DNA from: Steroidobacteraceae bacterium
GTDB taxonomy: Bacteria; Pseudomonadota; Gammaproteobacteria; Steroidobacterales; Steroidobacteraceae
Direction of reading: 5' to 3'
Assembly (NCBI GenBank): GCA_027531255.1
Contig: JAPZRU010000007.1
Location: 372,001-436,000, forward strand
Length of the DNA: 64,000 nucleotides
Shown: positions 1 through 64,000 of the stretch, one piece after another
How the letters are laid out: each line of letters opens with the position of its first letter
How positions within the stretch are numbered: the stretch's first letter is position 1
Notes under the pieces: model-generated
Seen by the model: only the letters and a program-made list of their open reading frames with translations
What the model was told of the DNA's origin: nothing
Databases searched by the model: none
Made by a program: the position numbers and the translations under genes

Positions 1-659
1 GGCGACCGCCGATCGCCGTGGACAACACGTTCCTCGGCCCCGTGTTCCAGAAGCCGCTCGAGCACGGCTCCGACCTCGTGATGTACTCGCCGACGAAGTA
101 CGTCGGCGGCCACTCGGACCTCGTCGCCGGCGGCGTGGCCGGCTCGCGCGCCGCGATGAAGCCGGTGAAGGCGCTGCGCGGCGCGATCGGCACGCAGCTC
201 GACCCGAACACCGCGTCGATGATCATGCGTTCGATGGAGGCGATGGCGCTGCGAATGCGCGCCTCCGCCGCGAACGCGCGCGTGGTCGCCGAGTATCTCG
301 CGGAGCACCCGAAGGTGGCGTCCGTCAGTTACCTCGGCTTGCTCGCGCCCGGCGACAAGCGCCGCGCGGTGTTCGAGCAGCAGTGCGGCAGCGCCGGCTC
401 GACCTTCGCGTTCTGCGTGAAGGGCGGGCAGGCGTAGGCGTTCCGGCTGCTGAACGCACTGCAGGTGATGCAGCTCGCGGTCAGCCTCGGCGGCACCGAG
501 ACGCTGATCTCGCACCCGGCCTCGACGACCCACTCGGGCGTGCCGGCGGAACTGCGCGCGCGGCTCGGCGTGACGGACGCGATGATCCGCCTGAGCGTCG
601 GCATCGAGAACGGGGACGACCTCGTCGCGGACCTGGAGCAGGCGCTCGGCCGCGTCTGA
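1..659 (+). pseudogene. Broken PLP-dependent trans-sulfuration enzyme (cystathionine gamma-synthase / methionine gamma-lyase family), 3' part
   Basis: Only the C-terminal part lies in the window; the frame enters at base 3. The PLP-lysine motif SPTKYVGGHSD is visible (Lys codon 96-98), followed by the family's C-terminal half with [18 protein letters not shown] and LRLSVGIEN-like ending. Family members catalyse gamma-replacement or gamma-elimination on cystathionine, methionine or O-acyl-homoserine in the cytoplasm. The frame is cut by a TAG codon at 435-437, after the residues GGQA, and then continues in the same frame to a normal stop at 657-659. Family members usually have Glu (GAG) at this point, so one G-to-T change would explain it. 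The stop removes about 74 residues including the substrate-binding end, so the product is probably inactive unless the base is a sequencing error. Confidence 0.8.
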
Positions 660-825
660 GGCGGGACGACGGCGGTCGCCCACGGCCACCGGTGCCGCGC
701 CGCGCCCGGCCGGGCACGATGTCAAACGCGTGAAGCCCGGTTCCGCGATTGAGTAGACTGCGCGGGTCGCCCGACGGGGCGTCAGAACTACGCACGGGGG
801 ACCGGCGCCACGCGCCGCGCACGCC

Positions 826-2397
826 ATGAGCACCATCGCCGACCCGGGTTCCGGCCCCGTCCCCGCACCGCCCCGCAACCGCCTGTCCCGCGCGCTCGAT
901 GCGGTCGAGCGCGTCGGCAACCGCCTGCCGGACCCGGCGGTGCTGTTCCTGATCCTGCTCGGGATGGTCGCGCTGCTGTCCGCGTGGCTGTCCACCTTCA
1001 CGTTCACGGAGATCGACCCGCGCACGAAGGAGGCGATCGTCGTCAAGAACCTGCTGGCCGGCGAGAACCTGACCGCGTTCCTGTCGCAGCTGGTGCCGAC
1101 GTTCGTGAACTTCCCGCCGCTCGGCACCGTCCTGGTCGCGATGCTCGGCATCGGCGTCGCCGAGCACACCGGCTACATCCACGCGTCGCTGCGCGCCCTG
1201 CTGTCGGGCATCCGGAAGACGCTGCTGACGCCGATGGTCGCGGCGGTCGGCATCTTCAGCCACATCGCGGTGGACGCCGGCTACGTGCTCGTGGTGCCGC
1301 TCGGCGGACTGATCTTCTACGCGGCGGGCCGCCACCCGCTGGCCGGCATCGCGGCCGCGTTCGCGGGCGTCGCGGGCGGCTTCAGCGCGAGCTTCCTCCC
1401 GGCCGCGCTCGACCCGCTGCTGGCCGGCATCACGCAGGCCGCCGCGGGACTGGTGGACCCGAACGTCGCGGTCAACCCGCTCAACAACTACTACTTCACG
1501 CTGGCGTCCTCGTTCCTGATCATCGGCGTCATCTGGCTGCTGACGGACAAGCTGATCGAGCCGCGCCTGGCGGCCACGAGGGTCGACGCGGATCCGGCCG
1601 AGCTGCCGAAGCAGGAGGAGCTCACGCCGGAGCAGCGGCGCGGCCTGCGCTGGGGCACGGTTGCGATGCTCGCCGGCATCGTCGTGCTGGCGCTGACGGC
1701 GGTGCCGGGCGGATCGGCTTGGCGCAACGGGGCGGGGCTCCTCACCGCGCCGGACGCGCCGCTGATGCGCTCGATCGTGGCGCTGATCTTCGTGCTGTTC
1801 GTGATCCCGGGCGTGGTCTACGGTGCGATCGCGGGCACCGTGAAGAGCCACCGCGACGTGATCGCCGGCATGTCGAAGGCGATGAGCGGCATGGGCTACT
1901 ACGTGGTCCTGTCGTTCTTCGCCGCGCAGTTCATCGCTGCGTTCGGCCAGACGAACCTCGGCGCGCTGGTCGCGATCAAGGGTGCGGACGCGCTGCGCGA
2001 GGCGGGCCTGCCGCTGTCGGTGACGATCGTCGGCATCATCCTGCTCACGACCTGCGTGAACCTGCTGGTGGGTTCCGCCTCGGCGAAGTGGGCGCTGATC
2101 GCGCCGGTGTTCGTGCCGATGCTGATGCAGCTCGGCGTCTCGCCGGACCTGACGCAGGCCGCCTACCGCGTCGGCGATTCGAGCACCAACATCATCACGC
2201 CGCTGCTGCCGTATTTCCCGCTGATCGTGATCTTCTGCCAGAAGTACGTGAAGGGCGCGGGGATCGGCACGCTGGTCGCGCTGATGCTGCCGTACTCGGT
2301 GGTGCTGCTGGTGACGTGGACGACGTTCCTGCTGGTCTACTCGGCGCTGGGCCTGCCGCTCGGGATCGGCGCGGGCTACGAGTACGCGACGCCCTGA
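826..2397 (+). CDS. AbgT-family transporter
   Basis: 523-residue inner-membrane protein of the AbgT family (PF03806), the usual length. A short hydrophilic N-terminus with a conserved start (RALDAVERVGNRLPDP) leads into about ten hydrophobic segments. Family hallmarks such as FVNFPPLGTVLVAMLGIGVAE near residue 105, the HIAVDAGYV segment, and NPLNNYYFTLASS are present, as is the late PLLPYFPLIV segment. E. coli AbgT imports p-aminobenzoyl-glutamate; other members (MtrF, YdaH) have been reported to export sulfonamides. Substrate here cannot be decided. ATG start after a 166-nt spacer; a TAGACT hexamer at 754-759 may be its -10 box. Monocistronic: the next genes are on the other strand. Confidence 0.9.
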   Translation: MSTIADPGSGPVPAPPRNRLSRALDAVERVGNRLPDPAVLFLILLGMVALLSAWLSTFTFTEIDPRTKEAIVVKNLLAGENLTAFLSQLVPTFVNFPPLGTVLVAMLGIGVAEHTGYIHASLRALLSGIRKTLLTPMVAAVGIFSHIAVDAGYVLVVPLGGLIFYAAGRHPLAGIAAAFAGVAGGFSASFLPAALDPLLAGITQAAAGLVDPNVAVNPLNNYYFTLASSFLIIGVIWLLTDKLIEPRLAATRVDADPAELPKQEELTPEQRRGLRWGTVAMLAGIVVLALTAVPGGSAWRNGAGLLTAPDAPLMRSIVALIFVLFVIPGVVYGAIAGTVKSHRDVIAGMSKAMSGMGYYVVLSFFAAQFIAAFGQTNLGALVAIKGADALREAGLPLSVTIVGIILLTTCVNLLVGSASAKWALIAPVFVPMLMQLGVSPDLTQAAYRVGDSSTNIITPLLPYFPLIVIFCQKYVKGAGIGTLVALMLPYSVVLLVTWTTFLLVYSALGLPLGIGAGYEYATP

Positions 2398-2490
2398 CGC
2401 CGGGCCCGGCGCCACCGCAGACCCCGGTCGCCGATGCGACCGGGCCGGGGGCCGCTCGCGGCGCCGCACCGCGTGCGCGGTCGTCGGCGC

Positions 2491-2994
2491 TCAGGCCAGC
2501 GCGGCCAGCCCGGGCGCCGCGGCGGCGAGCCGCGCGAGCGCCGCGGCGTCGTCGCGCAGGAAGGCGAAGTCCGCGAAGTCGAAACCGGGATACACCGTGC
2601 AGCCGACGAGCGCATATGCGCCGAGTGGCCTTGCCGCCTGCCACCAGCCCGCCGGCACCGTGTGCGCCGGGCCGTCGCTCTCGAGTGCCCGGCCCAGCAC
2701 GACGCGCGTGACGTTCGTCCCCTCCGGCGGCGCGAGCAGCAATTCGAGCGGATCGCCCTCGTAGTGGTGCCAGGTCTCGTCCGAGAGTACGCGGTGCCAG
2801 CGGCTGTGCTCGCCCGCGCGCAGCAGGAAGTGGATGCCGGTGCCCGCGGCGCGGGCCGGGCGGCCGTCGTCCGGCGCCACCCGCGTCGAGGCGCGGTGGA
2901 CCTCACGGTAGTGCCCGCCCTCGGGATGCGGCTGCAGCCCGAGCGCTTCGATCAGCCGTGCCGCGCGTGCCGCCCCGTCGATGCCGCTCACCAC
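2491..2994 (-). CDS. DUF985/cupin_5 family protein
   Basis: 167-residue small cupin-fold protein of the DUF985 family. The typical opening LIEALGLQPHPEGGHYREV, the GIHFLLRAGEHSRWHRV strand, the WHHYEGDPLEL segment and the ending with GCTVYPGFDFADF are all visible, so the protein is full length. Biochemical function of the family is not established; the fold is that of metal-binding cupins. It begins with two successive GTG codons (2994 and 2991). The second overlaps the upstream SDR stop codon as GTGA, so translation is probably coupled with that gene and either GTG may be the real start. Confidence 0.85.
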   Translation of the reverse strand: MVSGIDGAARAARLIEALGLQPHPEGGHYREVHRASTRVAPDDGRPARAAGTGIHFLLRAGEHSRWHRVLSDETWHHYEGDPLELLLAPPEGTNVTRVVLGRALESDGPAHTVPAGWWQAARPLGAYALVGCTVYPGFDFADFAFLRDDAAALARLAAAAPGLAALA

Positions 2995-3710
2995 GGCACC
3001 GGGCTGCCGTCCCAGCGCAGGAAGCGCCCGGAACTCGCCTCGTCCAGCTCTTCGATGCGCGCGCGCAGGCCCGCGATGCTGGCCTCGGGCGTCAGCGGCG
3101 CCCGCGGGCCGCCCATCGCCGTCCGCACCCAGCCCGGACAGTAGATCCCGATCCGGATGCCGCGTGGCGCGAGATCCGTCGCGAGCGAGGCCATCGCGAC
3201 GTTAACGGCCGACTTGCTCATGCGGTATGCATAGAGTCCGCCTTCGCCCTTCGCGCGCGATTCGCCGATCGAGCCGATGGAGCTCGAGATCGTCGCGATC
3301 TTGCGCTGCGCGCTGGCCGCGACCTGCTCGACGAAGGCCTCGGCCATCGCGAGCGGCGCCCACGCATTCACGCGCCAGACGGACTCCAGCACCGCGCGGT
3401 CGAGCGTGCCGAACTGCTGGCGCAGGTCGCGGTCTGCGCCGGGCTTCGGGCCGAACACGCCCGCGTTGTTCAGCAGTACGTCGATCGGCGTGCCGGCCAG
3501 CGCGTCCGCGAGCGCGCGGATCGAGGCGTCGTCCGCGACGTCGAGGCGGTGCACGGTCACCGAACCGTGGGACGCCGCCAGTGCGGCGAGCTCGGCCGCG
3601 GATGCGGGTTCGCGCACGCCCGCGTGCACGGTCCAGCCGGCGGCGGCGTACTGGCGCACGAACTCCAGGCCGAGCCCGCGGTTCGCGCCGGTGACGAGGA
3701 CGGTGGGCAT
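2988..3710 (-). CDS. Short-chain dehydrogenase/reductase (SDR)
   Basis: 240-residue classical SDR. The Rossmann glycine motif TGANRGLG lies at about residues 7-14, NNAGV near residue 78, the active-site Ser strand IATISSSIGSIG near 125 and the catalytic YRMSK near 145; the post-catalytic YCPGWVRTAMGG is also normal. Such proteins use NAD(P)H to reduce or oxidise carbonyl/alcohol groups in the cytoplasm. The ending resembles the C-factor/sniffer subgroup, but the substrate is unknown. The ATG at 3710 is chosen because the signature starts six residues later, although the frame is open further upstream. It is the first gene of a two-gene unit with the DUF985 gene. Confidence 0.87.
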   Translation of the reverse strand: MPTVLVTGANRGLGLEFVRQYAAAGWTVHAGVREPASAAELAALAASHGSVTVHRLDVADDASIRALADALAGTPIDVLLNNAGVFGPKPGADRDLRQQFGTLDRAVLESVWRVNAWAPLAMAEAFVEQVAASAQRKIATISSSIGSIGESRAKGEGGLYAYRMSKSAVNVAMASLATDLAPRGIRIGIYCPGWVRTAMGGPRAPLTPEASIAGLRARIEELDEASSGRFLRWDGSPVPW

Positions 3711-3830
3711 GGTGGGCCTGGGGTCCGCGCGTGGGCTCGAGTACCCGCAGTGTAGCGGTGCCGCCCGGGGTGCGTCCGGCGCGCTGCACGGGCTACAGTC
3801 ACGCTCCCTCGTCCGCCACGGAGCCCCGCG

Positions 3831-4223
3831 ATGCCCGAACTCGTCCAGGTTGCCACCACGCCCGACCCCTTCGCGCCGTACCGGATCTCGCAGGCGATCC
3901 GCGTCGGCGATCTCGTGTTCGTCTCCGGCCAGGCCGCGCTCGACCTCGACGGCAGCCTCGTCGGCGGTGACGACTTCCGCGCCCAGGCCGAGCAGGCCTT
4001 CACGATGCTCGGCCGTGTGCTGGAGGCGGCGGGCTCGGGGCTCGACCGCGTCGCCAAGGTGACGATCTACCTCACGGACATGCGCCACTTCCCGACGATC
4101 GTCGAGCTGCGCGGCAAGTACTTCAGCCAACCCTACCCGGCCGACACGATCGTGCAGGTCGCGGCGCTCGCGCTGCCCCAGTTGCAGGTGGAGATCGACG
4201 CGATCGCCGCCGTGCGGGGCTGA
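3831..4223 (+). CDS. Rid/YjgF family protein
   Basis: 130-residue member of the RidA/YjgF/YER057c family, full length. The family features GDLVFVSGQAALD, QAEQAFTMLGRVLEAAGSGL and KVTIYLTDMRHFP are present. RidA proteins hydrolyse reactive enamine/imine intermediates of amino-acid metabolism as trimers in the cytoplasm. The segment that normally carries the catalytic Arg (R-x-T-x-V-x-V pattern) reads YPADTIVQVAAL, with Asp where Arg is usual. It may therefore belong to one of the Rid subfamilies without deaminase activity. It is divergent from the SDR-cupin pair; a TACAGT hexamer at 3794-3799 is a possible -10 box. Confidence 0.85.
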   Translation: MPELVQVATTPDPFAPYRISQAIRVGDLVFVSGQAALDLDGSLVGGDDFRAQAEQAFTMLGRVLEAAGSGLDRVAKVTIYLTDMRHFPTIVELRGKYFSQPYPADTIVQVAALALPQLQVEIDAIAAVRG

Positions 4224-4295
4224 GCGCGAGGGAGCCGCGCGGCGGGGTCGGGCGGGAGCCGTCGGGGCCGCCGGCGCGCGGCTCCCGCGGCGTCT

Positions 4296-5081
4296 TCAGC
4301 GCGAGGGCGCCGCGGCGCCGGGATTCGTCACCGACGCGGCCGGCGCCTGCGCCCCGTCCGCGCGCGCGACGAATGCGAGCCCCGCCCGGTCGCGCAGCTT
4401 CGCGAGTTCCGCCGCCGCAGGCGCCGCGAGAAACGCATCGCGTTGCGCACGGGTCGGAAAGTGCACCAGCGCGACGCGATCGTAGACCGGGTCGCCCTCG
4501 AGCGCGACGAAGTTGCCCGGCTCCACGTCCACGAGCAGACGTCCGCCATACGCGGCGAGCGCGGCGGCCCGCGCGCGCGCGTACTCGGCGTAGGCGGCCT
4601 CGTCCGCGACCACGTGGGCCTCGTACAGGAAGCCCGCCTCGGGCCCGGCCTTCGCGGCCGCGTCGTCGGCCGTGCCCGCGAGCGTCACGACCGTGAACGC
4701 GCCCGCCGCGTAGCGGTTCTTCATCGCGTCCCGGTAGCCCTCGCCCCACCAGAACGCCTGCACGGCCGCCGGCGAGTCGAAGCGCGCGAGCACCAGCGAG
4801 CGGTCCCGGAAGTGCGCAGGCGCCGCGACCCACTCGACGCCGCGGCCCGGGCCGCCGATCGCGAGGTAGCGGCCGTTCGCCGCGGCGTAGACCGGCGGCA
4901 GCGAGCGCGCGTACGCGCCCATCTTCTCGCGGTCCCAGCCCTTGCCGATCACGACCAGGTAGGCGGGCGCGGTCTCGCTCGCCGCGGCAGGCATCGTCAT
5001 CGTCGTCGCTCCCAGGGTTGCAGCCAGCAGTGTGCCGGCCGCGAGCCGGCCCCTCGTTCGCTTCAGCGTCGTCCGCAGCAC
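4296..5081 (-). CDS. Exported protein with two DUF1330 domains
   Basis: 261 residues beginning at GTG 5081, one base after the tamB stop codon. An N-terminal signal peptide (TLLAATLGATTMTMPAAA, cleavage near residue 35) precedes two copies of the ~95-residue DUF1330 fold. The first starts at AYLVVIGKGWDREKMGAYA and contains LVLARFDSPAAVQAFWWGEGYR; the second starts at GFLYEAHVVADEAAYAEYARA and contains RVALVHFPTRAQRDAF. DUF1330 is a ferredoxin-like dimeric alpha-beta barrel of unknown function, normally a single cytoplasmic domain. The tandem copy would supply both halves of the usual dimer in one chain. Location after tamAB suggests co-transcription but not a shared role. Confidence 0.82.
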   Translation of the reverse strand: MLRTTLKRTRGRLAAGTLLAATLGATTMTMPAAASETAPAYLVVIGKGWDREKMGAYARSLPPVYAAANGRYLAIGGPGRGVEWVAAPAHFRDRSLVLARFDSPAAVQAFWWGEGYRDAMKNRYAAGAFTVVTLAGTADDAAAKAGPEAGFLYEAHVVADEAAYAEYARARAAALAAYGGRLLVDVEPGNFVALEGDPVYDRVALVHFPTRAQRDAFLAAPAAAELAKLRDRAGLAFVARADGAQAPAASVTNPGAAAPSR

Positions 5082-5082
5082 G

Positions 5083-8000
5083 TCATCTCTCCACCGTGTA
5101 CTCGATGTCCGCGCTCTGGCGCACGCCGCTCTCGGTGCGGATCACCCAGTTGTCGCCGATCGTATACCGGAGCTTCAGCGTGTTGATCGTCTCCGTGAGC
5201 GAGACGCCGTAGCTGACGTAGAGGCGCGGCGACAGGAAGCGGCCGATCACGACGCTGGTGCCGGCCTCGGCGTCGGTCTCGACGCCGGCCTCGATCCCGA
5301 GCGTGCGCCCGAGCTGGCCCGCGAGCAGCGCGCTGCCCTGGGCGACGAGCGCGTTGCGCGTATCGGCTCCGCCGACCGCCGAGCGATCCGCGTCCTGCAC
5401 GTCGTCGAGCGTGCGGCCGACGATGATCATCGAGGCGATCTGGCTCTGCGACATCGGTGGGTCGGAATAGAAGGTTATCTGTGGCCGCAGCAGCGTGCCG
5501 CGCACGTGCACGCCGGCGGTGGTCGACACGATCTTGCGCTGCGCGCGCACGTCCAGCCCGGGGTTGCCGAGCGACTGGCCGGCGAACAGCAGCCGGCCCC
5601 GCTCGATCTCGAGCTCGCGGGTGAACGCCGTGTAGGTACCTTCGCGCACGACCAGTTCGCCGGTGCCGGTCGCGACCTCGCCGGGCGTCGAGCGCACCAG
5701 CAGCGAGCCGCCGAGGTCGCCCTTCAGGCCGTAGGCGTCGAGCTCCACTTCCTTCTCGTCGAGCACGATGCGCACGCGGGTGTGCACATCGAACGCGGCG
5801 CTGCCGTCGTCGGTCTCGGCGCCGACGATGCGCTCGTCGCCGGAGGGGAGCACCGCACCGCGGAGATCCTTCGGCGCGATGCGCGCGAACGGCACGCGCA
5901 CTTCGCCGTCCACGTCGAGCCGGCGGCCGGCGAGGGTGAAGCGCAGGTCCGGCGAGGCGATCACGCGCGCCTCGGGCAGGTCCGCGACCAGCAGCTTCTC
6001 CCCGACGAAGTGCAGTTCGCCGTTCGGCGCGCGGTCGGTCCACGCGATGCGGCCCTGCGCGCGTGCGCTGCCGCCCTTGGTCGCCGCGCGCGCGTCGAGC
6101 GCGACCGCCGAGCCCTCGAAGTCGAGGCGCGCCTGCACGTCGCGCAGCAGCAGGTTGGTGCGATAGACGTCGATCTCGCCGTCTGCGAACGTGACGAAGC
6201 CGGCGACCTCCGGGCTGCCGGCGCGCCCGGTCAGCGCGAGCCGGGCCTCGACCTGGCCCGTGAACCGGTCCACTTCCGGCGCGAACAGCGGCAGCCACCC
6301 GAGCTCCCGGGTGACGAACGTGAGCTGCGCGTCGAGCGGCGACTGCGCGAACTCCGACCCGGTACGCTCGACGCGCGCGGAGCCGGCCACGAACGAGCCG
6401 CCCACGGTCGCCACGCCGACGCTCGCCGTCCACGCGTCCGGCGCCATGCGGGCCTCGAGCCTGCCGTTGCCGACCTGCACGGTCTCGAGCCGGCCGCTCG
6501 GCGCGCGATAGCGGAACTCGGCTTCGCTCAGCTCCACCGCGCCCTCGCCCGTGACGGCCTCGTCCGGTGCGCCGCGCACCACGGCCTCGGCGCCGAACCA
6601 GCCGCGATACTCGGTGCCGTCGGGCAGCCGCAGCGGCAGCAGGCCGAGCGGCAGCCGCGAGGCCTGTGCCGTCAGCGCCCACGGCGCGCTCGCGGCCCAG
6701 TTGCCCGCGACGCAGATGCGCTCGCCGTCGCGTACGAAGCACGTGGCGGCGACCTGCATGGCCGCGCGCGCGACGCGCAGCTCCGACGGCGATTCCAGTC
6801 GGTACGACCACAGCGGCGGACCCTGCACGCGCAGGTCCTCGAGCCGCAGCGTCCACGCGCCGGTGGGAACCTCGTAGCGCCCGCGGCCGACGAGCTCCGC
6901 CCAGTCGTCGCCGACGGTGCCGCGAACGACGAGCCTGTGATCGGCGGCACGACCGTCGAGCGTGATGCGCAGCGTGTCGGCGAGCGCGCCTTCGCGCCCC
7001 ACTGCGCGCGCCGAGATCCTGAGGTAGGACTGCTCGCGGTCCTCGGTGTCGAGATCGACGTCGGCGACGAGCTGCCCGACCTGCCAGTCGTGCAGCCGCA
7101 GTCCGCGCGCGCCGACGGTGCCCTGCAGCGCGCGGCGGCCCCGGTCGCCGACTACCGAGCCGCGCGAGCGGACGCTGCCGGCCGCCTCGGGCACGAACGC
7201 CGCGAGGTCGTCGACTCGCACGCGCCACGCGAGGTCCGAGCGACGGCCGATCACGCCGTTCGCCTCGAGCTGCGCGGTGCCGAAGCTCACCTCGAGTCCG
7301 TCCACCTGCAGTTCGCCGCCGCGCATCCGCAGCCGCCCGGCGCCGGTCGCCGGCAGGCCGCGCACGCGTCCGTCGAGTCGCGCGATGCGCGCGTCCCAGT
7401 GACCCTGCGGCGCGAAGCCGCGGCCGGACGCGGCGAGCTGCACGTTCACGCGGCCCGCGAGCGCGTCGCGCACGCCACCGGGGTCGAGGCCGCGACCGCG
7501 CAGCGCGACCGACCACGGCTGCGCGTCGCGCCAGGACACGCGGCCGTGGCCCTCCACGCGGCCCTTCAGCAGTCGCGCGTCGATGGCCGCGAGCACCAGT
7601 TCGTCGGCGGTCAGCGTGCCGCGCGCCTCCACCTCCGCTGGCGGCAGGGCGGGACCGCGCACGCCGGCCGCGACCGTGTAGTCGTAGACGGGGCCGCCCG
7701 CGAACGTGAAGCGGCCGGCGGGGCTCGCGACCGTCGCGGGGCCGCCGCGCAGGGGCCAGCGCAGGCCCTGCCACTCGCCGGCCAAGTCGATCCGCACCGG
7801 CGTGGCGTCGTCGGGCAGGCGCAACTCGCCCCGCGCCGTGACGGCGGCGCCGCTCTCGACCAGGGCCGTGTCGAGCCGGCGGACCGCCAGGCGCCGCTCT
7901 CCGTAACCGCCCTCGAGCAGTAGATCGACGGGCCCGAGCGGCAGCTCCGAGCTGGCCAGCCGCCCCTTCGCGACGAAGGCGTCGAGCGTGCCCTGCAGCG

Positions 8001-8829
8001 CGAGCGCGCCGTCCACCGCGCCGAAGGCCGCACCGGCTCCGAGCGCCGCCGGTTCGAAACGGGCGAGCGCGAGCCGGCCGTCGACCGCGAAGCCGTCCAC
8101 GAGCCGCACGCGGCCCGCGTAGCTGGCACCGCGCGGGCGCGTCGTGGTCGCGTCGACCTGCAGCGCCTCGAGATCGCCCGAGGTCTGCGCGGCGCCGGTG
8201 AAGGTACGCTCGCCGGCGCGCACGAGCCACTGCACGTCCGCCTGCAGGCCGAGCGGATCCGCAGCCAGCAGCAGCGCGTCGCCGGTCACGGCCCAGGCGC
8301 CGCCGTCCGCCCGCGCGCCGCCGACGCGCAGCCGCGAACTGGTCATCGCGAGGCGGCCGCCGACGTCGCGCATCTCGACGCCCGCACCCGACGGCGTGCG
8401 CACGTCCACGCGCTTCACGACGAAGCGGTCGACCGCGAGCCGCAGCCACTTCGGGAGGAAGCGCGGCGGCTCGTCCTTCGGCGGCTCGGTGCGCTCCCGC
8501 ACCTGGACGCGCACGTCGTCGAGCTCCACGTAGTCGAGCCGCACGAGAGCGTAGGGCAGCGTGCGCAACCGCAGGTCCGCGCGCAGCCCGCTGACGGTGA
8601 TCGCGACGCGCTCGTGCTCGATGCTCAGCCGGTCGATCGCCAGCGGGCCGGCGAGGCTGCCGCGCGCGCCCTCGGCGCGGATCGTGACCGGTCCCGCCTG
8701 CTCGACCGCCGCCAGGACGCGGTGCAGGCCCGCCTCGGTGCCGAGCAGCCACGCGACCGCGCCGGCCAGCGCGAGCAGCAGGAGCGCGAGCGCGCCCAGT
8801 ACGACGAGCGCGAGCCGTGCGCGCGTCAC
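5083..8829 (-). CDS. tamB: Translocation and assembly module protein TamB
   Basis: 1248-residue AsmA/DUF490-family protein anchored in the inner membrane by one N-terminal helix (residues ~5-28) and otherwise a periplasm-spanning beta-groove. The diagnostic C-terminal TamB domain is seen: LLRPQITFYSDPPMSQSQIA, MIIVGRTLDDVQ, then the barrel-like LSPRLYVSYGVSL and TLKLRYTIGDNWVIRTESG. TamB works with TamA in outer-membrane protein assembly and, as shown for AsmA-like proteins, in phospholipid transport to the outer membrane. GTG start; 36 nt downstream of tamA on the same strand, the usual tamAB order. Internal repeats are degenerate, as normal for the family. Confidence 0.95.
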   Translation of the reverse strand: MTRARLALVVLGALALLLLALAGAVAWLLGTEAGLHRVLAAVEQAGPVTIRAEGARGSLAGPLAIDRLSIEHERVAITVSGLRADLRLRTLPYALVRLDYVELDDVRVQVRERTEPPKDEPPRFLPKWLRLAVDRFVVKRVDVRTPSGAGVEMRDVGGRLAMTSSRLRVGGARADGGAWAVTGDALLLAADPLGLQADVQWLVRAGERTFTGAAQTSGDLEALQVDATTTRPRGASYAGRVRLVDGFAVDGRLALARFEPAALGAGAAFGAVDGALALQGTLDAFVAKGRLASSELPLGPVDLLLEGGYGERRLAVRRLDTALVESGAAVTARGELRLPDDATPVRIDLAGEWQGLRWPLRGGPATVASPAGRFTFAGGPVYDYTVAAGVRGPALPPAEVEARGTLTADELVLAAIDARLLKGRVEGHGRVSWRDAQPWSVALRGRGLDPGGVRDALAGRVNVQLAASGRGFAPQGHWDARIARLDGRVRGLPATGAGRLRMRGGELQVDGLEVSFGTAQLEANGVIGRRSDLAWRVRVDDLAAFVPEAAGSVRSRGSVVGDRGRRALQGTVGARGLRLHDWQVGQLVADVDLDTEDREQSYLRISARAVGREGALADTLRITLDGRAADHRLVVRGTVGDDWAELVGRGRYEVPTGAWTLRLEDLRVQGPPLWSYRLESPSELRVARAAMQVAATCFVRDGERICVAGNWAASAPWALTAQASRLPLGLLPLRLPDGTEYRGWFGAEAVVRGAPDEAVTGEGAVELSEAEFRYRAPSGRLETVQVGNGRLEARMAPDAWTASVGVATVGGSFVAGSARVERTGSEFAQSPLDAQLTFVTRELGWLPLFAPEVDRFTGQVEARLALTGRAGSPEVAGFVTFADGEIDVYRTNLLLRDVQARLDFEGSAVALDARAATKGGSARAQGRIAWTDRAPNGELHFVGEKLLVADLPEARVIASPDLRFTLAGRRLDVDGEVRVPFARIAPKDLRGAVLPSGDERIVGAETDDGSAAFDVHTRVRIVLDEKEVELDAYGLKGDLGGSLLVRSTPGEVATGTGELVVREGTYTAFTRELEIERGRLLFAGQSLGNPGLDVRAQRKIVSTTAGVHVRGTLLRPQITFYSDPPMSQSQIASMIIVGRTLDDVQDADRSAVGGADTRNALVAQGSALLAGQLGRTLGIEAGVETDAEAGTSVVIGRFLSPRLYVSYGVSLTETINTLKLRYTIGDNWVIRTESGVRQSADIEYTVER

Positions 8830-8865
8830 GAGGACCGGTCCCGGCGGAGTGCGGTGCGCTTCATG

Positions 8866-10650
8866 TCAGAACACCGGCGTCACGTTGAGGTGGAAGCGCG
8901 GGTTGCCGTCCTGCGAGAGCGGCTTCGCGACGTCGATGCCGATCGACACGAACGGCAGCCGGTAGCGCACGCCGAGGCCGGCCGAGTATTCGAGCGGATC
9001 GTCGAAGCGGTTGAACGCGTTGCCGGCGTCCGCGAACACCGCCACCGCGAAGTTGCGCGGCAGCGCGCGCTCCAGCTCGAGGCTCGCGACCAGGAGGTGC
9101 TTGCCGCCGGTGCGCAGTTCCTGGTCGTCGCCGGTGCCGCGCTGCAGATCGACGCCGGCCACCGTCTCGCGCGGCGACAGCGAGTTGAATGCGAACCCGC
9201 GGACGCTGCGGTCGCCGCCGGCGAAGAAGCGGTACTGGACCGGGAACTGGTCGAAGTTCTTCACCGCCGTCGCGCCCAGTTCGCCGCGCGCGAGCACGCT
9301 CCAACGCGGCGCGACCTCCCACCGCCAGTCGTTGCGCACGCGCGCGCGCAGGAAGTTCGAGCGCGAGCCGAGCGCGCGCTGCGAGCCGATCAGTTCCGCG
9401 TAGAAGCCCTGGTTCTCCGCGGGCCCGTCGACCAGCACGCCGCGCGGCAGCGGTGCGAAGCTGACGCCGGGCACGACCAGGGTGTCGAGCGTGCGCTGCA
9501 CGCCGGCGATCGACTCCGAGCGCGAGACCTCCACGAAGCCGACGCGCTGCCAGCGCCCGAGCACTCGCGTCAGGCTGGGGCGGAGCGTCAGCGAGCGGGA
9601 GCGGGCGTCCGCCAGTTCCGAGTTCTGGCCCGTCAGGTCGAGCTCCACCTTCTCGAGTGCGGGGTCGCCGATCGGCACCACGTAGCGCAGCGAGCCCGAC
9701 TGGTTGTCCTGGGCCACGCTGCTCTCGAAGCGCAGCCGGTGGCCGCGGCGGTTCACGCGCCGGTTCTCCCAGCCGAGCCGCACGCGTGCGCCGAAATCGG
9801 TCTCGTAGCCGACGCCGACCGTGTAGCGGTTCCGCTCGTTCGCGGACGCCTGGATGCGGACCGGCACGGTGCGCGTGGCCGGGTCGCGGTCGCCGGGCAG
9901 CACCTCGACGACGCCGAAGTACGCCGTGTCGTCGAGCGCGAACTGCGTGCGCAGCAGCGCGCCGGTGCTGTACCACTCGCCCGCGCGGTAGCGCAGGAAG
10001 CGCGCCGCGTAGCGCGGGTCGAGTACGTCCTGCTCGATCGTGGTCGCGCCGAAGCGGTAGCGCTCGCCGGTCACGAGCTTCAGCCGGGCCACCGCGGTGC
10101 GTGCGGCCGGATCGACGACCAGCTCGGCGATCTCGTAGCGCGCGTCGAGATAGCCGTTCGACGCGGCGCGCCGCTGCAGCTCGCCCTTCACGTTCTCGTA
10201 GACGCCGTGGTGGAGCCGCTGGCCGGGCGCGAGCGCGCCCTCGTCGAGCGCGGCGCGCAGGAACGACTCGTCGCGCCCCGCGCCCTCGATGGTCACGTCG
10301 ACGTCGGTCAGGATCACCGGTGCGCCGGGCCGGATCACCAGCCGCGACACCCAGTCCCGTCCGTCGCGCGTCAGCGTGCCCTCGACCTCGGGCGCGTAGT
10401 AGCCGAGCGGCCGGAGCGCGTCCGCGACCTCGGCCGGCGCGCGCTGCTGCAGGCGGTTGACGAGGTCCTCCGACAGGTCGTCGAGCGTCGCGTAGCGCGT
10501 CAGGCTCAGGAAGATGCGCACGTTCGCGAGCAGCTCGGCCTCGACGCCCTCGATCTCGACGCGGATGTCGGCCTGGGCTGAGGGTGCCGCGAGCAGGCCG
10601 AGCGCGCATGCGCCGACCGAGACGAGACGCGCGAGGCGGCGCGCCGTCAT
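8866..10650 (-). CDS. tamA: Outer-membrane assembly factor TamA (BamA/Omp85 family)
   Basis: 594 residues, the usual TamA length. Signal peptide at residues 1-29 (LVSVGACALGLLAAPSAQA), followed by POTRA domains (first beginning IRVEIEGVEAELLANVRI) and a C-terminal 16-strand barrel with Omp85 landmarks VGVGYETDFGARVRLGWENR, FFAGGDRSVRGFAFNSLSP (containing the VRGF/Y motif) and a terminal Phe after RFHLNVTPV. The ATG at 10650 is chosen because the signal peptide follows it and it overlaps the NRDE stop codon as ATGA. Forms the outer-membrane half of the TAM complex with the adjacent tamB product. Confidence 0.95.
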   Translation of the reverse strand: MTARRLARLVSVGACALGLLAAPSAQADIRVEIEGVEAELLANVRIFLSLTRYATLDDLSEDLVNRLQQRAPAEVADALRPLGYYAPEVEGTLTRDGRDWVSRLVIRPGAPVILTDVDVTIEGAGRDESFLRAALDEGALAPGQRLHHGVYENVKGELQRRAASNGYLDARYEIAELVVDPAARTAVARLKLVTGERYRFGATTIEQDVLDPRYAARFLRYRAGEWYSTGALLRTQFALDDTAYFGVVEVLPGDRDPATRTVPVRIQASANERNRYTVGVGYETDFGARVRLGWENRRVNRRGHRLRFESSVAQDNQSGSLRYVVPIGDPALEKVELDLTGQNSELADARSRSLTLRPSLTRVLGRWQRVGFVEVSRSESIAGVQRTLDTLVVPGVSFAPLPRGVLVDGPAENQGFYAELIGSQRALGSRSNFLRARVRNDWRWEVAPRWSVLARGELGATAVKNFDQFPVQYRFFAGGDRSVRGFAFNSLSPRETVAGVDLQRGTGDDQELRTGGKHLLVASLELERALPRNFAVAVFADAGNAFNRFDDPLEYSAGLGVRYRLPFVSIGIDVAKPLSQDGNPRFHLNVTPVF

Positions 10651-11420
10651 GCCGTTTCGGCCATGCTTTCGAACGAGCGCTCGGTCGTCGCGCGTCCGTC
10701 GGGGTCGAACGAACGTTCGGCCGCGACGAAGCTGCCGTCCGCCCGGATGGCGAGCACCGTCGTGCAGCGCGTGCCGTAGTCGGGACCGACGATGAACGCG
10801 GGCGACAGGCGCCGTTCGATGGCGCGGCCGACCCCGGTGTCCGGAAGCTGCTCGTCCGGGGCCACCGTGCCGTCGCGCATCAGGTCGAACAGCGACTCGA
10901 CCGGCGGTTCGTCCGGCGCCGCCGCGACGAGCTGCGCGAGCGTCTCCCGCGTGCGCACGACCTTCGGCCACGGCGAGTCCAGCAGGCCGTTGCTCAGGCC
11001 GTAGACGCCGGGCCCGAGCTCGCGCGGGCCGGCCGGGTCGTGGTTCGAGTAGTAGCCGAGCGAGCCTGCGTCGGCGGCCAGCAGGCTGAAGCCCGCGTAC
11101 GCGCGACCGCGCGCGGCGAGCCCGCGCAGGTACTCGAGCGCGCCGAGCCCGCCGCCGAGGAACGCGGGGATCAGCTCGCCGCGACTGGGCGCCCCGGATG
11201 GTGTCGCGCCGCCCCGGAAGTTGGTGACGACGGCGAAGCGGCCGTCCTCCCCTACGCCGAGCCACGTGCCGCCGGCCTGCAGGTCGCGGCCAGCCAGCAG
11301 CCGCGGCGCAGACCACCATTGCATCGGTGCCGCCGCACGACCGTGGAACTCGTCGCGATTGCCGGCGAGCCACAGGCGGTGGCGGGTCGAACGTTGCCAG
11401 GCGAACGCGAGCAGGCACAT
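10647..11420 (-). CDS. NRDE (TANGO2-like) family protein
   Basis: 257 residues starting MCLLAFAWQ at ATG 11420. The name-giving Asn-Arg-Asp-Glu motif is in LAGNRDEFHGR near residue 20, followed by GGTWLGVGEDGRFAVVTNFR, both strongly conserved in the family. Second-position Cys and this motif resemble N-terminal nucleophile hydrolases, but the biochemical function of bacterial members is not settled; the human homologue TANGO2 has been linked to haem and lipid handling. Sits directly upstream of tamA with a 4-nt overlap and 7 nt downstream of the DUF4126 gene, so part of the leftward run. Confidence 0.9.
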   Translation of the reverse strand: MCLLAFAWQRSTRHRLWLAGNRDEFHGRAAAPMQWWSAPRLLAGRDLQAGGTWLGVGEDGRFAVVTNFRGGATPSGAPSRGELIPAFLGGGLGALEYLRGLAARGRAYAGFSLLAADAGSLGYYSNHDPAGPRELGPGVYGLSNGLLDSPWPKVVRTRETLAQLVAAAPDEPPVESLFDLMRDGTVAPDEQLPDTGVGRAIERRLSPAFIVGPDYGTRCTTVLAIRADGSFVAAERSFDPDGRATTERSFESMAETA

Positions 11421-11427
11421 CGGGAGT

Positions 11428-12042
11428 TCAGACCCTCGGAGCGGCGGCGCGTTCGCGGCGGGCGCGCCAGGCGCGGCCTGCCACGCGCACGCCCACGAGC
11501 AGCAGCACGACGGCCGCGACGAGCGCGAGGATCGGCAGGAACAGCGCCAGCGCCGACAGGCCGACCGCGCCACCGAGTTCGCCGGTGGCGACCGCCGGGT
11601 TGCCGAGCCCGCCGGTCATCAGGCCCGACTTGGCGCGCACGAGCGTGGTCGCGCCCTGCACGAGCCCGGCGCTGCCGCTGCCGGCGATGATCGCGATCGC
11701 CCACTGCAGCGCGGGCGGCACGTCCGTCAGCACCGCGGCCATCGACACCGCGCCCGCGACCAGCGCGGCGGGCGCGGCCAGCGTGTCGAGCAGGTGATCG
11801 ACGCCCGGCACGTAGTAGGCCGCCACCTCGAGGACCGCCGCGAGGCCGAGCGCCGCGAGGGTGGTGCCGTCGGCGAGCCACGCGAACTGGTCCGCCAGGG
11901 GCACGAGCTCGAAGCGCGCGGCGAGGCCGAGCGCGAGCAGCGGCACGAACACGCGAAAGCCGCTCGCCGCCGCGAGCCCGAGGCCGAGCGGTATCGCGAG
12001 CAGGCCGGCCGTCGAGCCGTCGATGAGCGTGGCTGTGTCCAT
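11428..12042 (-). CDS. DUF4126 family membrane protein
   Basis: 204 residues, almost entirely hydrophobic with about five to six membrane segments. DUF4126 hallmarks are LGLGLAAASGFRVFVPLLALGLAARF at the start, the Pro-Gly-Val-Asp-His-Leu-Leu-Asp segment in the middle, and SGLMTGGLGNPAVATGELGGA before the last helix. Function is unknown; homologues are inner-membrane proteins. ATG start. Lies within the leftward nudC-to-tamB run. The C-terminus is a short basic tail typical of a cytoplasmic end. Confidence 0.85.
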   Translation of the reverse strand: MDTATLIDGSTAGLLAIPLGLGLAAASGFRVFVPLLALGLAARFELVPLADQFAWLADGTTLAALGLAAVLEVAAYYVPGVDHLLDTLAAPAALVAGAVSMAAVLTDVPPALQWAIAIIAGSGSAGLVQGATTLVRAKSGLMTGGLGNPAVATGELGGAVGLSALALFLPILALVAAVVLLLVGVRVAGRAWRARRERAAAPRV

Positions 12043-12102
12043 GTCCGTACTCCAGGCGCGGGCCGCCGGACCGCCTCACGCTGCCGCGTCCGCGCGGCGG
12101 GG

Positions 12103-12900
12103 TCAATCGGCCGTGGCCAGCCGCAGCGCGTCCCAGCCGGTCTTCAGGATCAGCGCGCCGACCACCACGACGAACACGATGCGGACGAGCCCGGCGCCGT
12201 GCCGCAGCGCGAGGCGCGCGCCGAGCAGCGAGCCCGCGACGTTCGCCGCCGCCATCGCGAAGCCCAGGATCCAGAGCACGTGCCCGTGGCCGCCGAACCA
12301 GGCCAGCGCCGCGACGTTGGTCGCGACGTTGACGACGCGCGCGCCGGCCGCCGCGCGCAGGAAGTCGAAGCCGTACAGCCGCACGAACAACAGCATCAGG
12401 AAGCTGCCGGTGCCCGGCCCGAAGAAGCCGTCGTAGAAGCCGATCGCCGCGACCAGCGCGCCGGCGCCGAGGCGGGCGCGGCCGTCGAGCGCGCGCGGTG
12501 CGTGCGTACCGCCGAGGTCCTTCTTCCAGAGCGTGTAGGCGAGCACGAGGGTCAGCAGCACCGGTACGACCGGACGGAACAGGTCCGGCGGCACGTGGGT
12601 GACCGTCACCGCGCCCGCGAGCGAGGTGGCGAACGCGATCGCGGCCGCCGGGCCGACCAGGTGCCAGGGGATCTCGACGCTGCGCGAGTAGCGCCACGCG
12701 GCGCTCGCGGTGCCGAGCATGCCGGCGAGCTTGCTGGTGCCGAGGGCCGAGGCCGGCGGCGCGGTCGGCAGCGCCGCGAACAGCGCGGGCAGCTGCACGA
12801 GCCCGCCGCCGCCGACCATCGCGTCGACGAGACCGGCGACGAACGCGCAGACCAGCACCGCGGCCAGCGCGAGTTCGCTGACGCCGTCGATTTCGATCAC
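12103..12900 (-). CDS. TauE/SafE (TSUP) family inner-membrane transporter, YfcA-like
   Basis: 265-residue, about eight membrane segments, standard length for the TSUP family. The first half carries FVAGLVDAMVGGGGLVQLPAL and GTSKLAGMLGTASAAWRY; the repeat in the second half carries GFYDGFFGPGTGSFLML. These paired Gly-rich motifs define the YfcA branch. Family members move sulfite, sulfonates or organosulfur anions across the inner membrane, but the substrate here is unassigned. ATG start at 12900; 58 nt after the nudC stop and 60 nt before the DUF4126 start. Confidence 0.9.
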   Translation of the reverse strand: MIEIDGVSELALAAVLVCAFVAGLVDAMVGGGGLVQLPALFAALPTAPPASALGTSKLAGMLGTASAAWRYSRSVEIPWHLVGPAAAIAFATSLAGAVTVTHVPPDLFRPVVPVLLTLVLAYTLWKKDLGGTHAPRALDGRARLGAGALVAAIGFYDGFFGPGTGSFLMLLFVRLYGFDFLRAAAGARVVNVATNVAALAWFGGHGHVLWILGFAMAAANVAGSLLGARLALRHGAGLVRIVFVVVVGALILKTGWDALRLATAD

Positions 12901-12957
12901 GGCGAGGGCGCCGCGAGGGCCGGCCGCCCTGCGCCGTGGCGGGCTGGGCGTTGCACG

Positions 12958-13950
12958 TCAGCGCCGCAGGATCCAGAGACGCGCGCCCGGCGCGTCGGCG
13001 AGGCGCGTGCCGCCGGCGCGGTCGTACCACTCCTGGATCAGCCGGTACGAGATCGACTGCGGCGGCGGCAGCACCGGTGTGCCATTCGCGATCTCCGCGC
13101 GCGTGAACCAGCGCGCGTCCTCGAGCTCGTCGCCGTCGACGCGCACGCCGCGCGCGGCGTCCGCCGTGGCGAGGAACCCGACCATCAGCGAGGAGGGGAA
13201 CGGCCACGGCTGCGACGAGTGGTACTGCACCTCGTCCACCTCGACGCCGGCTTCCTCGAGCACCTCGCGCGCGACCGCGTCCTCGAGGCTCTCGCCGGGC
13301 TCGACGAAGCCGGCGATGGTCGAGTAGCGGCCCGGCGGCCAGGACGCCTGCCGACCGAGCAGCGCACGGTCGCCGTCGTGGACCAGCACGATGATCGCGG
13401 GGTCGAGGCGCGGGAATGCGTCGGCCGCGCACGCGGGATTCGTGCAGCGCATGACGTGGCCGGCGTTCGCCGGCGCGGCCGGCGCGCCGCAGACGCCGCA
13501 GAAGCGGTGCCGGCTGCGCCAGTGCACCATGGCGCGGGCGTAGGCGAGGAGCCCCGCTTCGGTGGCAGGCAGCTGCGCGCCGGCGGTGCGCAGGTCCGCG
13601 AACTCGGATGCTTCGGCGAGCCGGGGCGGCTCGTCGCCCTCCAGCTCGACCGCGAAGCAGGCCCGCCCCTCGAAGCGGCCGAGCAGGATGGTCCGCGAAA
13701 CCGCCGTGGCTGCCGCGGGGTCGGCAGCCGCGCCGCTGACGGCCAGCAGGGTTTCGGCGAACACCTCGTGTCGGACGAAGACGGCGCCGGGCGAATCGCC
13801 GGCGCGGACGAGATTGCGCTGCCGCCAGACGGGGACGAAGAAGCTGGCAGGGTCGGCGAGCGCGGCGGCCACCCACGCCGGGTCCTTCCGCAGTTCGCTC
13901 GCGCGATCGACGTAGGGACCGGAATAGGGATTGACGGGGTGGCGGGGCAT
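12958..13950 (-). CDS. nudC: NAD(+) diphosphatase / NADH pyrophosphatase NudC
   Basis: 330 residues. A zinc ribbon (CGVCG at ~183 and CTNPAC at ~202) precedes the Nudix domain, whose box fits G-x5-E-x7-REVLEEAGV (GFVEPGESLEDAVAREVLEEAG, split around residues 247-268), followed by the NudC-specific SQPWPFPSS motif. NudC hydrolyses NAD(H) to NMN(H) and AMP and removes NAD caps from RNA 5' ends. Slightly longer than E. coli NudC (257 aa) because of an N-terminal domain typical of many proteobacteria. First gene of the leftward run ending at the DUF1330 gene. ATG start. Confidence 0.93.
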   Translation of the reverse strand: MPRHPVNPYSGPYVDRASELRKDPAWVAAALADPASFFVPVWRQRNLVRAGDSPGAVFVRHEVFAETLLAVSGAAADPAAATAVSRTILLGRFEGRACFAVELEGDEPPRLAEASEFADLRTAGAQLPATEAGLLAYARAMVHWRSRHRFCGVCGAPAAPANAGHVMRCTNPACAADAFPRLDPAIIVLVHDGDRALLGRQASWPPGRYSTIAGFVEPGESLEDAVAREVLEEAGVEVDEVQYHSSQPWPFPSSLMVGFLATADAARGVRVDGDELEDARWFTRAEIANGTPVLPPPQSISYRLIQEWYDRAGGTRLADAPGARLWILRR

Positions 13951-14101
13951 GCGGAGCTCACGTGCATTCTAGCAGCGGCGACTCGTTCAGCCGACGCCGG
14001 GTCCGTACCCGCCTCGGCGCCGTGGCGGCGCGAGGCGGGACGATCGCGAGCGCGTATATCGAGCCTCGCGCCTCCGCACGCGCCGCCGGGGCGGCGCGGG
14101 G

Positions 14102-14689
14102 TCAGTGGCGGGCAACGGCGCCCGCGCCCCGGAGCTTCGGGCGCCGGTCGTCCCGTTCGCACCAGACGCAGCGACCGGCGTGCAGGCGCGCGTGGTCCAC
14201 GAGCACGAGCGCGTCGCATGCGGGGCAGGTGTCGAGCCCGAGTTCCGCGTTGCGCTCCAGCACGTGCAGCAGGTGGAAGGCGTGCTCGAAGGTGATGCGG
14301 TGCGACCGGTGCAGCGCGAGGTGGGTTTCGTACGCGCGGCAGAACAGCTCGCCCCAGCGGAGCATCGCGAGCGTGCCGCCGGGCCGGGAGTCCTTCGCGG
14401 CGCCCTTCAGCAACCCGAGCAGCGCGAACAGGCCGGCGAGACCGGCGGCTTCGCGGCGCACCTCGAGGTTGCGGAAGAAGAACGCGGACTGCTGCGGCGA
14501 CTTGCCGCGGTGGCGCTTCACGTCGGGGCCGTGCAGTTCCACGTACGTCTTGTAGAGCTTCCGGATGCGGTCGTCGGTGAGGCCGGTCCAGAGCCGGATC
14601 GTCTGCGTGCGTGCTTCGTGGCGGATCATCCGGATCGCGAGGTCGAGTCGCTGGCGGTCCCGGGTGTACCGGTCGTCCGTGATTCGCAT
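14102..14689 (-). CDS. FlhC-like transcriptional regulator
   Basis: 195 residues. The alignment by eye with FlhC is good in the N-terminal helices (LAIRMIRHEARTQTI then RIRKLYKTY, where FlhC has RLIKLYKE), in a Lys-Ser-Pro segment followed by aromatic residues, and in the C-terminal zinc site: CPAC, 15 residues, CVWC. FlhC binds DNA as the FlhD4C2 complex and uses a four-Cys zinc site. The sequence is clearly divergent from enterobacterial FlhC. No flagellar gene is seen in the window, so the target genes are unknown. It is transcribed away from an FlhD-like gene across a 127-nt AT-rich spacer, whereas classical flhDC is co-directional. Confidence 0.68.
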   Translation of the reverse strand: MRITDDRYTRDRQRLDLAIRMIRHEARTQTIRLWTGLTDDRIRKLYKTYVELHGPDVKRHRGKSPQQSAFFFRNLEVRREAAGLAGLFALLGLLKGAAKDSRPGGTLAMLRWGELFCRAYETHLALHRSHRITFEHAFHLLHVLERNAELGLDTCPACDALVLVDHARLHAGRCVWCERDDRRPKLRGAGAVARH

Positions 14690-14816
14690 GAGAGTGGCTC
14701 CCCGTCGTTATTCGGTTTCTCGTGAAACCGGTTTTGGTAAAAAATCACCAAAAACGCTACTCTCACCTCCACCACGACGCCAGCAAAGATTGGTCGCGAG
14801 TCGTGGAGAAACAGCG
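14690..14816. promoter_or_regulatory. Divergent regulatory region between FlhC-like and FlhD-like genes, with three dyads
   Basis: A conspicuously AT-richer patch in a very GC-rich window. It holds CGGTTTC/GAAACCG arms (14713-14719 and 14724-14730, 4-nt spacer), a perfect 10-bp palindrome AAACCGGTTT (14725-14734), and TTTTGGT/ACCAAAA arms (14732-14738 and 14747-14753, 8-nt spacer). CGGTTT is also a direct repeat at 14713 and 14729. These fit operator sites for one or more dimeric regulators controlling both genes; autoregulation is an inference. A GGAGA ribosome site precedes ATG 14817. Confidence 0.55.
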
Positions 14817-15494
14817 ATGGCTACGCCGATACCGATCAACGTCAGCGATTCCGGGCCTGAAACCGCCTATCTCGCCCGAGGTGTCCTGGACGCTGGGACT
14901 CTGGATACGATCCGGCAGACGAACGCCGCCTTCCTCGCGATGGTCGCGCGGCGGCTGGCCCGGTCGCCGGCCGGCAGTCCGGTCCTCGGGCTGGAGCCGG
15001 CGCTCGCCGTCCGGCTAGTCGCGCTCGAACCGGCCGGTCGCGAGGCGATCACCCGCTGCCCGTACACCCTGTTCAACCTGCGCTTCGAGGACGCGGCGTT
15101 CTGGCGCGGGGTCGTGCTGGACGCATCGAGGCCAACGCCCGGCGTCGCCGACGACGAATCGACGTTCGCGCGGACCGCGGTCTTCCTCGCGTGGCACCTT
15201 GCACAGACCGGCGACTTCACGGCCGCGCTGGTGCTCGGCATGGCGTCCGAGGTGCAGGAGGCGTGGCGGGGGCTGCCGCTGTCGGGCCTCGACCGGGCCG
15301 CGATGGCGGCGCTTCCGCACCTGCAGGCCCGCTGGGGTGGCAACGCCCGCTTCTGGCCCGACCTGCTCGCCGCCGCCGAGAAGCCGGGCGCCGGCCAGGC
15401 CGAGCGGGTACGCCTGCTCGGCCTGCAGCTGCTCGCCGCCGACGGCTACCGCACGGAGCGGGCGCGGCGCGAGCGCCGCCACAGCCAGCCGTAG
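14817..15494 (+). CDS. FlhD-like regulator with C-terminal extension
   Basis: 225 residues. Residues about 25-100 match the FlhD pattern: TNAAFLAMVARRL (FlhD: NLSYLLLAQRL), then LGLEPALAVRLVALEP and a strand-turn ending LFNLRFED (FlhD: CHFRFD). FlhD is normally ~105-120 residues; this protein continues for about 120 more residues, mainly alpha-helical and Ala-rich, with no recognised domain. It probably partners the divergent FlhC-like protein. The ATG at 14817 follows a GGAGA site at good spacing. Its last 49 bases overlap the convergent DUF2784 gene. Confidence 0.6.
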   Translation: MATPIPINVSDSGPETAYLARGVLDAGTLDTIRQTNAAFLAMVARRLARSPAGSPVLGLEPALAVRLVALEPAGREAITRCPYTLFNLRFEDAAFWRGVVLDASRPTPGVADDESTFARTAVFLAWHLAQTGDFTAALVLGMASEVQEAWRGLPLSGLDRAAMAALPHLQARWGGNARFWPDLLAAAEKPGAGQAERVRLLGLQLLAADGYRTERARRERRHSQP

Positions 15495-15823
15495 GCCACC
15501 AGGTTCACCGCCAGGACGGCGACGCCCAGTCCGACCTGCACCTCGCGGGTGAGTCCGTCGGGATAGAGCACGGCGAGCAGGTAGTGCTCGACGAAGCCAC
15601 CCTCGTAGCCGGATTCCCCGGCCCTGTGTCGCAGGGCGTTCTCGAGCGGCGTCAGCGGGCAGATCGCGCCGACGAAGCTGATGCCCGCGCCCCACGCGAC
15701 CGCCGGCACGTGCAGCCAGGCGAGCCGCGGCCAGCGCAGCACGGGCAGTCCGCCCAGCGTCACGAAGGCTACGAACGCGAAGTGCAGCGCGAGCACCGCG
15801 TCGGCGAGGAGCTTCCAGGTCAT
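15446..15823 (-). CDS. DUF2784 family membrane protein
   Basis: 125 residues with four predicted membrane helices, the standard DUF2784 size. Family landmarks include LADAVLALHFAFVAFVTLGG at the start, AGISFVGAICPLTPLENALR in the middle and the YLLAVLYPDGLTREVQ segment near residue 90. Function unknown. The ATG at 15823 overlaps the upstream gene's stop as ATGA, so the two are translationally coupled. Its 3' end overlaps the convergent FlhD-like gene. Confidence 0.85.
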   Translation of the reverse strand: MTWKLLADAVLALHFAFVAFVTLGGLPVLRWPRLAWLHVPAVAWGAGISFVGAICPLTPLENALRHRAGESGYEGGFVEHYLLAVLYPDGLTREVQVGLGVAVLAVNLVAYGWLWRRSRRARSVR

Positions 15824-16347
15824 CGCGGCCCTGCCCCGGTGGTCCCGAACTCCCGCGAACCGCGCAGCGCCCACAGCAACAGGAACGCGCCGTAGCCCGC
15901 ACCGATCCACAGCACCGCCTCGACGTCGAGACGCGGGATCGGCGTGCGGTTCGCGTCGTAGACCAGTTGCGCGATCGCGCCCAGCACCAGCAGCGTGACG
16001 AGGCCGAGCCACGTGACGCGCCAGACGTGGCGCTCCCGGGCCCGGCGCTCGGCGTAGGCCGTCGCGGATTCGGCGAGGCCCGCGACACCCGGTCGCTGGC
16101 TCGGGCCCGCGGTTTGCCGTGGTCCGCCGAACTCGGGGACCAGCCACGCGGCGGCGGCCACCGCGCACGCGAGCCCGGCGTGTCCCCACGCGAGCCACTG
16201 GGTGGGTACGAACACGCGCGGCTCGCCCGCGGCGTCGAACCACGCCGCCGACAGGGCCGGCAACTGCACGAGGTGCCACGCCGCCTGGACGATCGACAGC
16301 ACGAGCGCGATCAGCAGCAGCCGGCGGACCAGGCCGTCGTTGGTCAC
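15820..16347 (-). CDS. Hypothetical membrane protein
   Basis: 175 residues, not recognised. Four hydrophobic segments are visible: residues ~8-30, ~50-70, ~113-132 and ~147-163, with a hydrophilic cytoplasmic or periplasmic loop at 72-110 rich in Arg and Gly. GTG start at 16347 (GTG-ACC-AAC); no clear ribosome site. It forms a two-gene unit with the DUF2784 gene by a 4-nt overlap. Nothing in the sequence indicates a catalytic role. Confidence 0.7.
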   Translation of the reverse strand: MTNDGLVRRLLLIALVLSIVQAAWHLVQLPALSAAWFDAAGEPRVFVPTQWLAWGHAGLACAVAAAAWLVPEFGGPRQTAGPSQRPGVAGLAESATAYAERRARERHVWRVTWLGLVTLLVLGAIAQLVYDANRTPIPRLDVEAVLWIGAGYGAFLLLWALRGSREFGTTGAGPR

Positions 16348-16527
16348 GACGACCGTTCCCGGCCGCGCGTCGCGCGTCGCGCGGTTCCGCGCGCGGGCCG
16401 CGCGGCCCGGCTCGCGCGGGCATCGGCTCGCCGCGCCGCCGGTTGCCCGGACCCCGGCCGGGACTTAACCTGCGCGCTCGCCGCTGGTGCCGCTTCCCGC
16501 TCCGTGTTCGCGAGGCCCGCCGCCCCG

Positions 16528-17526
16528 ATGTATGCGCTCTCCATCCGCAACCTCACGAAGACCTACCGCAACGGGGTCCAGGCGCTGAAGGGCATCGACC
16601 TCGACGTGCAGGAGGGCGACTTCTTCGCGCTGCTCGGCCCGAACGGCGCCGGCAAGACCACCACCATCGGCATCGTCACCTCGCTGGTCAACAAGACCGG
16701 CGGCGCCGTCTCGGTGTTCGGCCACGACCTCGACACGGATCTCGAGGCCGCGAAGTCCTGCATCGGCATCGTGCCGCAGGAGATCAACTTCAACCAGTTC
16801 GAGACGCCGGAGACGATCGTCGTCAACCAGGCCGGCTTCTACGGCATCCCGCGCGCGGTGGCGCGCGAGCGTGCCGAGAAGTACCTGAAGCAGCTGCAGC
16901 TCTGGGACAAGCGCAAGGCGATGTCGCGCACGCTGTCGGGCGGCATGAAGCGCCGCCTGATGATCGCGCGCGCTCTGGTCCACGAACCGCGACTCCTGAT
17001 CCTCGACGAGCCGACCGCCGGCGTCGACATCGAGATCCGCCGGACGATGTGGGAGTTCCTGCGCGGCATCAACGCGCAGGGCGTGACGATCATCCTGACC
17101 ACTCACTACCTCGAGGAAGCCGAGAACCTCTGCCGGCACGTCGCCATCATCGACCAGGGCCGCATCACCGAGCACGACCGCATGAGCACAGTGCTGCGCA
17201 AGCTGCAGACCGAGACCTTCGTGCTGAACCTGCGCGAGGCGGTCGCGCAGGCGCCGAGCCTGCCGGGCTACGCGGTCACGCTCGTCGACGACCACACGCT
17301 GGAGGTCGAGGTGGGCAAGGACCGCAGCCTCAACGACATCTTCGTGCGGCTCGCCGCGCAGGGCGTGGACGTGGTGTCGATGCGCAACAAGGTCAACCGG
17401 CTCGAGGAACTGTTCATGCGGCTCGTGGCGAAGGACGGCGCGGGCGCCGGCGGGAGTACGGGCGCCGCTGCGGCCGCCGCGGGATCCGCCGGTGGCGCAC
17501 GCGCTCACGGCGGAGGTGCCCGATGA
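16528..17526 (+). CDS. ABC transporter ATP-binding protein, YadG-like (ABC-2 type exporter)
   Basis: 332 residues. Walker A GPNGAGKTTT near residue 38, Q-loop VPQE near 86, signature LSGGMKRRL near 139, Walker B LLILDEPTAGVD near 158 and switch His in TTHYLEEAE near 195 are all intact. The sequence closely follows E. coli YadG in the first 240 residues; the C-terminal ~90 residues form the regulatory extension common to ABC-2 exporters and end in an Ala/Gly-rich low-complexity tail. It energises the membrane protein encoded next, with which it overlaps by 4 nt. Substrate unknown. The start ATG is placed at MYALSIRNLTKTY; the frame is open upstream but without homology. Confidence 0.93.
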   Translation: MYALSIRNLTKTYRNGVQALKGIDLDVQEGDFFALLGPNGAGKTTTIGIVTSLVNKTGGAVSVFGHDLDTDLEAAKSCIGIVPQEINFNQFETPETIVVNQAGFYGIPRAVARERAEKYLKQLQLWDKRKAMSRTLSGGMKRRLMIARALVHEPRLLILDEPTAGVDIEIRRTMWEFLRGINAQGVTIILTTHYLEEAENLCRHVAIIDQGRITEHDRMSTVLRKLQTETFVLNLREAVAQAPSLPGYAVTLVDDHTLEVEVGKDRSLNDIFVRLAAQGVDVVSMRNKVNRLEELFMRLVAKDGAGAGGSTGAAAAAAGSAGGARAHGGGAR

Positions 17527-18335
17527 ACGGTGCCACCGCCGCCGCCGTCCCGGCGTCGCGCTCGCGCGCCCGCGAGGCGTGGATCGGCTACCGCACGATC
17601 GTGATGCGCGAGTTCGGGCGGATCGTGCGCATCTGGGGCCAGACGATCGTGCCGCCCGCGGTCACGGCCACGCTCTACTTCGTCATCTTCGGCGAGCTGA
17701 TCGGCCGGCGGATCGGCGAGATGGGCGGCTACAGCTACGTGCAGTACATCGCGCCGGGCCTGATCATGATGTCGGTGATCACGAACTCGTACGGCAACGT
17801 GGTGTCGAGTTTCTTCGGCGCGCGCTTCGGCAAGCACGTCGAGGAAATGCTCGTCTCGCCGCTGCCGAACTGGCTGATCGTCGCCGGCTACGTGTCCGGC
17901 GGCGTGGTGCGCGGCCTGCTGGTCGGCGCGGTCGTCACGGCGGTCGCGCTGTTCTTCACGCACCTGCACGTGCACCACGCGTTCCTGATCGTCGCGGCCG
18001 TGCTCCTGACCTCGATCGTGTTCTCGCTCGGCGGCTTCATCAACGCCGTGTTCGCGAAGAACTTCGATCACATCTCGTGGTTCCCGACCTTCATCCTGAC
18101 GCCGCTGACCTACCTCGGCGGCGTGTTCTACTCGATCGCGCTGCTGCCAGGCTGGGCCGAGAACCTGTCGCACCTGAACCCGATCCTCTACATGGTGAAC
18201 GGCTTCCGGTACGGCTTCCTCGGCGTGTCCGACGTCGACGTCGGCTTCGCGTTCGCGATCATGATCGGCTTCGCGGTCACGCTGTACGCGGCGGCCGTGC
18301 TCTTGATGCACCGGGGGATCGGCATCCGGGAGTGA
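17523..18335 (+). CDS. ABC transporter permease, YadH-like (ABC-2 type)
   Basis: 270 residues with six membrane segments. An N-terminal amphipathic stretch is followed by GYRTIVMREFGRIVRIWGQT, the typical ABC-2 connecting helix, YFVIFGELIG, and the conserved HISWFPTFILTPLTYLGGVFYS and HLNPILYMVNGFRYGFLG in the second half. Partners the upstream ATPase as a homodimeric exporter in the inner membrane. ATGA overlap with the ATPase gene indicates a two-gene operon. E. coli YadGH has no firmly known substrate, so none is assigned. Confidence 0.93.
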   Translation: MNGATAAAVPASRSRAREAWIGYRTIVMREFGRIVRIWGQTIVPPAVTATLYFVIFGELIGRRIGEMGGYSYVQYIAPGLIMMSVITNSYGNVVSSFFGARFGKHVEEMLVSPLPNWLIVAGYVSGGVVRGLLVGAVVTAVALFFTHLHVHHAFLIVAAVLLTSIVFSLGGFINAVFAKNFDHISWFPTFILTPLTYLGGVFYSIALLPGWAENLSHLNPILYMVNGFRYGFLGVSDVDVGFAFAIMIGFAVTLYAAAVLLMHRGIGIRE

Positions 18336-18432
18336 CGGTCCGCGCCGCAGCGTGGCCGCTGCGGGTTTCCACGCGGGGACCCTTGCGCGTGTACCGATGC
18401 CGTGCCGCGGCGCGCGGTCCGGCCGCGAGCGG

Positions 18433-19107
18433 TCACTTCCGCTTCCAGCCGCCGTCTTCCTTGACCCACCAGCCGGGCTGGGCCTTGTCGATCCAGCGGC
18501 GGGCGAAGGTGCGCCGGATGTCGGCCGCCCAGCCCGGATTGCCATTCGCCTGGGCAATCTCCGCGTACAGCGCGGTGCGGTCGGCGTTCTCGTCGGCGAC
18601 CAGCTTGCGGACCGCAGTGCGCTCGGCCAGCGGAATCGAGTTCTGGTCGCGCACCTCGAGCACGCCGTCGTCGGTCGGGCCGACCGCGCCGGAGGCGTAG
18701 TGCGGCGCGAGCACCGAGTGGCGAGCTTCCATCGAGGCGACCAGCTGGCGGATGGCCGGCGTCGAGACGTTGAGATCCGGCTGCTGCGCGTGGGCCGCCG
18801 GCACCAGCAGATCGAGCACGCGGCCGGCGTAGGCGAGCAGAGCGCGCCCGGCGTCCGGGGCGGTCGCGAGACTGGAGCGCTTGTCGGGCTGCGTCGGTGC
18901 CGGGGGCGGCGTGCCGCCGCTGCCGTAGACCTGCTCGATGATGCGGTCGGCGGCCTTCTCGGCGGCCGCGGCGGGGAAGTAGACGTTGATCGTCACGCAG
19001 GCGGCGAGCGCCGCCGCCGCGAGCAGCAGCGCGGGCAGCGCCAGCAAGCGCAGCGGCGCGCGGCGGGCGCCGGGGCGGGACGTACGGAGCGCGAGCGGCA
19101 GGGTCAT
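18433..19107 (-). CDS. YdbL-like DUF1318 lipoprotein
   Basis: 224 residues starting at ATG 19107 behind a GGAGAAG site. A signal peptide ends in the lipobox LAAC (Cys near residue 40), followed directly by VTINVYFPAAAAEKAADRII, the N-terminal signature of this family, then a Pro/Gln-rich linker containing a second Ala-rich stretch, and the DUF1318 region (SIPLAERTAVRKLVADENAD) with a tryptophan-rich end (WWVKEDGGWKRK). In E. coli, YdbL acts with YdbH and the lipoprotein YnbE in phospholipid transport to the outer membrane. Here the DUF1318 protein itself is a lipoprotein. Follows the YdbH-like gene after 113 nt on the same strand. Confidence 0.85.
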   Translation of the reverse strand: MTLPLALRTSRPGARRAPLRLLALPALLLAAAALAACVTINVYFPAAAAEKAADRIIEQVYGSGGTPPPAPTQPDKRSSLATAPDAGRALLAYAGRVLDLLVPAAHAQQPDLNVSTPAIRQLVASMEARHSVLAPHYASGAVGPTDDGVLEVRDQNSIPLAERTAVRKLVADENADRTALYAEIAQANGNPGWAADIRRTFARRWIDKAQPGWWVKEDGGWKRK

Positions 19108-19220
19108 CGTCTTCTCCTGGGACGGGCCACGCGCGGCGGCGCGGCGGACCACGATTCTGGACCGGCGGGCTGAATGCCGCGTGAACGGCCGGGCGGGCCG
19201 GGCCCCGGTCCACCGACAAT

Positions 19221-21368
19221 CTACCGCACCTCGACGCCGCCCGACTCGGTCGCCGCCTGCAGCTGCTGGACGAGGCGCGTCCACGCGACGCGGTCGCCGT
19301 TGCCGATGATGTCGATCCGCGGCAGGCCGCTGCCGCGTACGATGTAGTAACCGCCGTTCGGCGCTGGGCCGACCCCGCTCATCCGGCAGACGTCGCGTTC
19401 GAGCCGGCACGACAGCCCGAGCCGGTCGTAGCGGAAGGTCTCGAAGAAGCGCATCACGCCGCCCTGCAGCGCCGCCGCGACCCCGAACCCGCCGCCGCCG
19501 ATGCTGGACAGGTTCTGCACCGCGCGCTGGCTGATGCGCCGGCGCGAGCGGTCGCCCTCGGGCGTCGCGAAGCTCGCGTCGAAGCGCACCGGCTGCCAGT
19601 CGAACAGCTCGAGGTCCGCGACGCGCCCCGACAGCCGCCCCGTGATCTCGCCGAATTCGAACGTGCCGGTGACGGCCTGCAGGTCGAGGTTGGTGACGCC
19701 GAGCGTGGTGTAGAGCCGCGGGAAGCGGCCGAGCGGGTCCTCGAGACGCAGGTCGCTCGCGACGACGCGGCCGCCGAACACGTCGGCCTCGAGGTTGCCG
19801 CCGAAGGTCAGCACGCCGTTCTCGAGCGCGGCGCGCGGGATCGTGCCCGCGATCGTGCCGCCGAACTCGGGCCAGCCGAGCGCCCGCGTGATCAGCGCGA
19901 TGCTGATCGGCTGCACGCGCGCGTCGAGCCTCAGCCACATCTTCGGAGTGCCGACGTGGCGCAGGCGCAGCGTGTCGATCGCGAGGCCGCCGTCGAGCAC
20001 CGGGATCACGGTCGGGGCGAGCAGCCGGAAGCCCCGGCCCGAGGTCGTGAAGCGCAGGTCCGCAGGGCCGAGCTGCATGCCGTACAGCCGGCCCGCGTCC
20101 CAGGCGAGCGTCGAGACGAACGCGTCGTCGGGCGCGGCGTCGTCCTGCGCCACCAGGCTGCGGGTCGCGTCGTCGTACCAGCGCACCCGGCCCTGCAGTC
20201 GCGTGAACGCGAGCGCGCCGCCCGGGTCGTCGAGGTCCAGCCCGTCGAGCGTCACGTCGAGGCTCGCCGGCGAGTCGGCGACGAGCAGCACCTGGCCGCG
20301 CAGCCGGCCGCGCGCGGTGCCGTTGCGCAGCGGAGTGTCCGTCAGGAGCGGCGCGACGTAGGCGCCAGCCCCCGGGAAATCGACCGACTCGAGCGCGATC
20401 TCGGCGCGGCGGATCCGGGGTGCGGTGCCCGCGACGGCGTCGTTCGTCGGCAGTCCGAGTTCCGCGGTGCCGGTGGCCGCGAAGGCGCCGCGCTGGCGGG
20501 CCGCGAAGCGCTCGACGCGCAGCCGTGCCGCGTCCGGTTCGAGGATGCCGGCGGCCTCGAGCTCGAGCGGCAGTTTCCCGAAGTCCACGAACACCGGGTC
20601 CGCGTAGCCCTGCCCGCCGGGCAGGGCCACGCGGGCGGCGAAGCGCCAATCGCGTCCCGCCGGCGCGAGGTTCGCCTCCACGCGGCCGGCGAGGTCGTCG
20701 GACGCGATCGAGCCCTCGGCGTTCGCGACGTCGACCGCTTCGAAGGTCAGCATCGCCCGCGCTGCGCGAAGCCGCGCGCCCGTGCCTTGCGCCGCGGCGT
20801 CGAGCTGCGCGCGGCCGCCGACGCTCCAGCCCTCGGGCAGGCCGGTCCACGGCTGCGCGAGGCGCGCGGCGGCGGCGAGATCCACGGCGCTCGCCGCCAG
20901 CGTCGCCTGCCAGCCAGCGTCGCGCGCGGTGCCGGCCAGCCGGGCGCGGCCGCCCGCCAGCGCGACGTCGCGCACGTCGAAGCGCAGCGCGCCGGTCACG
21001 CCGTGGTACTCGAAATCGACGGCGACGCGCTGTTCGCCGAGCGGCCCGAGCAGGCCGGCCACGCGCGCATCGCGGCAGCGCCAGAGGCCGCCGCGCGATT
21101 CGAGGCGCGGGCACTCGATCCGGAGTCGGCGAGCGGTACCGAGTTCGCCCGGCAGCCGCGCCTCGCGCACCTCGATCGTCGCCCGCGGATCGCGCGTACC
21201 CAATGTCAGCGCGACGACGATCCCCCGGGCCGACCAGCCGGGGCCCGAGGCGGCGTCGAGTGCGATGCGCGCGGTGCCGACGGCGTGGGCGGCCGGCGCC
21301 ACGAGCGCGGCGACCGCTATCATCGCCGCCGGAAACCGCCAAACCGACCCGCGCGAACCGCCGGCCAT
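19221..21368 (-). CDS. YdbH-like AsmA-family phospholipid transport protein
   Basis: 715 residues from the ATG at 21368. A short basic N-terminus and a hydrophobic segment (AAMIAVAALVAPAAHA) lead into a long beta-rich periplasmic region of AsmA-like repeats. The C-terminal part has the YdbH-type features: TPKMWLRLDARVQPISIALI, GWPEFGGTIAGTIPRA, GEITGRLSGRVADLELFDWQPV and a final GYYIVRGSGLPRIDIIGN. YdbH is one of the redundant inner-to-outer membrane phospholipid carriers alongside TamB and YhdP. A start 48 nt upstream (21416) is possible but lies inside the divergent gene. Probably an operon with the YdbL-like gene. Confidence 0.82.
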   Translation of the reverse strand: MAGGSRGSVWRFPAAMIAVAALVAPAAHAVGTARIALDAASGPGWSARGIVVALTLGTRDPRATIEVREARLPGELGTARRLRIECPRLESRGGLWRCRDARVAGLLGPLGEQRVAVDFEYHGVTGALRFDVRDVALAGGRARLAGTARDAGWQATLAASAVDLAAAARLAQPWTGLPEGWSVGGRAQLDAAAQGTGARLRAARAMLTFEAVDVANAEGSIASDDLAGRVEANLAPAGRDWRFAARVALPGGQGYADPVFVDFGKLPLELEAAGILEPDAARLRVERFAARQRGAFAATGTAELGLPTNDAVAGTAPRIRRAEIALESVDFPGAGAYVAPLLTDTPLRNGTARGRLRGQVLLVADSPASLDVTLDGLDLDDPGGALAFTRLQGRVRWYDDATRSLVAQDDAAPDDAFVSTLAWDAGRLYGMQLGPADLRFTTSGRGFRLLAPTVIPVLDGGLAIDTLRLRHVGTPKMWLRLDARVQPISIALITRALGWPEFGGTIAGTIPRAALENGVLTFGGNLEADVFGGRVVASDLRLEDPLGRFPRLYTTLGVTNLDLQAVTGTFEFGEITGRLSGRVADLELFDWQPVRFDASFATPEGDRSRRRISQRAVQNLSSIGGGGFGVAAALQGGVMRFFETFRYDRLGLSCRLERDVCRMSGVGPAPNGGYYIVRGSGLPRIDIIGNGDRVAWTRLVQQLQAATESGGVEVR

Positions 21369-22287
21369 GGACGCCACGAACACGCTTGCCACCCGTTCTG
21401 CCTCGGCTGCCGCCATTCAGGCGGCCCGACCCCGGGCTGTCAACGGCCGGGCGCGGCTTGCCCTCGCGCTCGCGGTGCTCGCGTTCGGGCTCGGCGGCTG
21501 CACCGCGCGGCTGATCTACGACCGGCTCGACACGCTGATCGCCTGGTACGTCGAGGACCGGCTCGAGCTCGCGGGCGGGCAGCAGCAGGAACTGCGCCGT
21601 CTGATCGGTGCGCAGCTCGAATGGCACCGCGAGACGCAGCTGCCGCTGTACGCGGACGCGTTCGCGACCCTGCAGCGCGACGCCGCGCGCCCGCTCGGCC
21701 GCGAACGGCTCGACCGGGCGCTCGTCGAGGCCGATGCGTTCTGGGCGGCGACGATGCGCAACGTCGCGCCCGAGGCCGCGCGGTTCATCGCCGGTCTCGA
21801 CGAGGCCCAGGTCGAGGGTCTGTTCCGCGAGTTCGCGGAGGACGACGCGGAGCGCCGCCGCAAGTTCGCCAGGGACTCGCCCGAAGAGCGGCTGGAGCGG
21901 CGTACGAAGCGCGCGATCCGCAGCATCGAGCGCTGGACCGGCCGGCTCGACGCGGCGCAGCGCGCGCGCGTCGCGCAGGCGACGGCCGCCGCGGAGCCGC
22001 TCGACGAGGCGTGGCTCGACAACCGCGCGCGGTGGCGCGCGGAGTTCCGGGCCGCGCTCGCGCGTCGCGCCGACGCGGGCGCGTTCGCGCGCGAGGTCGA
22101 GAGGCTGTTCGTCGAGCCGGAGAGCGCGTGGACCGCGGAGTATCGCGCCGCGACGCAGCGCAACCGCGAGCGTTATGTCACGCTCGTCGCGGACCTCGAC
22201 GCGACGCTGTCGCCGCAGCAGCGTGAGCGGGTGCGCAGCCAGCTCGCGACGTGGGCCGCGGATCTGCGCGCGCTCACGGTCGGCTGA
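21367..22287 (+). CDS. DUF6279 family lipoprotein
   Basis: 306 residues. A long basic n-region precedes the hydrophobic stretch LALALAVLAFGLGGC with a clear lipobox (Cys near residue 45), then TARLIYDRLDTLIAWYVEDR, typical of this gammaproteobacterial lipoprotein family. The mature part is helical and highly charged, with repeated Glu/Arg-rich segments such as EDDAERRRKFARDSPEERLERRTKRAIR. Function unknown. The ATG lies within CCATGG, where the start codon of the divergent YdbH-like gene occupies the other strand, so their promoters must lie within each other's coding regions or the true start is downstream. Confidence 0.8.
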   Translation: MDATNTLATRSASAAAIQAARPRAVNGRARLALALAVLAFGLGGCTARLIYDRLDTLIAWYVEDRLELAGGQQQELRRLIGAQLEWHRETQLPLYADAFATLQRDAARPLGRERLDRALVEADAFWAATMRNVAPEAARFIAGLDEAQVEGLFREFAEDDAERRRKFARDSPEERLERRTKRAIRSIERWTGRLDAAQRARVAQATAAAEPLDEAWLDNRARWRAEFRAALARRADAGAFAREVERLFVEPESAWTAEYRAATQRNRERYVTLVADLDATLSPQQRERVRSQLATWAADLRALTVG

Positions 22288-22387
22288 GTACGCGCGCTCG
22301 CATCCTGAACGTGGTTCGCGGTCCCATGCTGCGGAGCGGGGTACAAGACGCGCCGTTCCCCGCAGCGTCCCGTTCCCCGGAGTGACC

Positions 22388-23281
22388 ATGAGCCGCAGCC
22401 TGCATCTCGTCGACGTGTTCACCGACCGCCCGTGCACCGGCAACCAGCTTGCCGTGGTCACCGGGGCGAAGGGGCTCACGGCGCGGCAGATGCAGGCCTT
22501 CGCGCGCGAGATGAACTTCTCGGAGACGACCTTCGTGATGGCCGACCGCCCGGCGGGCGGCGCGTGGCCGGTGCGCATCTTCACGCCGGCCGAGGAAGTG
22601 CCGTTCGCCGGTCATCCGACGCTCGGCTCGGCGCACGTGATCCGCCACGTTCTGCTCGGCGGTCGGGTCGAGCGCGTGACGCTGTCGCTCGCGGCCGGCC
22701 CGATCCCGGTCGTCTACGAGCGCGAAGGCAAGCGCGAGCTCTACTGGATGCGGCAGAACGCGCCGACCTTCGGCCGGCGGCTGTCGCGCCGCGAGGTCGC
22801 GCCGGTGCTCGGCCTCGCGCCCTCGGACCTCGATGCCGCCCCGATCGAGGAGGTCTCGACCGGCCTGCCGTTCGTGATCGTGCCGGTGCGCACGAAGAAG
22901 GCGCTCGAGCGGATCCGCGTGAACCGCGACCTGCTGCTGAAGTTCGTCGCCGGGCTCGATGCGAAGGCGATCCTCGCGTTCGCGAAGGGCGCGAATGGCA
23001 GCGGCCACCACCTGACCGCGCGAGTGTTCGTCGACTACTACGGCATCCCCGAGGATCCCGCCACCGGCAGCGCGAACGGCTGCCTCGCGGCGTGGCTCGT
23101 CCAGCATCGCTGGCTCGGCGACGACGCGATCGACGTGCGCGTCGAGCAGGGCATGAGCATCGGGCGGCCCTCGGTGCTGCACCTGAAGGCGATGCGCACC
23201 TCGCGCCGCATCGAGGTCCGCGTCGGCGGCGGGGTCGTCGACGTCGCGCGCGGCACGCTGCTGGCCGCACGGCTCGCCTGA
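22388..23281 (+). CDS. PhzF-family isomerase-like protein
   Basis: 297 residues, full length for the PhzF/YddE family. Landmarks: LVDVFTDRPCTGNQLAVV at the start, catalytic Glu in REMNFSETTFV near residue 45, EVPFAGHPTLGSAHV near 75, and the second-domain mirror YGIPEDPATGSANGCLAAWL near 220. The fold resembles diaminopimelate epimerase. PhzF isomerises trans-2,3-dihydro-3-hydroxyanthranilate in phenazine synthesis, but no other phenazine gene is present, so this is a paralogue of unknown substrate. Stands alone; GGAG ribosome site 8 nt before ATG. Confidence 0.9.
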   Translation: MSRSLHLVDVFTDRPCTGNQLAVVTGAKGLTARQMQAFAREMNFSETTFVMADRPAGGAWPVRIFTPAEEVPFAGHPTLGSAHVIRHVLLGGRVERVTLSLAAGPIPVVYEREGKRELYWMRQNAPTFGRRLSRREVAPVLGLAPSDLDAAPIEEVSTGLPFVIVPVRTKKALERIRVNRDLLLKFVAGLDAKAILAFAKGANGSGHHLTARVFVDYYGIPEDPATGSANGCLAAWLVQHRWLGDDAIDVRVEQGMSIGRPSVLHLKAMRTSRRIEVRVGGGVVDVARGTLLAARLA

Positions 23282-23383
23282 CCCGCCCCGGCGCACCGCC
23301 GCGCGCGCGGCGAGTGGCAGTTTCCCCGACTCGCGGCTGAGCTAGACTCCCTGCGCCGTCCGGGGAAAGTCCACGAGGCTTCC

Positions 23384-24832
23384 GTGTCCGCGAAGCGCGC
23401 GCTGATCGTCGATGACTCGAAGTCCGCGCGGGTCGTGCTCGCGCGCATGCTCGAGAAGTACGGCATGCAGGTCGACACGATCGAGTCGGCCGAGGATGCG
23501 ATCGAGTACCTGAAGTCGCACCGCCCCGACGTGATCTTCATGGACCATCTGATGCCCGGCATGGACGGGTTCCAGGCGGTGCAGGCGATCAAGGGCAACC
23601 CGCTGACCGCGACGATCCCCATCATGATGTACACCTCCCAGGAGGGCGAACTGTACGTCGGGCAGGCACGCGCGCTCGGCGCGATCGGCGTGATGCCGAA
23701 GCAGGTGGCCCCGGTCGACGTCTCCAAGGTGCTGTACCAGCTCAAGCTGCTGCCGGATCGCCGGGACCCGCGGCCGAGCGGGTTCCAGCCGGCGAACGAG
23801 ACGGCCCCGCAGGCGTCGGTCGCGGCGGCGGGCGAGACGGCCGGAGGCGCAGCGGGCACCGAGGCTGCCGGCGCGGTCGTCGCGGCCGCCGCCGGTCCGG
23901 CCGAGACCCCCGTGCCGCCGAAACTGCCGCTGCCGGGCCTCACGTCGGCCGATGTCCGCGCGATCTTCGAGCCGGCGCTGAAGGAGCAGTCCGCGGAGCT
24001 CCGGCGCTTCGTGGTCGCGAGCCTCGACAGTTTCGCGGCGCGCGTGCTGGCCGAAACCCGCGAACTGGTGAAGTCCGCGGTGCCGCCGCCCGCGCCGCCC
24101 GCGCCGCCAGGCCCGCCGCCGGCGCCGGCCGCACCCGTCGGCTGGATCGCGCTCGCGCTGGTCGGCTGCGCGGTAGCCCTCGGAACGGCGTTCTATGCGT
24201 GGCAGCAGCACGCCACCCTCGCGGCGCTGCAGGCGCAGGTCGCCGCGCTCGCGGTGCCCAAGCCGGTCCCGGCGCCGGTCGCGCAACTCGCCGCGGCGAA
24301 CGCTGCCGCGGCGCTCGAGCCCGCCAGCCCGGGCGCGGAGAGCAACCCGCCGCCGGCCGCGAGTCGGCCCGCGACCCAAACGTTCCCCGCGGCCTACGGC
24401 GAGACCCCACTCTCCGGCGCACGCATCGAGGCGCTGCGCGAACTGTTCGCCGACCTCGACGGTCGCCGCTTCGCAGGCACCGTGCGCATCACCACGCACG
24501 TCGGCGATTTCTGCCTCGTCGGCAATCCGGGCGAGGGCTATGCACTCGCACCCCCCGACATGCCGGCGAACCGCTGCGATCTCGTCGGCAACCCGTTCGA
24601 CGACGCGCTGCGGCCCGCGCAGCGCCAGTCGGTGGCGTTCGCGAACCTGCTCGCGGACGTGCGTTCGCGCGCGAACGGCCGGTACGAAGTCACGGTCGCG
24701 CACGTCGGGCGGGACGGTCCGCGCCAGCCCTACCCGGACGGCGCCGAGGTCGATGCGGTCGACTGGAACGCGATCGCCGGCGTGAACCACCGCGTCGAGG
24801 TCGTCTTCGAGTCCGCGGGCACGCCGCCGTGA
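23384..24832 (+). CDS. Membrane-tethered response-regulator receiver protein with periplasmic C-terminal domain
   Basis: 482 residues from GTG 23384. Residues 1-120 form a complete receiver domain: acidic pair D10-D11, phospho-acceptor D54 in IFMDHLMPGMDG, T84 and K106. An Ala/Pro-rich linker follows, then a helical segment (SADVRAIFEPALKEQ to ETRELVK, ~188-230), a Pro-rich hinge, one membrane helix (~253-272, WIALALVGCAVALGTAFYAW) and a C-terminal domain (~345-482). This last part ends NHRVEVVFE, reminiscent of OmpA-like domains but not convincingly one. No DNA-binding domain. Topology predicts a cytoplasmic receiver and periplasmic C-terminus. Its stop overlaps the next start (GTGA). A TAGACT hexamer lies about 40 nt upstream of the start. 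Confidence 0.8.
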   Translation: MSAKRALIVDDSKSARVVLARMLEKYGMQVDTIESAEDAIEYLKSHRPDVIFMDHLMPGMDGFQAVQAIKGNPLTATIPIMMYTSQEGELYVGQARALGAIGVMPKQVAPVDVSKVLYQLKLLPDRRDPRPSGFQPANETAPQASVAAAGETAGGAAGTEAAGAVVAAAAGPAETPVPPKLPLPGLTSADVRAIFEPALKEQSAELRRFVVASLDSFAARVLAETRELVKSAVPPPAPPAPPGPPPAPAAPVGWIALALVGCAVALGTAFYAWQQHATLAALQAQVAALAVPKPVPAPVAQLAAANAAAALEPASPGAESNPPPAASRPATQTFPAAYGETPLSGARIEALRELFADLDGRRFAGTVRITTHVGDFCLVGNPGEGYALAPPDMPANRCDLVGNPFDDALRPAQRQSVAFANLLADVRSRANGRYEVTVAHVGRDGPRQPYPDGAEVDAVDWNAIAGVNHRVEVVFESAGTPP

Positions 24833-25878
24833 GCTGGCTGCTCTACGGCGCGAACGGCTACACCGGCGAACTCGCGGCCCGCGAGGCCGTGGCGCGCGGC
24901 CTGCGCCCGGTGCTGGCCGGCCGGTCGCGCGAGCCCGTCGAGCGGCTTGCGCGTGAACTCGGCCTCGAGGCGAGCGCCTTCGCGCTCGACGACGCGACGG
25001 CGGTTCGGGAAGCGCTCGCGGGCCGGTCGCTCGTGCTCCACTGCGCCGGCCCGTTCTCCGCGACGGCGCGCCCGATGCTGGAAGGTTGCCTCGCCACGGG
25101 CGCGCACTACCTCGACATCACCGGCGAGATCGCCGTGTTCGAGCTCGCGCAGTCGCTGGACGCGCGCGCGCGTGCCGCCGGCGTGCTGGTCTGCCCGGGC
25201 GTCGGATTCGACGTCGTGCCCACGGACTGCGTCGCGGCCGCGCTGAAGGAAGCGCTGCCCGGCGCCACGCACCTCGCGCTCGGTTTCGACGGCCAGTCCT
25301 CGTTCAGCCGCGGCACCGGCCGCACGATGATCGAGGGCCTGAAGGACGGCGGCTGCATCCGCCGCGACGGCCGGCTCGTGCGCGTGCCGCTCGGATACCG
25401 GGACCGGCGTATCGACTTCGGCGCCGGCGAGAAGCTCGCGATGACGATCCCCTGGGGCGACGTCAGCACCGCGTATCGCACCACCGGCATCCCGAACGTC
25501 GAGGTCTACATCCCGATGTCGCCGCGGCGCGTGCGGTCGCTGCGCCGGCTGAACTACGTGCGCCCGCTGCTCGGCCTCGGGCCCGTGCAGTCGTGGCTGA
25601 AGTCGCGCATCGACCGCCAGCCGCCGGGGCCCGACGCCGCGCAGCGGGCGCGCACGCCCACCCACGTCTGGGGCGAGGCGCGCGACGCGGCGGGCACCGT
25701 GAGGACGGCGCGCATCACGGTCGCGAACGGTTACACGGTGACGGTGCACGCGGCGCTCGGCATCGTGGAGCGCTTGCTGCGCGGCGACGTGCCAACCGGC
25801 GCGACGACGCCGGCATGCCTGATGGGCGCCCGCTACGTCGAGACGCTGCCGGGCAGCGGCCCGCTCGTCGTCGGTTGA
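24829..25878 (+). CDS. Saccharopine dehydrogenase-like (trans-acting enoyl reductase type) NAD(P)-binding protein
   Basis: 349 residues from GTG 24829, overlapping the previous stop by 4 nt. The N-terminal Rossmann motif YGANGYTGELAAREA (GxxGxxG) is followed by LAGRSREPVERLARELGLE, the sequence type of the family that includes mycobacterial trans-acting enoyl reductases and eukaryotic SCCPDH. CAGPFSATARPMLEGC and HYLDITGEIAVFE are conserved segments. It probably reduces or oxidises an unidentified substrate in the cytoplasm or at the membrane; true saccharopine dehydrogenase activity is unlikely. Followed 19 nt later by the YheT hydrolase gene. Confidence 0.85.
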   Translation: MSWLLYGANGYTGELAAREAVARGLRPVLAGRSREPVERLARELGLEASAFALDDATAVREALAGRSLVLHCAGPFSATARPMLEGCLATGAHYLDITGEIAVFELAQSLDARARAAGVLVCPGVGFDVVPTDCVAAALKEALPGATHLALGFDGQSSFSRGTGRTMIEGLKDGGCIRRDGRLVRVPLGYRDRRIDFGAGEKLAMTIPWGDVSTAYRTTGIPNVEVYIPMSPRRVRSLRRLNYVRPLLGLGPVQSWLKSRIDRQPPGPDAAQRARTPTHVWGEARDAAGTVRTARITVANGYTVTVHAALGIVERLLRGDVPTGATTPACLMGARYVETLPGSGPLVVG

Positions 25879-25897
25879 GCGGCGCCGGGGCTGCGCC

Positions 25898-26929
25898 GTG
25901 CGGCGCCTCGAGTTCACGCCGCCGCGCTGGCTGCGCAATCCCCACCTGCAGTCGATCCTGCCGAGCGCGGGCGTGCGCCGGCGCGACGTGCTGGCGCGCG
26001 CGGCGCCGCTGCTGCGCGCGAGTCGCGAGCGCATCGTCGACTGCGGCGACGGCGTGCGCCTGCACGGCTGGTACGCCGAGCCGCCGGCGCGACCCGGTCG
26101 CGATGAGCTCGTCGTGATGCTGCACGGCTGGGAAGGCAGCGCCGAGTCGCTGTACGTGCTGTCGGCCGCGCACCTGCTGCACGAGCAGGGCTACCACGTG
26201 TTCCGGCTGAACCTGCGCGACCACGGTCCGTCGCACCACCTGAACCCCGAGCTGTTCCACAGCTGCCGGATCGCGGAGGTGGTGGGCGCGGTCGGCGCGG
26301 TGCACCGCGAGTTCGGGGACCTGCGCCTCACGCTGGTCGGCTATTCGCTCGGCGGCAACTTCGCGCTGCGCGTCGCGGTCCGCGCGCCGGGTGCGGGCAT
26401 CAGGCTCGCGCAGGCGATCGCGATCTGCCCGGTGCTCGATCCCGCGCGCACGCTCCAAGCGCTCGAGCACGGCTTCTGGCTGTATCGCAACTACTTCGTA
26501 CTGAAGTGGCGCCGTTCGCTGCTCAAGAAGCACCGCGCATGGCCGGACCTCTACGACCTCGACGAACTGCGCGCGCGGCGCGACCTCGTCGGCATGACGG
26601 ACCACCTGATCCGGCGCTACAGCGAGTACTCGGACCTGCAGACCTACCTGCGCGGCTACGCGATCGTCGACGACGTGCTGGCGCCGCTGGCCGTGCCCGC
26701 GCGGATCGTGCACGCGCTGGACGACCCGATCATCCCGGCCGCGGACCTCGCGCGGCTCGCGCCGTCGGCCCGCCTGCACGTCGCGGTGACGGAGTACGGC
26801 GGCCACTGCGGCTTCCTCGAGCGGCTGCGCGGCGATTCGTGGATCGACCGCCACGTGCTGGCTGCGGTCCGCGAAGGGCCGCCCGCGTCGCCCGCGTCCG
26901 CGGCGCTCAGCCGCGCGCGTGGTGCCTGA
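25898..26929 (+). CDS. YheT-family alpha/beta hydrolase
   Basis: 343 residues from GTG 25898. Typical opening FTPPRWLRNPHLQSILPS, oxyanion segment MLHGWEGSAESLY, nucleophile elbow GYSLGGNF (Ser), late acid in LDDPIIPA and His in GGHCGFLE, so the catalytic triad is complete. The family (COG0429) includes E. coli YheT; members are esterase/lipase-like with unknown natural substrates. Probably co-transcribed with the upstream saccharopine-dehydrogenase-like gene. The last 23 bases overlap the convergent GDPD-like gene. Confidence 0.9.
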   Translation: MRRLEFTPPRWLRNPHLQSILPSAGVRRRDVLARAAPLLRASRERIVDCGDGVRLHGWYAEPPARPGRDELVVMLHGWEGSAESLYVLSAAHLLHEQGYHVFRLNLRDHGPSHHLNPELFHSCRIAEVVGAVGAVHREFGDLRLTLVGYSLGGNFALRVAVRAPGAGIRLAQAIAICPVLDPARTLQALEHGFWLYRNYFVLKWRRSLLKKHRAWPDLYDLDELRARRDLVGMTDHLIRRYSEYSDLQTYLRGYAIVDDVLAPLAVPARIVHALDDPIIPAADLARLAPSARLHVAVTEYGGHCGFLERLRGDSWIDRHVLAAVREGPPASPASAALSRARGA

Positions 26930-27665
26930 ACTCGTCGCCGAGTCGCGCGACCTGCGCGGTCGCCACGTAGTCGGCGCCCCGCGCCGCGAGCGCGACCGCT
27001 GCGCCCGGCTGCTCGACGCCGGATACGAGCCACCGCCACGGCCCGCGCCACAGCCGCGCCTCGCCCGTCGGCAGCAGCTCCGCCTCCACCAGCAGGAAAT
27101 CCGGGCGTAGCGCCTCGAACTTCAGACGCGCGTGCGCGTCGTACGCCGGCACGCGCCAGCCGACGCGTCCGTTCGAGCGCACCCGCGCGAGCTGCACCGC
27201 GGCGAGATCCGCGGCGGCCAGCACGCACTGCGCGCGCGTGCCCCTGATCGCCTCGAGCACGCGGCCGATCGCCAGTTCGCCGCCGAAGCGCGCGAGGCTG
27301 TCGCGCGCGATCTCGAGGAAGACGGTCAGGTCGGGTCGCCCGACGAGCCACGCGGACAGCTCGGCCAGCCGCGCGAGGCGCAGCCCGCGCGACCGCCCGG
27401 GCCGCGCGACCGCGTCCCGCAGTTCGAGGTGCTCGAGGTCGCGGCCGGCGAGGTCGAAGACGGTGCCGCCGACGTCGGCGATCCGCGCGAGCTCCGGCTC
27501 GCGCAGCAGCACGGGCGTCTCGTCGCCGGTCAGCTGGACGTCGACGAGCAGGAAACGCACGCCGTGCTCGCAGGCCGAAGCGAGCGCGGGCAGCGTGTTC
27601 TCGGGCCAGCTCGCCGCGTTACCGCGGTGGGAGACCAGGTGGGTGAAGTGGGCGGGTGCGCTCAT
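26907..27665 (-). CDS. Glycerophosphodiester phosphodiesterase-like protein lacking key residues
   Basis: 252 residues. The TIM-barrel opening SHRGNAASWPENTLPAL (His13, Arg14, Glu22) and the conserved FLLVDVQLTGDETPVLL strand identify the GDPD family, which hydrolyses glycerophosphodiesters to glycerol-3-phosphate and an alcohol. Active members have Glu-x-Asp in this strand and His-Asp just after it. Here the Glu is Leu40 while Asp42 is kept, and His-Asp is replaced by Arg55-Glu56. A metal ligand and the general acid/base are therefore missing, so the protein may be inactive or have another role. The start ATG at 27665 is next to the motif. Convergent with the YheT gene. Confidence 0.75.
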   Translation of the reverse strand: MSAPAHFTHLVSHRGNAASWPENTLPALASACEHGVRFLLVDVQLTGDETPVLLREPELARIADVGGTVFDLAGRDLEHLELRDAVARPGRSRGLRLARLAELSAWLVGRPDLTVFLEIARDSLARFGGELAIGRVLEAIRGTRAQCVLAAADLAAVQLARVRSNGRVGWRVPAYDAHARLKFEALRPDFLLVEAELLPTGEARLWRGPWRWLVSGVEQPGAAVALAARGADYVATAQVARLGDEFRHHARG

Positions 27666-27959
27666 CCGTGCCGGGCCGTCCATGCGGTGCGTCGTGCGTC
27701 GCGACGACGCGGAGCATCCAGGAGTGTCGCTGCGCCGAGACGCCGGAGGCGGCTCTCGTGCGCGTGGCTCCATGTCACGTTCCGACGCAGCGTAGCGGAC
27801 GATGGTACGGCGGATCGTGGACGGATCTCTCAATCGGCAGGCGGCGCGCCTTGCGGCAATCGCGCTCCGTGCGGCTTTGCACGGCTGCGGCGGCGGCTCG
27901 ACCACGCCGGGCTCGCCCGCGGCGCCGCCGCGGATCGGCAGCACCGTGGTCGACGCGCC
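27666..27959. other. Spacer without a convincing gene
   Basis: 294 bases between the start of the GDPD-like gene and the end of the bactofilin gene, both on the minus strand. A plus-strand frame from 27802 contains a lipobox-like LHGCGGGSTTPGSPA segment and then runs into the antisense of bactofilin; this is not convincing as a gene. No clear hairpin with a T run was found. Confidence 0.4.
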
Positions 27960-28370
27960 TCAGGTCAGCCGCGACGCGCGCTTCTCCTCGAAGCGGACTA
28001 CCGGCTCGGTGCCGGTGATCGACAACTCCCCATCCACCACGGCGCCGTGCGCGATCGCGAGCGACTTGGCGCGGACGTTGCCGCGGACCACCGCGGTCTT
28101 GCCGATCTCGAGCTTCTCGGTGACGACGAGATCGCCCGTCACGCGGCCGGCGATCACCGCGTTCCGCGCGACGCCGTCGCCCTGCCAGTGCGCGCCCGGC
28201 ATCACCGACAGCAGTCCGCGGATCTCGCCGTCGCCGACCAGTTCGCCCGCCAGCGTCAACGGGCCGGTCGTCGCGACGCGGCCCTCGAAGCGGCTGCCTT
28301 CGCCGAGCAGGGTGGGGACTCCCGAGGCGCGGTCGAACAGCCGGCGGCGCGGCTTGGGTGCGTCGGACAC
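27960..28370 (-). CDS. Bactofilin (polymer-forming cytoskeletal protein, DUF583)
   Basis: 136 residues from GTG 28370, which has a good GAGGAGA site 7 nt upstream; an ATG at 28454 in the same frame would add 28 residues without homology and would cover the promoter of the divergent gene. The central beta-helix region shows the bactofilin pattern of Gly- and hydrophobic-spaced turns (GEGSRFEGRVATTGPLTLAG, GDLVVTEKLEIGKTAVVRGN). Bactofilins self-assemble into filaments without nucleotide and scaffold cell-wall or appendage machinery. No peptidase partner gene is adjacent. Divergent from the DUF533 gene. Confidence 0.85.
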   Translation of the reverse strand: MSDAPKPRRRLFDRASGVPTLLGEGSRFEGRVATTGPLTLAGELVGDGEIRGLLSVMPGAHWQGDGVARNAVIAGRVTGDLVVTEKLEIGKTAVVRGNVRAKSLAIAHGAVVDGELSITGTEPVVRFEEKRASRLT

Positions 28371-28443
28371 GGACGGGTCTCCTCGGCGACACTTGTTGAT
28401 ATGGCCGTACGCGCCGTCCCGCCGTGGGTGCGGTGCGTTCGCG

Positions 28444-28465
28444 ACGGGAACCATCCACCTATACT
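28444..28465 (+). promoter_or_regulatory. Candidate sigma-70 promoter of the DUF533 gene
   Basis: TATACT at 28460-28465 is a one-mismatch -10 box; a weaker -35-like TCGCGA/TTCGCG lies about 16 bases upstream. The expected start of transcription is about 28472, leaving a 40-nt leader before ATG 28514. Confidence 0.4.
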
Positions 28466-28513
28466 AGCGGTCCCCACGCGGTGCGTTCGCTCGCCGCCGA
28501 CCCCGGAGGACCG

Positions 28514-29182
28514 ATGATCGATCCGAACAAGATCCTGAACGAACTCGCGAAGAGCGGTATCGGCGGCGGGATGGCCGGCGGGCTGATCTCGGGCGCGCTC
28601 GCGGGCGCGCTGACCGGCGGCGGCAAGGGCGGCGGCAACAAGCTGATGAAGCTCGGCACGCTCGCGGCCGTCGGCACGCTGGCCTACAAGGCCTACCAGA
28701 CCTACCAGAAGAACAGCGCCGCCGGCGGCCTGCCGGCGGCGGGCACTCCCGGTGCGTTCGGCGGCGCCGCGGCTGCGGGGGGCCTCGGCGGCGCGTGGGG
28801 CGCCCAGGCCTCCCAGCCGGCGCTCGGGGAGTCCGAGGCGATGACCCTGCTGCGCGCGATGATCGCGGCGGCGAAGGCCGACGGGCAGATCGACGCGCAG
28901 GAGACGCAGGCCATCACCGCGCAGCTCGGCAAGAGCGGGCTGTCCGCCGAAGACAAGGCCTTCCTGTTCGAGGAGCTGGCGCGGCCGCTGAACCTCGAGG
29001 CGGTGCTCGCCGGCGTGAAGTCGCCGCAGCAGGCGGCGCAGGTCTATGCCGCCTCGCGGCTGGTCGTCGCGGACGCATCCCCGGCCGAGCAGGCCTATCT
29101 CGGCCTCCTGGCCGCGCGCCTGAGTCTCGACCCGGCGATGACGCGAGAGCTCGACCAGGCCGTGAAGGCGCTGCCGGGCTGA
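28514..29182 (+). CDS. DUF533 / TerB-like domain protein
   Basis: 222 residues behind a perfect GGAGGA site. Residues ~10-70 are Gly/Ala-rich with a hydrophobic stretch ([20 protein letters not shown] then [18 protein letters not shown]), followed by a low-complexity Gly/Ala linker and a TerB-like helical domain ([20 protein letters not shown] through the end) with the acidic ADGQID and VVADAS segments. DUF533 proteins such as E. coli YebE are inner-membrane proteins of unknown function, some under envelope-stress control. Divergent from bactofilin and 37 nt before the Mrp operon, which may be co-transcribed. Confidence 0.87.
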
Positions 29183-29219
29183 CGCCCGGGCGCCTCGCCG
29201 GCTCCCGGTCGTTCCCGTG

Positions 29220-32003
29220 ATGGACACGGCGCTGCTCGCGCTGGCGCTCGTGCCGTTCGTCGGCGCGCTGCTGCCCGCGGCCGCGAAACGCCTGTTCGGG
29301 CTCGCCCCGGCCGTCGCCGCCGGGGCTACCGCGGTGCTCGCCCTCGGGCTGGTGCTGTGGCTCGCGCCCGCCGCGCTCGACGGCGGCACGACCGTGCACC
29401 GCTGGGAATGGGTGCCGTCGCTCGGCCTCGAGCTCGCGCTGCGCTGGGACGGCCTGTCTTTCCTGTTCGCGCTGCTGATCACCTCGATCGGCACTCTCGT
29501 CTGCGTCTACGCCAGCGGCTACCTCGAGCCGCACGAGGCGACGCCGCGCTTCTACGGCCTCCTGCTGCTGTTCATGGGCGCGATGCTCGGCATCGTGCTG
29601 TCCGAGAACCTGCTGGTGCTCGTGATCTGCTGGGAATTGACGTCGATCGCGTCGTTCCTGCTGATCGGCTTCCGGGGCCACGACGCCGACAGCCGCCAGG
29701 GAGCGCGGCTCGCGCTCCTGGTCACCGGCTCGGGCGGCCTCGCGCTGCTCGCCGGCGTTCTGCTGATCGGCGACGCGGTCGGCAGCTACGACGTGAGCGC
29801 GGTGCTCGCGGCCGCGGGCACGCTGCAGCAGCACCCGCTGTACGGCTGGATGCTCGGCCTCGTGCTGTTCGGTGCGTTCACGAAGTCGGCGCAGTTCCCG
29901 TTCCACTTCTGGCTGCCGCACGCGATGGCGGCGCCGACGCCGGTCAGCGCGTACCTGCACTCCGCGACGATGGTGAAGGCCGGCATCTTCCTGCTGATGC
30001 GGCTGTACCCGGCGCTCGGCGGCACGGCCGAGTGGTTCTGGGTGGTGTCCACCGCCGGCGCGGCAACGCTGCTGTTCGCGAGCGGCGTCGCGCTCTACAA
30101 GCACGATCTCAAGGGTCTGCTCGCGTATTCGACCGTCAGCCACCTCGGGCTGATCGTGCTGCTGATGGGCCTCGGCACGCCGCTGTCCGAGGTCGCGGCC
30201 GTCTTCCACCTGATCAATCACGCGGTGTTCAAGGCCTCGCTGTTCATGGCCGCCGGCATCGTCGATCACGGCGCGGGCACGCGCGACATGCGCCGCCTGT
30301 CCGGGCTGTTCCGGTTCATGCCGTATACCGCGACGCTCGCGCTCGTCGCCGCCTGCGCGATGGCGGGAGTACCGCTGCTGAACGGGTTCCTCAGCAAGGA
30401 GATGTTCCTGACCGAGACGCTGCAGCTGCGCGAGCTCGGCTGGGCCGGGCTCGTGTTCCCGGCGGCTGCGACGCTCGCCAGCATCTTCACGGTCGCGTAT
30501 TCGACGCGCTTCGTGCACGACGTGTTCTTCGGCGGTCCGTCGCGTGACCTGCCGCACGAGCCTCACGAGGCGGCGCGGTGGCTGCGCTTCCCGGTGGAGC
30601 TGCTCGTGATCCTCTGCCTCCTGGTCGGCTTGTTCCCCGGCGCCACCGTCGAGCCGATTCTCCGCGCCGCGGCGGGCGCCGTGCTGCAGGCGCCCCTGCC
30701 CGAGTTCACGTTGAAGATCTGGCACGGCTTCAACCTGCCGCTCGCGATGAGCCTGCTGGCGCTCGCCGGCGGCGTGACGCTGTACTTCTACCGGCGCTAT
30801 CGCGGCGGGCTGCACGACTACGTGCCGGCCTGGGTGCAGGGCAAGCGCCTCACGGAGGCCGCGGTCGCCTTCGTGCAGGACGGCGCGCGCGCGTTCTGGC
30901 CGGGCTTCGACGGCGAGCGCCTCGGGCGCTACCTGTTCGTGCTGGTGTTCTTCTCGCTGCTGGTCGGCCTGCTCGGGTACGCAGGTGCGCCGCTGGTCGG
31001 TCCGCGCCCGGTGCAGCCGGCGAGCGCGGTGGACGTGGTCGCGACCGTGCTGCTCGTGCTCGCGGTGGCCGCGACCGTCGTGCTGCACCGAGAGCGGCTC
31101 GCCGCGCTCGCGCTGGTCGGCGTGATCGGCCTGATCGTGGCGCTGGCGTTCGCGCGGTTCTCGGCGCCGGACCTTGCGCTGACGCAGATCCTGGTCGAGA
31201 TCGTCACGCTGCTGCTGCTCCTGCTCGCGCTGCGCTGGCTGCCGAACCGCACGCCGCGCGTCGCGCTCCGCGGCCGGCAGGCGCGCGATGCCGCGATCGC
31301 GATCGCGGCCGGCGCCGGCTGCGGCGCGCTGGCGCTCGCGATGCTGACGCGCCCGGTCGATACGATCGCGGGCTACTTCACCGCGACCGCGCCGGGTGAG
31401 GGCGGTGGCTACAACGTCGTCAACGTGATCCTCGTCGACTTCAGGGGCTTCGACACGCTGGGCGAGATCACCGTGCTCGGCATCGCCGCGATCGGCATCG
31501 CCGCGCTGCTGCACCGGCTCGAGCTCGGAAGGCCTGCTCTGGATCCGCTCGGCCGGGCCTGGGCCTCGCGGCGGAATTCGCTCCAGTTCGAGGTCGTCGC
31601 GCGGCCCCTGCTGCCGGTCGGCCTGCTCGTGTCGGCCTACCTGTTCCTGCGCGGCCACAACGCGCCGGGCGGCGGCTTCATCGCGGGTCTCGTCACGGGC
31701 GTCGCCGTGTTCGTGCAGTACCTCGCGCGCGGCGCCACGTGGGTGGACGAGCGGCTGCCGCTCAACTACGCGCACGTGATGGGCTGGGGTCTCGCGATCG
31801 CCGTCGTCTCCGGGCTCGGCAGCCTCGCGTTCCGACACCCGTTCCTGACCTCGTCGACGCCGACGTTCGAGCTGCCGCTGCTCGGCGAACTGAAGTTCGC
31901 GAGCGCCACGTTCTTCGACCTCGGCGTGTATCTCGCGGTGGTCGGCACGGTGCTCGTGATCCTCGCGGAGCTGGCCGGGCTGCGCCGGCAGGAGCGCGGC
32001 TGA
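29220..32003 (+). CDS. mrpA: Na+/H+ antiporter subunit A fused to subunit B (MrpAB)
   Basis: 927 residues, large subunit of the multisubunit cation/proton antiporter (Mrp/Mnh/Pha), inner membrane. The first ~500 residues match NADH dehydrogenase subunit NuoL-type antiporters ([54 protein letters not shown] split in two). After a MrpA C-terminal region, residues ~780-927 match MrpB ([38 protein letters not shown]). The Na+ or K+ specificity cannot be told. GTG at 29217 immediately precedes ATG 29220; either may start. First gene of a six-gene operon of overlapping genes equivalent to pha-type A(B)CDEFG. Confidence 0.95.
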
Positions 32004-32383
32004 TGGAGTGGCTGCTGGCGCTCGCCATCGGCGTGCTGGTCGCGGGCGGGGTCTGGCTCTGCCTGCGCGAGCACGTGTTCCCGGTGCTGCTCGGGCTGAC
32101 GCTCGTGTCGTACGCGGTCAACCTGTTCCTGCTCGCGAGCGGCCGACTGACGCTCGGCAGCGCGCCGCTCGTCGACGTGGCCCAGGCCGAGTATCCCGAC
32201 CCGCTGCCGCAGGCGCTGGTGCTGACCGCGATCGTGATCGGCTTCGCGATGACCGCGTTCCTGGTCGCGCTCGCGCTGCAGGTGGTGCGGCAGGAGGGCG
32301 TCGAGCACGTGGACGGCGCGGCCGGCGAGCAGGCCGACGCCGCGTCTCCCGAGCGCGACGGCGCCGACGGAGCAGGCCGATGA
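32003..32383 (+). CDS. mrpC: Na+/H+ antiporter subunit C (MrpC)
   Basis: 126 residues, three membrane helices, homologous to NuoK. Landmarks: FPVLLGLTLVSYAVNLFLL and DPLPQALVLTAIVIGFAMTAF, the second being the classic NuoK/MrpC motif. A hydrophilic Ala/Asp-rich tail extends the C-terminus. ATG overlaps the mrpA stop by one base (TGATG) and the next start by four, so translation is coupled. Confidence 0.95.
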   Translation: MEWLLALAIGVLVAGGVWLCLREHVFPVLLGLTLVSYAVNLFLLASGRLTLGSAPLVDVAQAEYPDPLPQALVLTAIVIGFAMTAFLVALALQVVRQEGVEHVDGAAGEQADAASPERDGADGAGR

Positions 32384-34047
32384 CCGCTTCCTTCGCCGAC
32401 CTCGCCGGGCTGCCGTGGGCGGCGCACTGGCCGGTGGTGCCGGTGCTGCTGCCGCTCCTCTTCGGCACGCTGCTCGTGCTGCTGAGCCGCGCGTCGCTGG
32501 CCGTGCAGCGCACGGTCGGCGGCCTCGCGATGCTCGTTCATCTCGGCGTCGCGAGCGCGCTCGTCGCGCTCGCGGAGGCCGGTCCGCCGCTCGCCTACGC
32601 GGTCGGCGACTGGGCCGCGCCCTTCGGCATCTTCCTCGTGATCGACCGGCTGAGCGCGTGGATGCTGCTGGTGACGGCGCTGGTCGCGCTGCCGGCGTGG
32701 GCGTACGCCTGCGCCGGCGAGGATCGCGGCGGCCCGTGGTTCCACGCGCTGTTCCAGTTCCAGCTGCTCGGCATCCACGGCGCGTTCGCGACCGGCGACC
32801 TGTTCAACCTGTTCGTGTTCTTCGAGATCCTGCTGATCGCCTCGTACGCGCTGCTGCTGCACGGCGCGAACGCGGCGCGCGCGCGGGCGGCGGTGCATGT
32901 CGTCGTGCTGAACCTGGTGGGCTCCGCGCTGTTCCTGCTCGCGGTCGGCTGCATCTACGCCGCCGTCGGCACTTTGAACCTCGCGGACCTGGCGGTGAAG
33001 GCTCCCGCGATCACGCCGGAGGACGCCGGCCTGCTGCAGACGGGCGCGTTCCTGCTGCTGATCGTGTTCGCGCTGAAGGCCGCGGCGCTGCCGCTCGGGT
33101 TCTGGCTGCCGCCCGCCTACGCGGCGGCGCCCGCCGCGTGCGCGGCGCTGTTCGCGGTGCTGACGAAGGTCGGCGTCTACTCGATCCTGCGCGTCTACAC
33201 GCTGGTGTTCCCCAGCTTCGAGCCGGGGCCCGAGGGGCCGTCGGGCCTCGTGCTGCCGCTCGGACTCGCGACGCTCGCGCTCGGGGCGATCGGCGCGCTC
33301 GCGGCCGACCGGCTGCGCCCGCTCGCGGGCCACCTCGTGCTGGTGTCGATCGGCACGCTGCTGGTCGCGGTCGGCACGTTCCGCGAAGCGGGCTACGCGG
33401 CCGCCGTCTACTACGTGGCGCACAGCACGTTCGCCGGCGCGGCGCTGTTCCTCGTCGCCGATCTCGTCGCCCGCCAGCGCCGCACGCTCGGCGACCGCCT
33501 CGACGCGGGCGAGCCGGTGCGGCAGCCCGCGCTGCTGGCCGCGCTGTTCGCCGGCGGCACGATCGCGATCGTCGGTCTGCCGCCGCTGTCCGGGTTCGTC
33601 GGCAAGCTCGCGGTGCTGCAGGCCACGTCGCCGGACGCCGAGCGCGTCTGGGTGCTCCTGCTGGTCGGCACGTTGCTGACCGTGGTCGTGGTTGCCCGCG
33701 CGGCGAGCGCGCTGTTCTGGCGCACCGGCGACAGGCCTACCGAGGGCAAGCCCGCCTCGCGGCTCGCGAGCGCCGCAGCCGCCGGCTGCGTCGCGCTGCT
33801 GGTGGCGCTGACGCTCGCGGCGGGGCCGGCGTTCGACTACGCGAACGCCACGGCGCGACAGTTGCTCGATCGCAGCGCCTACGTCGAGGCGGTGTTCACG
33901 GTGCCGTCGCTGTCCGCGCCGGTCGGTGGCGCGCCGCACCTCGCCGAGGCGGCCGCCGTCGCCGAGCGCGGGTTCGCGCCGACGGAACCGCCGGCTCCCG
34001 CCGCGGCGTCGTCGACTGCTTCGCCGGCCGCGGAGGGCGAGAGATGA
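32380..34047 (+). CDS. mrpD: Na+/H+ antiporter subunit D (MrpD)
   Basis: 555 residues, about 14 membrane helices, homologous to NuoM/NuoN. It contains FATGDLFNLFVFFEILLIASYAL near residue 145, the FALKAAALPLGFWLPPAYAAAP segment with the conserved Lys near 230, and GLPPLSGFVGKLAVLQA near 400. With MrpA it forms the two antiporter-like channel modules. ATGA overlaps with both neighbours. Its C-terminal 60 residues are longer than usual and Ala/Pro-rich. Confidence 0.95.
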   Translation: MTASFADLAGLPWAAHWPVVPVLLPLLFGTLLVLLSRASLAVQRTVGGLAMLVHLGVASALVALAEAGPPLAYAVGDWAAPFGIFLVIDRLSAWMLLVTALVALPAWAYACAGEDRGGPWFHALFQFQLLGIHGAFATGDLFNLFVFFEILLIASYALLLHGANAARARAAVHVVVLNLVGSALFLLAVGCIYAAVGTLNLADLAVKAPAITPEDAGLLQTGAFLLLIVFALKAAALPLGFWLPPAYAAAPAACAALFAVLTKVGVYSILRVYTLVFPSFEPGPEGPSGLVLPLGLATLALGAIGALAADRLRPLAGHLVLVSIGTLLVAVGTFREAGYAAAVYYVAHSTFAGAALFLVADLVARQRRTLGDRLDAGEPVRQPALLAALFAGGTIAIVGLPPLSGFVGKLAVLQATSPDAERVWVLLLVGTLLTVVVVARAASALFWRTGDRPTEGKPASRLASAAAAGCVALLVALTLAAGPAFDYANATARQLLDRSAYVEAVFTVPSLSAPVGGAPHLAEAAAVAERGFAPTEPPAPAAASSTASPAAEGER

Positions 34048-34598
34048 GCGAGACGCCCCTGCGCGTGCCGGCCGAGACGCCGCGCGACCTGCCCGCTTGG
34101 CGCCGGTGGGTGCCGCATCCCGGCTGGAGCGTGGCGCTCGTGCTGATATGGCTGTCGCTGAACGGCAGCGCGTCGGCCGGGCACTGGCTGCTCGCGCTGG
34201 TGCTCGGCTTCGCGCTGCCGTACGCGACGCGGCGCTTCTGGCCTGCGAGGCCCGCGGCGCGGCGGCCGCTGCGGGCGTTCGCACGCTGGGTCGCGTTCGT
34301 GCTGCTGGTGATCGGCGACGTAATCGTCGCCAACTTCCAGGTCGCGCGTGCGGTGCTGTCGCCCGTGCGGCGGCTCAGCCCCGGCTTCGCGGAGGTGCCG
34401 ATCGACCTCGACGACGAGCGCGCGGTCGTCGTGCTCGCCCACACCATCACGCTGACGCCGGGGACGCTCAGCGTCGACGTCGCGCCCGACCGCCGCTCGA
34501 TCACGATCCACGCGCTCGACATGCCGGATCCCGCGGCCACGGTCCGCGAGATCAAGGACCGCTACGAGCGCCGCATCGCGGAGATCTACTCGTGCTGA
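34044..34598 (+). CDS. mrpE: Na+/H+ antiporter subunit E (MrpE)
   Basis: 184 residues. Two or three N-terminal membrane helices (SVALVLIWLSLNGSASAGHW, FVLLVIGDVIVANFQVARAV) and a cytoplasmic C-terminal domain with the family motif VVLAHTITLTPGTLSVDV and IHALDMPDP. Required for assembly or stability of the Mrp complex. Overlaps mrpD by 4 nt and mrpF by 7 nt. Confidence 0.95.
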   Translation: MSETPLRVPAETPRDLPAWRRWVPHPGWSVALVLIWLSLNGSASAGHWLLALVLGFALPYATRRFWPARPAARRPLRAFARWVAFVLLVIGDVIVANFQVARAVLSPVRRLSPGFAEVPIDLDDERAVVVLAHTITLTPGTLSVDVAPDRRSITIHALDMPDPAATVREIKDRYERRIAEIYSC

Positions 34599-34861
34599 CC
34601 GTCGCCCTCGACGTCGCAAGCGTGCTGCTGGCCGGCGCGCTGCTGCTGGCCGGCTGGCGCCTGCTGCGCGGGCCGGACCCGCTCGACCGCGCGCTCGCTC
34701 TCGACACGCTGTATGTCAACGCCACCGCGCTGCTCGTGCTGTACGGCGTGCGCCTCGGCACCGGTCATTTCTACGAGGCGGCGCTGATCGTCGCGATCCT
34801 CGGTTTCCTCGGCACCGCGGCGATCGCGAAGTACCTGCTGCGCGGGGACGTCGCCGAATGA
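34592..34861 (+). CDS. mrpF: Na+/H+ antiporter subunit F (MrpF)
   Basis: 89 residues from GTG 34592, three membrane helices. Conserved GPDPLDRALALDTLYVNATA in the first loop/second helix and YEAALIVAILGFLGTAAIAKYL at the end. Small membrane subunit of the Mrp complex; overlaps the mrpE stop by 7 nt and the mrpG start by 4 nt (ATGA). Confidence 0.93.
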   Translation: MLTVALDVASVLLAGALLLAGWRLLRGPDPLDRALALDTLYVNATALLVLYGVRLGTGHFYEAALIVAILGFLGTAAIAKYLLRGDVAE

Positions 34862-35229
34862 GCGGGTTCGTCGAAGTGTTGGTTGCGGTCTTGATCGTCG
34901 CCGGCGCGGCGTTCGCGTTCCTGGGCTCGCTCGGGCTCGCGCGCTTCCCGGACTTCTACATGCGCCTGCACGGCCCGAGCAAGGCGACCACGCTCGGCAT
35001 CGGCTGCCTGCTGCTGGCCTCGCTCGCGCACTTCGCCCTGCGCGGCGAGGCGTCGCTGCACGAGGTGCTGATCACGCTGTTCGTGAGCCTGACGACGCCG
35101 GTCAGCGCGCACCTGCTCGCGCGCGCCGCGCGGCATCGGCGGCTGCCGGCGCGTGGCGAGTCCGGACCGGCCGCGCGCGTCGACGCGACCGCGCGGCCCG
35201 ACGCGCCGTCGGGGAACGCGCCGCGCTGA
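34858..35229 (+). CDS. mrpG: Na+/H+ antiporter subunit G (MrpG)
   Basis: 123 residues, three membrane helices with the MrpG signature LGLARFPDFYMRLHGPSKAT and ITLFVSLTTPVSAHLLARAA. The C-terminal 30 residues are a hydrophilic, poorly conserved tail. Last gene of the operon. The 226 bases after it carry no clear terminator hairpin with T run. Confidence 0.93.
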   Translation: MSGFVEVLVAVLIVAGAAFAFLGSLGLARFPDFYMRLHGPSKATTLGIGCLLLASLAHFALRGEASLHEVLITLFVSLTTPVSAHLLARAARHRRLPARGESGPAARVDATARPDAPSGNAPR

Positions 35230-35282
35230 TCGCGGTCCATCGTCGGGCCGGCACGGACGCCGGTCGCATCCGGGAGCGCAGC

Positions 35283-35348
35283 ATGGAACGCCCCGAACCG
35301 GCCCCCGCCGAACGCCAGCGACCGTCGCCGCGGAAGCAAGTGGACTGA
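35283..35348 (+). CDS. Possible very small ORF (21 residues)
   Basis: ATG 35283 has a GGGAG site six bases upstream and opens a 21-codon frame ending KQVD-stop. The peptide is Pro/Arg/Glu-rich and hydrophilic. It lies between mrpG and the pirin gene. Short chance frames are common in this GC-rich DNA, so only the ribosome site supports it. Confidence 0.2.
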   Translation: MERPEPAPAERQRPSPRKQVD

Positions 35349-35455
35349 GGTTTCCGGCAAAGGCCGCCTCGTCGCGCAGCGCGATCGAACCGACGTGCGC
35401 GCTGCGCCGGCGCGCGTCGGGCGATACGTCGCCGGGCTTGGTATCGTCCGGCGTC

Positions 35456-36334
35456 ATGGCAGTCATCGACACTCTCGTGGGACGCGCCCGCGACCTCGGC
35501 GACGGTTTCCAGGTCCGTCGCGTGCTGCCGCACGGGCGGCGCCAGATGGTCGGTCCGTTCGTGTTCTTCGACCAGATGGGCCCGGTGCAGCTCGCGCCGG
35601 GTGGCGGACTCGACGTGCGGCCGCACCCCCACGTCGGCCTCGCCACGGTGACCTACCTGTTCGACGGCGTGATCCGCCACCGCGACAGCCTCGGCGTGCG
35701 GCAGGACATCCGTCCCGGCGACGTGAACTGGATGACGGCCGGCCGCGGCATCGTGCACTCCGAGCGCACGCCCGAGGAGATGCGCGCCGCCGGGTCCTCG
35801 GTTTCGGGCATCCAGTCCTGGGTGGCGCTGCCACGCGCGCACGAGGACGCCGAGCCGGCGTTCGTGCACCACGCGGCCGCCACGCTGCCGTGCTTCACCC
35901 GCGACGGCGCGGAACTCTGCGTGATCGCGGGCGAGGCGTACGGCCGGACCGCCCCGGTGCGCACCTTCTCGACGCTGTTCTACGTGGACGCGAGCCTGAC
36001 TGCGGGCGGCGGTCTCGACGTGCCGGCCGGCTACGAGGAGCGCGCCGTGTACGTGGCCGAGGGCGAGGCGAGCGTCGACGGCGTCGAATGCCGCGTCGGC
36101 GACCTCGCGCTGCTCGGTCCCGGCATCCCGGCCGCCGTCACGACCCGCACCGGGGCCCGGGTGATGCTCCTCGGCGGCGAGCCGCTGGACGGGCCCCGTC
36201 ACGTCTGGTGGAACTTCGTCGCCAGTTCGCCGGAACGCCTGGCGGCCGCCCGCGAGGCGTGGCGGCGCTATGGCGCGGCCCCGTTCTCGCGCGTGCCGGA
36301 CGACGACGAGTTCATGCCATTGCCGGAGCAATGA
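35456..36334 (+). CDS. Pirin family protein
   Basis: 292 residues, bicupin. The metal-binding N-terminal cupin shows FVFFDQMGPVQL, DVRPHPHVGLATVTYLFDG with the His residues that bind Fe, and DVNWMTAGRGIVHSERTP with the Glu/His of the third and fourth ligands. The second cupin contains YEERAVYVAEGEASVDG. Bacterial pirins include YhhW quercetinases and redox-responsive regulators of central metabolism; the role here is not determined. ATG at 35456 next to the family start MAVIDTLVGRARDLG-type sequence. Monocistronic. Confidence 0.92.
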   Translation: MAVIDTLVGRARDLGDGFQVRRVLPHGRRQMVGPFVFFDQMGPVQLAPGGGLDVRPHPHVGLATVTYLFDGVIRHRDSLGVRQDIRPGDVNWMTAGRGIVHSERTPEEMRAAGSSVSGIQSWVALPRAHEDAEPAFVHHAAATLPCFTRDGAELCVIAGEAYGRTAPVRTFSTLFYVDASLTAGGGLDVPAGYEERAVYVAEGEASVDGVECRVGDLALLGPGIPAAVTTRTGARVMLLGGEPLDGPRHVWWNFVASSPERLAAAREAWRRYGAAPFSRVPDDDEFMPLPEQ

Positions 36335-36427
36335 CTCCCGGAAGTCCGCTGGCTGGCGCAGGGATGCCTTGAAGAATGCGGGAATCGTGCCGATCTACAC
36401 CGTTTCGGCGGCTCCCCCGGTGGGCGT

Positions 36428-36469
36428 CCGTCGCAAATCGCGACGGGCCACCGCAACCGCGCTGCGGTT
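36428..36469. promoter_or_regulatory. Two dyads upstream of the RND efflux operon
   Basis: CCGTCGC (36428-36434) and GCGACGG (36440-36446) form perfect 7-bp arms around AAATC; AACCGC/GCGGTT arms around GCT follow at about 36455-36469. No T run follows, so a terminator is unlikely. They lie 80-120 nt before the adaptor gene and could be operator sites; a TACACT -10-like hexamer is at 36507-36512. Confidence 0.35.
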
Positions 36470-36547
36470 CGTCGCATCCAACCGGAACGGCCCGTCGATT
36501 GGGCCCTACACTGCCGGCCCTATGCACCCGATTCCACAGCAGCTGCC

Positions 36548-37861
36548 GTGACCAACGTAGTGAAGCGCTTCCGCCCTGAACAGCCGGCCCCGGTCCAGCC
36601 CGGCAGCCCTCTGGAGCCGCTGGCCTCGCCGGTGCAGGCCGAAATCGCCTCCGGCCTCACGGCCTCCACGGTGGGCACCGCCGGTATCGGCCCGGGGCCT
36701 GTCGCGGCCCCGGCACGGCCGTTCTGGCAGACCAACCGGTTCCGCGTACTCGCCCTCCTGGTGCTGGTCGCCATCGTCGGCGTCGCGCTGTCGATGCGCA
36801 CGTCCGGCCCGGTCGCGCCGGTGGACCCGGCGGCGCAGACCCCGCTCGTCAGCGTGACCACGCCGGGCCGCACGCCGGTGACCGGCACCGTCACCTTCAC
36901 GGGCGCGATCGCCGCCCGCTACGACATGCCGATCGGCGTGGAAGGCGAGGGCGGTCGGATCGCGTCCGTGCGGGTCGAGCCCGGCGACCGCGTGCGCCGC
37001 GGTCAGGTGCTCGCGACGCTCGACACTTCCGTCGTCGGCTCGCAGGTCGCGAGCCTGCGCGCGCAGCTCGTGCAGGCCGAGGCCGAGGCCGCACTCGCGG
37101 AGCAGGACTTCAGGCGGGCGGAAGCGGTGGCGAACTCCGTCGGCGCGCTGTCGCAGCAGGAAGTGGACAACCGCCGCTCGCGCGTCGCGACCTCCCGCGC
37201 CCGCGTCGAGGCGGCGCGCGCGCAGTTGGCGGAGTCGCAGGCACGCCTCGGGCGCACCGAGATCCGTGCGCCCGCCGACGGCCTCGTGCTGACGCGCGAC
37301 GCCGAGGTCGGCCAGACCGCGACGCCCGGCAGCCCGGCGCTGTTCCGGCTCGCCCGCGGCGGCGAGATCGAGATGCGCGCGCGGGTCGCCGAGCAGGACC
37401 TGCCGAAGCTGCGCGTCGGCCAGCCGGCGCAGGTGCGCGTGACGGGACTGAGCGAGGCCTTCCCGGGCCAGGTGCGGCTGCTCGGCGCCGTGATCGATCC
37501 GCAGACGCGCCTCGGCGAGGTGCGGGTGCAGCTGCAGCCGAACCCGAACCTGCGGCCCGGCGCGTTCGCACGCGGCGAGGTCGAGACCGGCCGCGAGTCG
37601 CGGCCGGTGCTGCCGCAGACGGCGGTGCTGTCCGACGGCACGCAGAACTACGTGCTGGTCGTGGGCGCCGACGGCAAGGTTGCGCGCCGAGACGTGCGGA
37701 TCGCGAGCACCGGCGTGCGCGGCGTGGTGATCGCCGAGGGTCTCGACGGCACCGAGCGCGTGGTCACGGCCGCGGGGCCGTTCCTGCAGGCCGGCGAGAC
37801 CGTCCGGGTCGCTGAGACCCCGGCCGCGCCCGCCGGCTCCCCGGCGCAGGCCGCGCGCTGA
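36548..37861 (+). CDS. RND efflux periplasmic adaptor (membrane fusion protein)
   Basis: 437 residues from GTG 36548. A Pro/Ala-rich cytoplasmic N-terminus of about 65 residues precedes one membrane helix (FRVLALLVLVAIVGVALSM), then lipoyl/beta-barrel domains (IGVEGEGGRIASVRVEPGDRV-type half motif, split), a helical hairpin with LRAQLVQAEAEAALAEQDFRRAE, the second lipoyl half RTEIRAPADGLVLTRDAEVGQ, and the VLPQTAVL membrane-proximal strand. It links the inner-membrane pump encoded next with an outer-membrane channel that is not in this cluster. Substrates unknown. Confidence 0.92.
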   Translation: MTNVVKRFRPEQPAPVQPGSPLEPLASPVQAEIASGLTASTVGTAGIGPGPVAAPARPFWQTNRFRVLALLVLVAIVGVALSMRTSGPVAPVDPAAQTPLVSVTTPGRTPVTGTVTFTGAIAARYDMPIGVEGEGGRIASVRVEPGDRVRRGQVLATLDTSVVGSQVASLRAQLVQAEAEAALAEQDFRRAEAVANSVGALSQQEVDNRRSRVATSRARVEAARAQLAESQARLGRTEIRAPADGLVLTRDAEVGQTATPGSPALFRLARGGEIEMRARVAEQDLPKLRVGQPAQVRVTGLSEAFPGQVRLLGAVIDPQTRLGEVRVQLQPNPNLRPGAFARGEVETGRESRPVLPQTAVLSDGTQNYVLVVGADGKVARRDVRIASTGVRGVVIAEGLDGTERVVTAAGPFLQAGETVRVAETPAAPAGSPAQAAR

Positions 37862-37895
37862 GCGCGGCCGCCCGCCGAGCCCGAGGACCGCACCC

Positions 37896-40800
37896 ATGAT
37901 GCGCAATCTCTCCGCCTGGTCCATCAGGAACCCGGTGCCGCCGCTGGTGCTGTTCGTCGTGCTGACGGTGGTCGGCCTGATCGCCTTCTGGCGGCTGCCG
38001 ATCAACCTGAACCCCGACGTCACGTTCCCGATGGTCAACGTGTCGATCTCGCAGCCCGGCGCCGCGCCGACCGAGATCGAGACGCAGATCATGCAGAAGG
38101 TCGAGGCCAGCATCGCCTCGGTGGCGGACGTGCGCACGATCACCTCGCGGGCGATCGAGGGCCAGGCGCTGGTCTTCGTCGAGTTCCAGATCGGCACGCC
38201 GATCGACCGCGCGCTGAACGACGTGCGCGACGCGGTCTCCAAGGTACGCTCCGACATGCCGGAGGGCATCCAGGAGCCCGTCGTGCAGCGCATCGACGTC
38301 GAGGGCGGCGCGATCGCGTACTACGCGGTGTCCACCACCGCGATGTCGCTCGAGCAGCTGTCCTGGTTCGTGGACAACACGGTCAACAAGCGGCTGCTGG
38401 CGCTGACCGGCGTCGCGCAGGTGTCGCGCAGCGGCGGCGTGGACCGCGAGATCCGCGTCGAGCTCGACCCGGCGCGGATGCAGGCGCTCGGCATCACCGC
38501 GGTGCAGGTCAGCCAGCAGCTGCGCGCGCTGAACCTGGACGCGCCGGGCGGCCGCGCGCAGGTCGGCGGCGGCGAACAGTCGATCCGCGTGCTCGGCGGC
38601 GCGGACACCGCGCTGCAGCTCGGCGCGACGCAGGTCGCGCTCGCCGACGGCCGCGTCGTGCGGCTCGACGACATCGCCGAGGTGCGCGACGACGTCGCCG
38701 AGATCCGCTCGCTGTCGCGCTACAACGGCCGGCCGGCGACCACCTTCGGGGTGTTCAAGGGCCGCGGCGCGTCCGACGTGGAGGTGCTCGACAAGGTCGA
38801 GGCCGAGATCGCGCAGATCAAGCAGGAGCGCCCGGGCGTCGAGTTCGACATGGTGTTCACCACCGTCGAGAACACCAGGGAGACCTACCGCTCCGCGATG
38901 ACGGCGCTGATCGAGGGCTCGATCCTCGCGGTGGTCGTGGTGTTCTTCTTCCTGCGCGACTGGCGCGCCACCGCGATCTCCGCGCTCGCGATCCCGCTGT
39001 CCGCGATCCCGACCTTCGCGTTCATGTACTTCATGGACTTCACGCTGAACCAGGTGACGCTGCTGTCGCTGTCGCTGGTCGCGGGCGTGCTGGTCGACGA
39101 CGCGATCGTCGAGATCGAGAACATCGTCCGCCACATGCGGATGGGCAAGACCGCGTACCAGGCGGCGCTCGACGCCGCCGACGAGATCGGCCTGGCCGTG
39201 GTGGCCACCTCGGCGACGATCGTCGCGGTGTTCGTGCCGGTCAGCTTCATGAGCGGCATCATCGGCCAGTACTTCAAGAGCTTCGGCCTGACGGTCGCGG
39301 CCGCGGTGTTCTTCTCGCTGCTGGTCGCGCGCATGATCACGCCGCTGATGGCCGCGTACCTGCTGCGCTCCGACACGAAGCTCGGCGAGCACGCGGACGG
39401 CCCGTGGATGCAGCGCTACCTGCGCTGGGTGAAGGCCGCGATCGAGCACCGCTGGACCACGCTCGGCCTCGGCACGGGCTTCTTCGCGCTGTCGGTGTTC
39501 CTGCTGCTGCAGCTGCCGACGGGCTTCATCCCGGCCTCGGACCTGTCGAGCAGCCAGGTCAAGATCGAGCTGCCGCCGGGCGTGCGCCTCGAGGACACCG
39601 CGCGCGTGTCCCAGCAGGTCACCGCGATCGTGCGCCGCCACCCCGAGGTGCGCGCGGTGGTCGAGTCGATCGGCTCGGACGAGGACGGCCAGGTCCGCAA
39701 CGCCACGCTCTACATCACGCTGGTGCCGCGCGACGAACGCGAGCTTTCCCAGGTCGAGTGGGAGCGCAAGGTGGCGCCCGAGCTGCGCGCCGTGCCGGAC
39801 GCCCGAGTGCAGTTCCAGAGCCAGGAAGGCGGCGGCATGGGCGGTCGCGACATCACGCTGCTCGTCACCGGCGACGACCCCGCGCTCGTGGATCGCACCG
39901 CGCGCCGGGTGATCGAGGAGATGAAGGATCTCCCCGAGATCAGGGACCCCCGGATCAACGGCGACCTGCCCCGGCCCGAGATCGTCGTCCGGCCGCGTCT
40001 CGATCTCGCGGCCGACCTCGGCGTGACGGTGCAGGCGATCAGCCAGACGATGCGCATCGCGACGCTCGGCGACATCCCGCAGAACGCGCCGAAGTTCTCG
40101 CTCGACGACCGCCAGATCCCGATCCGCGTCAGCCTCAAGGAAAGCGCGCGCCAGGACCTCGCGACGATCGAGAACCTGCCGGTGCCGACCGCCGACGGCG
40201 GCAGCGTGCCGCTGAAGGCCGTCGCCGACATCACGTTCGGCGTGGGCCCGGCGACGATCCGCCGCTACAACCAGACCCGCCGCCTGACGATCGACGCCGA
40301 CCTGAACGGCGTGCAGATCGGCGAGGCGATGAAGAAGATCCGCCAGCTGCCGACGCTGGCGAACCTGCCGCAGGGCGTTCGGCTCGTGCCGCAGGGCAGC
40401 GCCGAGTTCATGCAGGAGATGATGCTCGGCTTCGCGCTCGCGCTCGGCGCCGGCGTGCTGATGGTCTACGCGGTGCTGGTGCTGCTGTTCGCCCGCGTGC
40501 TGCAGCCGCTGACGATCCTCTCGGCGCTGCCGCTCGCGCTCGGCGGCGTGGTGTTCGCGCTGATGCTGACCGGCAACGCGTTCTCGATGCCGGTCGTGAT
40601 CGGCGTGCTGATGCTGATGGGCATCGTCGGCAAGAACTCGATCCTGCTGGTGGACTTCGCGATCGAGGAGATCCGTGCAGGCTCGGACCGCGTCAGCGCG
40701 CTGGTCGAGGCCGGCCACAAGCGCGCGCGCCCGATCGTGATGACCTCGATCGCGATGATCGCGGGCATGATCCCTATCGCGATCGGCTGGCACGGCGACA

Positions 40801-41054
40801 CCTCGTTCCGCGCGCCGATGGCGATCGCGGTGATCGGCGGCATCGTCACTTCGACCGCGCTGACGCTGCTGATCGTGCCGGCCGCGTTCTCGGTGATGGA
40901 CGACATCGAGCGCTGGATCGGGCCCCGCGCCCGGCGGATCCTGTCGGCCGACGCGCCGACGCCGGTGGTGGGCCACCACCACGGCGGTCCGGCGCCGGGT
41001 CCCGGCGGCGCCGGTGCGCCGGGCCGCGTGACGGCGGACAAGACCGAGGGCTGA
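37896..41054 (+). CDS. RND efflux pump, HAE1-type permease
   Basis: 1052 residues, 12 membrane helices and two large periplasmic loops. The TM4 proton-relay acidic pair is in GVLVDDAIVEIENIVRHM near residue 400, TM10 Lys is in MGIVGKNSILLVDFAIEE near 915, and the opening WSIRNPVPPLVLFVVLTVVG plus LPINLNPDVTFPMVNV is typical. Uses the proton gradient to expel hydrophobic compounds as a trimer. Two adjacent ATG codons at 37896. Follows the adaptor by 34 nt. C-terminus has a His-His-His Gly/Pro-rich tail of no known role. Confidence 0.94.
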   Translation: MMRNLSAWSIRNPVPPLVLFVVLTVVGLIAFWRLPINLNPDVTFPMVNVSISQPGAAPTEIETQIMQKVEASIASVADVRTITSRAIEGQALVFVEFQIGTPIDRALNDVRDAVSKVRSDMPEGIQEPVVQRIDVEGGAIAYYAVSTTAMSLEQLSWFVDNTVNKRLLALTGVAQVSRSGGVDREIRVELDPARMQALGITAVQVSQQLRALNLDAPGGRAQVGGGEQSIRVLGGADTALQLGATQVALADGRVVRLDDIAEVRDDVAEIRSLSRYNGRPATTFGVFKGRGASDVEVLDKVEAEIAQIKQERPGVEFDMVFTTVENTRETYRSAMTALIEGSILAVVVVFFFLRDWRATAISALAIPLSAIPTFAFMYFMDFTLNQVTLLSLSLVAGVLVDDAIVEIENIVRHMRMGKTAYQAALDAADEIGLAVVATSATIVAVFVPVSFMSGIIGQYFKSFGLTVAAAVFFSLLVARMITPLMAAYLLRSDTKLGEHADGPWMQRYLRWVKAAIEHRWTTLGLGTGFFALSVFLLLQLPTGFIPASDLSSSQVKIELPPGVRLEDTARVSQQVTAIVRRHPEVRAVVESIGSDEDGQVRNATLYITLVPRDERELSQVEWERKVAPELRAVPDARVQFQSQEGGGMGGRDITLLVTGDDPALVDRTARRVIEEMKDLPEIRDPRINGDLPRPEIVVRPRLDLAADLGVTVQAISQTMRIATLGDIPQNAPKFSLDDRQIPIRVSLKESARQDLATIENLPVPTADGGSVPLKAVADITFGVGPATIRRYNQTRRLTIDADLNGVQIGEAMKKIRQLPTLANLPQGVRLVPQGSAEFMQEMMLGFALALGAGVLMVYAVLVLLFARVLQPLTILSALPLALGGVVFALMLTGNAFSMPVVIGVLMLMGIVGKNSILLVDFAIEEIRAGSDRVSALVEAGHKRARPIVMTSIAMIAGMIPIAIGWHGDTSFRAPMAIAVIGGIVTSTALTLLIVPAAFSVMDDIERWIGPRARRILSADAPTPVVGHHHGGPAPGPGGAGAPGRVTADKTEG

Positions 41055-41196
41055 GCGCGCCGCGCAGGCCGCCGGGCCTCTCGGGGCGCGGGCCCGGAAC
41101 CCGCCGCGACGCGGGCCCGGTCGCGATCGCGCTTGATCCGGGCCCGCCAAACAGGCGAAGGTCCGCGCTCCTGCACGGGTTGCTGAGGGGCGCCAG

Positions 41197-42531
41197 GTGA
41201 CCGTCGATCCGGGTCGGGTTCCCGAGTGGACGCTGTTCGGGGCCGGGCCGTTGCCCCTGGCCGCCGTCGGCCTCGTCGCCGTCGCCTTCGTGCTGCTCGC
41301 GTGGTGGGAGGGCGTGCGTTCGCCCCGGCCCGCCCCGGATCGGGACGTCCCGTGGCGCGAGATCGCACGCGACTGGCTGGGCGTGCTCTGGCCTTACGCG
41401 GTGCTCGCTGCGCTGGCCTCGCTCGCCGCGCTGGCAGGCGTCGTGCCGAAGTCGCTCGGGGTCAAGGCGGCGCAGCTGGCGGGCGTGCTGCTCGCGGTCC
41501 GCGCCGTGTTCGCCGTCACCGGCACGGTTGCCCGCATCGGCTGGATCCGCCGCTGGGAAGTGCGCCTCGCGGCCATCGTCTGGTCGGTGTACGCGGCCGA
41601 CATCCTCGGCTGGGCCGGGCAGGTCGAGGCTGCGCTGGAGCGCGTCGACCTCGTGCCCGGCAAGCCGTCGTTCAGCCTGTGGGCGCTGCTCTCGCTGCTG
41701 GTCACCGTGACGCTGGCGGCGATGGTCGCGGGCATCGTCAGCGGCGCGGTCGACCGCCGCGTGATGCACGTCGGCGCGCTCGAGCCCAGCACGAAGATCG
41801 GCATCTCGAAGTTCCTGAAGTTCGCGCTGATCACCGCCGGCATCCTGCTCGGCCTGAACGCCGCGGACGTCGACGTGACCACGCTGACGGTGCTGACCGG
41901 CGCGATCGGCCTCGGGCTCGGCTTCGGCCTCCAGGCGATCGCCGCGAACTTCGTCAGCGGCTTCGTGCTGCTCGCCGACAAGAGCATCAAGCCCGGCGAC
42001 GTGATCAGCTTCACCGGCACGACGGGCACCAGCACGCACGGCTTCGGCTGGGTCGAGCAGCTGCGCGCGCGCTACGTGGTGGTGCGCGACCGCGACGGGG
42101 TCGCGACGCTCGTGCCGAACCAGAACCTGATCACGAACAGCGTGATCAACTGGAGCTATTCCGGCTTCAAGGTGCGGCTGCGGCTGCCGGTGCGCATCAC
42201 CTACGAGTCCGACGCGGAGCTCGCGCTCAAGCTGCTGCTCGAGGCGGCGAGCGACCACCCGCGCATCCTGACGGACCCGCCGCCGGTCTCGCGGCTGATG
42301 AACTTCGAGGACTACGGGATGGAGCTCGAGGTCCGCTTCTGGATCGTCGACCCCGCGAACGGCGTGAACAACGTGCGCTCGGACGTGAACCGGAAGATCC
42401 TCAGGCTGTTCCGCGCCAACCGGATCAAGATCCCGGTCGCGCAGCGCGAACTCAGGATGCTCGGTCCCGCGCCGGACGTCGATTTCGACACGCAGGGCCC
42501 GATCGAGCTGTCGCGCCCGGGCGAGGATTGA
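41197..42531 (+). CDS. MscS-family mechanosensitive ion channel
   Basis: 444 residues from GTG 41197. Four to five membrane helices in the first 210 residues are followed by the MscS pore helix and beta domain: TVLTGAIGLGLGFGLQAIAANFVSG (split across residues ~244-268) then DKSIKPGDVISF and RYVVVRDRDGVATLVPNQNLI, and a C-terminal alpha/beta domain. Gly/Ala packing in the pore helix is conserved. It opens on membrane tension during osmotic downshock. Transcribed in the same direction as the RND genes but after 142 nt. Confidence 0.92.
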   Translation: MTVDPGRVPEWTLFGAGPLPLAAVGLVAVAFVLLAWWEGVRSPRPAPDRDVPWREIARDWLGVLWPYAVLAALASLAALAGVVPKSLGVKAAQLAGVLLAVRAVFAVTGTVARIGWIRRWEVRLAAIVWSVYAADILGWAGQVEAALERVDLVPGKPSFSLWALLSLLVTVTLAAMVAGIVSGAVDRRVMHVGALEPSTKIGISKFLKFALITAGILLGLNAADVDVTTLTVLTGAIGLGLGFGLQAIAANFVSGFVLLADKSIKPGDVISFTGTTGTSTHGFGWVEQLRARYVVVRDRDGVATLVPNQNLITNSVINWSYSGFKVRLRLPVRITYESDAELALKLLLEAASDHPRILTDPPPVSRLMNFEDYGMELEVRFWIVDPANGVNNVRSDVNRKILRLFRANRIKIPVAQRELRMLGPAPDVDFDTQGPIELSRPGED

Positions 42532-42547
42532 AGGGGGTCGGCACGCG

Positions 42548-43774
42548 ATGCGCACGCCGGTGACGGACTCCGCGCGGATCGAGACGCTCGACGTGCTCCG
42601 CGGCTTCGCGGTGCTCGGCATCCTGATGGTCAACGCCGCGTTCTTCGCGTGGCCGTGGCAGTCGGTCGCGAATCCGACCAACGCACCGTTCCCGCTCGAG
42701 GACGCGCTCGACCGCGCGACGTGGTTCGTCGCGCACGTGTTCTTCGAGAACAAGTTCGTGGCGCTGTTCTCGATGCTGTTCGGCGCGAGCCTGCTGCTGC
42801 TCGGCGGCGAGCGCGCGGACGCGGAGGGCTCGCGCCTGCTCCGCCGGCGGCTCGGCTGGCTCGCCGCATTCGGCCTCGCGCACGGCGTGCTGATCTGGTT
42901 CGGCGACATCCTGCTGGTCTACGCGCTCACCGGCCTGCTCGCGATGCGCTGCCGCTCGTGGTCGGTGCGGCGGCTGCTCGTCGTCGGCGTGCTGCTGGCG
43001 GTGGTCGCGGGCGTCGGCCTGCGCGGCCTGGTCGCGACGGTCGCGTTCGCGCCGCCCGACGCTCAGGCGGAACTCGCCGCGGAGATCTGGTCGCCGCCGC
43101 CGGGCACGATCGAGGCGACGATCGCCGCGATGCAGGGCGGCCTGGTCGCCGCGACGCGCCAGAACGTGTCGGACTGGGCCGAGTACGTGATCGCCAGCGT
43201 GCCGCTGTTCTACCTCTGGTACACGCTGGGGCTGATGCTGGTCGGCATGGCGCTGTTCCGGCACGGCTTCCTGCAGGGGCGGGCCGCGCGCGGCACCTAC
43301 CTCGGGTGGATCGCTGCGGGTGTCGCGTCGCTGGCCGCCATCGCCGCCCAGGCGGGCGTGATGCTCGCGGCCGGTTTCCCGTTCCCCGCCGCCGCGGGCA
43401 GCGGCCAGTTCGCACAGGCGTTCCTGAGCCCGGTGGTCACGCTGGCGTACGTCTCGGGCCTCGTGCTGCTGTGGCGGAGCGGCGTGGCGCGGGCGTTGCT
43501 GCAGCGGCTGGCCGCGGTGGGGCGCATGGCGTTCACCAACTACATCGCGCAGTCCGTGGTCATGACGACGGTGTTCTGGAGCGGCCGCGGCCTCGGGCTC
43601 TACGGCGAGGTCGACCGCCCGGCCCTGTACGCGCTCGTGCTCGCGGTCTGGACCCTGCAGCTCGCGTGGTCGCCGTGGTGGCTGCGGCGGTACCGGATGG
43701 GACCGCTCGAGTGGGCGTGGCGTCGGCTGGTCTACGGCCAGCCGCTGCCGCTGCGGCACGCCGCCGAGCGCTGA
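42548..43774 (+). CDS. DUF418 family membrane protein (YeiB-like)
   Basis: 408 residues, about nine to ten membrane helices. Typical start RIETLDVLRGFAVLGILMVN, then NKFVALFSMLFGASLLLL near residue 70, LAHGVLIWFGDILLVYALTG near 115, and the DUF418 domain with MAFTNYIAQSVVMTTVF and PLEWAWRRLVYGQPLPL at the end. Function unknown; some members sit near acyltransferase-3 families structurally. Starts 16 nt after the MscS gene stop, so likely co-transcribed. Confidence 0.9.
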   Translation: MRTPVTDSARIETLDVLRGFAVLGILMVNAAFFAWPWQSVANPTNAPFPLEDALDRATWFVAHVFFENKFVALFSMLFGASLLLLGGERADAEGSRLLRRRLGWLAAFGLAHGVLIWFGDILLVYALTGLLAMRCRSWSVRRLLVVGVLLAVVAGVGLRGLVATVAFAPPDAQAELAAEIWSPPPGTIEATIAAMQGGLVAATRQNVSDWAEYVIASVPLFYLWYTLGLMLVGMALFRHGFLQGRAARGTYLGWIAAGVASLAAIAAQAGVMLAAGFPFPAAAGSGQFAQAFLSPVVTLAYVSGLVLLWRSGVARALLQRLAAVGRMAFTNYIAQSVVMTTVFWSGRGLGLYGEVDRPALYALVLAVWTLQLAWSPWWLRRYRMGPLEWAWRRLVYGQPLPLRHAAER

Positions 43775-43803
43775 CGTCGGCCGCGACCGCGGGGCGGCGT
43801 GCC

Positions 43804-44193
43804 TCAGCGCCGGTTCAGCGGTCGGCGCCGGGTGGGTGCACCGCGCTTCGGCGCCGCGGCGCGCGCGGCGAGGCTGCGGAAGTGCTTCGCGCCGAGCGCA
43901 TCGACGCTGCGCTCGAACTCGCGGTAGGTCGTGACCAGCGCCCGCCCGAACTCGGTCAGCTCGACCCCGCCGCCGCCGGCGCCGCCGACGCTGCTGCGCG
44001 TGAGCGGCTCGTCGAACGACGCGTTGGCTTCTTCCAGCAGCAGCCACGCGCGCCGGTAGCTCATGCCGAGGTCGCGCGCCGCGCCGGACAGCGAGCCGCC
44101 GCGGTCGACCGCTTCCAGCAGCGCGACCTTGCCGGGTCCGATCGAGCAGGCCGGGCCGAGGTCGATGCGCAGGCGGACGTGGACCGTGGTCAT
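43804..44193 (-). CDS. modE: ModE-type winged-helix regulator, DNA-binding domain only
   Basis: 129 residues from ATG 44193. Residues ~8-110 match the ModE N-terminal domain: SIGPGKVALLEAVDRGGSLS, then AARDLGMSYRRAWLLLEEAN (recognition helix), TRSSVGGAGGGGVELTEFGR and the dimer helix TTYREFERSVDAL. The remaining residues are a basic tail (RRRPLNRR). Full-length ModE has two C-terminal molbindin (TOBE) domains that bind molybdate; they are absent here, and no separate molbindin gene is nearby. Divergent from modA across 110 nt containing a ModE-type operator, so it probably controls modA and itself. Confidence 0.88.
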   Translation of the reverse strand: MTTVHVRLRIDLGPACSIGPGKVALLEAVDRGGSLSGAARDLGMSYRRAWLLLEEANASFDEPLTRSSVGGAGGGGVELTEFGRALVTTYREFERSVDALGAKHFRSLAARAAAPKRGAPTRRRPLNRR

Positions 44194-44267
44194 TGCGCGA
44201 GGGTAGCCGATGGGCCGACCGGCCGTGGAGGGTCGCGCGCCGTTGCAAGCGGTGCCGCCTGCGGTCA

Positions 44268-44291
44268 CGCTATGTCCACTTGTACATAGCG
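44268..44291. promoter_or_regulatory. ModE-type operator in front of modA
   Basis: Perfect inverted repeat: CGCTATGT at 44268-44275 and ACATAGCG at 44284-44291, spacer of 8 bases. The layout and half sites match the known ModE operator pattern (CGYTATAT, 8 bases, ATATARCG). It ends 12 bases before the modA start codon, where bound ModE with molybdate would block expression. The same geometry recurs at 49293-49316. Confidence 0.85.
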
Positions 44292-44303
44292 GGAGCCGCC
44301 ACC

Positions 44304-45140
44304 GTGCGCCGTCGCCTGACGATCCGGTCCGCGCCGTTCGCCGTCGCCGCGCTGCTCGCGGCCGTCGCGGCGCCGTCGACCGCCGGGAGCGCCCCGGCGC
44401 CCGGCGCCCGGGCATCGGCCGGTTCCCCGCCCGCCGCGGTCGCGCCGCTGACCGTCTATGCCGCCGCGTCGCTGACCAACGTGCTGGACGAGCTCGGCGC
44501 CGAGTACCGTCGCGCGACCGGGCGCCCGGTGCGGTTCTCGTACGCCGCGACCTCGGTGCTCGCGAAGCAGCTCGAGGCCGGCGCCCGCGTCGACGTGTTC
44601 TTCTCCGCGGACCGCGAGTGGATGGACTGGCTGCAGCAGCGCCGCCTGATCGAGGCGGCCACGCGCGCCGACGTCGTCGGCAACCGGCTCGTGCTGGTCG
44701 CGCCGGCCGACAGCCGCGTGCAGCTCGCGATCGCGCCGGGCTTCGCGATCGGCCGCGCGCTCGGCGACGGCCGCCTCGCGACCGCCGACCCGGACACCGT
44801 GCCCGCGGGCCGCTACGCGCGGGCGGCACTGACGAAGCTCGGCGTGTGGGCGCAGGTCGAGTCACGGCTGGTGCGCGCCGAGAACGTGCGCGCGGCGCTC
44901 GCGTTCGTCGGTCGCGGCGAGGTGCCGCTCGGGATCGTGTACGCGACCGACGCGAAGATCGATCCGAAGGTGCGCATCGTCGGGACGTTTCCGCCCGATT
45001 CGCACCCGCCGGTCACGTATCCCGCGGCGGTGGTCGCCGGCGCGCAGCCGGGTGCCGCGGATTTCCTGCGGTTCCTGCGGGGCGCCGGCGCGCAGGCGGT
45101 GTTCGCGCGGCATGGATTCCTGCCGACGACGGTTCGCTAG
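44304..45140 (+). CDS. modA: Molybdate-binding periplasmic protein ModA
   Basis: 278 residues from GTG 44304 with a GGGAG site. Signal peptide RSAPFAVAALLAAVAAPSTA, then a mature protein with the ModA ligand motifs: TVYAAASLTNVLDELG (Ser), FSYAATSVLAKQLEAGARVD (Ser), ADPDTVPAGRYARAALTKLG and PLGIVYATDAKI (Tyr). It captures molybdate or tungstate for an ABC importer. The usual modB and modC do not follow: the next gene is convergent. The partner permease must be elsewhere, or another system is served. Regulated by the operator directly upstream. Confidence 0.93.
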   Translation: MRRRLTIRSAPFAVAALLAAVAAPSTAGSAPAPGARASAGSPPAAVAPLTVYAAASLTNVLDELGAEYRRATGRPVRFSYAATSVLAKQLEAGARVDVFFSADREWMDWLQQRRLIEAATRADVVGNRLVLVAPADSRVQLAIAPGFAIGRALGDGRLATADPDTVPAGRYARAALTKLGVWAQVESRLVRAENVRAALAFVGRGEVPLGIVYATDAKIDPKVRIVGTFPPDSHPPVTYPAAVVAGAQPGAADFLRFLRGAGAQAVFARHGFLPTTVR

Positions 45141-46492
45141 AGGGAATCCAGGAAGACGAGTAGCGCGGCGCGATCGTCGGCTGCCGCGTGCAGGAAGCGG
45201 TGACGGCTGAGCGCCGCCTCGCCGCCGTGCCAGAGGATCGCTTCCTCGACGCTTCGGGCCCGGCCGTCGTGCAGGAACGTGCGCGGGCGGTCGCTGCGCG
45301 CGAGCCCGAGTCCCCACAGCGGGGCGGTGCGCCATTCCGTCGCCGTCGCATCGCCCTCGCCGACGGGCGCGGCCAGCCCGGGTCCGAGGTCGTGCAGCAG
45401 CAGGTCGGTGTAGGCCGGCACAACGCGGTTCGCTAGCCACGGTGCGTCCTCCACGGCGCCGGTCGCGAGCTGCGGCACGTGGCAGCCGGCGCAGCGATAC
45501 TCGTGGAACAGGCGCTCGCCGCGCGCCACGGCAGCCGACGCCGGCCGTGCCGGCGTCTCACCGGCCGCGCGGCGACCCGCCGCGTCCGGCAGACGCGTGC
45601 TCCGCTGGAACGCGACCAGCGCGTGCACGAGCTCGTCGTCGATCTCGGGCGCGGCGTCCTCGGGCGGCCGGCGCCATCGCGAGGCCACGCCCATTTCGAT
45701 CGCGAGTGCGACGGTGGTCTGGTCCAGCAGCGTCGCGTGGGCTGCCTTCCATCCGAAGCGGCCTACGCCGTACCGGCCAGCGATCGTACGGACGCGGTGC
45801 ACCCGTCCGCTGATCCCGTCGCCGTCGCGGTCGTGCGGATCGGCGAGCGCCGCCAGCGTGGCGTCCGGCACCGCCTCGAGCAGGCCGAGGCCCACCAGCG
45901 GATTCGCCATCCGCAGTCCCGCGGCGTGCAGGCGTCCGAGCGCGGGGTCCGCGTCGCGGAGTTCGAGCTCCGGCCGGCGCAGCGAGTATGGGCGCCGGTC
46001 CGCATAGCCGCCGATCGTCTCGATCCAGCGCACGATCGCGCGCGCGTCCGACCCGCCGACTACGGACTCCACGCGCAGCGGCCGGTTCGTCGCGACGCCG
46101 CCGGGAGACGACAGCGCCGCGTGCACGACGCCCTGCGTCGGCGCGGAGCCGTCGCGCGGCGGATCGCCGCGGCCGGCGCCGTTGTGGCAGGCGTCGCAGG
46201 ACGGCGCGTTGAAGCGAGGCCCCAGACCGGCCCGGCGTCGTGGCGCCTCCGGTCCGGCTTCGAACGGCGTGTTGAACACCGCGCGTCCGAGCCGGAACAC
46301 CGGATGCTGCGCCGTCGGAAGCTCGGGAGCGGACTGCAGCAGCGCGCCGCGCGACGAGGGCGGCGTCGCAGGGGGTGCGACGATGCTCGATGCGGGCGGT
46401 GACGCAGCGGGGCCGGCGACCGCCGCGGCGGAGGCGACCACCGCTGCGCCGGAGGCGACTACCGCTGCCACTGTGGCGCGAGCCGCGCCCAT
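45137..46492 (-). CDS. DUF1111 di-haem cytochrome c-type oxidoreductase
   Basis: 451 residues from ATG 46492 with an Ala/Val-rich signal peptide (ATVAAVVASGAAVVASAAAV). Two c-type haem sites are visible: CDACH near residue 100 and CAGCH near residue 330. The first is in the DUF1111 context FNAPSCDACHNGAGRG, the second in GERLFHEYRCAGCHVPQL; further family strings are FGWKAAHATLLDQTTVAL and PLWGLGLARSDRPRTFLHDG. The family resembles MauG and di-haem peroxidases and is often next to iron-uptake imelysins. Likely periplasmic electron-transfer or peroxidase function. Third gene of the operon headed by the TonB-dependent receptor; its stop overlaps the convergent modA end by 4 nt. Confidence 0.88.
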   Translation of the reverse strand: MGAARATVAAVVASGAAVVASAAAVAGPAASPPASSIVAPPATPPSSRGALLQSAPELPTAQHPVFRLGRAVFNTPFEAGPEAPRRRAGLGPRFNAPSCDACHNGAGRGDPPRDGSAPTQGVVHAALSSPGGVATNRPLRVESVVGGSDARAIVRWIETIGGYADRRPYSLRRPELELRDADPALGRLHAAGLRMANPLVGLGLLEAVPDATLAALADPHDRDGDGISGRVHRVRTIAGRYGVGRFGWKAAHATLLDQTTVALAIEMGVASRWRRPPEDAAPEIDDELVHALVAFQRSTRLPDAAGRRAAGETPARPASAAVARGERLFHEYRCAGCHVPQLATGAVEDAPWLANRVVPAYTDLLLHDLGPGLAAPVGEGDATATEWRTAPLWGLGLARSDRPRTFLHDGRARSVEEAILWHGGEAALSRHRFLHAAADDRAALLVFLDSL

Positions 46493-46545
46493 GGCCGCGA
46501 TCGACGTGGCCGACGCGACGACCCGCGAGGCGAGGACGGCGCGCC

Positions 46546-47175
46546 TTACGGCACCGGCGTGACGGCGAGTCGCACCTCGGCGTCCGTGCCGCCGCTCAGC
46601 TGGATCAGCATCGTCTCGCCGGCCGGGAGCGTGTACTCGACGCTCTTGCGGAACCGCGGGCAGGCCGAGCGCCCCTGGAAGCGGTTCGACTCGACGACGA
46701 CGTCCGCCCGCACGACGTCGATCCATGCGCCGTCGTCGATCGTCACGCGCCAGAGTCCTGCCGTCGGCACCACGACCGCGACGAGGCCCGCACGCGCGCC
46801 GTCCCGCAGTCGCTCCTTGCCGGGGGGCGCGGCGAACGTCACGCGCTCCTGCGGCGCGAGGCTGAGTGCGTAGAGCCGATTCGGCTCGACGCGCGGCGCG
46901 CCCCGAGGCTCCACCGCGGCGGCCAGCGGTTGGCCAGGTGCGGCGAACAGCTCGATCTCGCGCTCCAGGTTCCACGTGAATTCGCCGCAGCCGGCCGGCA
47001 CGCTCGTCGGTTCCGCCGCGAGCGCGCGGTCGTGCGGCACCGCAAGCGCCACCGGCAGTCCGGCCGCGAACAGCGTGGCCGCGAGCAGCAGCGCGGGCGA
47101 GAGTCCCTGCTCGCGCGGCCGTCCGTGCAGACGCGTTGCTGCGGCCGCCGAAGCGGGGTCGATGCGATCGCTCAT
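46546..47175 (-). CDS. Small secreted protein of unknown function in the TonB-receptor operon
   Basis: 209 residues, not recognised. ATG 47175 overlaps the receptor's stop as ATGA. After a hydrophilic N-terminus, a hydrophobic segment (SPALLLAATLFAAGLPVALA) forms a signal peptide or anchor. The mature part is beta-rich: two Cys residues (AGCGEFTW and SACPRFRK) could form a disulphide, and the end (TLPAGETMLIQLSGGTDAEV then RLAVTPVP) resembles a secreted beta-sandwich. The conserved operon position suggests a periplasmic partner of the receptor or of the di-haem protein. No metal-binding motif is evident. Confidence 0.75.
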   Translation of the reverse strand: MSDRIDPASAAAATRLHGRPREQGLSPALLLAATLFAAGLPVALAVPHDRALAAEPTSVPAGCGEFTWNLEREIELFAAPGQPLAAAVEPRGAPRVEPNRLYALSLAPQERVTFAAPPGKERLRDGARAGLVAVVVPTAGLWRVTIDDGAWIDVVRADVVVESNRFQGRSACPRFRKSVEYTLPAGETMLIQLSGGTDAEVRLAVTPVP

Positions 47176-49274
47176 CGGAGGTCTCCTCGCACGACGAGCG
47201 CATACGAGCGCCCCTCGCGCGGATAGCCGAGGTCCAGTGCGTAGAGCCGATCCGCGAGGTTCCGGCCGACCACCTCTATGCGCCAGCCGTGCAGCGCGCG
47301 CCAGGCCACGCGCAGGTCGCACGTCGCGAAACCGCCGACCGGCTCGCCGCCGGCGGCGGCGACGTCGGAGGTCCGCCGCCGCGTGTTCAACGTGACCGAG
47401 GGCACGACCTCGAGCGATTCCAGTGGCCGCCACTCCGCCCACGCGAACGCGGCGTGCCGCGGCACGCCGAACAGGATCCGCCGGGGCGTCGAGCGCGACT
47501 CGCGTTCGAGGTAGGTGTAGCTGAAGCCCGCCTGCAGCCGCTCGACGACCGTGGCCGCGAGCGACCACTCGAAGCCGGTGTACCGCGCGGCGCCGACGTT
47601 GCGGTTCTGCGTGACACCGGGCGACACCATGACCGGCTGGATCAGGTCTTCGAGCCGGCTCGTGAACGCTGCCGCGTCGCTGCGCCACCGGGCCGTGCGC
47701 CACGCATGGCCGACCTCGATCGTCGTCGCGCGCTCCAGCGCGAGCTCCGGGTTCGGGATCGCCGACCCGAGCCGATAGGAGTAGCGCTCGAACTGCGAGG
47801 GGAAGCGGCCGCGCCGCGCGACGCTCGCGCGCAGCTCGCCGAGTGCGTCGAGGTCCAGCGCCAGCTGCGCCTGCAGGTTGGTTGTCGCGGCATCGTCGAG
47901 CGTCAACTCCGCGCCGGCGCGGTTCGAGTCCTGCGCGCGCCGCGCATCGCGAGCGTCGCGGCTGGCGGCGACCGCCGCCTCGAACGCACCGGCGAACGGC
48001 AAGCGGTACTCCGCACCGACCGACCACGTGCGGTCCTCGAAGCGGAGGCGCGGCGGATTCCGGCCGGGAAGGGACTGGATGTCGTCGTGGTAGTCGTCGC
48101 GCAGGTGCGCCGCGGCGGTCGCGGTGCCCGGCCCGAGCCGCGCCTCCAGGACGACACTGCCACCCAGCGCGTAGTCGTCGTAGCGGCTGCGGAACGCGCG
48201 GGGTGTGGCCTGGGTCGAGTAGCCGGGACCGTCGTAGGAAAACAGCTCGTTTTCGAAAGCGTCCCAGTACAGCCGCGTGCGCAGCGACATGCCGTCCGCG
48301 AGCGGCGTCTGCCCGAGCAGGTAGACGCCGCGCTTGCTCCACGTGGGCCAGTCGAAATAGTTGAAGCGCTGGTTCGTGTCCGGCGGGCCGGCGTAGGGCG
48401 GCACGCCCTTCTCCGCGCGCTGCTCGTAGGCCGCCAGCGCGTACTCGCCGCCGCCCTGCGTCTCGACGCCGAGCTTCAGGCTCAGGCGACGATCGCTCGA
48501 CGCCGAGCGCAGGCGGGCGCCGGCCGGCTGCAGGTTGCCGGTGAGCGGCACGAGCACCGGTGCCCCGGCCGGGCGAAAGTCGTCGGGCAGCCGCCACTCG
48601 TCGCGATCGACGTACGAAGCACCGAGCTGCGCGTACCACGCACCGCGCCGCGCGCCGAGGTTGAACGCGGCGCGCCAGCCCTCGTCACCGGCGTCGCTGG
48701 CCGACAGCGCGGCCTGGAAGTCGGCTTCGAACGGCTCGACCGGTCGGCGAGTGACGAGGTTGATCGCGCCCCCGAGCGTGCCCGGACCGTAGGCGACCGG
48801 CACGTAGCCCTTCGCGACCTCGACCGCCGCGAGGTCGAACAGCGTGAAGCGATCGAGATCGGCGGGCTCGCCGTCCCACGACACGTAGAACGGCACGCCA
48901 TCGACCAGGAACGGCGTCTGCAGCCCGTCGAAGCCGCGCAGGAACACGCGCGCTTCGTTGCGCGGGCTGCCTCGCGAGCCGGCCGTCGGCACCAGCCCCG
49001 GCACCGTCGCGAGCGCGTCGGTGAGGCGCTGGTGGTCGAAGCGTTCGAACTCGGGGGCGCCGACCACGGCGATGCCCGGCGCCGAAGTGCCGAGGCGGGT
49101 GCCGGTGATGGTGACGCTGCCGAGGAGCACCACCTCGTCGGCGGAAGGCTCGCGCGCGAGCGCGGGAGTCGACGCTGAGTTCAGCGCGAGCGCGAGCGCG
49201 ATCGCGACGCCCGCAGTGGCCCGCGAGGCCCACGGTCCGCGGACATCAGGCGAGGGGTCCGAGTGCTCTTCCAC
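47172..49274 (-). CDS. TonB-dependent outer-membrane receptor under a ModE-type operator
   Basis: 700 residues from GTG 49274. A long N-terminal basic region and signal peptide (ATAGVAIALALALNSASTPALA) lead to the TonB box region, then the plug domain (TITGTRLGTSAPGIAVVGAPEF, VFLRGFDGLQTPFLVDGVPF, GPGTLGGAINLVTRRPV) and a 22-strand barrel ending in YALVVRGDLR. TonB receptors actively import chelated metals, cofactors or sugars. The ligand is not evident, but the ModE-type dyad 18-42 bases upstream of the start and the neighbouring modA argue for molybdate or a molybdenum chelate. First gene of a three-gene operon with overlapping stop/start codons. Confidence 0.9.
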   Translation of the reverse strand: MEEHSDPSPDVRGPWASRATAGVAIALALALNSASTPALAREPSADEVVLLGSVTITGTRLGTSAPGIAVVGAPEFERFDHQRLTDALATVPGLVPTAGSRGSPRNEARVFLRGFDGLQTPFLVDGVPFYVSWDGEPADLDRFTLFDLAAVEVAKGYVPVAYGPGTLGGAINLVTRRPVEPFEADFQAALSASDAGDEGWRAAFNLGARRGAWYAQLGASYVDRDEWRLPDDFRPAGAPVLVPLTGNLQPAGARLRSASSDRRLSLKLGVETQGGGEYALAAYEQRAEKGVPPYAGPPDTNQRFNYFDWPTWSKRGVYLLGQTPLADGMSLRTRLYWDAFENELFSYDGPGYSTQATPRAFRSRYDDYALGGSVVLEARLGPGTATAAAHLRDDYHDDIQSLPGRNPPRLRFEDRTWSVGAEYRLPFAGAFEAAVAASRDARDARRAQDSNRAGAELTLDDAATTNLQAQLALDLDALGELRASVARRGRFPSQFERYSYRLGSAIPNPELALERATTIEVGHAWRTARWRSDAAAFTSRLEDLIQPVMVSPGVTQNRNVGAARYTGFEWSLAATVVERLQAGFSYTYLERESRSTPRRILFGVPRHAAFAWAEWRPLESLEVVPSVTLNTRRRTSDVAAAGGEPVGGFATCDLRVAWRALHGWRIEVVGRNLADRLYALDLGYPREGRSYALVVRGDLR

Positions 49275-49290
49275 CGCAGCGTCTCCCGGC

Positions 49291-49318
49291 TTCGCTATAT
49301 CTCATCGGATACAGCGAA
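49291..49318. promoter_or_regulatory. ModE-type operator upstream of the TonB-receptor operon
   Basis: TTCGCTATATC at 49291-49301 and GATACAGCGAA at 49308-49318 form an 11-bp dyad with one mismatch and 6-base spacer. Read as ModE half sites it is CGCTATAT (49293-49300), 8 bases, ATACAGCG (49309-49316): the same geometry as the modA operator. It lies 17 bases upstream of the receptor start codon. No -10 or -35 box was clear beyond it. Confidence 0.78.
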
Positions 49319-49458
49319 CTCCGTCGGCGCCACCGCGTCGCCGCCGGGGAAGTCTCGGGGCGGGCGCGAGCGTCGCCGAGGTTCGGGATTCCGTGCCGCG
49401 GCGGGAGCCGGGCCCGCAGTCCGGCAGCCGCGAGCTTCAGCCCCCCACCGCCGCCGCG
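49319..49458. other. Sequence between the receptor promoter and the cupin remnant
   Basis: 140 GC-rich bases with no gene or repeat that I can support. It abuts the point where the cupin coding sequence stops resembling its family, so it may include the deletion or rearrangement junction. Confidence 0.35.
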
Positions 49459-49635
49459 CCGCTGGCTCGACCACGTGCCGGGCGACAGGCGCGTCAGGTT
49501 CACGCCGAACTGGCCGAGGCCCGCGGCATCGCCGAGCCGGAGGCGGAAACGGCCGCGGCACGGCACGTCGAACGGCGCGGGGTAGCGCGAGCCCGTGACG
49601 GTGGGGGCGGCGGCGACGTCGATCTTCCTCGCCAT
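49459..49635 (-). pseudogene. Truncated cupin-domain gene (5' remnant)
   Basis: From ATG 49635 the minus strand reads a normal cupin start: MARKIDVAAAPTVTGSRYPA, then PFDVPCRGRFRLRLGDAAGL, then FGVNLTRLSPGTWSSQR, as in ~160-residue cupin proteins whose next residues carry the metal-binding His-x-His. After SSQR (about 49459) homology stops and the frame continues into Gly/Arg-rich sequence, so about 100 residues are missing. The fragment lies immediately upstream of the TonB-receptor promoter, on the same strand. Confidence 0.7.
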
Positions 49636-49724
49636 GGCGATGCGGTCTCCGGAAGAGGGGTGGGAGCGAGACTGGCCCTGCGACGGCGACCCGCGGAAGC
49701 CGTGCCGTACGCGGCGGGCAATCG

Positions 49725-50174
49725 TCAGCGACTGAAGCGCTGGCTCAGCACCACCGACGTCACCGTCGACTTCACGCCCGGCGTCTCGCGCACCGCGTCG
49801 AGCGAGGCATCCAGCGCCTCGGTGGACTCCGCCGCGAGCACCGCGATCAGGTCGTAGCTGCCGCTGACGCTGTACAGCGAGGTCGTGGCCGGGATCGTCG
49901 CGAGCTTGCGCTCGACCGCCGCCTGGCGCGCCGGGTCCACCGCGATCATCACGTGGGCGCGCACCTGCCGGTTCTGCGCGCTGGCGGCGATGCGCACCGT
50001 GTAGCCGAGGATCGTGCCGTCCCGCTCGAGGCGCTGGAGTCGATCCTGGACGGTCGAGCGGGCGACACCGAGCCGCCGCGCCAGCACTGCGGTGGGCAGG
50101 CGGGCGTCCTGCTTCAGCAGGTCGATCAGCTCGGCGTCGAGGTCGCGCGCGGCGGGGCGGGGGCGTGGGGACAC
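49725..50174 (-). CDS. Lrp/AsnC-family transcriptional regulator
   Basis: 149 residues from GTG 50174. Winged-helix DNA-binding domain (LDAELIDLLKQDARLPTAVL with recognition region RLGVARSTVQDRLQRLERDG), then the RAM effector-binding domain (VRAHVMIAVDPARQ, LYSVSGSYDLIAVLAAEST, ETPGVKSTVTSVVLS). The family senses amino acids as an octamer or dimer. Divergent from a lysine/aminoadipate-type operon, which it probably controls. Confidence 0.92.
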   Translation of the reverse strand: MSPRPRPAARDLDAELIDLLKQDARLPTAVLARRLGVARSTVQDRLQRLERDGTILGYTVRIAASAQNRQVRAHVMIAVDPARQAAVERKLATIPATTSLYSVSGSYDLIAVLAAESTEALDASLDAVRETPGVKSTVTSVVLSQRFSR

Positions 50175-50241
50175 GACGATCTCCAGGCGTTCCGGTCGGC
50201 GGGCCAGGTTCGGTCAGTCTGCCGTCCAAAAGCTAGCACGA

Positions 50242-50268
50242 TGCCGGAGCCAGCGGTCGAATCCGGCA
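50242..50268. promoter_or_regulatory. Dyad between the Lrp-type gene and the saccharopine dehydrogenase operon
   Basis: TGCCGGA (50242-50248) and TCCGGCA (50262-50268) are perfect 7-base arms around a 13-base spacer within the 165-nt divergent region. Suitable as a site for the adjacent Lrp-type regulator, though 7-base matches in such GC-rich DNA carry limited weight. Confidence 0.35.
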
Positions 50269-50339
50269 CTGTGATCCTTCACTTCGACGGCCCGGGTCGT
50301 CACCCTAGGAGCATTCGCAGGGAAACCGGAGCGACCTCC

Positions 50340-51464
50340 ATGAAGCAGATCCTCGTCGTGGGTGCGGGCCACATCGGCACGCTGGTCGCGGAACTGCTCG
50401 CGCATACGGGCGACTACCGGGTGACGGTCGCGGATGCGAACGCGCAGGCGCTCGCGGCCCTGCAGGGCCGCCACGGCATCGACACGCTGCAGGTGTCCGC
50501 GACCTATCCGGCGGCGCTCCGCGCCGCGATGCGCGGGCGCTACGCCGTGATCAGCGCCGCGCCGTACTCGGTCACCGGCGCGATCGCCGAGGCCGCGCAC
50601 GCGAGCGGCGTGCACTACCTGGACCTCACTGAGGACGTCGCCACCACGCGGCTCGTGAAGGAGCTGGCGAAGACGGCGACGCACGCGCTGATTCCCCAGT
50701 GCGGCCTCGCGCCGGGCTTCATCTCGATCGTCGGCATGGAGCTGGCGCGCCGTTTCGAGCAGCTCGACACGCTGCGGATGCGCGTCGGCGCGCTGCCGCA
50801 GTTCCCGTCGAACGCACTCGGCTACAACCTGACGTGGAGCACCGCGGGCGTCATCAACGAGTACATCCGCCCGTGCGAGGCGATCGTGCAGGGCAAGCTC
50901 TCCGAGACGCCGGCGCTCGAGGAGCTCGAGCACTTCGCGCTCGACGGCGTGCAGTACGAGGCTTTCAACACGAGCGGCGGACTCGGTACGCTCTGCGAGA
51001 CCCTGGCGGGCTCCGTCCGCAACCTGAACTACCGTACGACCCGCTACCCGGGCCACCGCGACGTCATGAAGCTGCTGCTGCAGGACCTGCGCCTGTCCGA
51101 GCGCCCGGAGGTGCTGGCCGACGTGCTCGAGAAGGCGATCCCGGAGACGCACCAGGACGTGGTCGTGATCTTCGTGACCGCGACCGGCACGCGCCGCGGC
51201 CGCGTCTGGCAGGAGTCCTACGCGCGCAGCGTGTACCCGCAGGTGCACGCGGGCCGCGAGTGGACCGCGATCCAGACCACGACCGCCTCCGCCGTCTGCG
51301 CGGTGCTCGACCTGCTGGCCGCGGGCCGGCTGCCGCAGCAGGGCCTCGTGAAGCAGGAGGACATCCGCCTCGACGAGTTCCTCGCCAACCGCTTCGGCCG
51401 CGCGTACGACGTGCCGGCCGCGCACGCGAGCCCGCAGGCGCCGTCGCGGTCGCGGGCCGCCTGA
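50340..51464 (+). CDS. Saccharopine dehydrogenase family protein
   Basis: 374 residues from ATG 50340 with a GGAG site. Rossmann motif VVGAGHIGTLVAELL (GxGxxG) at residues ~6-11, conserved SAAPYSVTGAIAEAAHASGVHYLDLTEDVA near 80-110, and GLAPGFISIVGMEL near 130, as in saccharopine dehydrogenases and carboxynorspermidine enzymes. In lysine breakdown it would convert saccharopine to 2-aminoadipate semialdehyde and glutamate with NAD(P). No lysine-ketoglutarate reductase is in the window. Next gene starts at its stop codon (TGATG). Confidence 0.85.
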   Translation: MKQILVVGAGHIGTLVAELLAHTGDYRVTVADANAQALAALQGRHGIDTLQVSATYPAALRAAMRGRYAVISAAPYSVTGAIAEAAHASGVHYLDLTEDVATTRLVKELAKTATHALIPQCGLAPGFISIVGMELARRFEQLDTLRMRVGALPQFPSNALGYNLTWSTAGVINEYIRPCEAIVQGKLSETPALEELEHFALDGVQYEAFNTSGGLGTLCETLAGSVRNLNYRTTRYPGHRDVMKLLLQDLRLSERPEVLADVLEKAIPETHQDVVVIFVTATGTRRGRVWQESYARSVYPQVHAGREWTAIQTTTASAVCAVLDLLAAGRLPQQGLVKQEDIRLDEFLANRFGRAYDVPAAHASPQAPSRSRAA

Positions 51465-53170
51465 TGGCGGTGGCGCCGCAACTCCCCGCCGGTACCCTCG
51501 CCGCGCACGGCGTCGAGCCGGCCGCGCCGCCGCGCGCCGCCGACGCGATCGCCGAGCGGCTGCGCGCACACGGCGTGCGCCACGTCTACGCGGTTGCGGG
51601 CGAGAGCTATCTCGACCTGCTCGACGCGCTGCACGGTGACGTCGGGCCGGACGTCGTCACCTGCCGCCACGAGGCGGCCGCGACCAACATGGCCGAGGCG
51701 ACCGCGAAGCTGACGGGCCGCCCCGGCGTCGCGCTGGTCACGCGCGGGCCGGGATTGGCACACGCGAGCATCGGCGTGCACACCGCGCAGCAGGATGCGA
51801 CGCCGCTGGTGCTGTTCGTCGGCGAGATCGCGCGCGAGGATCGCTTCCGCGGCGCGTTCCAGGAAGTGGACCTCGGGCAGGTCTTCGGCGAACTCGCGAA
51901 GGGGTGGCTCAGGATCGACGACGCGAACCGCGCACCGGAGCTGGTCGATCGCGCCTTCCAGCTGGCGACGAGCGGCCGGCCCGGACCTGTCGTGGTCGGC
52001 CTGCCCGAGGACGTGCTCGCGGAACCCTGCCGAGCACCGCTCGTGGCGCCGGCCGCCGCGCCGGTGGCGGGCGTCGACGCGCGCGCGGTCGATGCGATCG
52101 TCGAGCGACTCGCCGCGGCGGAGCGCCCGCTGCTCTGGGTCGGCGGCAGCCTCTGGACGCCGGAGGGCGTCGACGCACTGGTGCGCCTGGCCGAACGCTG
52201 GCAGCTGCCGGTCGGCACCACGTTTCGCCGCAAGGACCACTTTCCGAACCACCACTCGCTGTACGCGGGCGAGCTCGGCTTCGGCACGAGCCCGGCGCTG
52301 CAGCAGCGCGTGCGCGATGCCGACCTGCTGCTCGCGCTCGGCGCGCCGCTCGGCGACGTCGAGACCGGCGGCTACCGCTGGCTCGACCGCGCGACCGCGC
52401 GCGCGAGGCTGGTCCACGTGCACCGCGATGCGGGCACGCTGTCGGCGGTGTGGCCCGCGAGCCTCGCGGTGCACGCGCCGCCGGAAGCGGTGGCGGTCGC
52501 GCTGGCCGGGCGCGCGCCGTCCGTCGCGCCGCGTTGGCTCGACTGGACCCGCGCGGCGCGCGCGGCCCAGGCCGCGTTCGTCGCACCGGTGGCGACCGTC
52601 GGGCGCGTGAACCTCTCGGAGTGCTGGCGCGAGTTGCGCCGGCAGCTGCCCGCCGACGCGATCGTCACGAACGGCGCCGGCAACTACGCCGCTTGGCTGC
52701 ACCGCTTCTACGAGCACCGCGCGTTCCGCACGCAGCTCGCGCCCGGCAGCGGCGCGATGGGCTACGCGGTGCCCGCCGCGATCGCGGCAAAGCTTGCGCA
52801 CCCCGAGCGCGAGGTGGTGTGCGTCGCCGGCGACGGCTGCTTCCTGATGTCGTCGCAGGAACTCGCGACCGCCGCGCAGCGGCGAACGAAGCTCGTGTTC
52901 GTCGTCGTCGACAACGGTGCGTACGGCACGATCCGGATGCACCAGCAGGCGCGCTACCCGGGCCGGGTGGTCGCCACGGACCTGCAGAACCCGGACTTCG
53001 TCGCCTACGCGCACGCGTTCGGTCTGCCGGCCTGGCGCGTCACCGCGACGGCCGAGTTCGGCCCGGCACTCGAGGCCGCGCGCGCGCACGACGGCCCGAG
53101 CCTGCTGCACCTGGTCACCGACGTCGAGGACATCTCGCCGGGCCGGCGCCTGAGCGAGCTCGGCCGCTGA
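51464..53170 (+). CDS. Thiamine-pyrophosphate-dependent enzyme, acetolactate-synthase-like
   Basis: 568 residues. The PYR domain carries the catalytic Glu in VTCRHEAAATNMAEATAKL and TRGPGLAHASIGVHTAQQD; the middle domain follows; the PP domain has the TPP motif GDGCFLMSSQELATAAQ with DNGAYGTIRMH after 26 residues. Reactions of this family include decarboxylation of 2-oxo acids and carboligation. It lies between saccharopine dehydrogenase and ALDH7, overlapping the former by one base, so a role in lysine/2-oxoadipate metabolism is inferred. It is not benzoylformate- or acetolactate-specific by any signature I can see. Confidence 0.85.
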   Translation: MAVAPQLPAGTLAAHGVEPAAPPRAADAIAERLRAHGVRHVYAVAGESYLDLLDALHGDVGPDVVTCRHEAAATNMAEATAKLTGRPGVALVTRGPGLAHASIGVHTAQQDATPLVLFVGEIAREDRFRGAFQEVDLGQVFGELAKGWLRIDDANRAPELVDRAFQLATSGRPGPVVVGLPEDVLAEPCRAPLVAPAAAPVAGVDARAVDAIVERLAAAERPLLWVGGSLWTPEGVDALVRLAERWQLPVGTTFRRKDHFPNHHSLYAGELGFGTSPALQQRVRDADLLLALGAPLGDVETGGYRWLDRATARARLVHVHRDAGTLSAVWPASLAVHAPPEAVAVALAGRAPSVAPRWLDWTRAARAAQAAFVAPVATVGRVNLSECWRELRRQLPADAIVTNGAGNYAAWLHRFYEHRAFRTQLAPGSGAMGYAVPAAIAAKLAHPEREVVCVAGDGCFLMSSQELATAAQRRTKLVFVVVDNGAYGTIRMHQQARYPGRVVATDLQNPDFVAYAHAFGLPAWRVTATAEFGPALEAARAHDGPSLLHLVTDVEDISPGRRLSELGR

Positions 53171-53180
53171 GGAATCCACG

Positions 53181-54686
53181 ATGAACGCCGCCGTCCGCCT
53201 TCCCGCGTTCCCGCTCGCCCTCGGCCTGCCGGCCGAGGGCGATCTCGAGAGCCGCTCGCCGATCGACGGCCGGGCGCTCGGCGCGGTGCGCGTCGCCTCG
53301 CGCGCCGAGTACGACGCGACGGTGGAGCGCGCGGTCCGCGCATTCGCCGCCTGGCGCGCGGTGCCGGCGCCGCGCCGCGGCGAACTCGTCCGCCGCTTCG
53401 GCAACGCGGTGCGCGTGCACAAGGACGCGCTCGCGGATCTGATCACGCTCGAGGCCGGCAAGATCCGCTCCGAGGCGCTCGGCGAGGTGCAGGAAGTCGT
53501 CGACATCTGCGACTTCGCGGTCGGCCTGTCGCGCCAGTTGCACGGGCTGACGATCGTCTCGGAGCGGCCGCGTCACCACATGCTGGAGCGCTGGCACCCG
53601 CTCGGCCCCGTCGGCGTGATCACCGCGTTCAACTTCCCGATGGCGGTGTGGGCCTGGAACTCGGCGCTCGCGCTGGTCTGCGGCGACCCGGTGATCTGGA
53701 AGCCCTCCGAGAAGACGCCGCTGACCGCGCTCGCGCTGCACCGCGTGTTCGAAGAGGTGGCGCGCGAGTTCCCCGAGGCGCCGGAGGGGCTGTCGGCACT
53801 CGTGCAGGGCGGTCGCGAGGTCGGCGAGTGGCTGGCCGCCGACGCGCGCCTGCCGCTGATCAGCGCGACCGGCAGCACGCGGATGGGCCGCGAGGTCGCG
53901 ACGAAGGTCGCCGCGCGCTTCGGCCGTTCGCTGCTCGAGCTCGGCGGGAACAATGCGATGATCGTCGCACCCACGGCAGACGAAGACCTCGCGGTGCGCG
54001 CGATCACGTTCGCGGCCGCGGGCACCGCGGGCCAGCGCTGCACCACGCTGCGCCGGCTGTACCTGCACGGTTCGAAGCGCGAGCGCGTGCTCGGCCGCCT
54101 GAAGCGCGCCTATGCGAGCCTCGAGGTCGGCAGCCCGCTCGATCCCGCCACGCTGGTCGGCCCGCTCGTCGATCGCGCCGCGTACGAGGCGATGCAGCAG
54201 GCGCTCGAGTCCGCGCGCGCCGCGGGCGGGCGGGTCACCGGTGGCGAGCGCGTGACGGTGCCCGGCTGCGAGCAGGGCTTCTACGTGCGGCCCGCGATCG
54301 TCGAGCTCGACGCGCCGATCGAGTGCTCGCAGCACGAGACCTTCGCGCCGATCCTCTACGTGTTTCCGTACGAGACGATCGAGGCTGCGATCGCCGGCAA
54401 CAACGGCGTCGCGCAGGGCTTGTCGTCGAGCCTGATCACGCAGGACCTCGGCGAGGCCGAACTGTTCCTGTCCGGAGAGGGCAGCGACTGCGGCATCGCC
54501 AACGTCAACATCGGCCCGAGCGGTGCGGAGATCGGCGGCGCGTTCGGCGGCGAGAAGGAGACCGGCGGTGGCCGCGAGTCCGGCTCGGACGCCTGGAAGG
54601 CCTACATGCGCCGGCAGACGCAGACCGTGAACTACTCGAGCAGCCTGCCGCTCGCGCAGGGCGTGAAGTTCGACGTCGACGGCTGA
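53181..54686 (+). CDS. 2-Aminoadipate-6-semialdehyde dehydrogenase (ALDH7/antiquitin type)
   Basis: 501 residues. The ALDH7-specific context AAGTAGQRCTTLRRLYLHGS surrounds the catalytic Cys, LLELGGNNAMIVAP carries the general-base Glu, ITAFNFPMAVWAWN and WKPSEKTPLTA bind NAD, and GPSGAEIGGAFGGEKETGGG is the family C-terminal signature. The enzyme oxidises 2-aminoadipate semialdehyde (or its cyclic form piperideine-6-carboxylate) to 2-aminoadipate. ATG start 10 nt after the TPP-enzyme stop with a GGA-type site. Downstream of saccharopine dehydrogenase, which makes the semialdehyde. Confidence 0.93.
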   Translation: MNAAVRLPAFPLALGLPAEGDLESRSPIDGRALGAVRVASRAEYDATVERAVRAFAAWRAVPAPRRGELVRRFGNAVRVHKDALADLITLEAGKIRSEALGEVQEVVDICDFAVGLSRQLHGLTIVSERPRHHMLERWHPLGPVGVITAFNFPMAVWAWNSALALVCGDPVIWKPSEKTPLTALALHRVFEEVAREFPEAPEGLSALVQGGREVGEWLAADARLPLISATGSTRMGREVATKVAARFGRSLLELGGNNAMIVAPTADEDLAVRAITFAAAGTAGQRCTTLRRLYLHGSKRERVLGRLKRAYASLEVGSPLDPATLVGPLVDRAAYEAMQQALESARAAGGRVTGGERVTVPGCEQGFYVRPAIVELDAPIECSQHETFAPILYVFPYETIEAAIAGNNGVAQGLSSSLITQDLGEAELFLSGEGSDCGIANVNIGPSGAEIGGAFGGEKETGGGRESGSDAWKAYMRRQTQTVNYSSSLPLAQGVKFDVDG

Positions 54687-54726
54687 GGCGCCCCGCGGCA
54701 CGCTGCGGCTTCCGGAGGGAGGTCGC

Positions 54727-55284
54727 GTGGTGCACGCCGGGGACGAGCGGAACGGCAGGCGGACGACGGACCCGAGCGGCGCCGCCTCCGCGGGGTCGAT
54801 GGCGCCCGCGCGCCCGGCGCGACTCGCCTCGCGGCGGCGCGGGCCCCTCGCGCTCGCGATCGTCGTGCTGGCTGCGCTGCTCGCGGCCGGCTGCGCCGGC
54901 GAGTCCGCCGATCCCGATGCCGAGATCCGCGCGCTGATCGATGCCGGCGAGCTCGCGGCCGAGGCGCGCGATCTCGACGCGATCATGGCGCTCGTCTCGG
55001 GCGAGTACGCGGACGCCGACGGCCGCACGCGGCGCGACCTGTCGCTGTACGTGCGCGGGCTGCTGGCGCTGCACCCGAGGCTCGAGCTGTTCGTCGGCGT
55101 CGAGTCCGTGGAGCTGCAGGGACCCGAGCACGCCCGCGCCGTGATCAGAGTGGCATCGGTCGGCCAGCGGAGCGCGGCGGGCGGGGGTCTCGCCGCCGCC
55201 GACCGCCGCGTCGAGCTCGGCCTGCGCCGCGACGGCGGCGAGTGGCGGGTGGTCGCGGCGCGCTGGTCCGCTCGCGGGCCCTGA
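54727..55284 (+). CDS. Hypothetical lipoprotein
   Basis: 185 residues from GTG 54727, chosen because a strong GGAGGGAGG site lies 6 bases upstream; ATG 54799 in the same frame would give a shorter, ordinary signal peptide but has no clear ribosome site. Hydrophobic LALAIVVLAALLAAGC ends in a lipobox (Cys near 56). The mature part, about 130 residues, has helix then beta strands (EIRALIDAGELAAEARDLDA, DGGEWRVVAARWSA), a pattern like SnoaL/NTF2-fold lipoproteins, but I cannot assign it. Follows the ALDH gene after 40 nt. Confidence 0.7.
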   Translation: MVHAGDERNGRRTTDPSGAASAGSMAPARPARLASRRRGPLALAIVVLAALLAAGCAGESADPDAEIRALIDAGELAAEARDLDAIMALVSGEYADADGRTRRDLSLYVRGLLALHPRLELFVGVESVELQGPEHARAVIRVASVGQRSAAGGGLAAADRRVELGLRRDGGEWRVVAARWSARGP

Positions 55285-55336
55285 GGTAGAACGGCCCCGG
55301 GACCCGCGCCGGGTCCGGCCACCGCGGGGATCCGCC

Positions 55337-55492
55337 ATGCGCTACTGGCTCGGAACCTGCCTGTTCGCGATCGCCGCGTTCCTGCTGTGGCGCGCACACG
55401 CGCATCGCTCGTCCGTGCTCGCGCTCGCGCCGCGCGCGGCGCTGCTCGAGCGGCGCGAGCGCGCCGCGGAGCCCGCCCGCGCCGCAGCCTGA
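55337..55492 (+). CDS. Small membrane protein ORF (51 residues)
   Basis: ATG 55337 to TGA 55492. The first 20 residues form one hydrophobic helix (YWLGTCLFAIAAFLLWRAHA), followed by a basic, Ala/Arg-rich tail. A weak GGGGA site lies about 6 bases upstream. The hairpin GGACCCG-CGC-CGGGTCC (55302-55318) separates it from the preceding lipoprotein gene. Plausible single-span membrane peptide; expression uncertain. Confidence 0.4.
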   Translation: MRYWLGTCLFAIAAFLLWRAHAHRSSVLALAPRAALLERRERAAEPARAAA

Positions 55493-55603
55493 GGGTCCCG
55501 CCGGACGCACCGGCCGCGCTCACGCGGCCTCGTCGCGGCCGTCCGCGACGAAGTCCCGTGGCATCCCCGACGTCGCTGTCATGCAGCCCCGATGGACCAG
55601 GTA

Positions 55604-55637
55604 TGCTGCATCGCAGCAGGACTGCTGCACCGCAGCA
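55604..55637. promoter_or_regulatory. Two tandem 15-bp palindromes upstream of gltB
   Basis: TGCTGC-ATC-GCAGCA (55604-55618) and TGCTGC-ACC-GCAGCA (55623-55637), each a perfect dyad, repeated with a 19-bp period. The second ends where the -35 box starts (55638). The position suits a transcription factor controlling glutamate synthase. Confidence 0.75.
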
Positions 55638-55665
55638 TTGACCTGTTTCGGCCCGCCTGTATAGT
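55638..55665 (+). promoter_or_regulatory. Sigma-70-like promoter of gltBD
   Basis: TTGACC at 55638-55643 and TATAGT at 55660-55665 with a 16-bp spacer, one of the best promoter matches in the window. Transcription would start near 55672, giving a leader of about 100 nt before ATG 55771. Confidence 0.7.
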
Positions 55666-55770
55666 CCGCGTGCACGCTTCGAGTGCGTTTCCGCACTCCG
55701 GGCCTGCAGGCCGATGGGGCCCGCTCGGGCACCCGGCGCACGCCGGCGCGGGGCCGGCTGAGGAGCGGGG

Positions 55771-61817
<6,047 letters not shown>

Positions 61818-61917
61818 GGTCGCCGACGCGGATTCGCGAGGCCGACCGCGGCGCCGGGGCCGGCGCGAGTGCGCCGGGCCATCGGCGGCACCGGGCCGGT
61901 CGGCGGCCCGGCCGGCC

Positions 61918-62676
61918 TCACCCGCGGATCAGCTCGACGAGCTCGTAGTAGGTCTGCATGTAGCCGCCGACCGCGCCCTTCAGGAACAGGAATTCGCCGT
62001 CGGCCGTGCACCAGACGTCGTAGGGCGGGTGTTCCTGCGGCAGCCCCGGGCTCGCGACGAAGCGGAAGTGGAACGCGTCGAACGTGCCGGCCTTGACCGT
62101 GCACTTCTCCTCGCCGACGTACTCGACGCCGAGCGCGATCGAGAACAGCATAGGGCCGGTCGCGCCACGGTGGTCCGGCGACGACAGCAGGATCTGCTCG
62201 ATGCCCTGCACGCCCGCACCCTTCGAGCGGTCGTAGAGCCGCAGGTGCCACGCGTCGCACGCGATCGCGTGGTTCTGGAAGGTCAGCAGCCGACGCTGCA
62301 GGTCCATGCGCTGCGAGACGCGGCCCTCGAGCCTGGTGTTCGCCTCGCACTCCGCGTACTGCGGGTGGAAGCGGAACCAGCCGCTGCCCATGAAGCGGTC
62401 GCCGACGGTGATGCGGACGAAGCAGTCGGTCGGCAGCCACTGCGGGTCGAGCGAATAGGTGATGTCGCGCATCACGCTCGGGCGGTCGTCGATCTCGCAG
62501 TGCGCGATGCACGTGCGGCTGCCGTCCGAGTGGACGTTGATCATGAAGTACTCGCGGCCGCGTTCCTGGAGGTACCGGTCCGGCTTGTGCGAGAGATAGG
62601 CGATCGTGCCGCGTACCGACCGGTGGTCGCGCTGCAGGATCGGAAGGCCGGGGGTGCTGGTCGTGCCGCTCGCCAT
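61918..62676 (-). CDS. Hypothetical protein
   Basis: 252 residues from ATG 62676, not recognised. It has no signal peptide or membrane segment and is beta-rich with many aromatic residues (for example RFHPQYAECEANTRLEG, QNHAIACDAWHLRLYD, VEYVGEEKCTVKAGTFDAFH). The last segment, with PPYDVWCTADGEFLFLKG, resembles lipid- or cofactor-binding beta-barrel proteins such as DUF3108, but the match is too weak to name. Convergent with gltD and divergent from the molybdopterin hydroxylase gene. Confidence 0.7.
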   Translation of the reverse strand: MASGTTSTPGLPILQRDHRSVRGTIAYLSHKPDRYLQERGREYFMINVHSDGSRTCIAHCEIDDRPSVMRDITYSLDPQWLPTDCFVRITVGDRFMGSGWFRFHPQYAECEANTRLEGRVSQRMDLQRRLLTFQNHAIACDAWHLRLYDRSKGAGVQGIEQILLSSPDHRGATGPMLFSIALGVEYVGEEKCTVKAGTFDAFHFRFVASPGLPQEHPPYDVWCTADGEFLFLKGAVGGYMQTYYELVELIRG

Positions 62677-62761
62677 GATCGGGGTCTCCGTGCGCGTCCG
62701 TCGCGCGAAACACCGGCAGTATGCCGCGAGGTGCGCGGGCCCGCCTGCTAGAGTGCCGCCC

Positions 62762-64000
<1,239 letters not shown>

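Follow-up and report, generated by a model that had tools for sequence, protein, structure and literature searches.

Response regulators are generally regarded as soluble proteins, with outputs that act on cytoplasmic DNA, enzymes or proteins. A different group of proteins, including MotB/PomB, TagL, TssL and ZorB, combines a cytoplasmic N terminus, a membrane helix, a linker and an OmpA-like domain. LapD is described as an inside-out c-di-GMP receptor (PMC5231407, PMC3032553). Among the papers listed by full-text literature searches, whose coverage left out most subscription papers, none deals with a response regulator that spans the membrane and carries a periplasmic or OmpA-like domain.

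The window analysed here, a stretch of 64,000 nucleotides from a Steroidobacteraceae bacterium, encodes a protein that shares features with each of these systems. The receiver gene, its predicted parts and the relevant downstream genes are as follows.

23375-23378 (+): GAGG, a ribosome-binding-like site before the GTG start (sequence)
23384-24832 (+): complete ORF with a GTG start, 482 amino acids, comprising receiver, linker, helix, membrane helix and OmpA-like domain (sequence, model)
23393-23743 (+): CheY-like receiver, residues 4-120 (Pfam PF00072, invariant residues)
23744-23944 (+): flexible Ala/Pro-rich linker, predicted cytoplasmic, residues 121-187 (pLDDT mostly <50 over 128-176; 26% mean pairwise identity)
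23945-24079 (+): long helix, predicted cytoplasmic, residues 188-232 (full-length model; most of the helix at a block pLDDT of about 86-90)
24080-24136 (+): Pro-rich linker before the membrane, residues 233-251 (sequence, model)
24137-24250 (+): helix, residues 252-289, its first part (252 to about 275) being the predicted membrane span (hydropathy, model)
24251-24373 (+): Ala/Pro linker, predicted periplasmic, residues 290-330 (mostly low pLDDT; 20% mean pairwise identity over 285-330)
24374-24814 (+): domain of predicted OmpA-like fold (CTD), residues 331-477 (AlphaFold2, Foldseek, VIA)
24512-24577 (+): Cys-containing insertion with C377 (24512-24514) and C398 (24575-24577) (Cys in 66/66 rows; profile alignments to OmpA domains)
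24829-25878 (+): saccharopine-dehydrogenase-like next gene, its GTG overlapping the TGA of the receiver gene (present in 4/28 related loci compared)
25898-26929 (+): YheT-like alpha/beta hydrolase, the commonest downstream neighbour (18/28 loci compared)
27960-28454 (-): bactofilin gene, convergent (PF04519, E 9.3e-20)

A scan for a promoter and a terminator around the receiver gene found neither. The full-length AlphaFold2 model (23 sequences) has a mean pLDDT of 79.2 and a pTM of 0.41, and consists of a receiver at residues 1-119, a disordered linker, a helix at 188-232, a Pro-rich gap, a helix at 252-289, a further linker and a domain at 331-477. Because the pTM is low, the placing of these parts relative to one another is unpredicted. 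The architecture is not a product of chance, as full-length relatives occur in many genera. A first-pass annotation had described a complete CheY-like receiver and Pro-rich linkers, and both descriptions hold: the receiver has a Pfam match and all catalytic residues, and Pro/Ala-rich stretches are present at about 121-187 and 233-251. Its estimate of some 135 residues after the membrane helix was too low, the actual number being about 205 with the folded part at 331-477, and the structure prediction that it proposed from residue 345 would cut off the first strand of the CTD.

The PF00072 match covers residues 7-114 (E 6.6e-24; 84.7 bits, against a curated cut-off of 30.2), and the Pfam scan of the 482 amino acid protein found nothing besides. 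The NCBIfam scan gave partial receiver matches only, and those shown all lie under their own cut-offs; neither scan found a DNA-binding or enzymatic domain. The acidic pair D10/D11, the phospho-acceptor D54 (codon 23543-23545), T84 and K106 are invariant in the aligned rows (A1, 18/18; A4, 23/23). The window protein resembles the single-domain receivers CheY, PilG and PilH, which likewise have an intact receiver and lack a DNA-binding or enzymatic domain, but it adds a membrane helix and a putative periplasmic domain and belongs to a clade of its own (100/99). That clade, a subfamily of 50 rows in a tree of 57 receivers, is separate from seven other receivers of the genome. The receiver of a ChpA/PilL-like hybrid CheA is the nearest other one encoded in the same genome (39% identity).

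A K-P dipeptide is typical of receivers. In the window protein K106 is followed by Q rather than P (residue 107, 23702-23704), and the residue after the conserved lysine in the OmpA forms is Q, T, S, D or L, with proline in 0/18 and 0/23 rows; K-P is kept in 17/17 tail-anchored and 4/4 soluble relatives listed. The tail-anchored receivers of Marinobacter, Hahella and Oleispira belong to the same receiver subfamily and have the helical region and one membrane helix, but they differ from the window protein in retaining K-P and in having nothing beyond the membrane helix.

A single hydrophobic stretch is present in the window protein, 19 residues from 252, with a Kyte-Doolittle mean of 2.11. Exactly one hydrophobic peak (1.61-3.01) occurs in each of 65/65 scored members, with no second peak above 1.6, in keeping with the single membrane helix of the first-pass annotation; this member set and that used for the cysteines include copies or near-copies, such as L027/L037, L035/L117 and L050/L115. 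The positive-inside rule is uninformative, as basic residues inside are more numerous in 24 of the 65 members, equal in 17 and fewer in 24, and these counts give the orientation no support. We infer the orientation from the need of a receiver for the cytoplasm and from the cysteines. Exactly two cysteines follow the membrane helix in 65/65 full-length members, and any cysteine precedes it in 15/65. C377 and C398 are present in 66/66 aligned CTDs, with no other Cys column above three, and this invariant pair supports a periplasmic CTD. The earlier placement of the receiver at the envelope with the C-terminal domain outside is supported by the single predicted membrane helix, the invariant cysteines and the OmpA-like fold of the model.

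When modelled alone (AlphaFold2, 25 sequences, A2), the CTD has a pLDDT of 91.6 and a pTM of 0.84, indicating a folded domain that had been overlooked when only the sequence was read. The order of strands and helices, E-H-E-(hairpin)-H-E-H-E, fits the beta-alpha-beta-alpha-beta-(alpha)-beta fold of OmpA/MotB/Pal (PF00691), at VIA Z scores under 8. In a Foldseek search of the PDB, OmpA-like domains rank first, the best match being 3td5 (E 1.4e-3, prob 1.00); MotB 3s06, OprF 5u1h and TagL 5m38 are further top matches, and none reaches E 0.001. VIA-align lists 50 entries with Z scores of 7.5 to 5.5, headed by 4rha (Z 7.5, 114 residues, 3.3 A). The titles of 47 of the 50 name OmpA, MotB/PomB/MotS, Pal, YfiB, TagL, TssL, PorE, ZorB, RmpM, YiaD or similar, all of which we take to be proteins of the OmpA-like fold; those without such a title are 8z5n, 4zhw and 4zhy. 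A Z score under 8 would be weak taken alone, yet the list is uniform.

Sequence comparisons do not detect this fold. No Pfam OmpA match was found in any of 25 members, the CTD profile had no credible match among PDB sequences, and hhalign against OmpA domains of this and related genomes gives probabilities of 1-5%. In local mode the real profile (22.4) outscores 200/200 column shuffles (mean 11.6, maximum 22.2), whereas the reversed profile reaches 23.5; only global mode favours the real order (17.6 vs 5.6). Given this weak hhalign similarity and the higher local score of the reversed control, only the fold is claimed for the CTD; sequence homology between the CTD and OmpA was considered and dropped.

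Relative to OmpA, the profile alignments place an insertion of about 25 residues containing the cysteines between the second strand and the second main helix. Four OmpA positions, D49, N57, L60 and R64, are invariant across the five OmpA domains of this genome and presumably match the residues with which TagL contacts diaminopimelate. For TagL, these contacts are described as Asp, Asn, Leu and Arg (PMC8253398). Among the hhalign-aligned CTDs, in a region where the alignment is uncertain, D399 is Asp in 29/66 and R414 is Arg in 45/66, both being present in 24/66; D399 and R414 are spaced like the Asp and Arg of OmpA. All four contact residues occur together in 0/66, and N407 in 0/66. Conserved instead are W461 and N462 (each 66/66), N468 (61/66) and R470 (57/66), and we regard the N-x-R of N468/R470 as reminiscent of the N-R-R of OmpA.

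The CTD profile matches 25/369 sampled genomes of the Gammaproteobacteria and, across the phylum, 2/398 genomes, both of that class; a plasmid search with the CTD gave no match. Receivers with E <1e-35 were detected in 34/59 genomes of the sample of relatives, including 25/36 of the same family, own genome included. Among the 25 CTD loci other than that of the window, the receiver is carried by 22/22 with a complete ORF, a count that leaves aside L115 (part of a receiver), L120 (cut by a contig edge) and L139 (at a contig edge). At one locus (L043:5635-6928) the CTD frame differs from the receiver frame, reflecting a frameshift or a sequencing error.

In the receiver tree, a branch (98/97) sets apart the 36 OmpA-form rows, whose nearest neighbours are tail-anchored proteins from Oleispira and L058 (97/84). 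The tree gives the OmpA form one origin (98/97) within a receiver subfamily that also holds tail-anchored and soluble members. As the tree has a midpoint root and long branches for six of the seven outside receivers, a change from tail-anchored to OmpA form is only the presumed direction. The CTD is absent from the tail-anchored members in Marinobacter, Hahella, Oleispira and Parendozoicomonas and from the soluble members in Solimonas and Nevskia. Genus g11 (G010, L026:1501-2664) has kept the receiver and membrane helix, with no CTD in the locus by tblastn. This loss, together with the soluble and tail-anchored relatives that have no CTD, indicates that the receiver can serve without it. The periplasmic tail at L026 has shrunk to an Ala/Pro-rich stretch and amounts to a natural deletion of the OmpA-like domain; G030:C33:5391-6254, seen as a partial match only, was grouped with it. 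Such a natural series, soluble, tail-anchored, OmpA-linked and OmpA lost, would allow outward two-component action across the inner membrane to be tested against mere positioning.

Constraint is distributed unevenly along the protein. Mean pairwise identity (A1, 153 pairs) is 76.6% for the receiver, 43.9% for the CTD, 31.7% for the helix, 29.9% for the membrane region and 26.2% and 20.3% for the linkers; within the long helix 188-232, R207 is invariant in A1. Constraint is strongest in the receiver, which suggests that the main function lies in its protein contacts.

We would give an even chance to the reading that this is an orphan response regulator tethered in the envelope, with a receiver that exerts its effect at the membrane. 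The cytoplasmic receiver would take its phosphoryl group on D54 from a kinase whose gene lies elsewhere, and phosphorylation would alter which partners the receiver and the adjoining helix bind on the inner side of the membrane, an output like that of protein-binding receivers of the CheY/PilG type. The OmpA-like domain would lie in the periplasm with C377 and C398 joined as a disulfide, and would hold the protein to an envelope partner without relying on the usual diaminopimelate pocket. Such anchoring would be like that of MotB or TagL, and the window protein shares with MotB/PomB, TagL, TssL and ZorB the order of cytoplasmic N terminus, membrane helix, linker and OmpA-like domain. It differs from MotB- and TagL-type anchors in its N-terminal receiver, its Cys insertion and the peptidoglycan-contact residues that it does not keep. 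Unlike a MotB-type stator it lacks an Asp within its membrane stretch (252-275), and no MotA-like gene was named among the scanned neighbours. The uninformative positive-inside rule, the weak OmpA profile similarity and the Z scores under 8 count against tethering. Moreover, most members keep the CTD with its cysteines, and its loss was seen in one genus only within the family; the domain must therefore be of consequence, and the single loss suggests, against pure tethering, that it does more than serve as a passive anchor.

A doubtful but real possibility is that the signal passes outward, with receiver phosphorylation altering how the membrane helix dimerises or tilts and thereby switching the binding of the periplasmic OmpA-like domain, much as LapD acts for c-di-GMP. 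The likeness to LapD lies in a cytoplasmic signal domain that is linked across the membrane with a periplasmic one; a phospho-receiver stands in place of the EAL/HAMP receptor, LapD-type HAMP, GGDEF and EAL domains are absent from the Pfam scan of the window protein, and no periplasmic partner is known for it. Intact catalytic residues, helices on both sides of the membrane (188-232 and 252-289), the cysteines invariant in all CTD rows and the single clade of the OmpA form are all consistent with outward signalling. Against it stand the linkers from receiver to helix, from helix to membrane and from membrane to CTD, which are poorly conserved and modelled at low confidence, the loss of the CTD in genus g11 and the lack of a recognised periplasmic effector gene alongside. 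The flexible, poorly conserved linkers that flank the membrane helix in the model, together with the loss in g11, speak more for tethering. Tethering is preferred on the grounds of these loose linkers, of a receiver conserved far better than the rest and of relatives that manage without the CTD. Tentatively, a set of Gammaproteobacteria might nonetheless have a class of transmembrane response regulators that send a two-component signal outward, with kinase-driven phosphorylation of the receiver controlling the grip of a disulfide-bearing OmpA-like domain on the wall or outer membrane. If a catalytically complete receiver has in this conserved lineage gained an OmpA-like domain that spans the envelope, response regulators would have a further, new class of output.

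It is unlikely that the CTD is a plain peptidoglycan anchor that binds diaminopimelate as in OmpA, Pal, MotB or TagL. The predicted fold would suit such a role, as would the 24/66 rows with both D399 and R414 at the OmpA spacing, but the four TagL contact residues are never found together and N407 is missing throughout. Signalling in the opposite direction, in which the OmpA-like domain would read the wall or redox state and change how easily the receiver is phosphorylated or dephosphorylated, is improbable as well; the invariant cysteines of the insertion could be redox-sensitive, but a Cys pair is equally expected for stability, and the same flexible linkers intervene. That the hydrophobic stretch is no membrane span and the entire protein is cytoplasmic is very improbable: the missing positive-inside bias would fit, but the strong single peak in every scored member, paired cysteines conserved in the C-terminal part only, the C-terminal tail anchor of relatives and the established extracytoplasmic location of other OmpA-like folds all argue against it.

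The first-pass annotation saw no histidine kinase adjacent to the gene, and none was recognised among the inspected ORFs of 15000-35000, nor beside the gene in the 13 loci listed, judged by eye from the first ORF residues. A ChpA-like kinase core is present in 32/34 genomes with the receiver family and in 18/25 without it (Fisher p 0.029, uncorrected, the genomes not being independent). This kinase was considered as a partner and not named as one, because two genomes hold the receiver without it. Flagella (FlhA) show no association with the receiver family (p 0.18).

Upstream of the receiver gene are an ABC exporter, YdbL/YdbH-like genes, DUF6279 and PhzF. The two ORFs at 18433-21416 (-) resemble, in our judgement, YdbL and YdbH, and neither has a Pfam or NCBIfam match at 1e-4. 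The saccharopine-dehydrogenase-like gene, the YheT-like hydrolase, a glycerophosphodiesterase and the bactofilin follow downstream, and the neighbouring genes vary outside the family. A convergent downstream bactofilin within 12 kb was found in 20/34 genomes, four of the other 14 being without any bactofilin and some of the genes sitting on short contigs. Bactofilin presence shows no association with the receiver family (p 0.47), and inherited synteny explains the proximity as well as function does. The convergent neighbour is itself conserved across several families of the order. Further downstream, the ORFs at 29217-35229 (+) resemble, by eye only, a Mrp-type multi-subunit antiporter operon.

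Follow-up and report, generated by a model that had tools for sequence, protein, structure and literature searches.

A ModE-type operator shared by modA and a TonB-dependent receptor operon: a candidate outer-membrane route for molybdenum in proteobacteria

Results

In the 64,000-nucleotide stretch of a Steroidobacteraceae genome analysed in this work (the window), a ModE-type dyad lies before modA and another lies before an operon for a TonB-dependent receptor, a small secreted protein and a di-haem protein. The second dyad is conserved before receptor orthologues in three groups of proteobacteria. We consider it likely that the system serves as a ModE-controlled, TonB-dependent outer-membrane uptake route for molybdate, tungstate or a chelate, working together with ModA.

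Organization of the locus

The modE gene (43804..44193, minus strand; 129 aa), the only one in the genome, is divergent from modA and encodes a protein with a DNA-binding (HTH) domain only, which matches TIGR00637 with 75 bits (E 3.6e-21; 1.3e-20 in a second search), below the curated cut-off of 98.5. The modA gene (44304..45140, plus strand, GTG start) encodes the binding protein of a molybdate ABC transporter and was assigned as a ModA equivalog (TIGR01256, E 4e-56, 190 bits against a cut-off of 62.5). It is not followed by modBC: modB is found on another contig (C28, at 55242; TIGR02141 over the cut-off) with modC after it, unlinked to modA, and no dyad was detected there. The receptor operon is on the minus strand. 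Its first gene (47172..49274, GTG start at 49274), encoding the plug and barrel of a TonB-dependent receptor, overlaps by 4 bp the gene for the small secreted beta-sandwich protein (46546..47175), which is followed after a gap of about 53 bp by the gene for a DHOR (DUF1111) di-haem protein (45137..46492; PF06537, 6e-56). The start of this third gene, ATG 46492, was picked by eye; its product has two CXXCH motifs, and the gene is convergent with modA, with its 3' end overlapping the modA stop. The gene order of the preliminary description was found again when the window was re-checked; the divergent modE and the place of modBC are additions to it. A promoter scan of the region gave nothing useful. 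The source genome encodes many molybdoenzymes, indicating a high molybdenum demand.

The dyad CGCTATGT-N8-ACATAGCG (44268..44291) is located 12 bp 5' of the modA GTG (44304), and its half-sites, N8 gap and distance are exactly those first described. The dyad CGCTATAT-N8-ATACAGCG (49293..49316) precedes the receptor GTG on the minus strand; here too the half-sites and the N8 gap agree with the earlier description, but the distance, given there as 17 bases, is 18 bp. These two are the sole sites in the window with up to three mismatches allowed; across the 4.2-Mb genome, CGNTATRT-N8-AYANANCG likewise matches nowhere else, and the backwards control pattern has zero matches. A stricter pattern, applied to 150 genomes of the same family with no gene used as a guide, gave 15 perfect dyads, again with zero in the backwards control. 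The perfect dyads adjoin mod genes (L151, L152, L153, L155), TonB receptors (L154, L155, L157, L164), porins of three families (Porin_4 in L156, OprD in L153, Alginate_exp in L162 and L163) and redox genes for MsrB (L160/L161), DsbD-thioredoxin (L159/L165) and dehydrogenase-cytochrome proteins (L158). Judging from the dyads before this last set of genes in the relatives, the reach of ModE seems to go beyond transport.

Conservation of the dyad before receptor orthologues

Receptor orthologues were gathered from genome contigs by two receptor peptide motifs, the dyads being unused in the search. This yielded 80 orthologous receptors in 80 genomes of alpha-, beta- and gammaproteobacteria, with best segments 31-64% identical; the hosts include Sphingomonadales, Azospirillum, Reyranella, Parvibaculum, Hyphomicrobium, Rhodobacteraceae, Steroidobacteraceae, Luteimonas, Thermomonas, Burkholderiales and Methylophilus, among others. 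Because four of these loci repeat loci of the query alignment and many of the 80 belong to sphingomonads, they should not be taken as 80 independent events. For the 77 receptors with at least 250 bp of upstream sequence, a dyad was found within 350 bp upstream in 44 at up to two mismatches and in 60 at up to three, compared with 0.3 and 0.5, respectively, expected from random windows of the same loci. When the gap was altered to 7 or 9 bases, only 0 and 2 matches were left at up to three mismatches. Some matches at this tolerance also came from the complement pattern and from gaps of 6 and 10, probably because the site itself is repetitive (TATAT-N8-ATATA), but their numbers stayed far below the N8 count. 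The count is slightly low, since the one-mismatch dyads of L073 and L087 reach over the first receptor base in the alignment and fell outside the region scanned.

Sampling the same class evenly (184 genomes) gave three more receptors, two with dyads (0 and 1 mismatch) and one with none, and one of the two dyad-bearing receptors is divergent from a long modE. Six receptors (L083, L139, L142, L144, L146 and L147) have a best match of only 4 to 7 mismatches, and despite the absence of a close dyad these loci keep the partner genes and their genomes encode ModE. No receptor relative was found in the plasmid collection searched. The expectation that homologues of the receptor would keep such dyads and be linked to mod genes was thus borne out in three proteobacterial groups, which rules out a dyad-receptor pairing peculiar to the source genome. 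A chance origin of the dyads is likewise ruled out by their uniqueness in the genome, their conservation before orthologues and the controls in the family genomes.

Receptor neighbourhoods and ModE

Neighbouring genes were counted for the 64 receptors that have 5 kb or more of sequence on each side. Within 5 kb, 56 of the 64 have the small protein or an SBP_bac_6 binding protein, 45 have a di-haem protein (DHOR or MbnH-like), 20 have mod genes and 18 have modE. The receptor-small protein-DHOR order of the window is one of the typical layouts. Sphingomonad loci have the dyad between the receptor gene and a divergent pair, an MbnH-like gene and the small-protein gene, and a locus of this type adjoins modABC in Novosphingobium album and Sphingobium sufflavum. 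The receptors of Azospirillum, Reyranella and Burkholderiales are accompanied by SBP_bac_6 and DHOR, and nifQ is found 5' of the receptor in Azospirillum. A FecCD importer lies 3' of the receptor in two other gammaproteobacterial families (L168 and L170); the L170 permease is closest to H. influenzae HI1471 (MolB), and the binding protein of L168 shows a relationship to HI1472 (MolA), with 4pag as the better-scoring match.

A ModE domain protein is encoded in 49 of 50 receptor genomes as opposed to 34 of 184 genomes of the source's class, a contrast that serves as a guide only, most of the 50 being alphaproteobacterial. The single receptor genome without ModE is that of Novosphingobium rosa (L137), where the receptor also has no dyad, small protein or di-haem gene. 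Taken with the conserved dyads, this co-occurrence makes it highly probable that the receptor operon is regulated by ModE. How the regulator would respond is less straightforward. The ModE of the window ends after the HTH domain and has no C-terminal molbindin (molybdate-binding) domain, no separate molbindin was found in the genome, and the sole TOBE domain encoded there is that of ModC; some relatives do have long ModE forms (L042, L085, L093, L168). The premise of the preliminary description, that ModE represses together with molybdate, is therefore not directly transferable to this genome, whose only ModE is without the molybdate-binding domain, and such HTH-only proteins raise the question of how they sense molybdenum.

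Proteins of the operon

The small protein belongs to no Pfam or NCBIfam family, and two relatives likewise have no NCBIfam match. Its AlphaFold2 model is a beta sandwich with a pLDDT of 93.7, for which a fold search returned weak PPC/collagen-binding-like sandwiches (E > 1e-3), and the residues Cys63, Gly130, Trp151, Cys172, Lys177 and Val179 are invariant in the alignment. In several genomes, for example that of Povalibacter, this domain forms the C-terminal part of ModA. Several other members of the family have no dyads and lie beside genes for pyruvate dehydrogenase, arginase or catalase-peroxidase, far from mod genes; these members in unrelated places rule out the small protein as an exclusive molybdenum marker. 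Its identification as MbnP was also rejected, there being no support from family models or from the fold.

The receptor contains PF07715 and PF00593, both over the cut-off, and its AlphaFold2 model (pTM 0.85) matches solved receptors. The nearest solved fold is the copper receptor OprC (6z8q, 6fok), with a TM-score of about 0.73-0.81 and an identity of 16-17%. No Cys or Met is invariant, or close to it, in the family alignment, and an assignment as a copper receptor was rejected on this ground in spite of the nearest fold.

The di-haem protein of the window is a DHOR and is not of the MbnH family. Its counterpart in sphingomonads is MbnH-like, scoring 257-311 bits with TIGR04039, below the curated cut-off, and the di-heme enzyme 6e1c is its best solved relative. 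In MbnP, a tryptophan can be converted to kynurenine. The same conversion occurs in MopE, a known partner of such di-haem enzymes (PMC3621798). The invariant Trp of the small protein is suggestive, and no more than suggestive, of modification by the di-haem enzyme.

Discussion

The sequences themselves show the dyads and how these are conserved, the joint occurrence with ModE, the operon, the gene linkages and the ModA fusions. With the second dyad kept 5' of the orthologues, with mod linkage and with the small protein fused to ModA, these features agree with the initial proposal that the receptor operon is under ModE control and is coupled to ModA. Under this proposal, ModE would leave both dyads when molybdenum is scarce, so that the modA unit and the receptor unit would be expressed. 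The receptor, energised by TonB, would bring the metal oxyanion or complex into the periplasm, where the small beta-sandwich protein may receive the substrate or dock ModA. The di-haem protein could contribute a redox step, either by processing a chelate or, like MbnH acting on MbnP, by oxidising a small-protein residue. The small domain would then hand over to ModA, and ModA to ModBC, encoded on the other contig, for transport to the inside. We are fairly confident that molybdenum is transported in some form, slightly more so than in the complete scheme. The genomic context is what points to the substrate, be it molybdate, tungstate or a chelate, and to a role for the di-haem protein, and no single version of the redox step is likely.

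Molybdate is small enough to pass ordinary porins, and its crossing of the outer membrane is usually credited to general porins. An active outer-membrane route therefore calls for scarce, chelated or large substrates. In a narrower form of the main reading, a molybdenum chelate (a molybdophore, such as a catecholate), and not free molybdate, is taken up under ModE; the probabilities of the two readings overlap, and we regard the narrower one as possible but rather unlikely. The suggested route, held at the same tentative level, is that the receptor takes up the complex, the di-haem or binding protein frees the metal, and onward transport falls to ModA or a FecCD-type importer. Such a substrate would suit the sequence-related solved TonB receptors, whose substrates are for the most part chelates, cobalamin, haem or metal complexes, as well as the di-haem enzyme as a recurrent partner and the FecCD-type importers after the receptor in L168 (with its MolA-related binding protein) and L170 (with its HI1471-like permease). 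However, MolA and MolB themselves constitute a molybdate/tungstate system, so a chelate need not be assumed from the FecCD importer, and a metallophore synthesis cluster was not seen in the loci read.

Two further explanations move away from molybdenum as the substrate. The regulation alone does not fix what is imported, and the operon might belong to a molybdenum-sparing or molybdenum-protective response, induced at low molybdenum and importing iron, haem or an alternative cofactor. The perfect dyads 5' of the MsrB, DsbD-thioredoxin and dehydrogenase-cytochrome genes in relatives would fit such a response, but the ModA fusion and the nifQ and MolB-like neighbours indicate molybdenum itself, and porins replace the receptor beside perfect dyads in relatives, as expected if oxyanion entry is the common need; we consider this explanation improbable. 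Even less probable, to the point of being very unlikely, is a methanobactin-type copper system that was brought under ModE because copper and molybdenum metabolism interact. The combination of receptor, small protein and di-haem enzyme does resemble MbnT/MbnP/MbnH (PMC3621798), OprC is the nearest structure to the receptor model, and the sphingomonad partner is MbnH-like by the TIGR04039 scores and by its relation to 6e1c. Against copper stand the receptor alignment, where no Cys or Met is invariant or nearly so, the failure of the small protein to match any MbnP family model, and the linkages, which are to modA, modE, nifQ and a MolB-like permease, together with the fusion to ModA.

Comparison with known systems delimits what is new in the candidate uptake route for molybdenum. 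The ModE consensus in E. coli is ATCGNTATATA-N6-TATATANCGAT (PMC545781). The window shares with the ModE regulon of E. coli and other bacteria the half-sites and spacing (core CGYTATAT-N8-ATATARCG) and the dyad by modA with modE adjoining, but differs in having a dyad also 5' of a TonB receptor operon and a ModE that consists of the DNA-binding domain only. To our knowledge, no TonB receptor has been assigned to MolABC of H. influenzae. That system (HI1470-1472; 2nq2, 3psa) is an inner-membrane importer with likenesses in the permease of L170, closest to HI1471, and in the HI1472-related protein of L168, whereas the window uses ModA instead. Like methanobactin MbnT with MbnP/MbnH, the present loci unite a TonB receptor, a small periplasmic partner and a MauG/MbnH-like di-haem enzyme; unlike it, they have ModE-type dyads in place of copper control and no MbnP match, and the enzyme of the window is a DHOR. 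Two published ideas come closest. In a predicted Fe-Mo cluster of Acidithiobacillus ferrooxidans, outer-membrane receptors lie by a ModA-like protein near nif, and joint uptake of Fe and Mo was proposed (PMC2631029). The passages of that paper on the cluster describe siderophore receptors under Fur, and within them a ModE site, the small protein and a di-haem partner are unmentioned (PMC2631029). Pseudomonas aeruginosa employs secreted ModA with the outer-membrane protein IcmP for molybdate acquisition (reviewed in PMC8602904). Both that route and the present one couple an outer-membrane protein to ModA, but the former needs type VI secretion, and IcmP is described as a metalloproteinase outer-membrane protein and not a TonB receptor (PMC8602904).

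No link between ModE and a TonB receptor was found in the open literature searched, although one may have been predicted earlier, for example in the RegPrecise database or in subscription papers; the RegPrecise 3.0 paper does not name molybdate/ModE as a regulator. The system would extend known TonB-dependent metal uptake by its regulator link, its partners and, probably, its substrate. In a more general form, for which we see an even chance, it would represent a widespread class of TonB-dependent transporters for molybdate/tungstate or a natural chelate, with the acceptor domain sometimes within ModA and with a di-haem enzyme modifying the acceptor or the chelate. If true, many proteobacteria would possess an active, regulated outer-membrane step for molybdenum, the substrate range of TonB-dependent transport would be wider, and both the small-protein family, which has no name, and some of the DUF1111 and MbnH-like di-haem proteins would gain a function. 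Among the hosts, the cultured strains of Povalibacter uvarum, Novosphingobium album, Sphingobium sufflavum and Azospirillum melinis are suited to a direct test.

Small beta-sandwich domain and its genomic neighbours

The small beta-sandwich domain, which constitutes the secreted protein family encoded by the second gene of the receptor operon, forms the C-terminal part of a ModA fusion at loci L056, L061, L064, L066, L067, and L068 of other genomes, and an example of this architecture is found at L072 (10489-11772). No ModE-type dyad was found near the family members at L050, L054, L055, L058, L060, L063, and L065. Among these dyad-less members, those at L050 and L058 adjoin pyruvate dehydrogenase, the L055 member has a chemoreceptor as its neighbour, the L060 member lies next to catalase-peroxidase, and the L063 member next to arginase/ornithine cyclodeaminase. 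Despite the lack of a nearby dyad, the L058 member is also adjoined by a modE-like gene.

ModE and genes at ModE-type dyads

The only ModE of the window genome (window 43804-44193) consists of the DNA-binding domain alone, and a stand-alone molbindin was not found in this genome.

In related genomes, ModE-type dyads are adjoined by porins of three families (Porin_4, L156; OprD, L153; Alginate_exp, L162 and L163; also L051), as if porins took the place of the receptor. At L051, the porin, which is divergent from modA, is followed by the small protein.

Genes for MsrB (L160, L161), DsbD-thioredoxin (L159, L165), and dehydrogenase-cytochrome (L158) adjoin perfect dyads, making them candidate members of the ModE regulon that would be unexpected from E. 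coli. In one genome of the Burkholderiales, two perfect dyads precede the gene for a DUF2325 protein (L093, 13052-13140 and 13153-14484).

Between the receptor and a FecCD importer sit DUF2478 and luciferase-like monooxygenase genes (L168, 7902-8549; L170, 9926-11191). Outside the operon, inspection by eye alone suggested an AsnC/Lrp-like regulator (window 49725-50174) divergent from a saccharopine-dehydrogenase-like gene (50342-51464).
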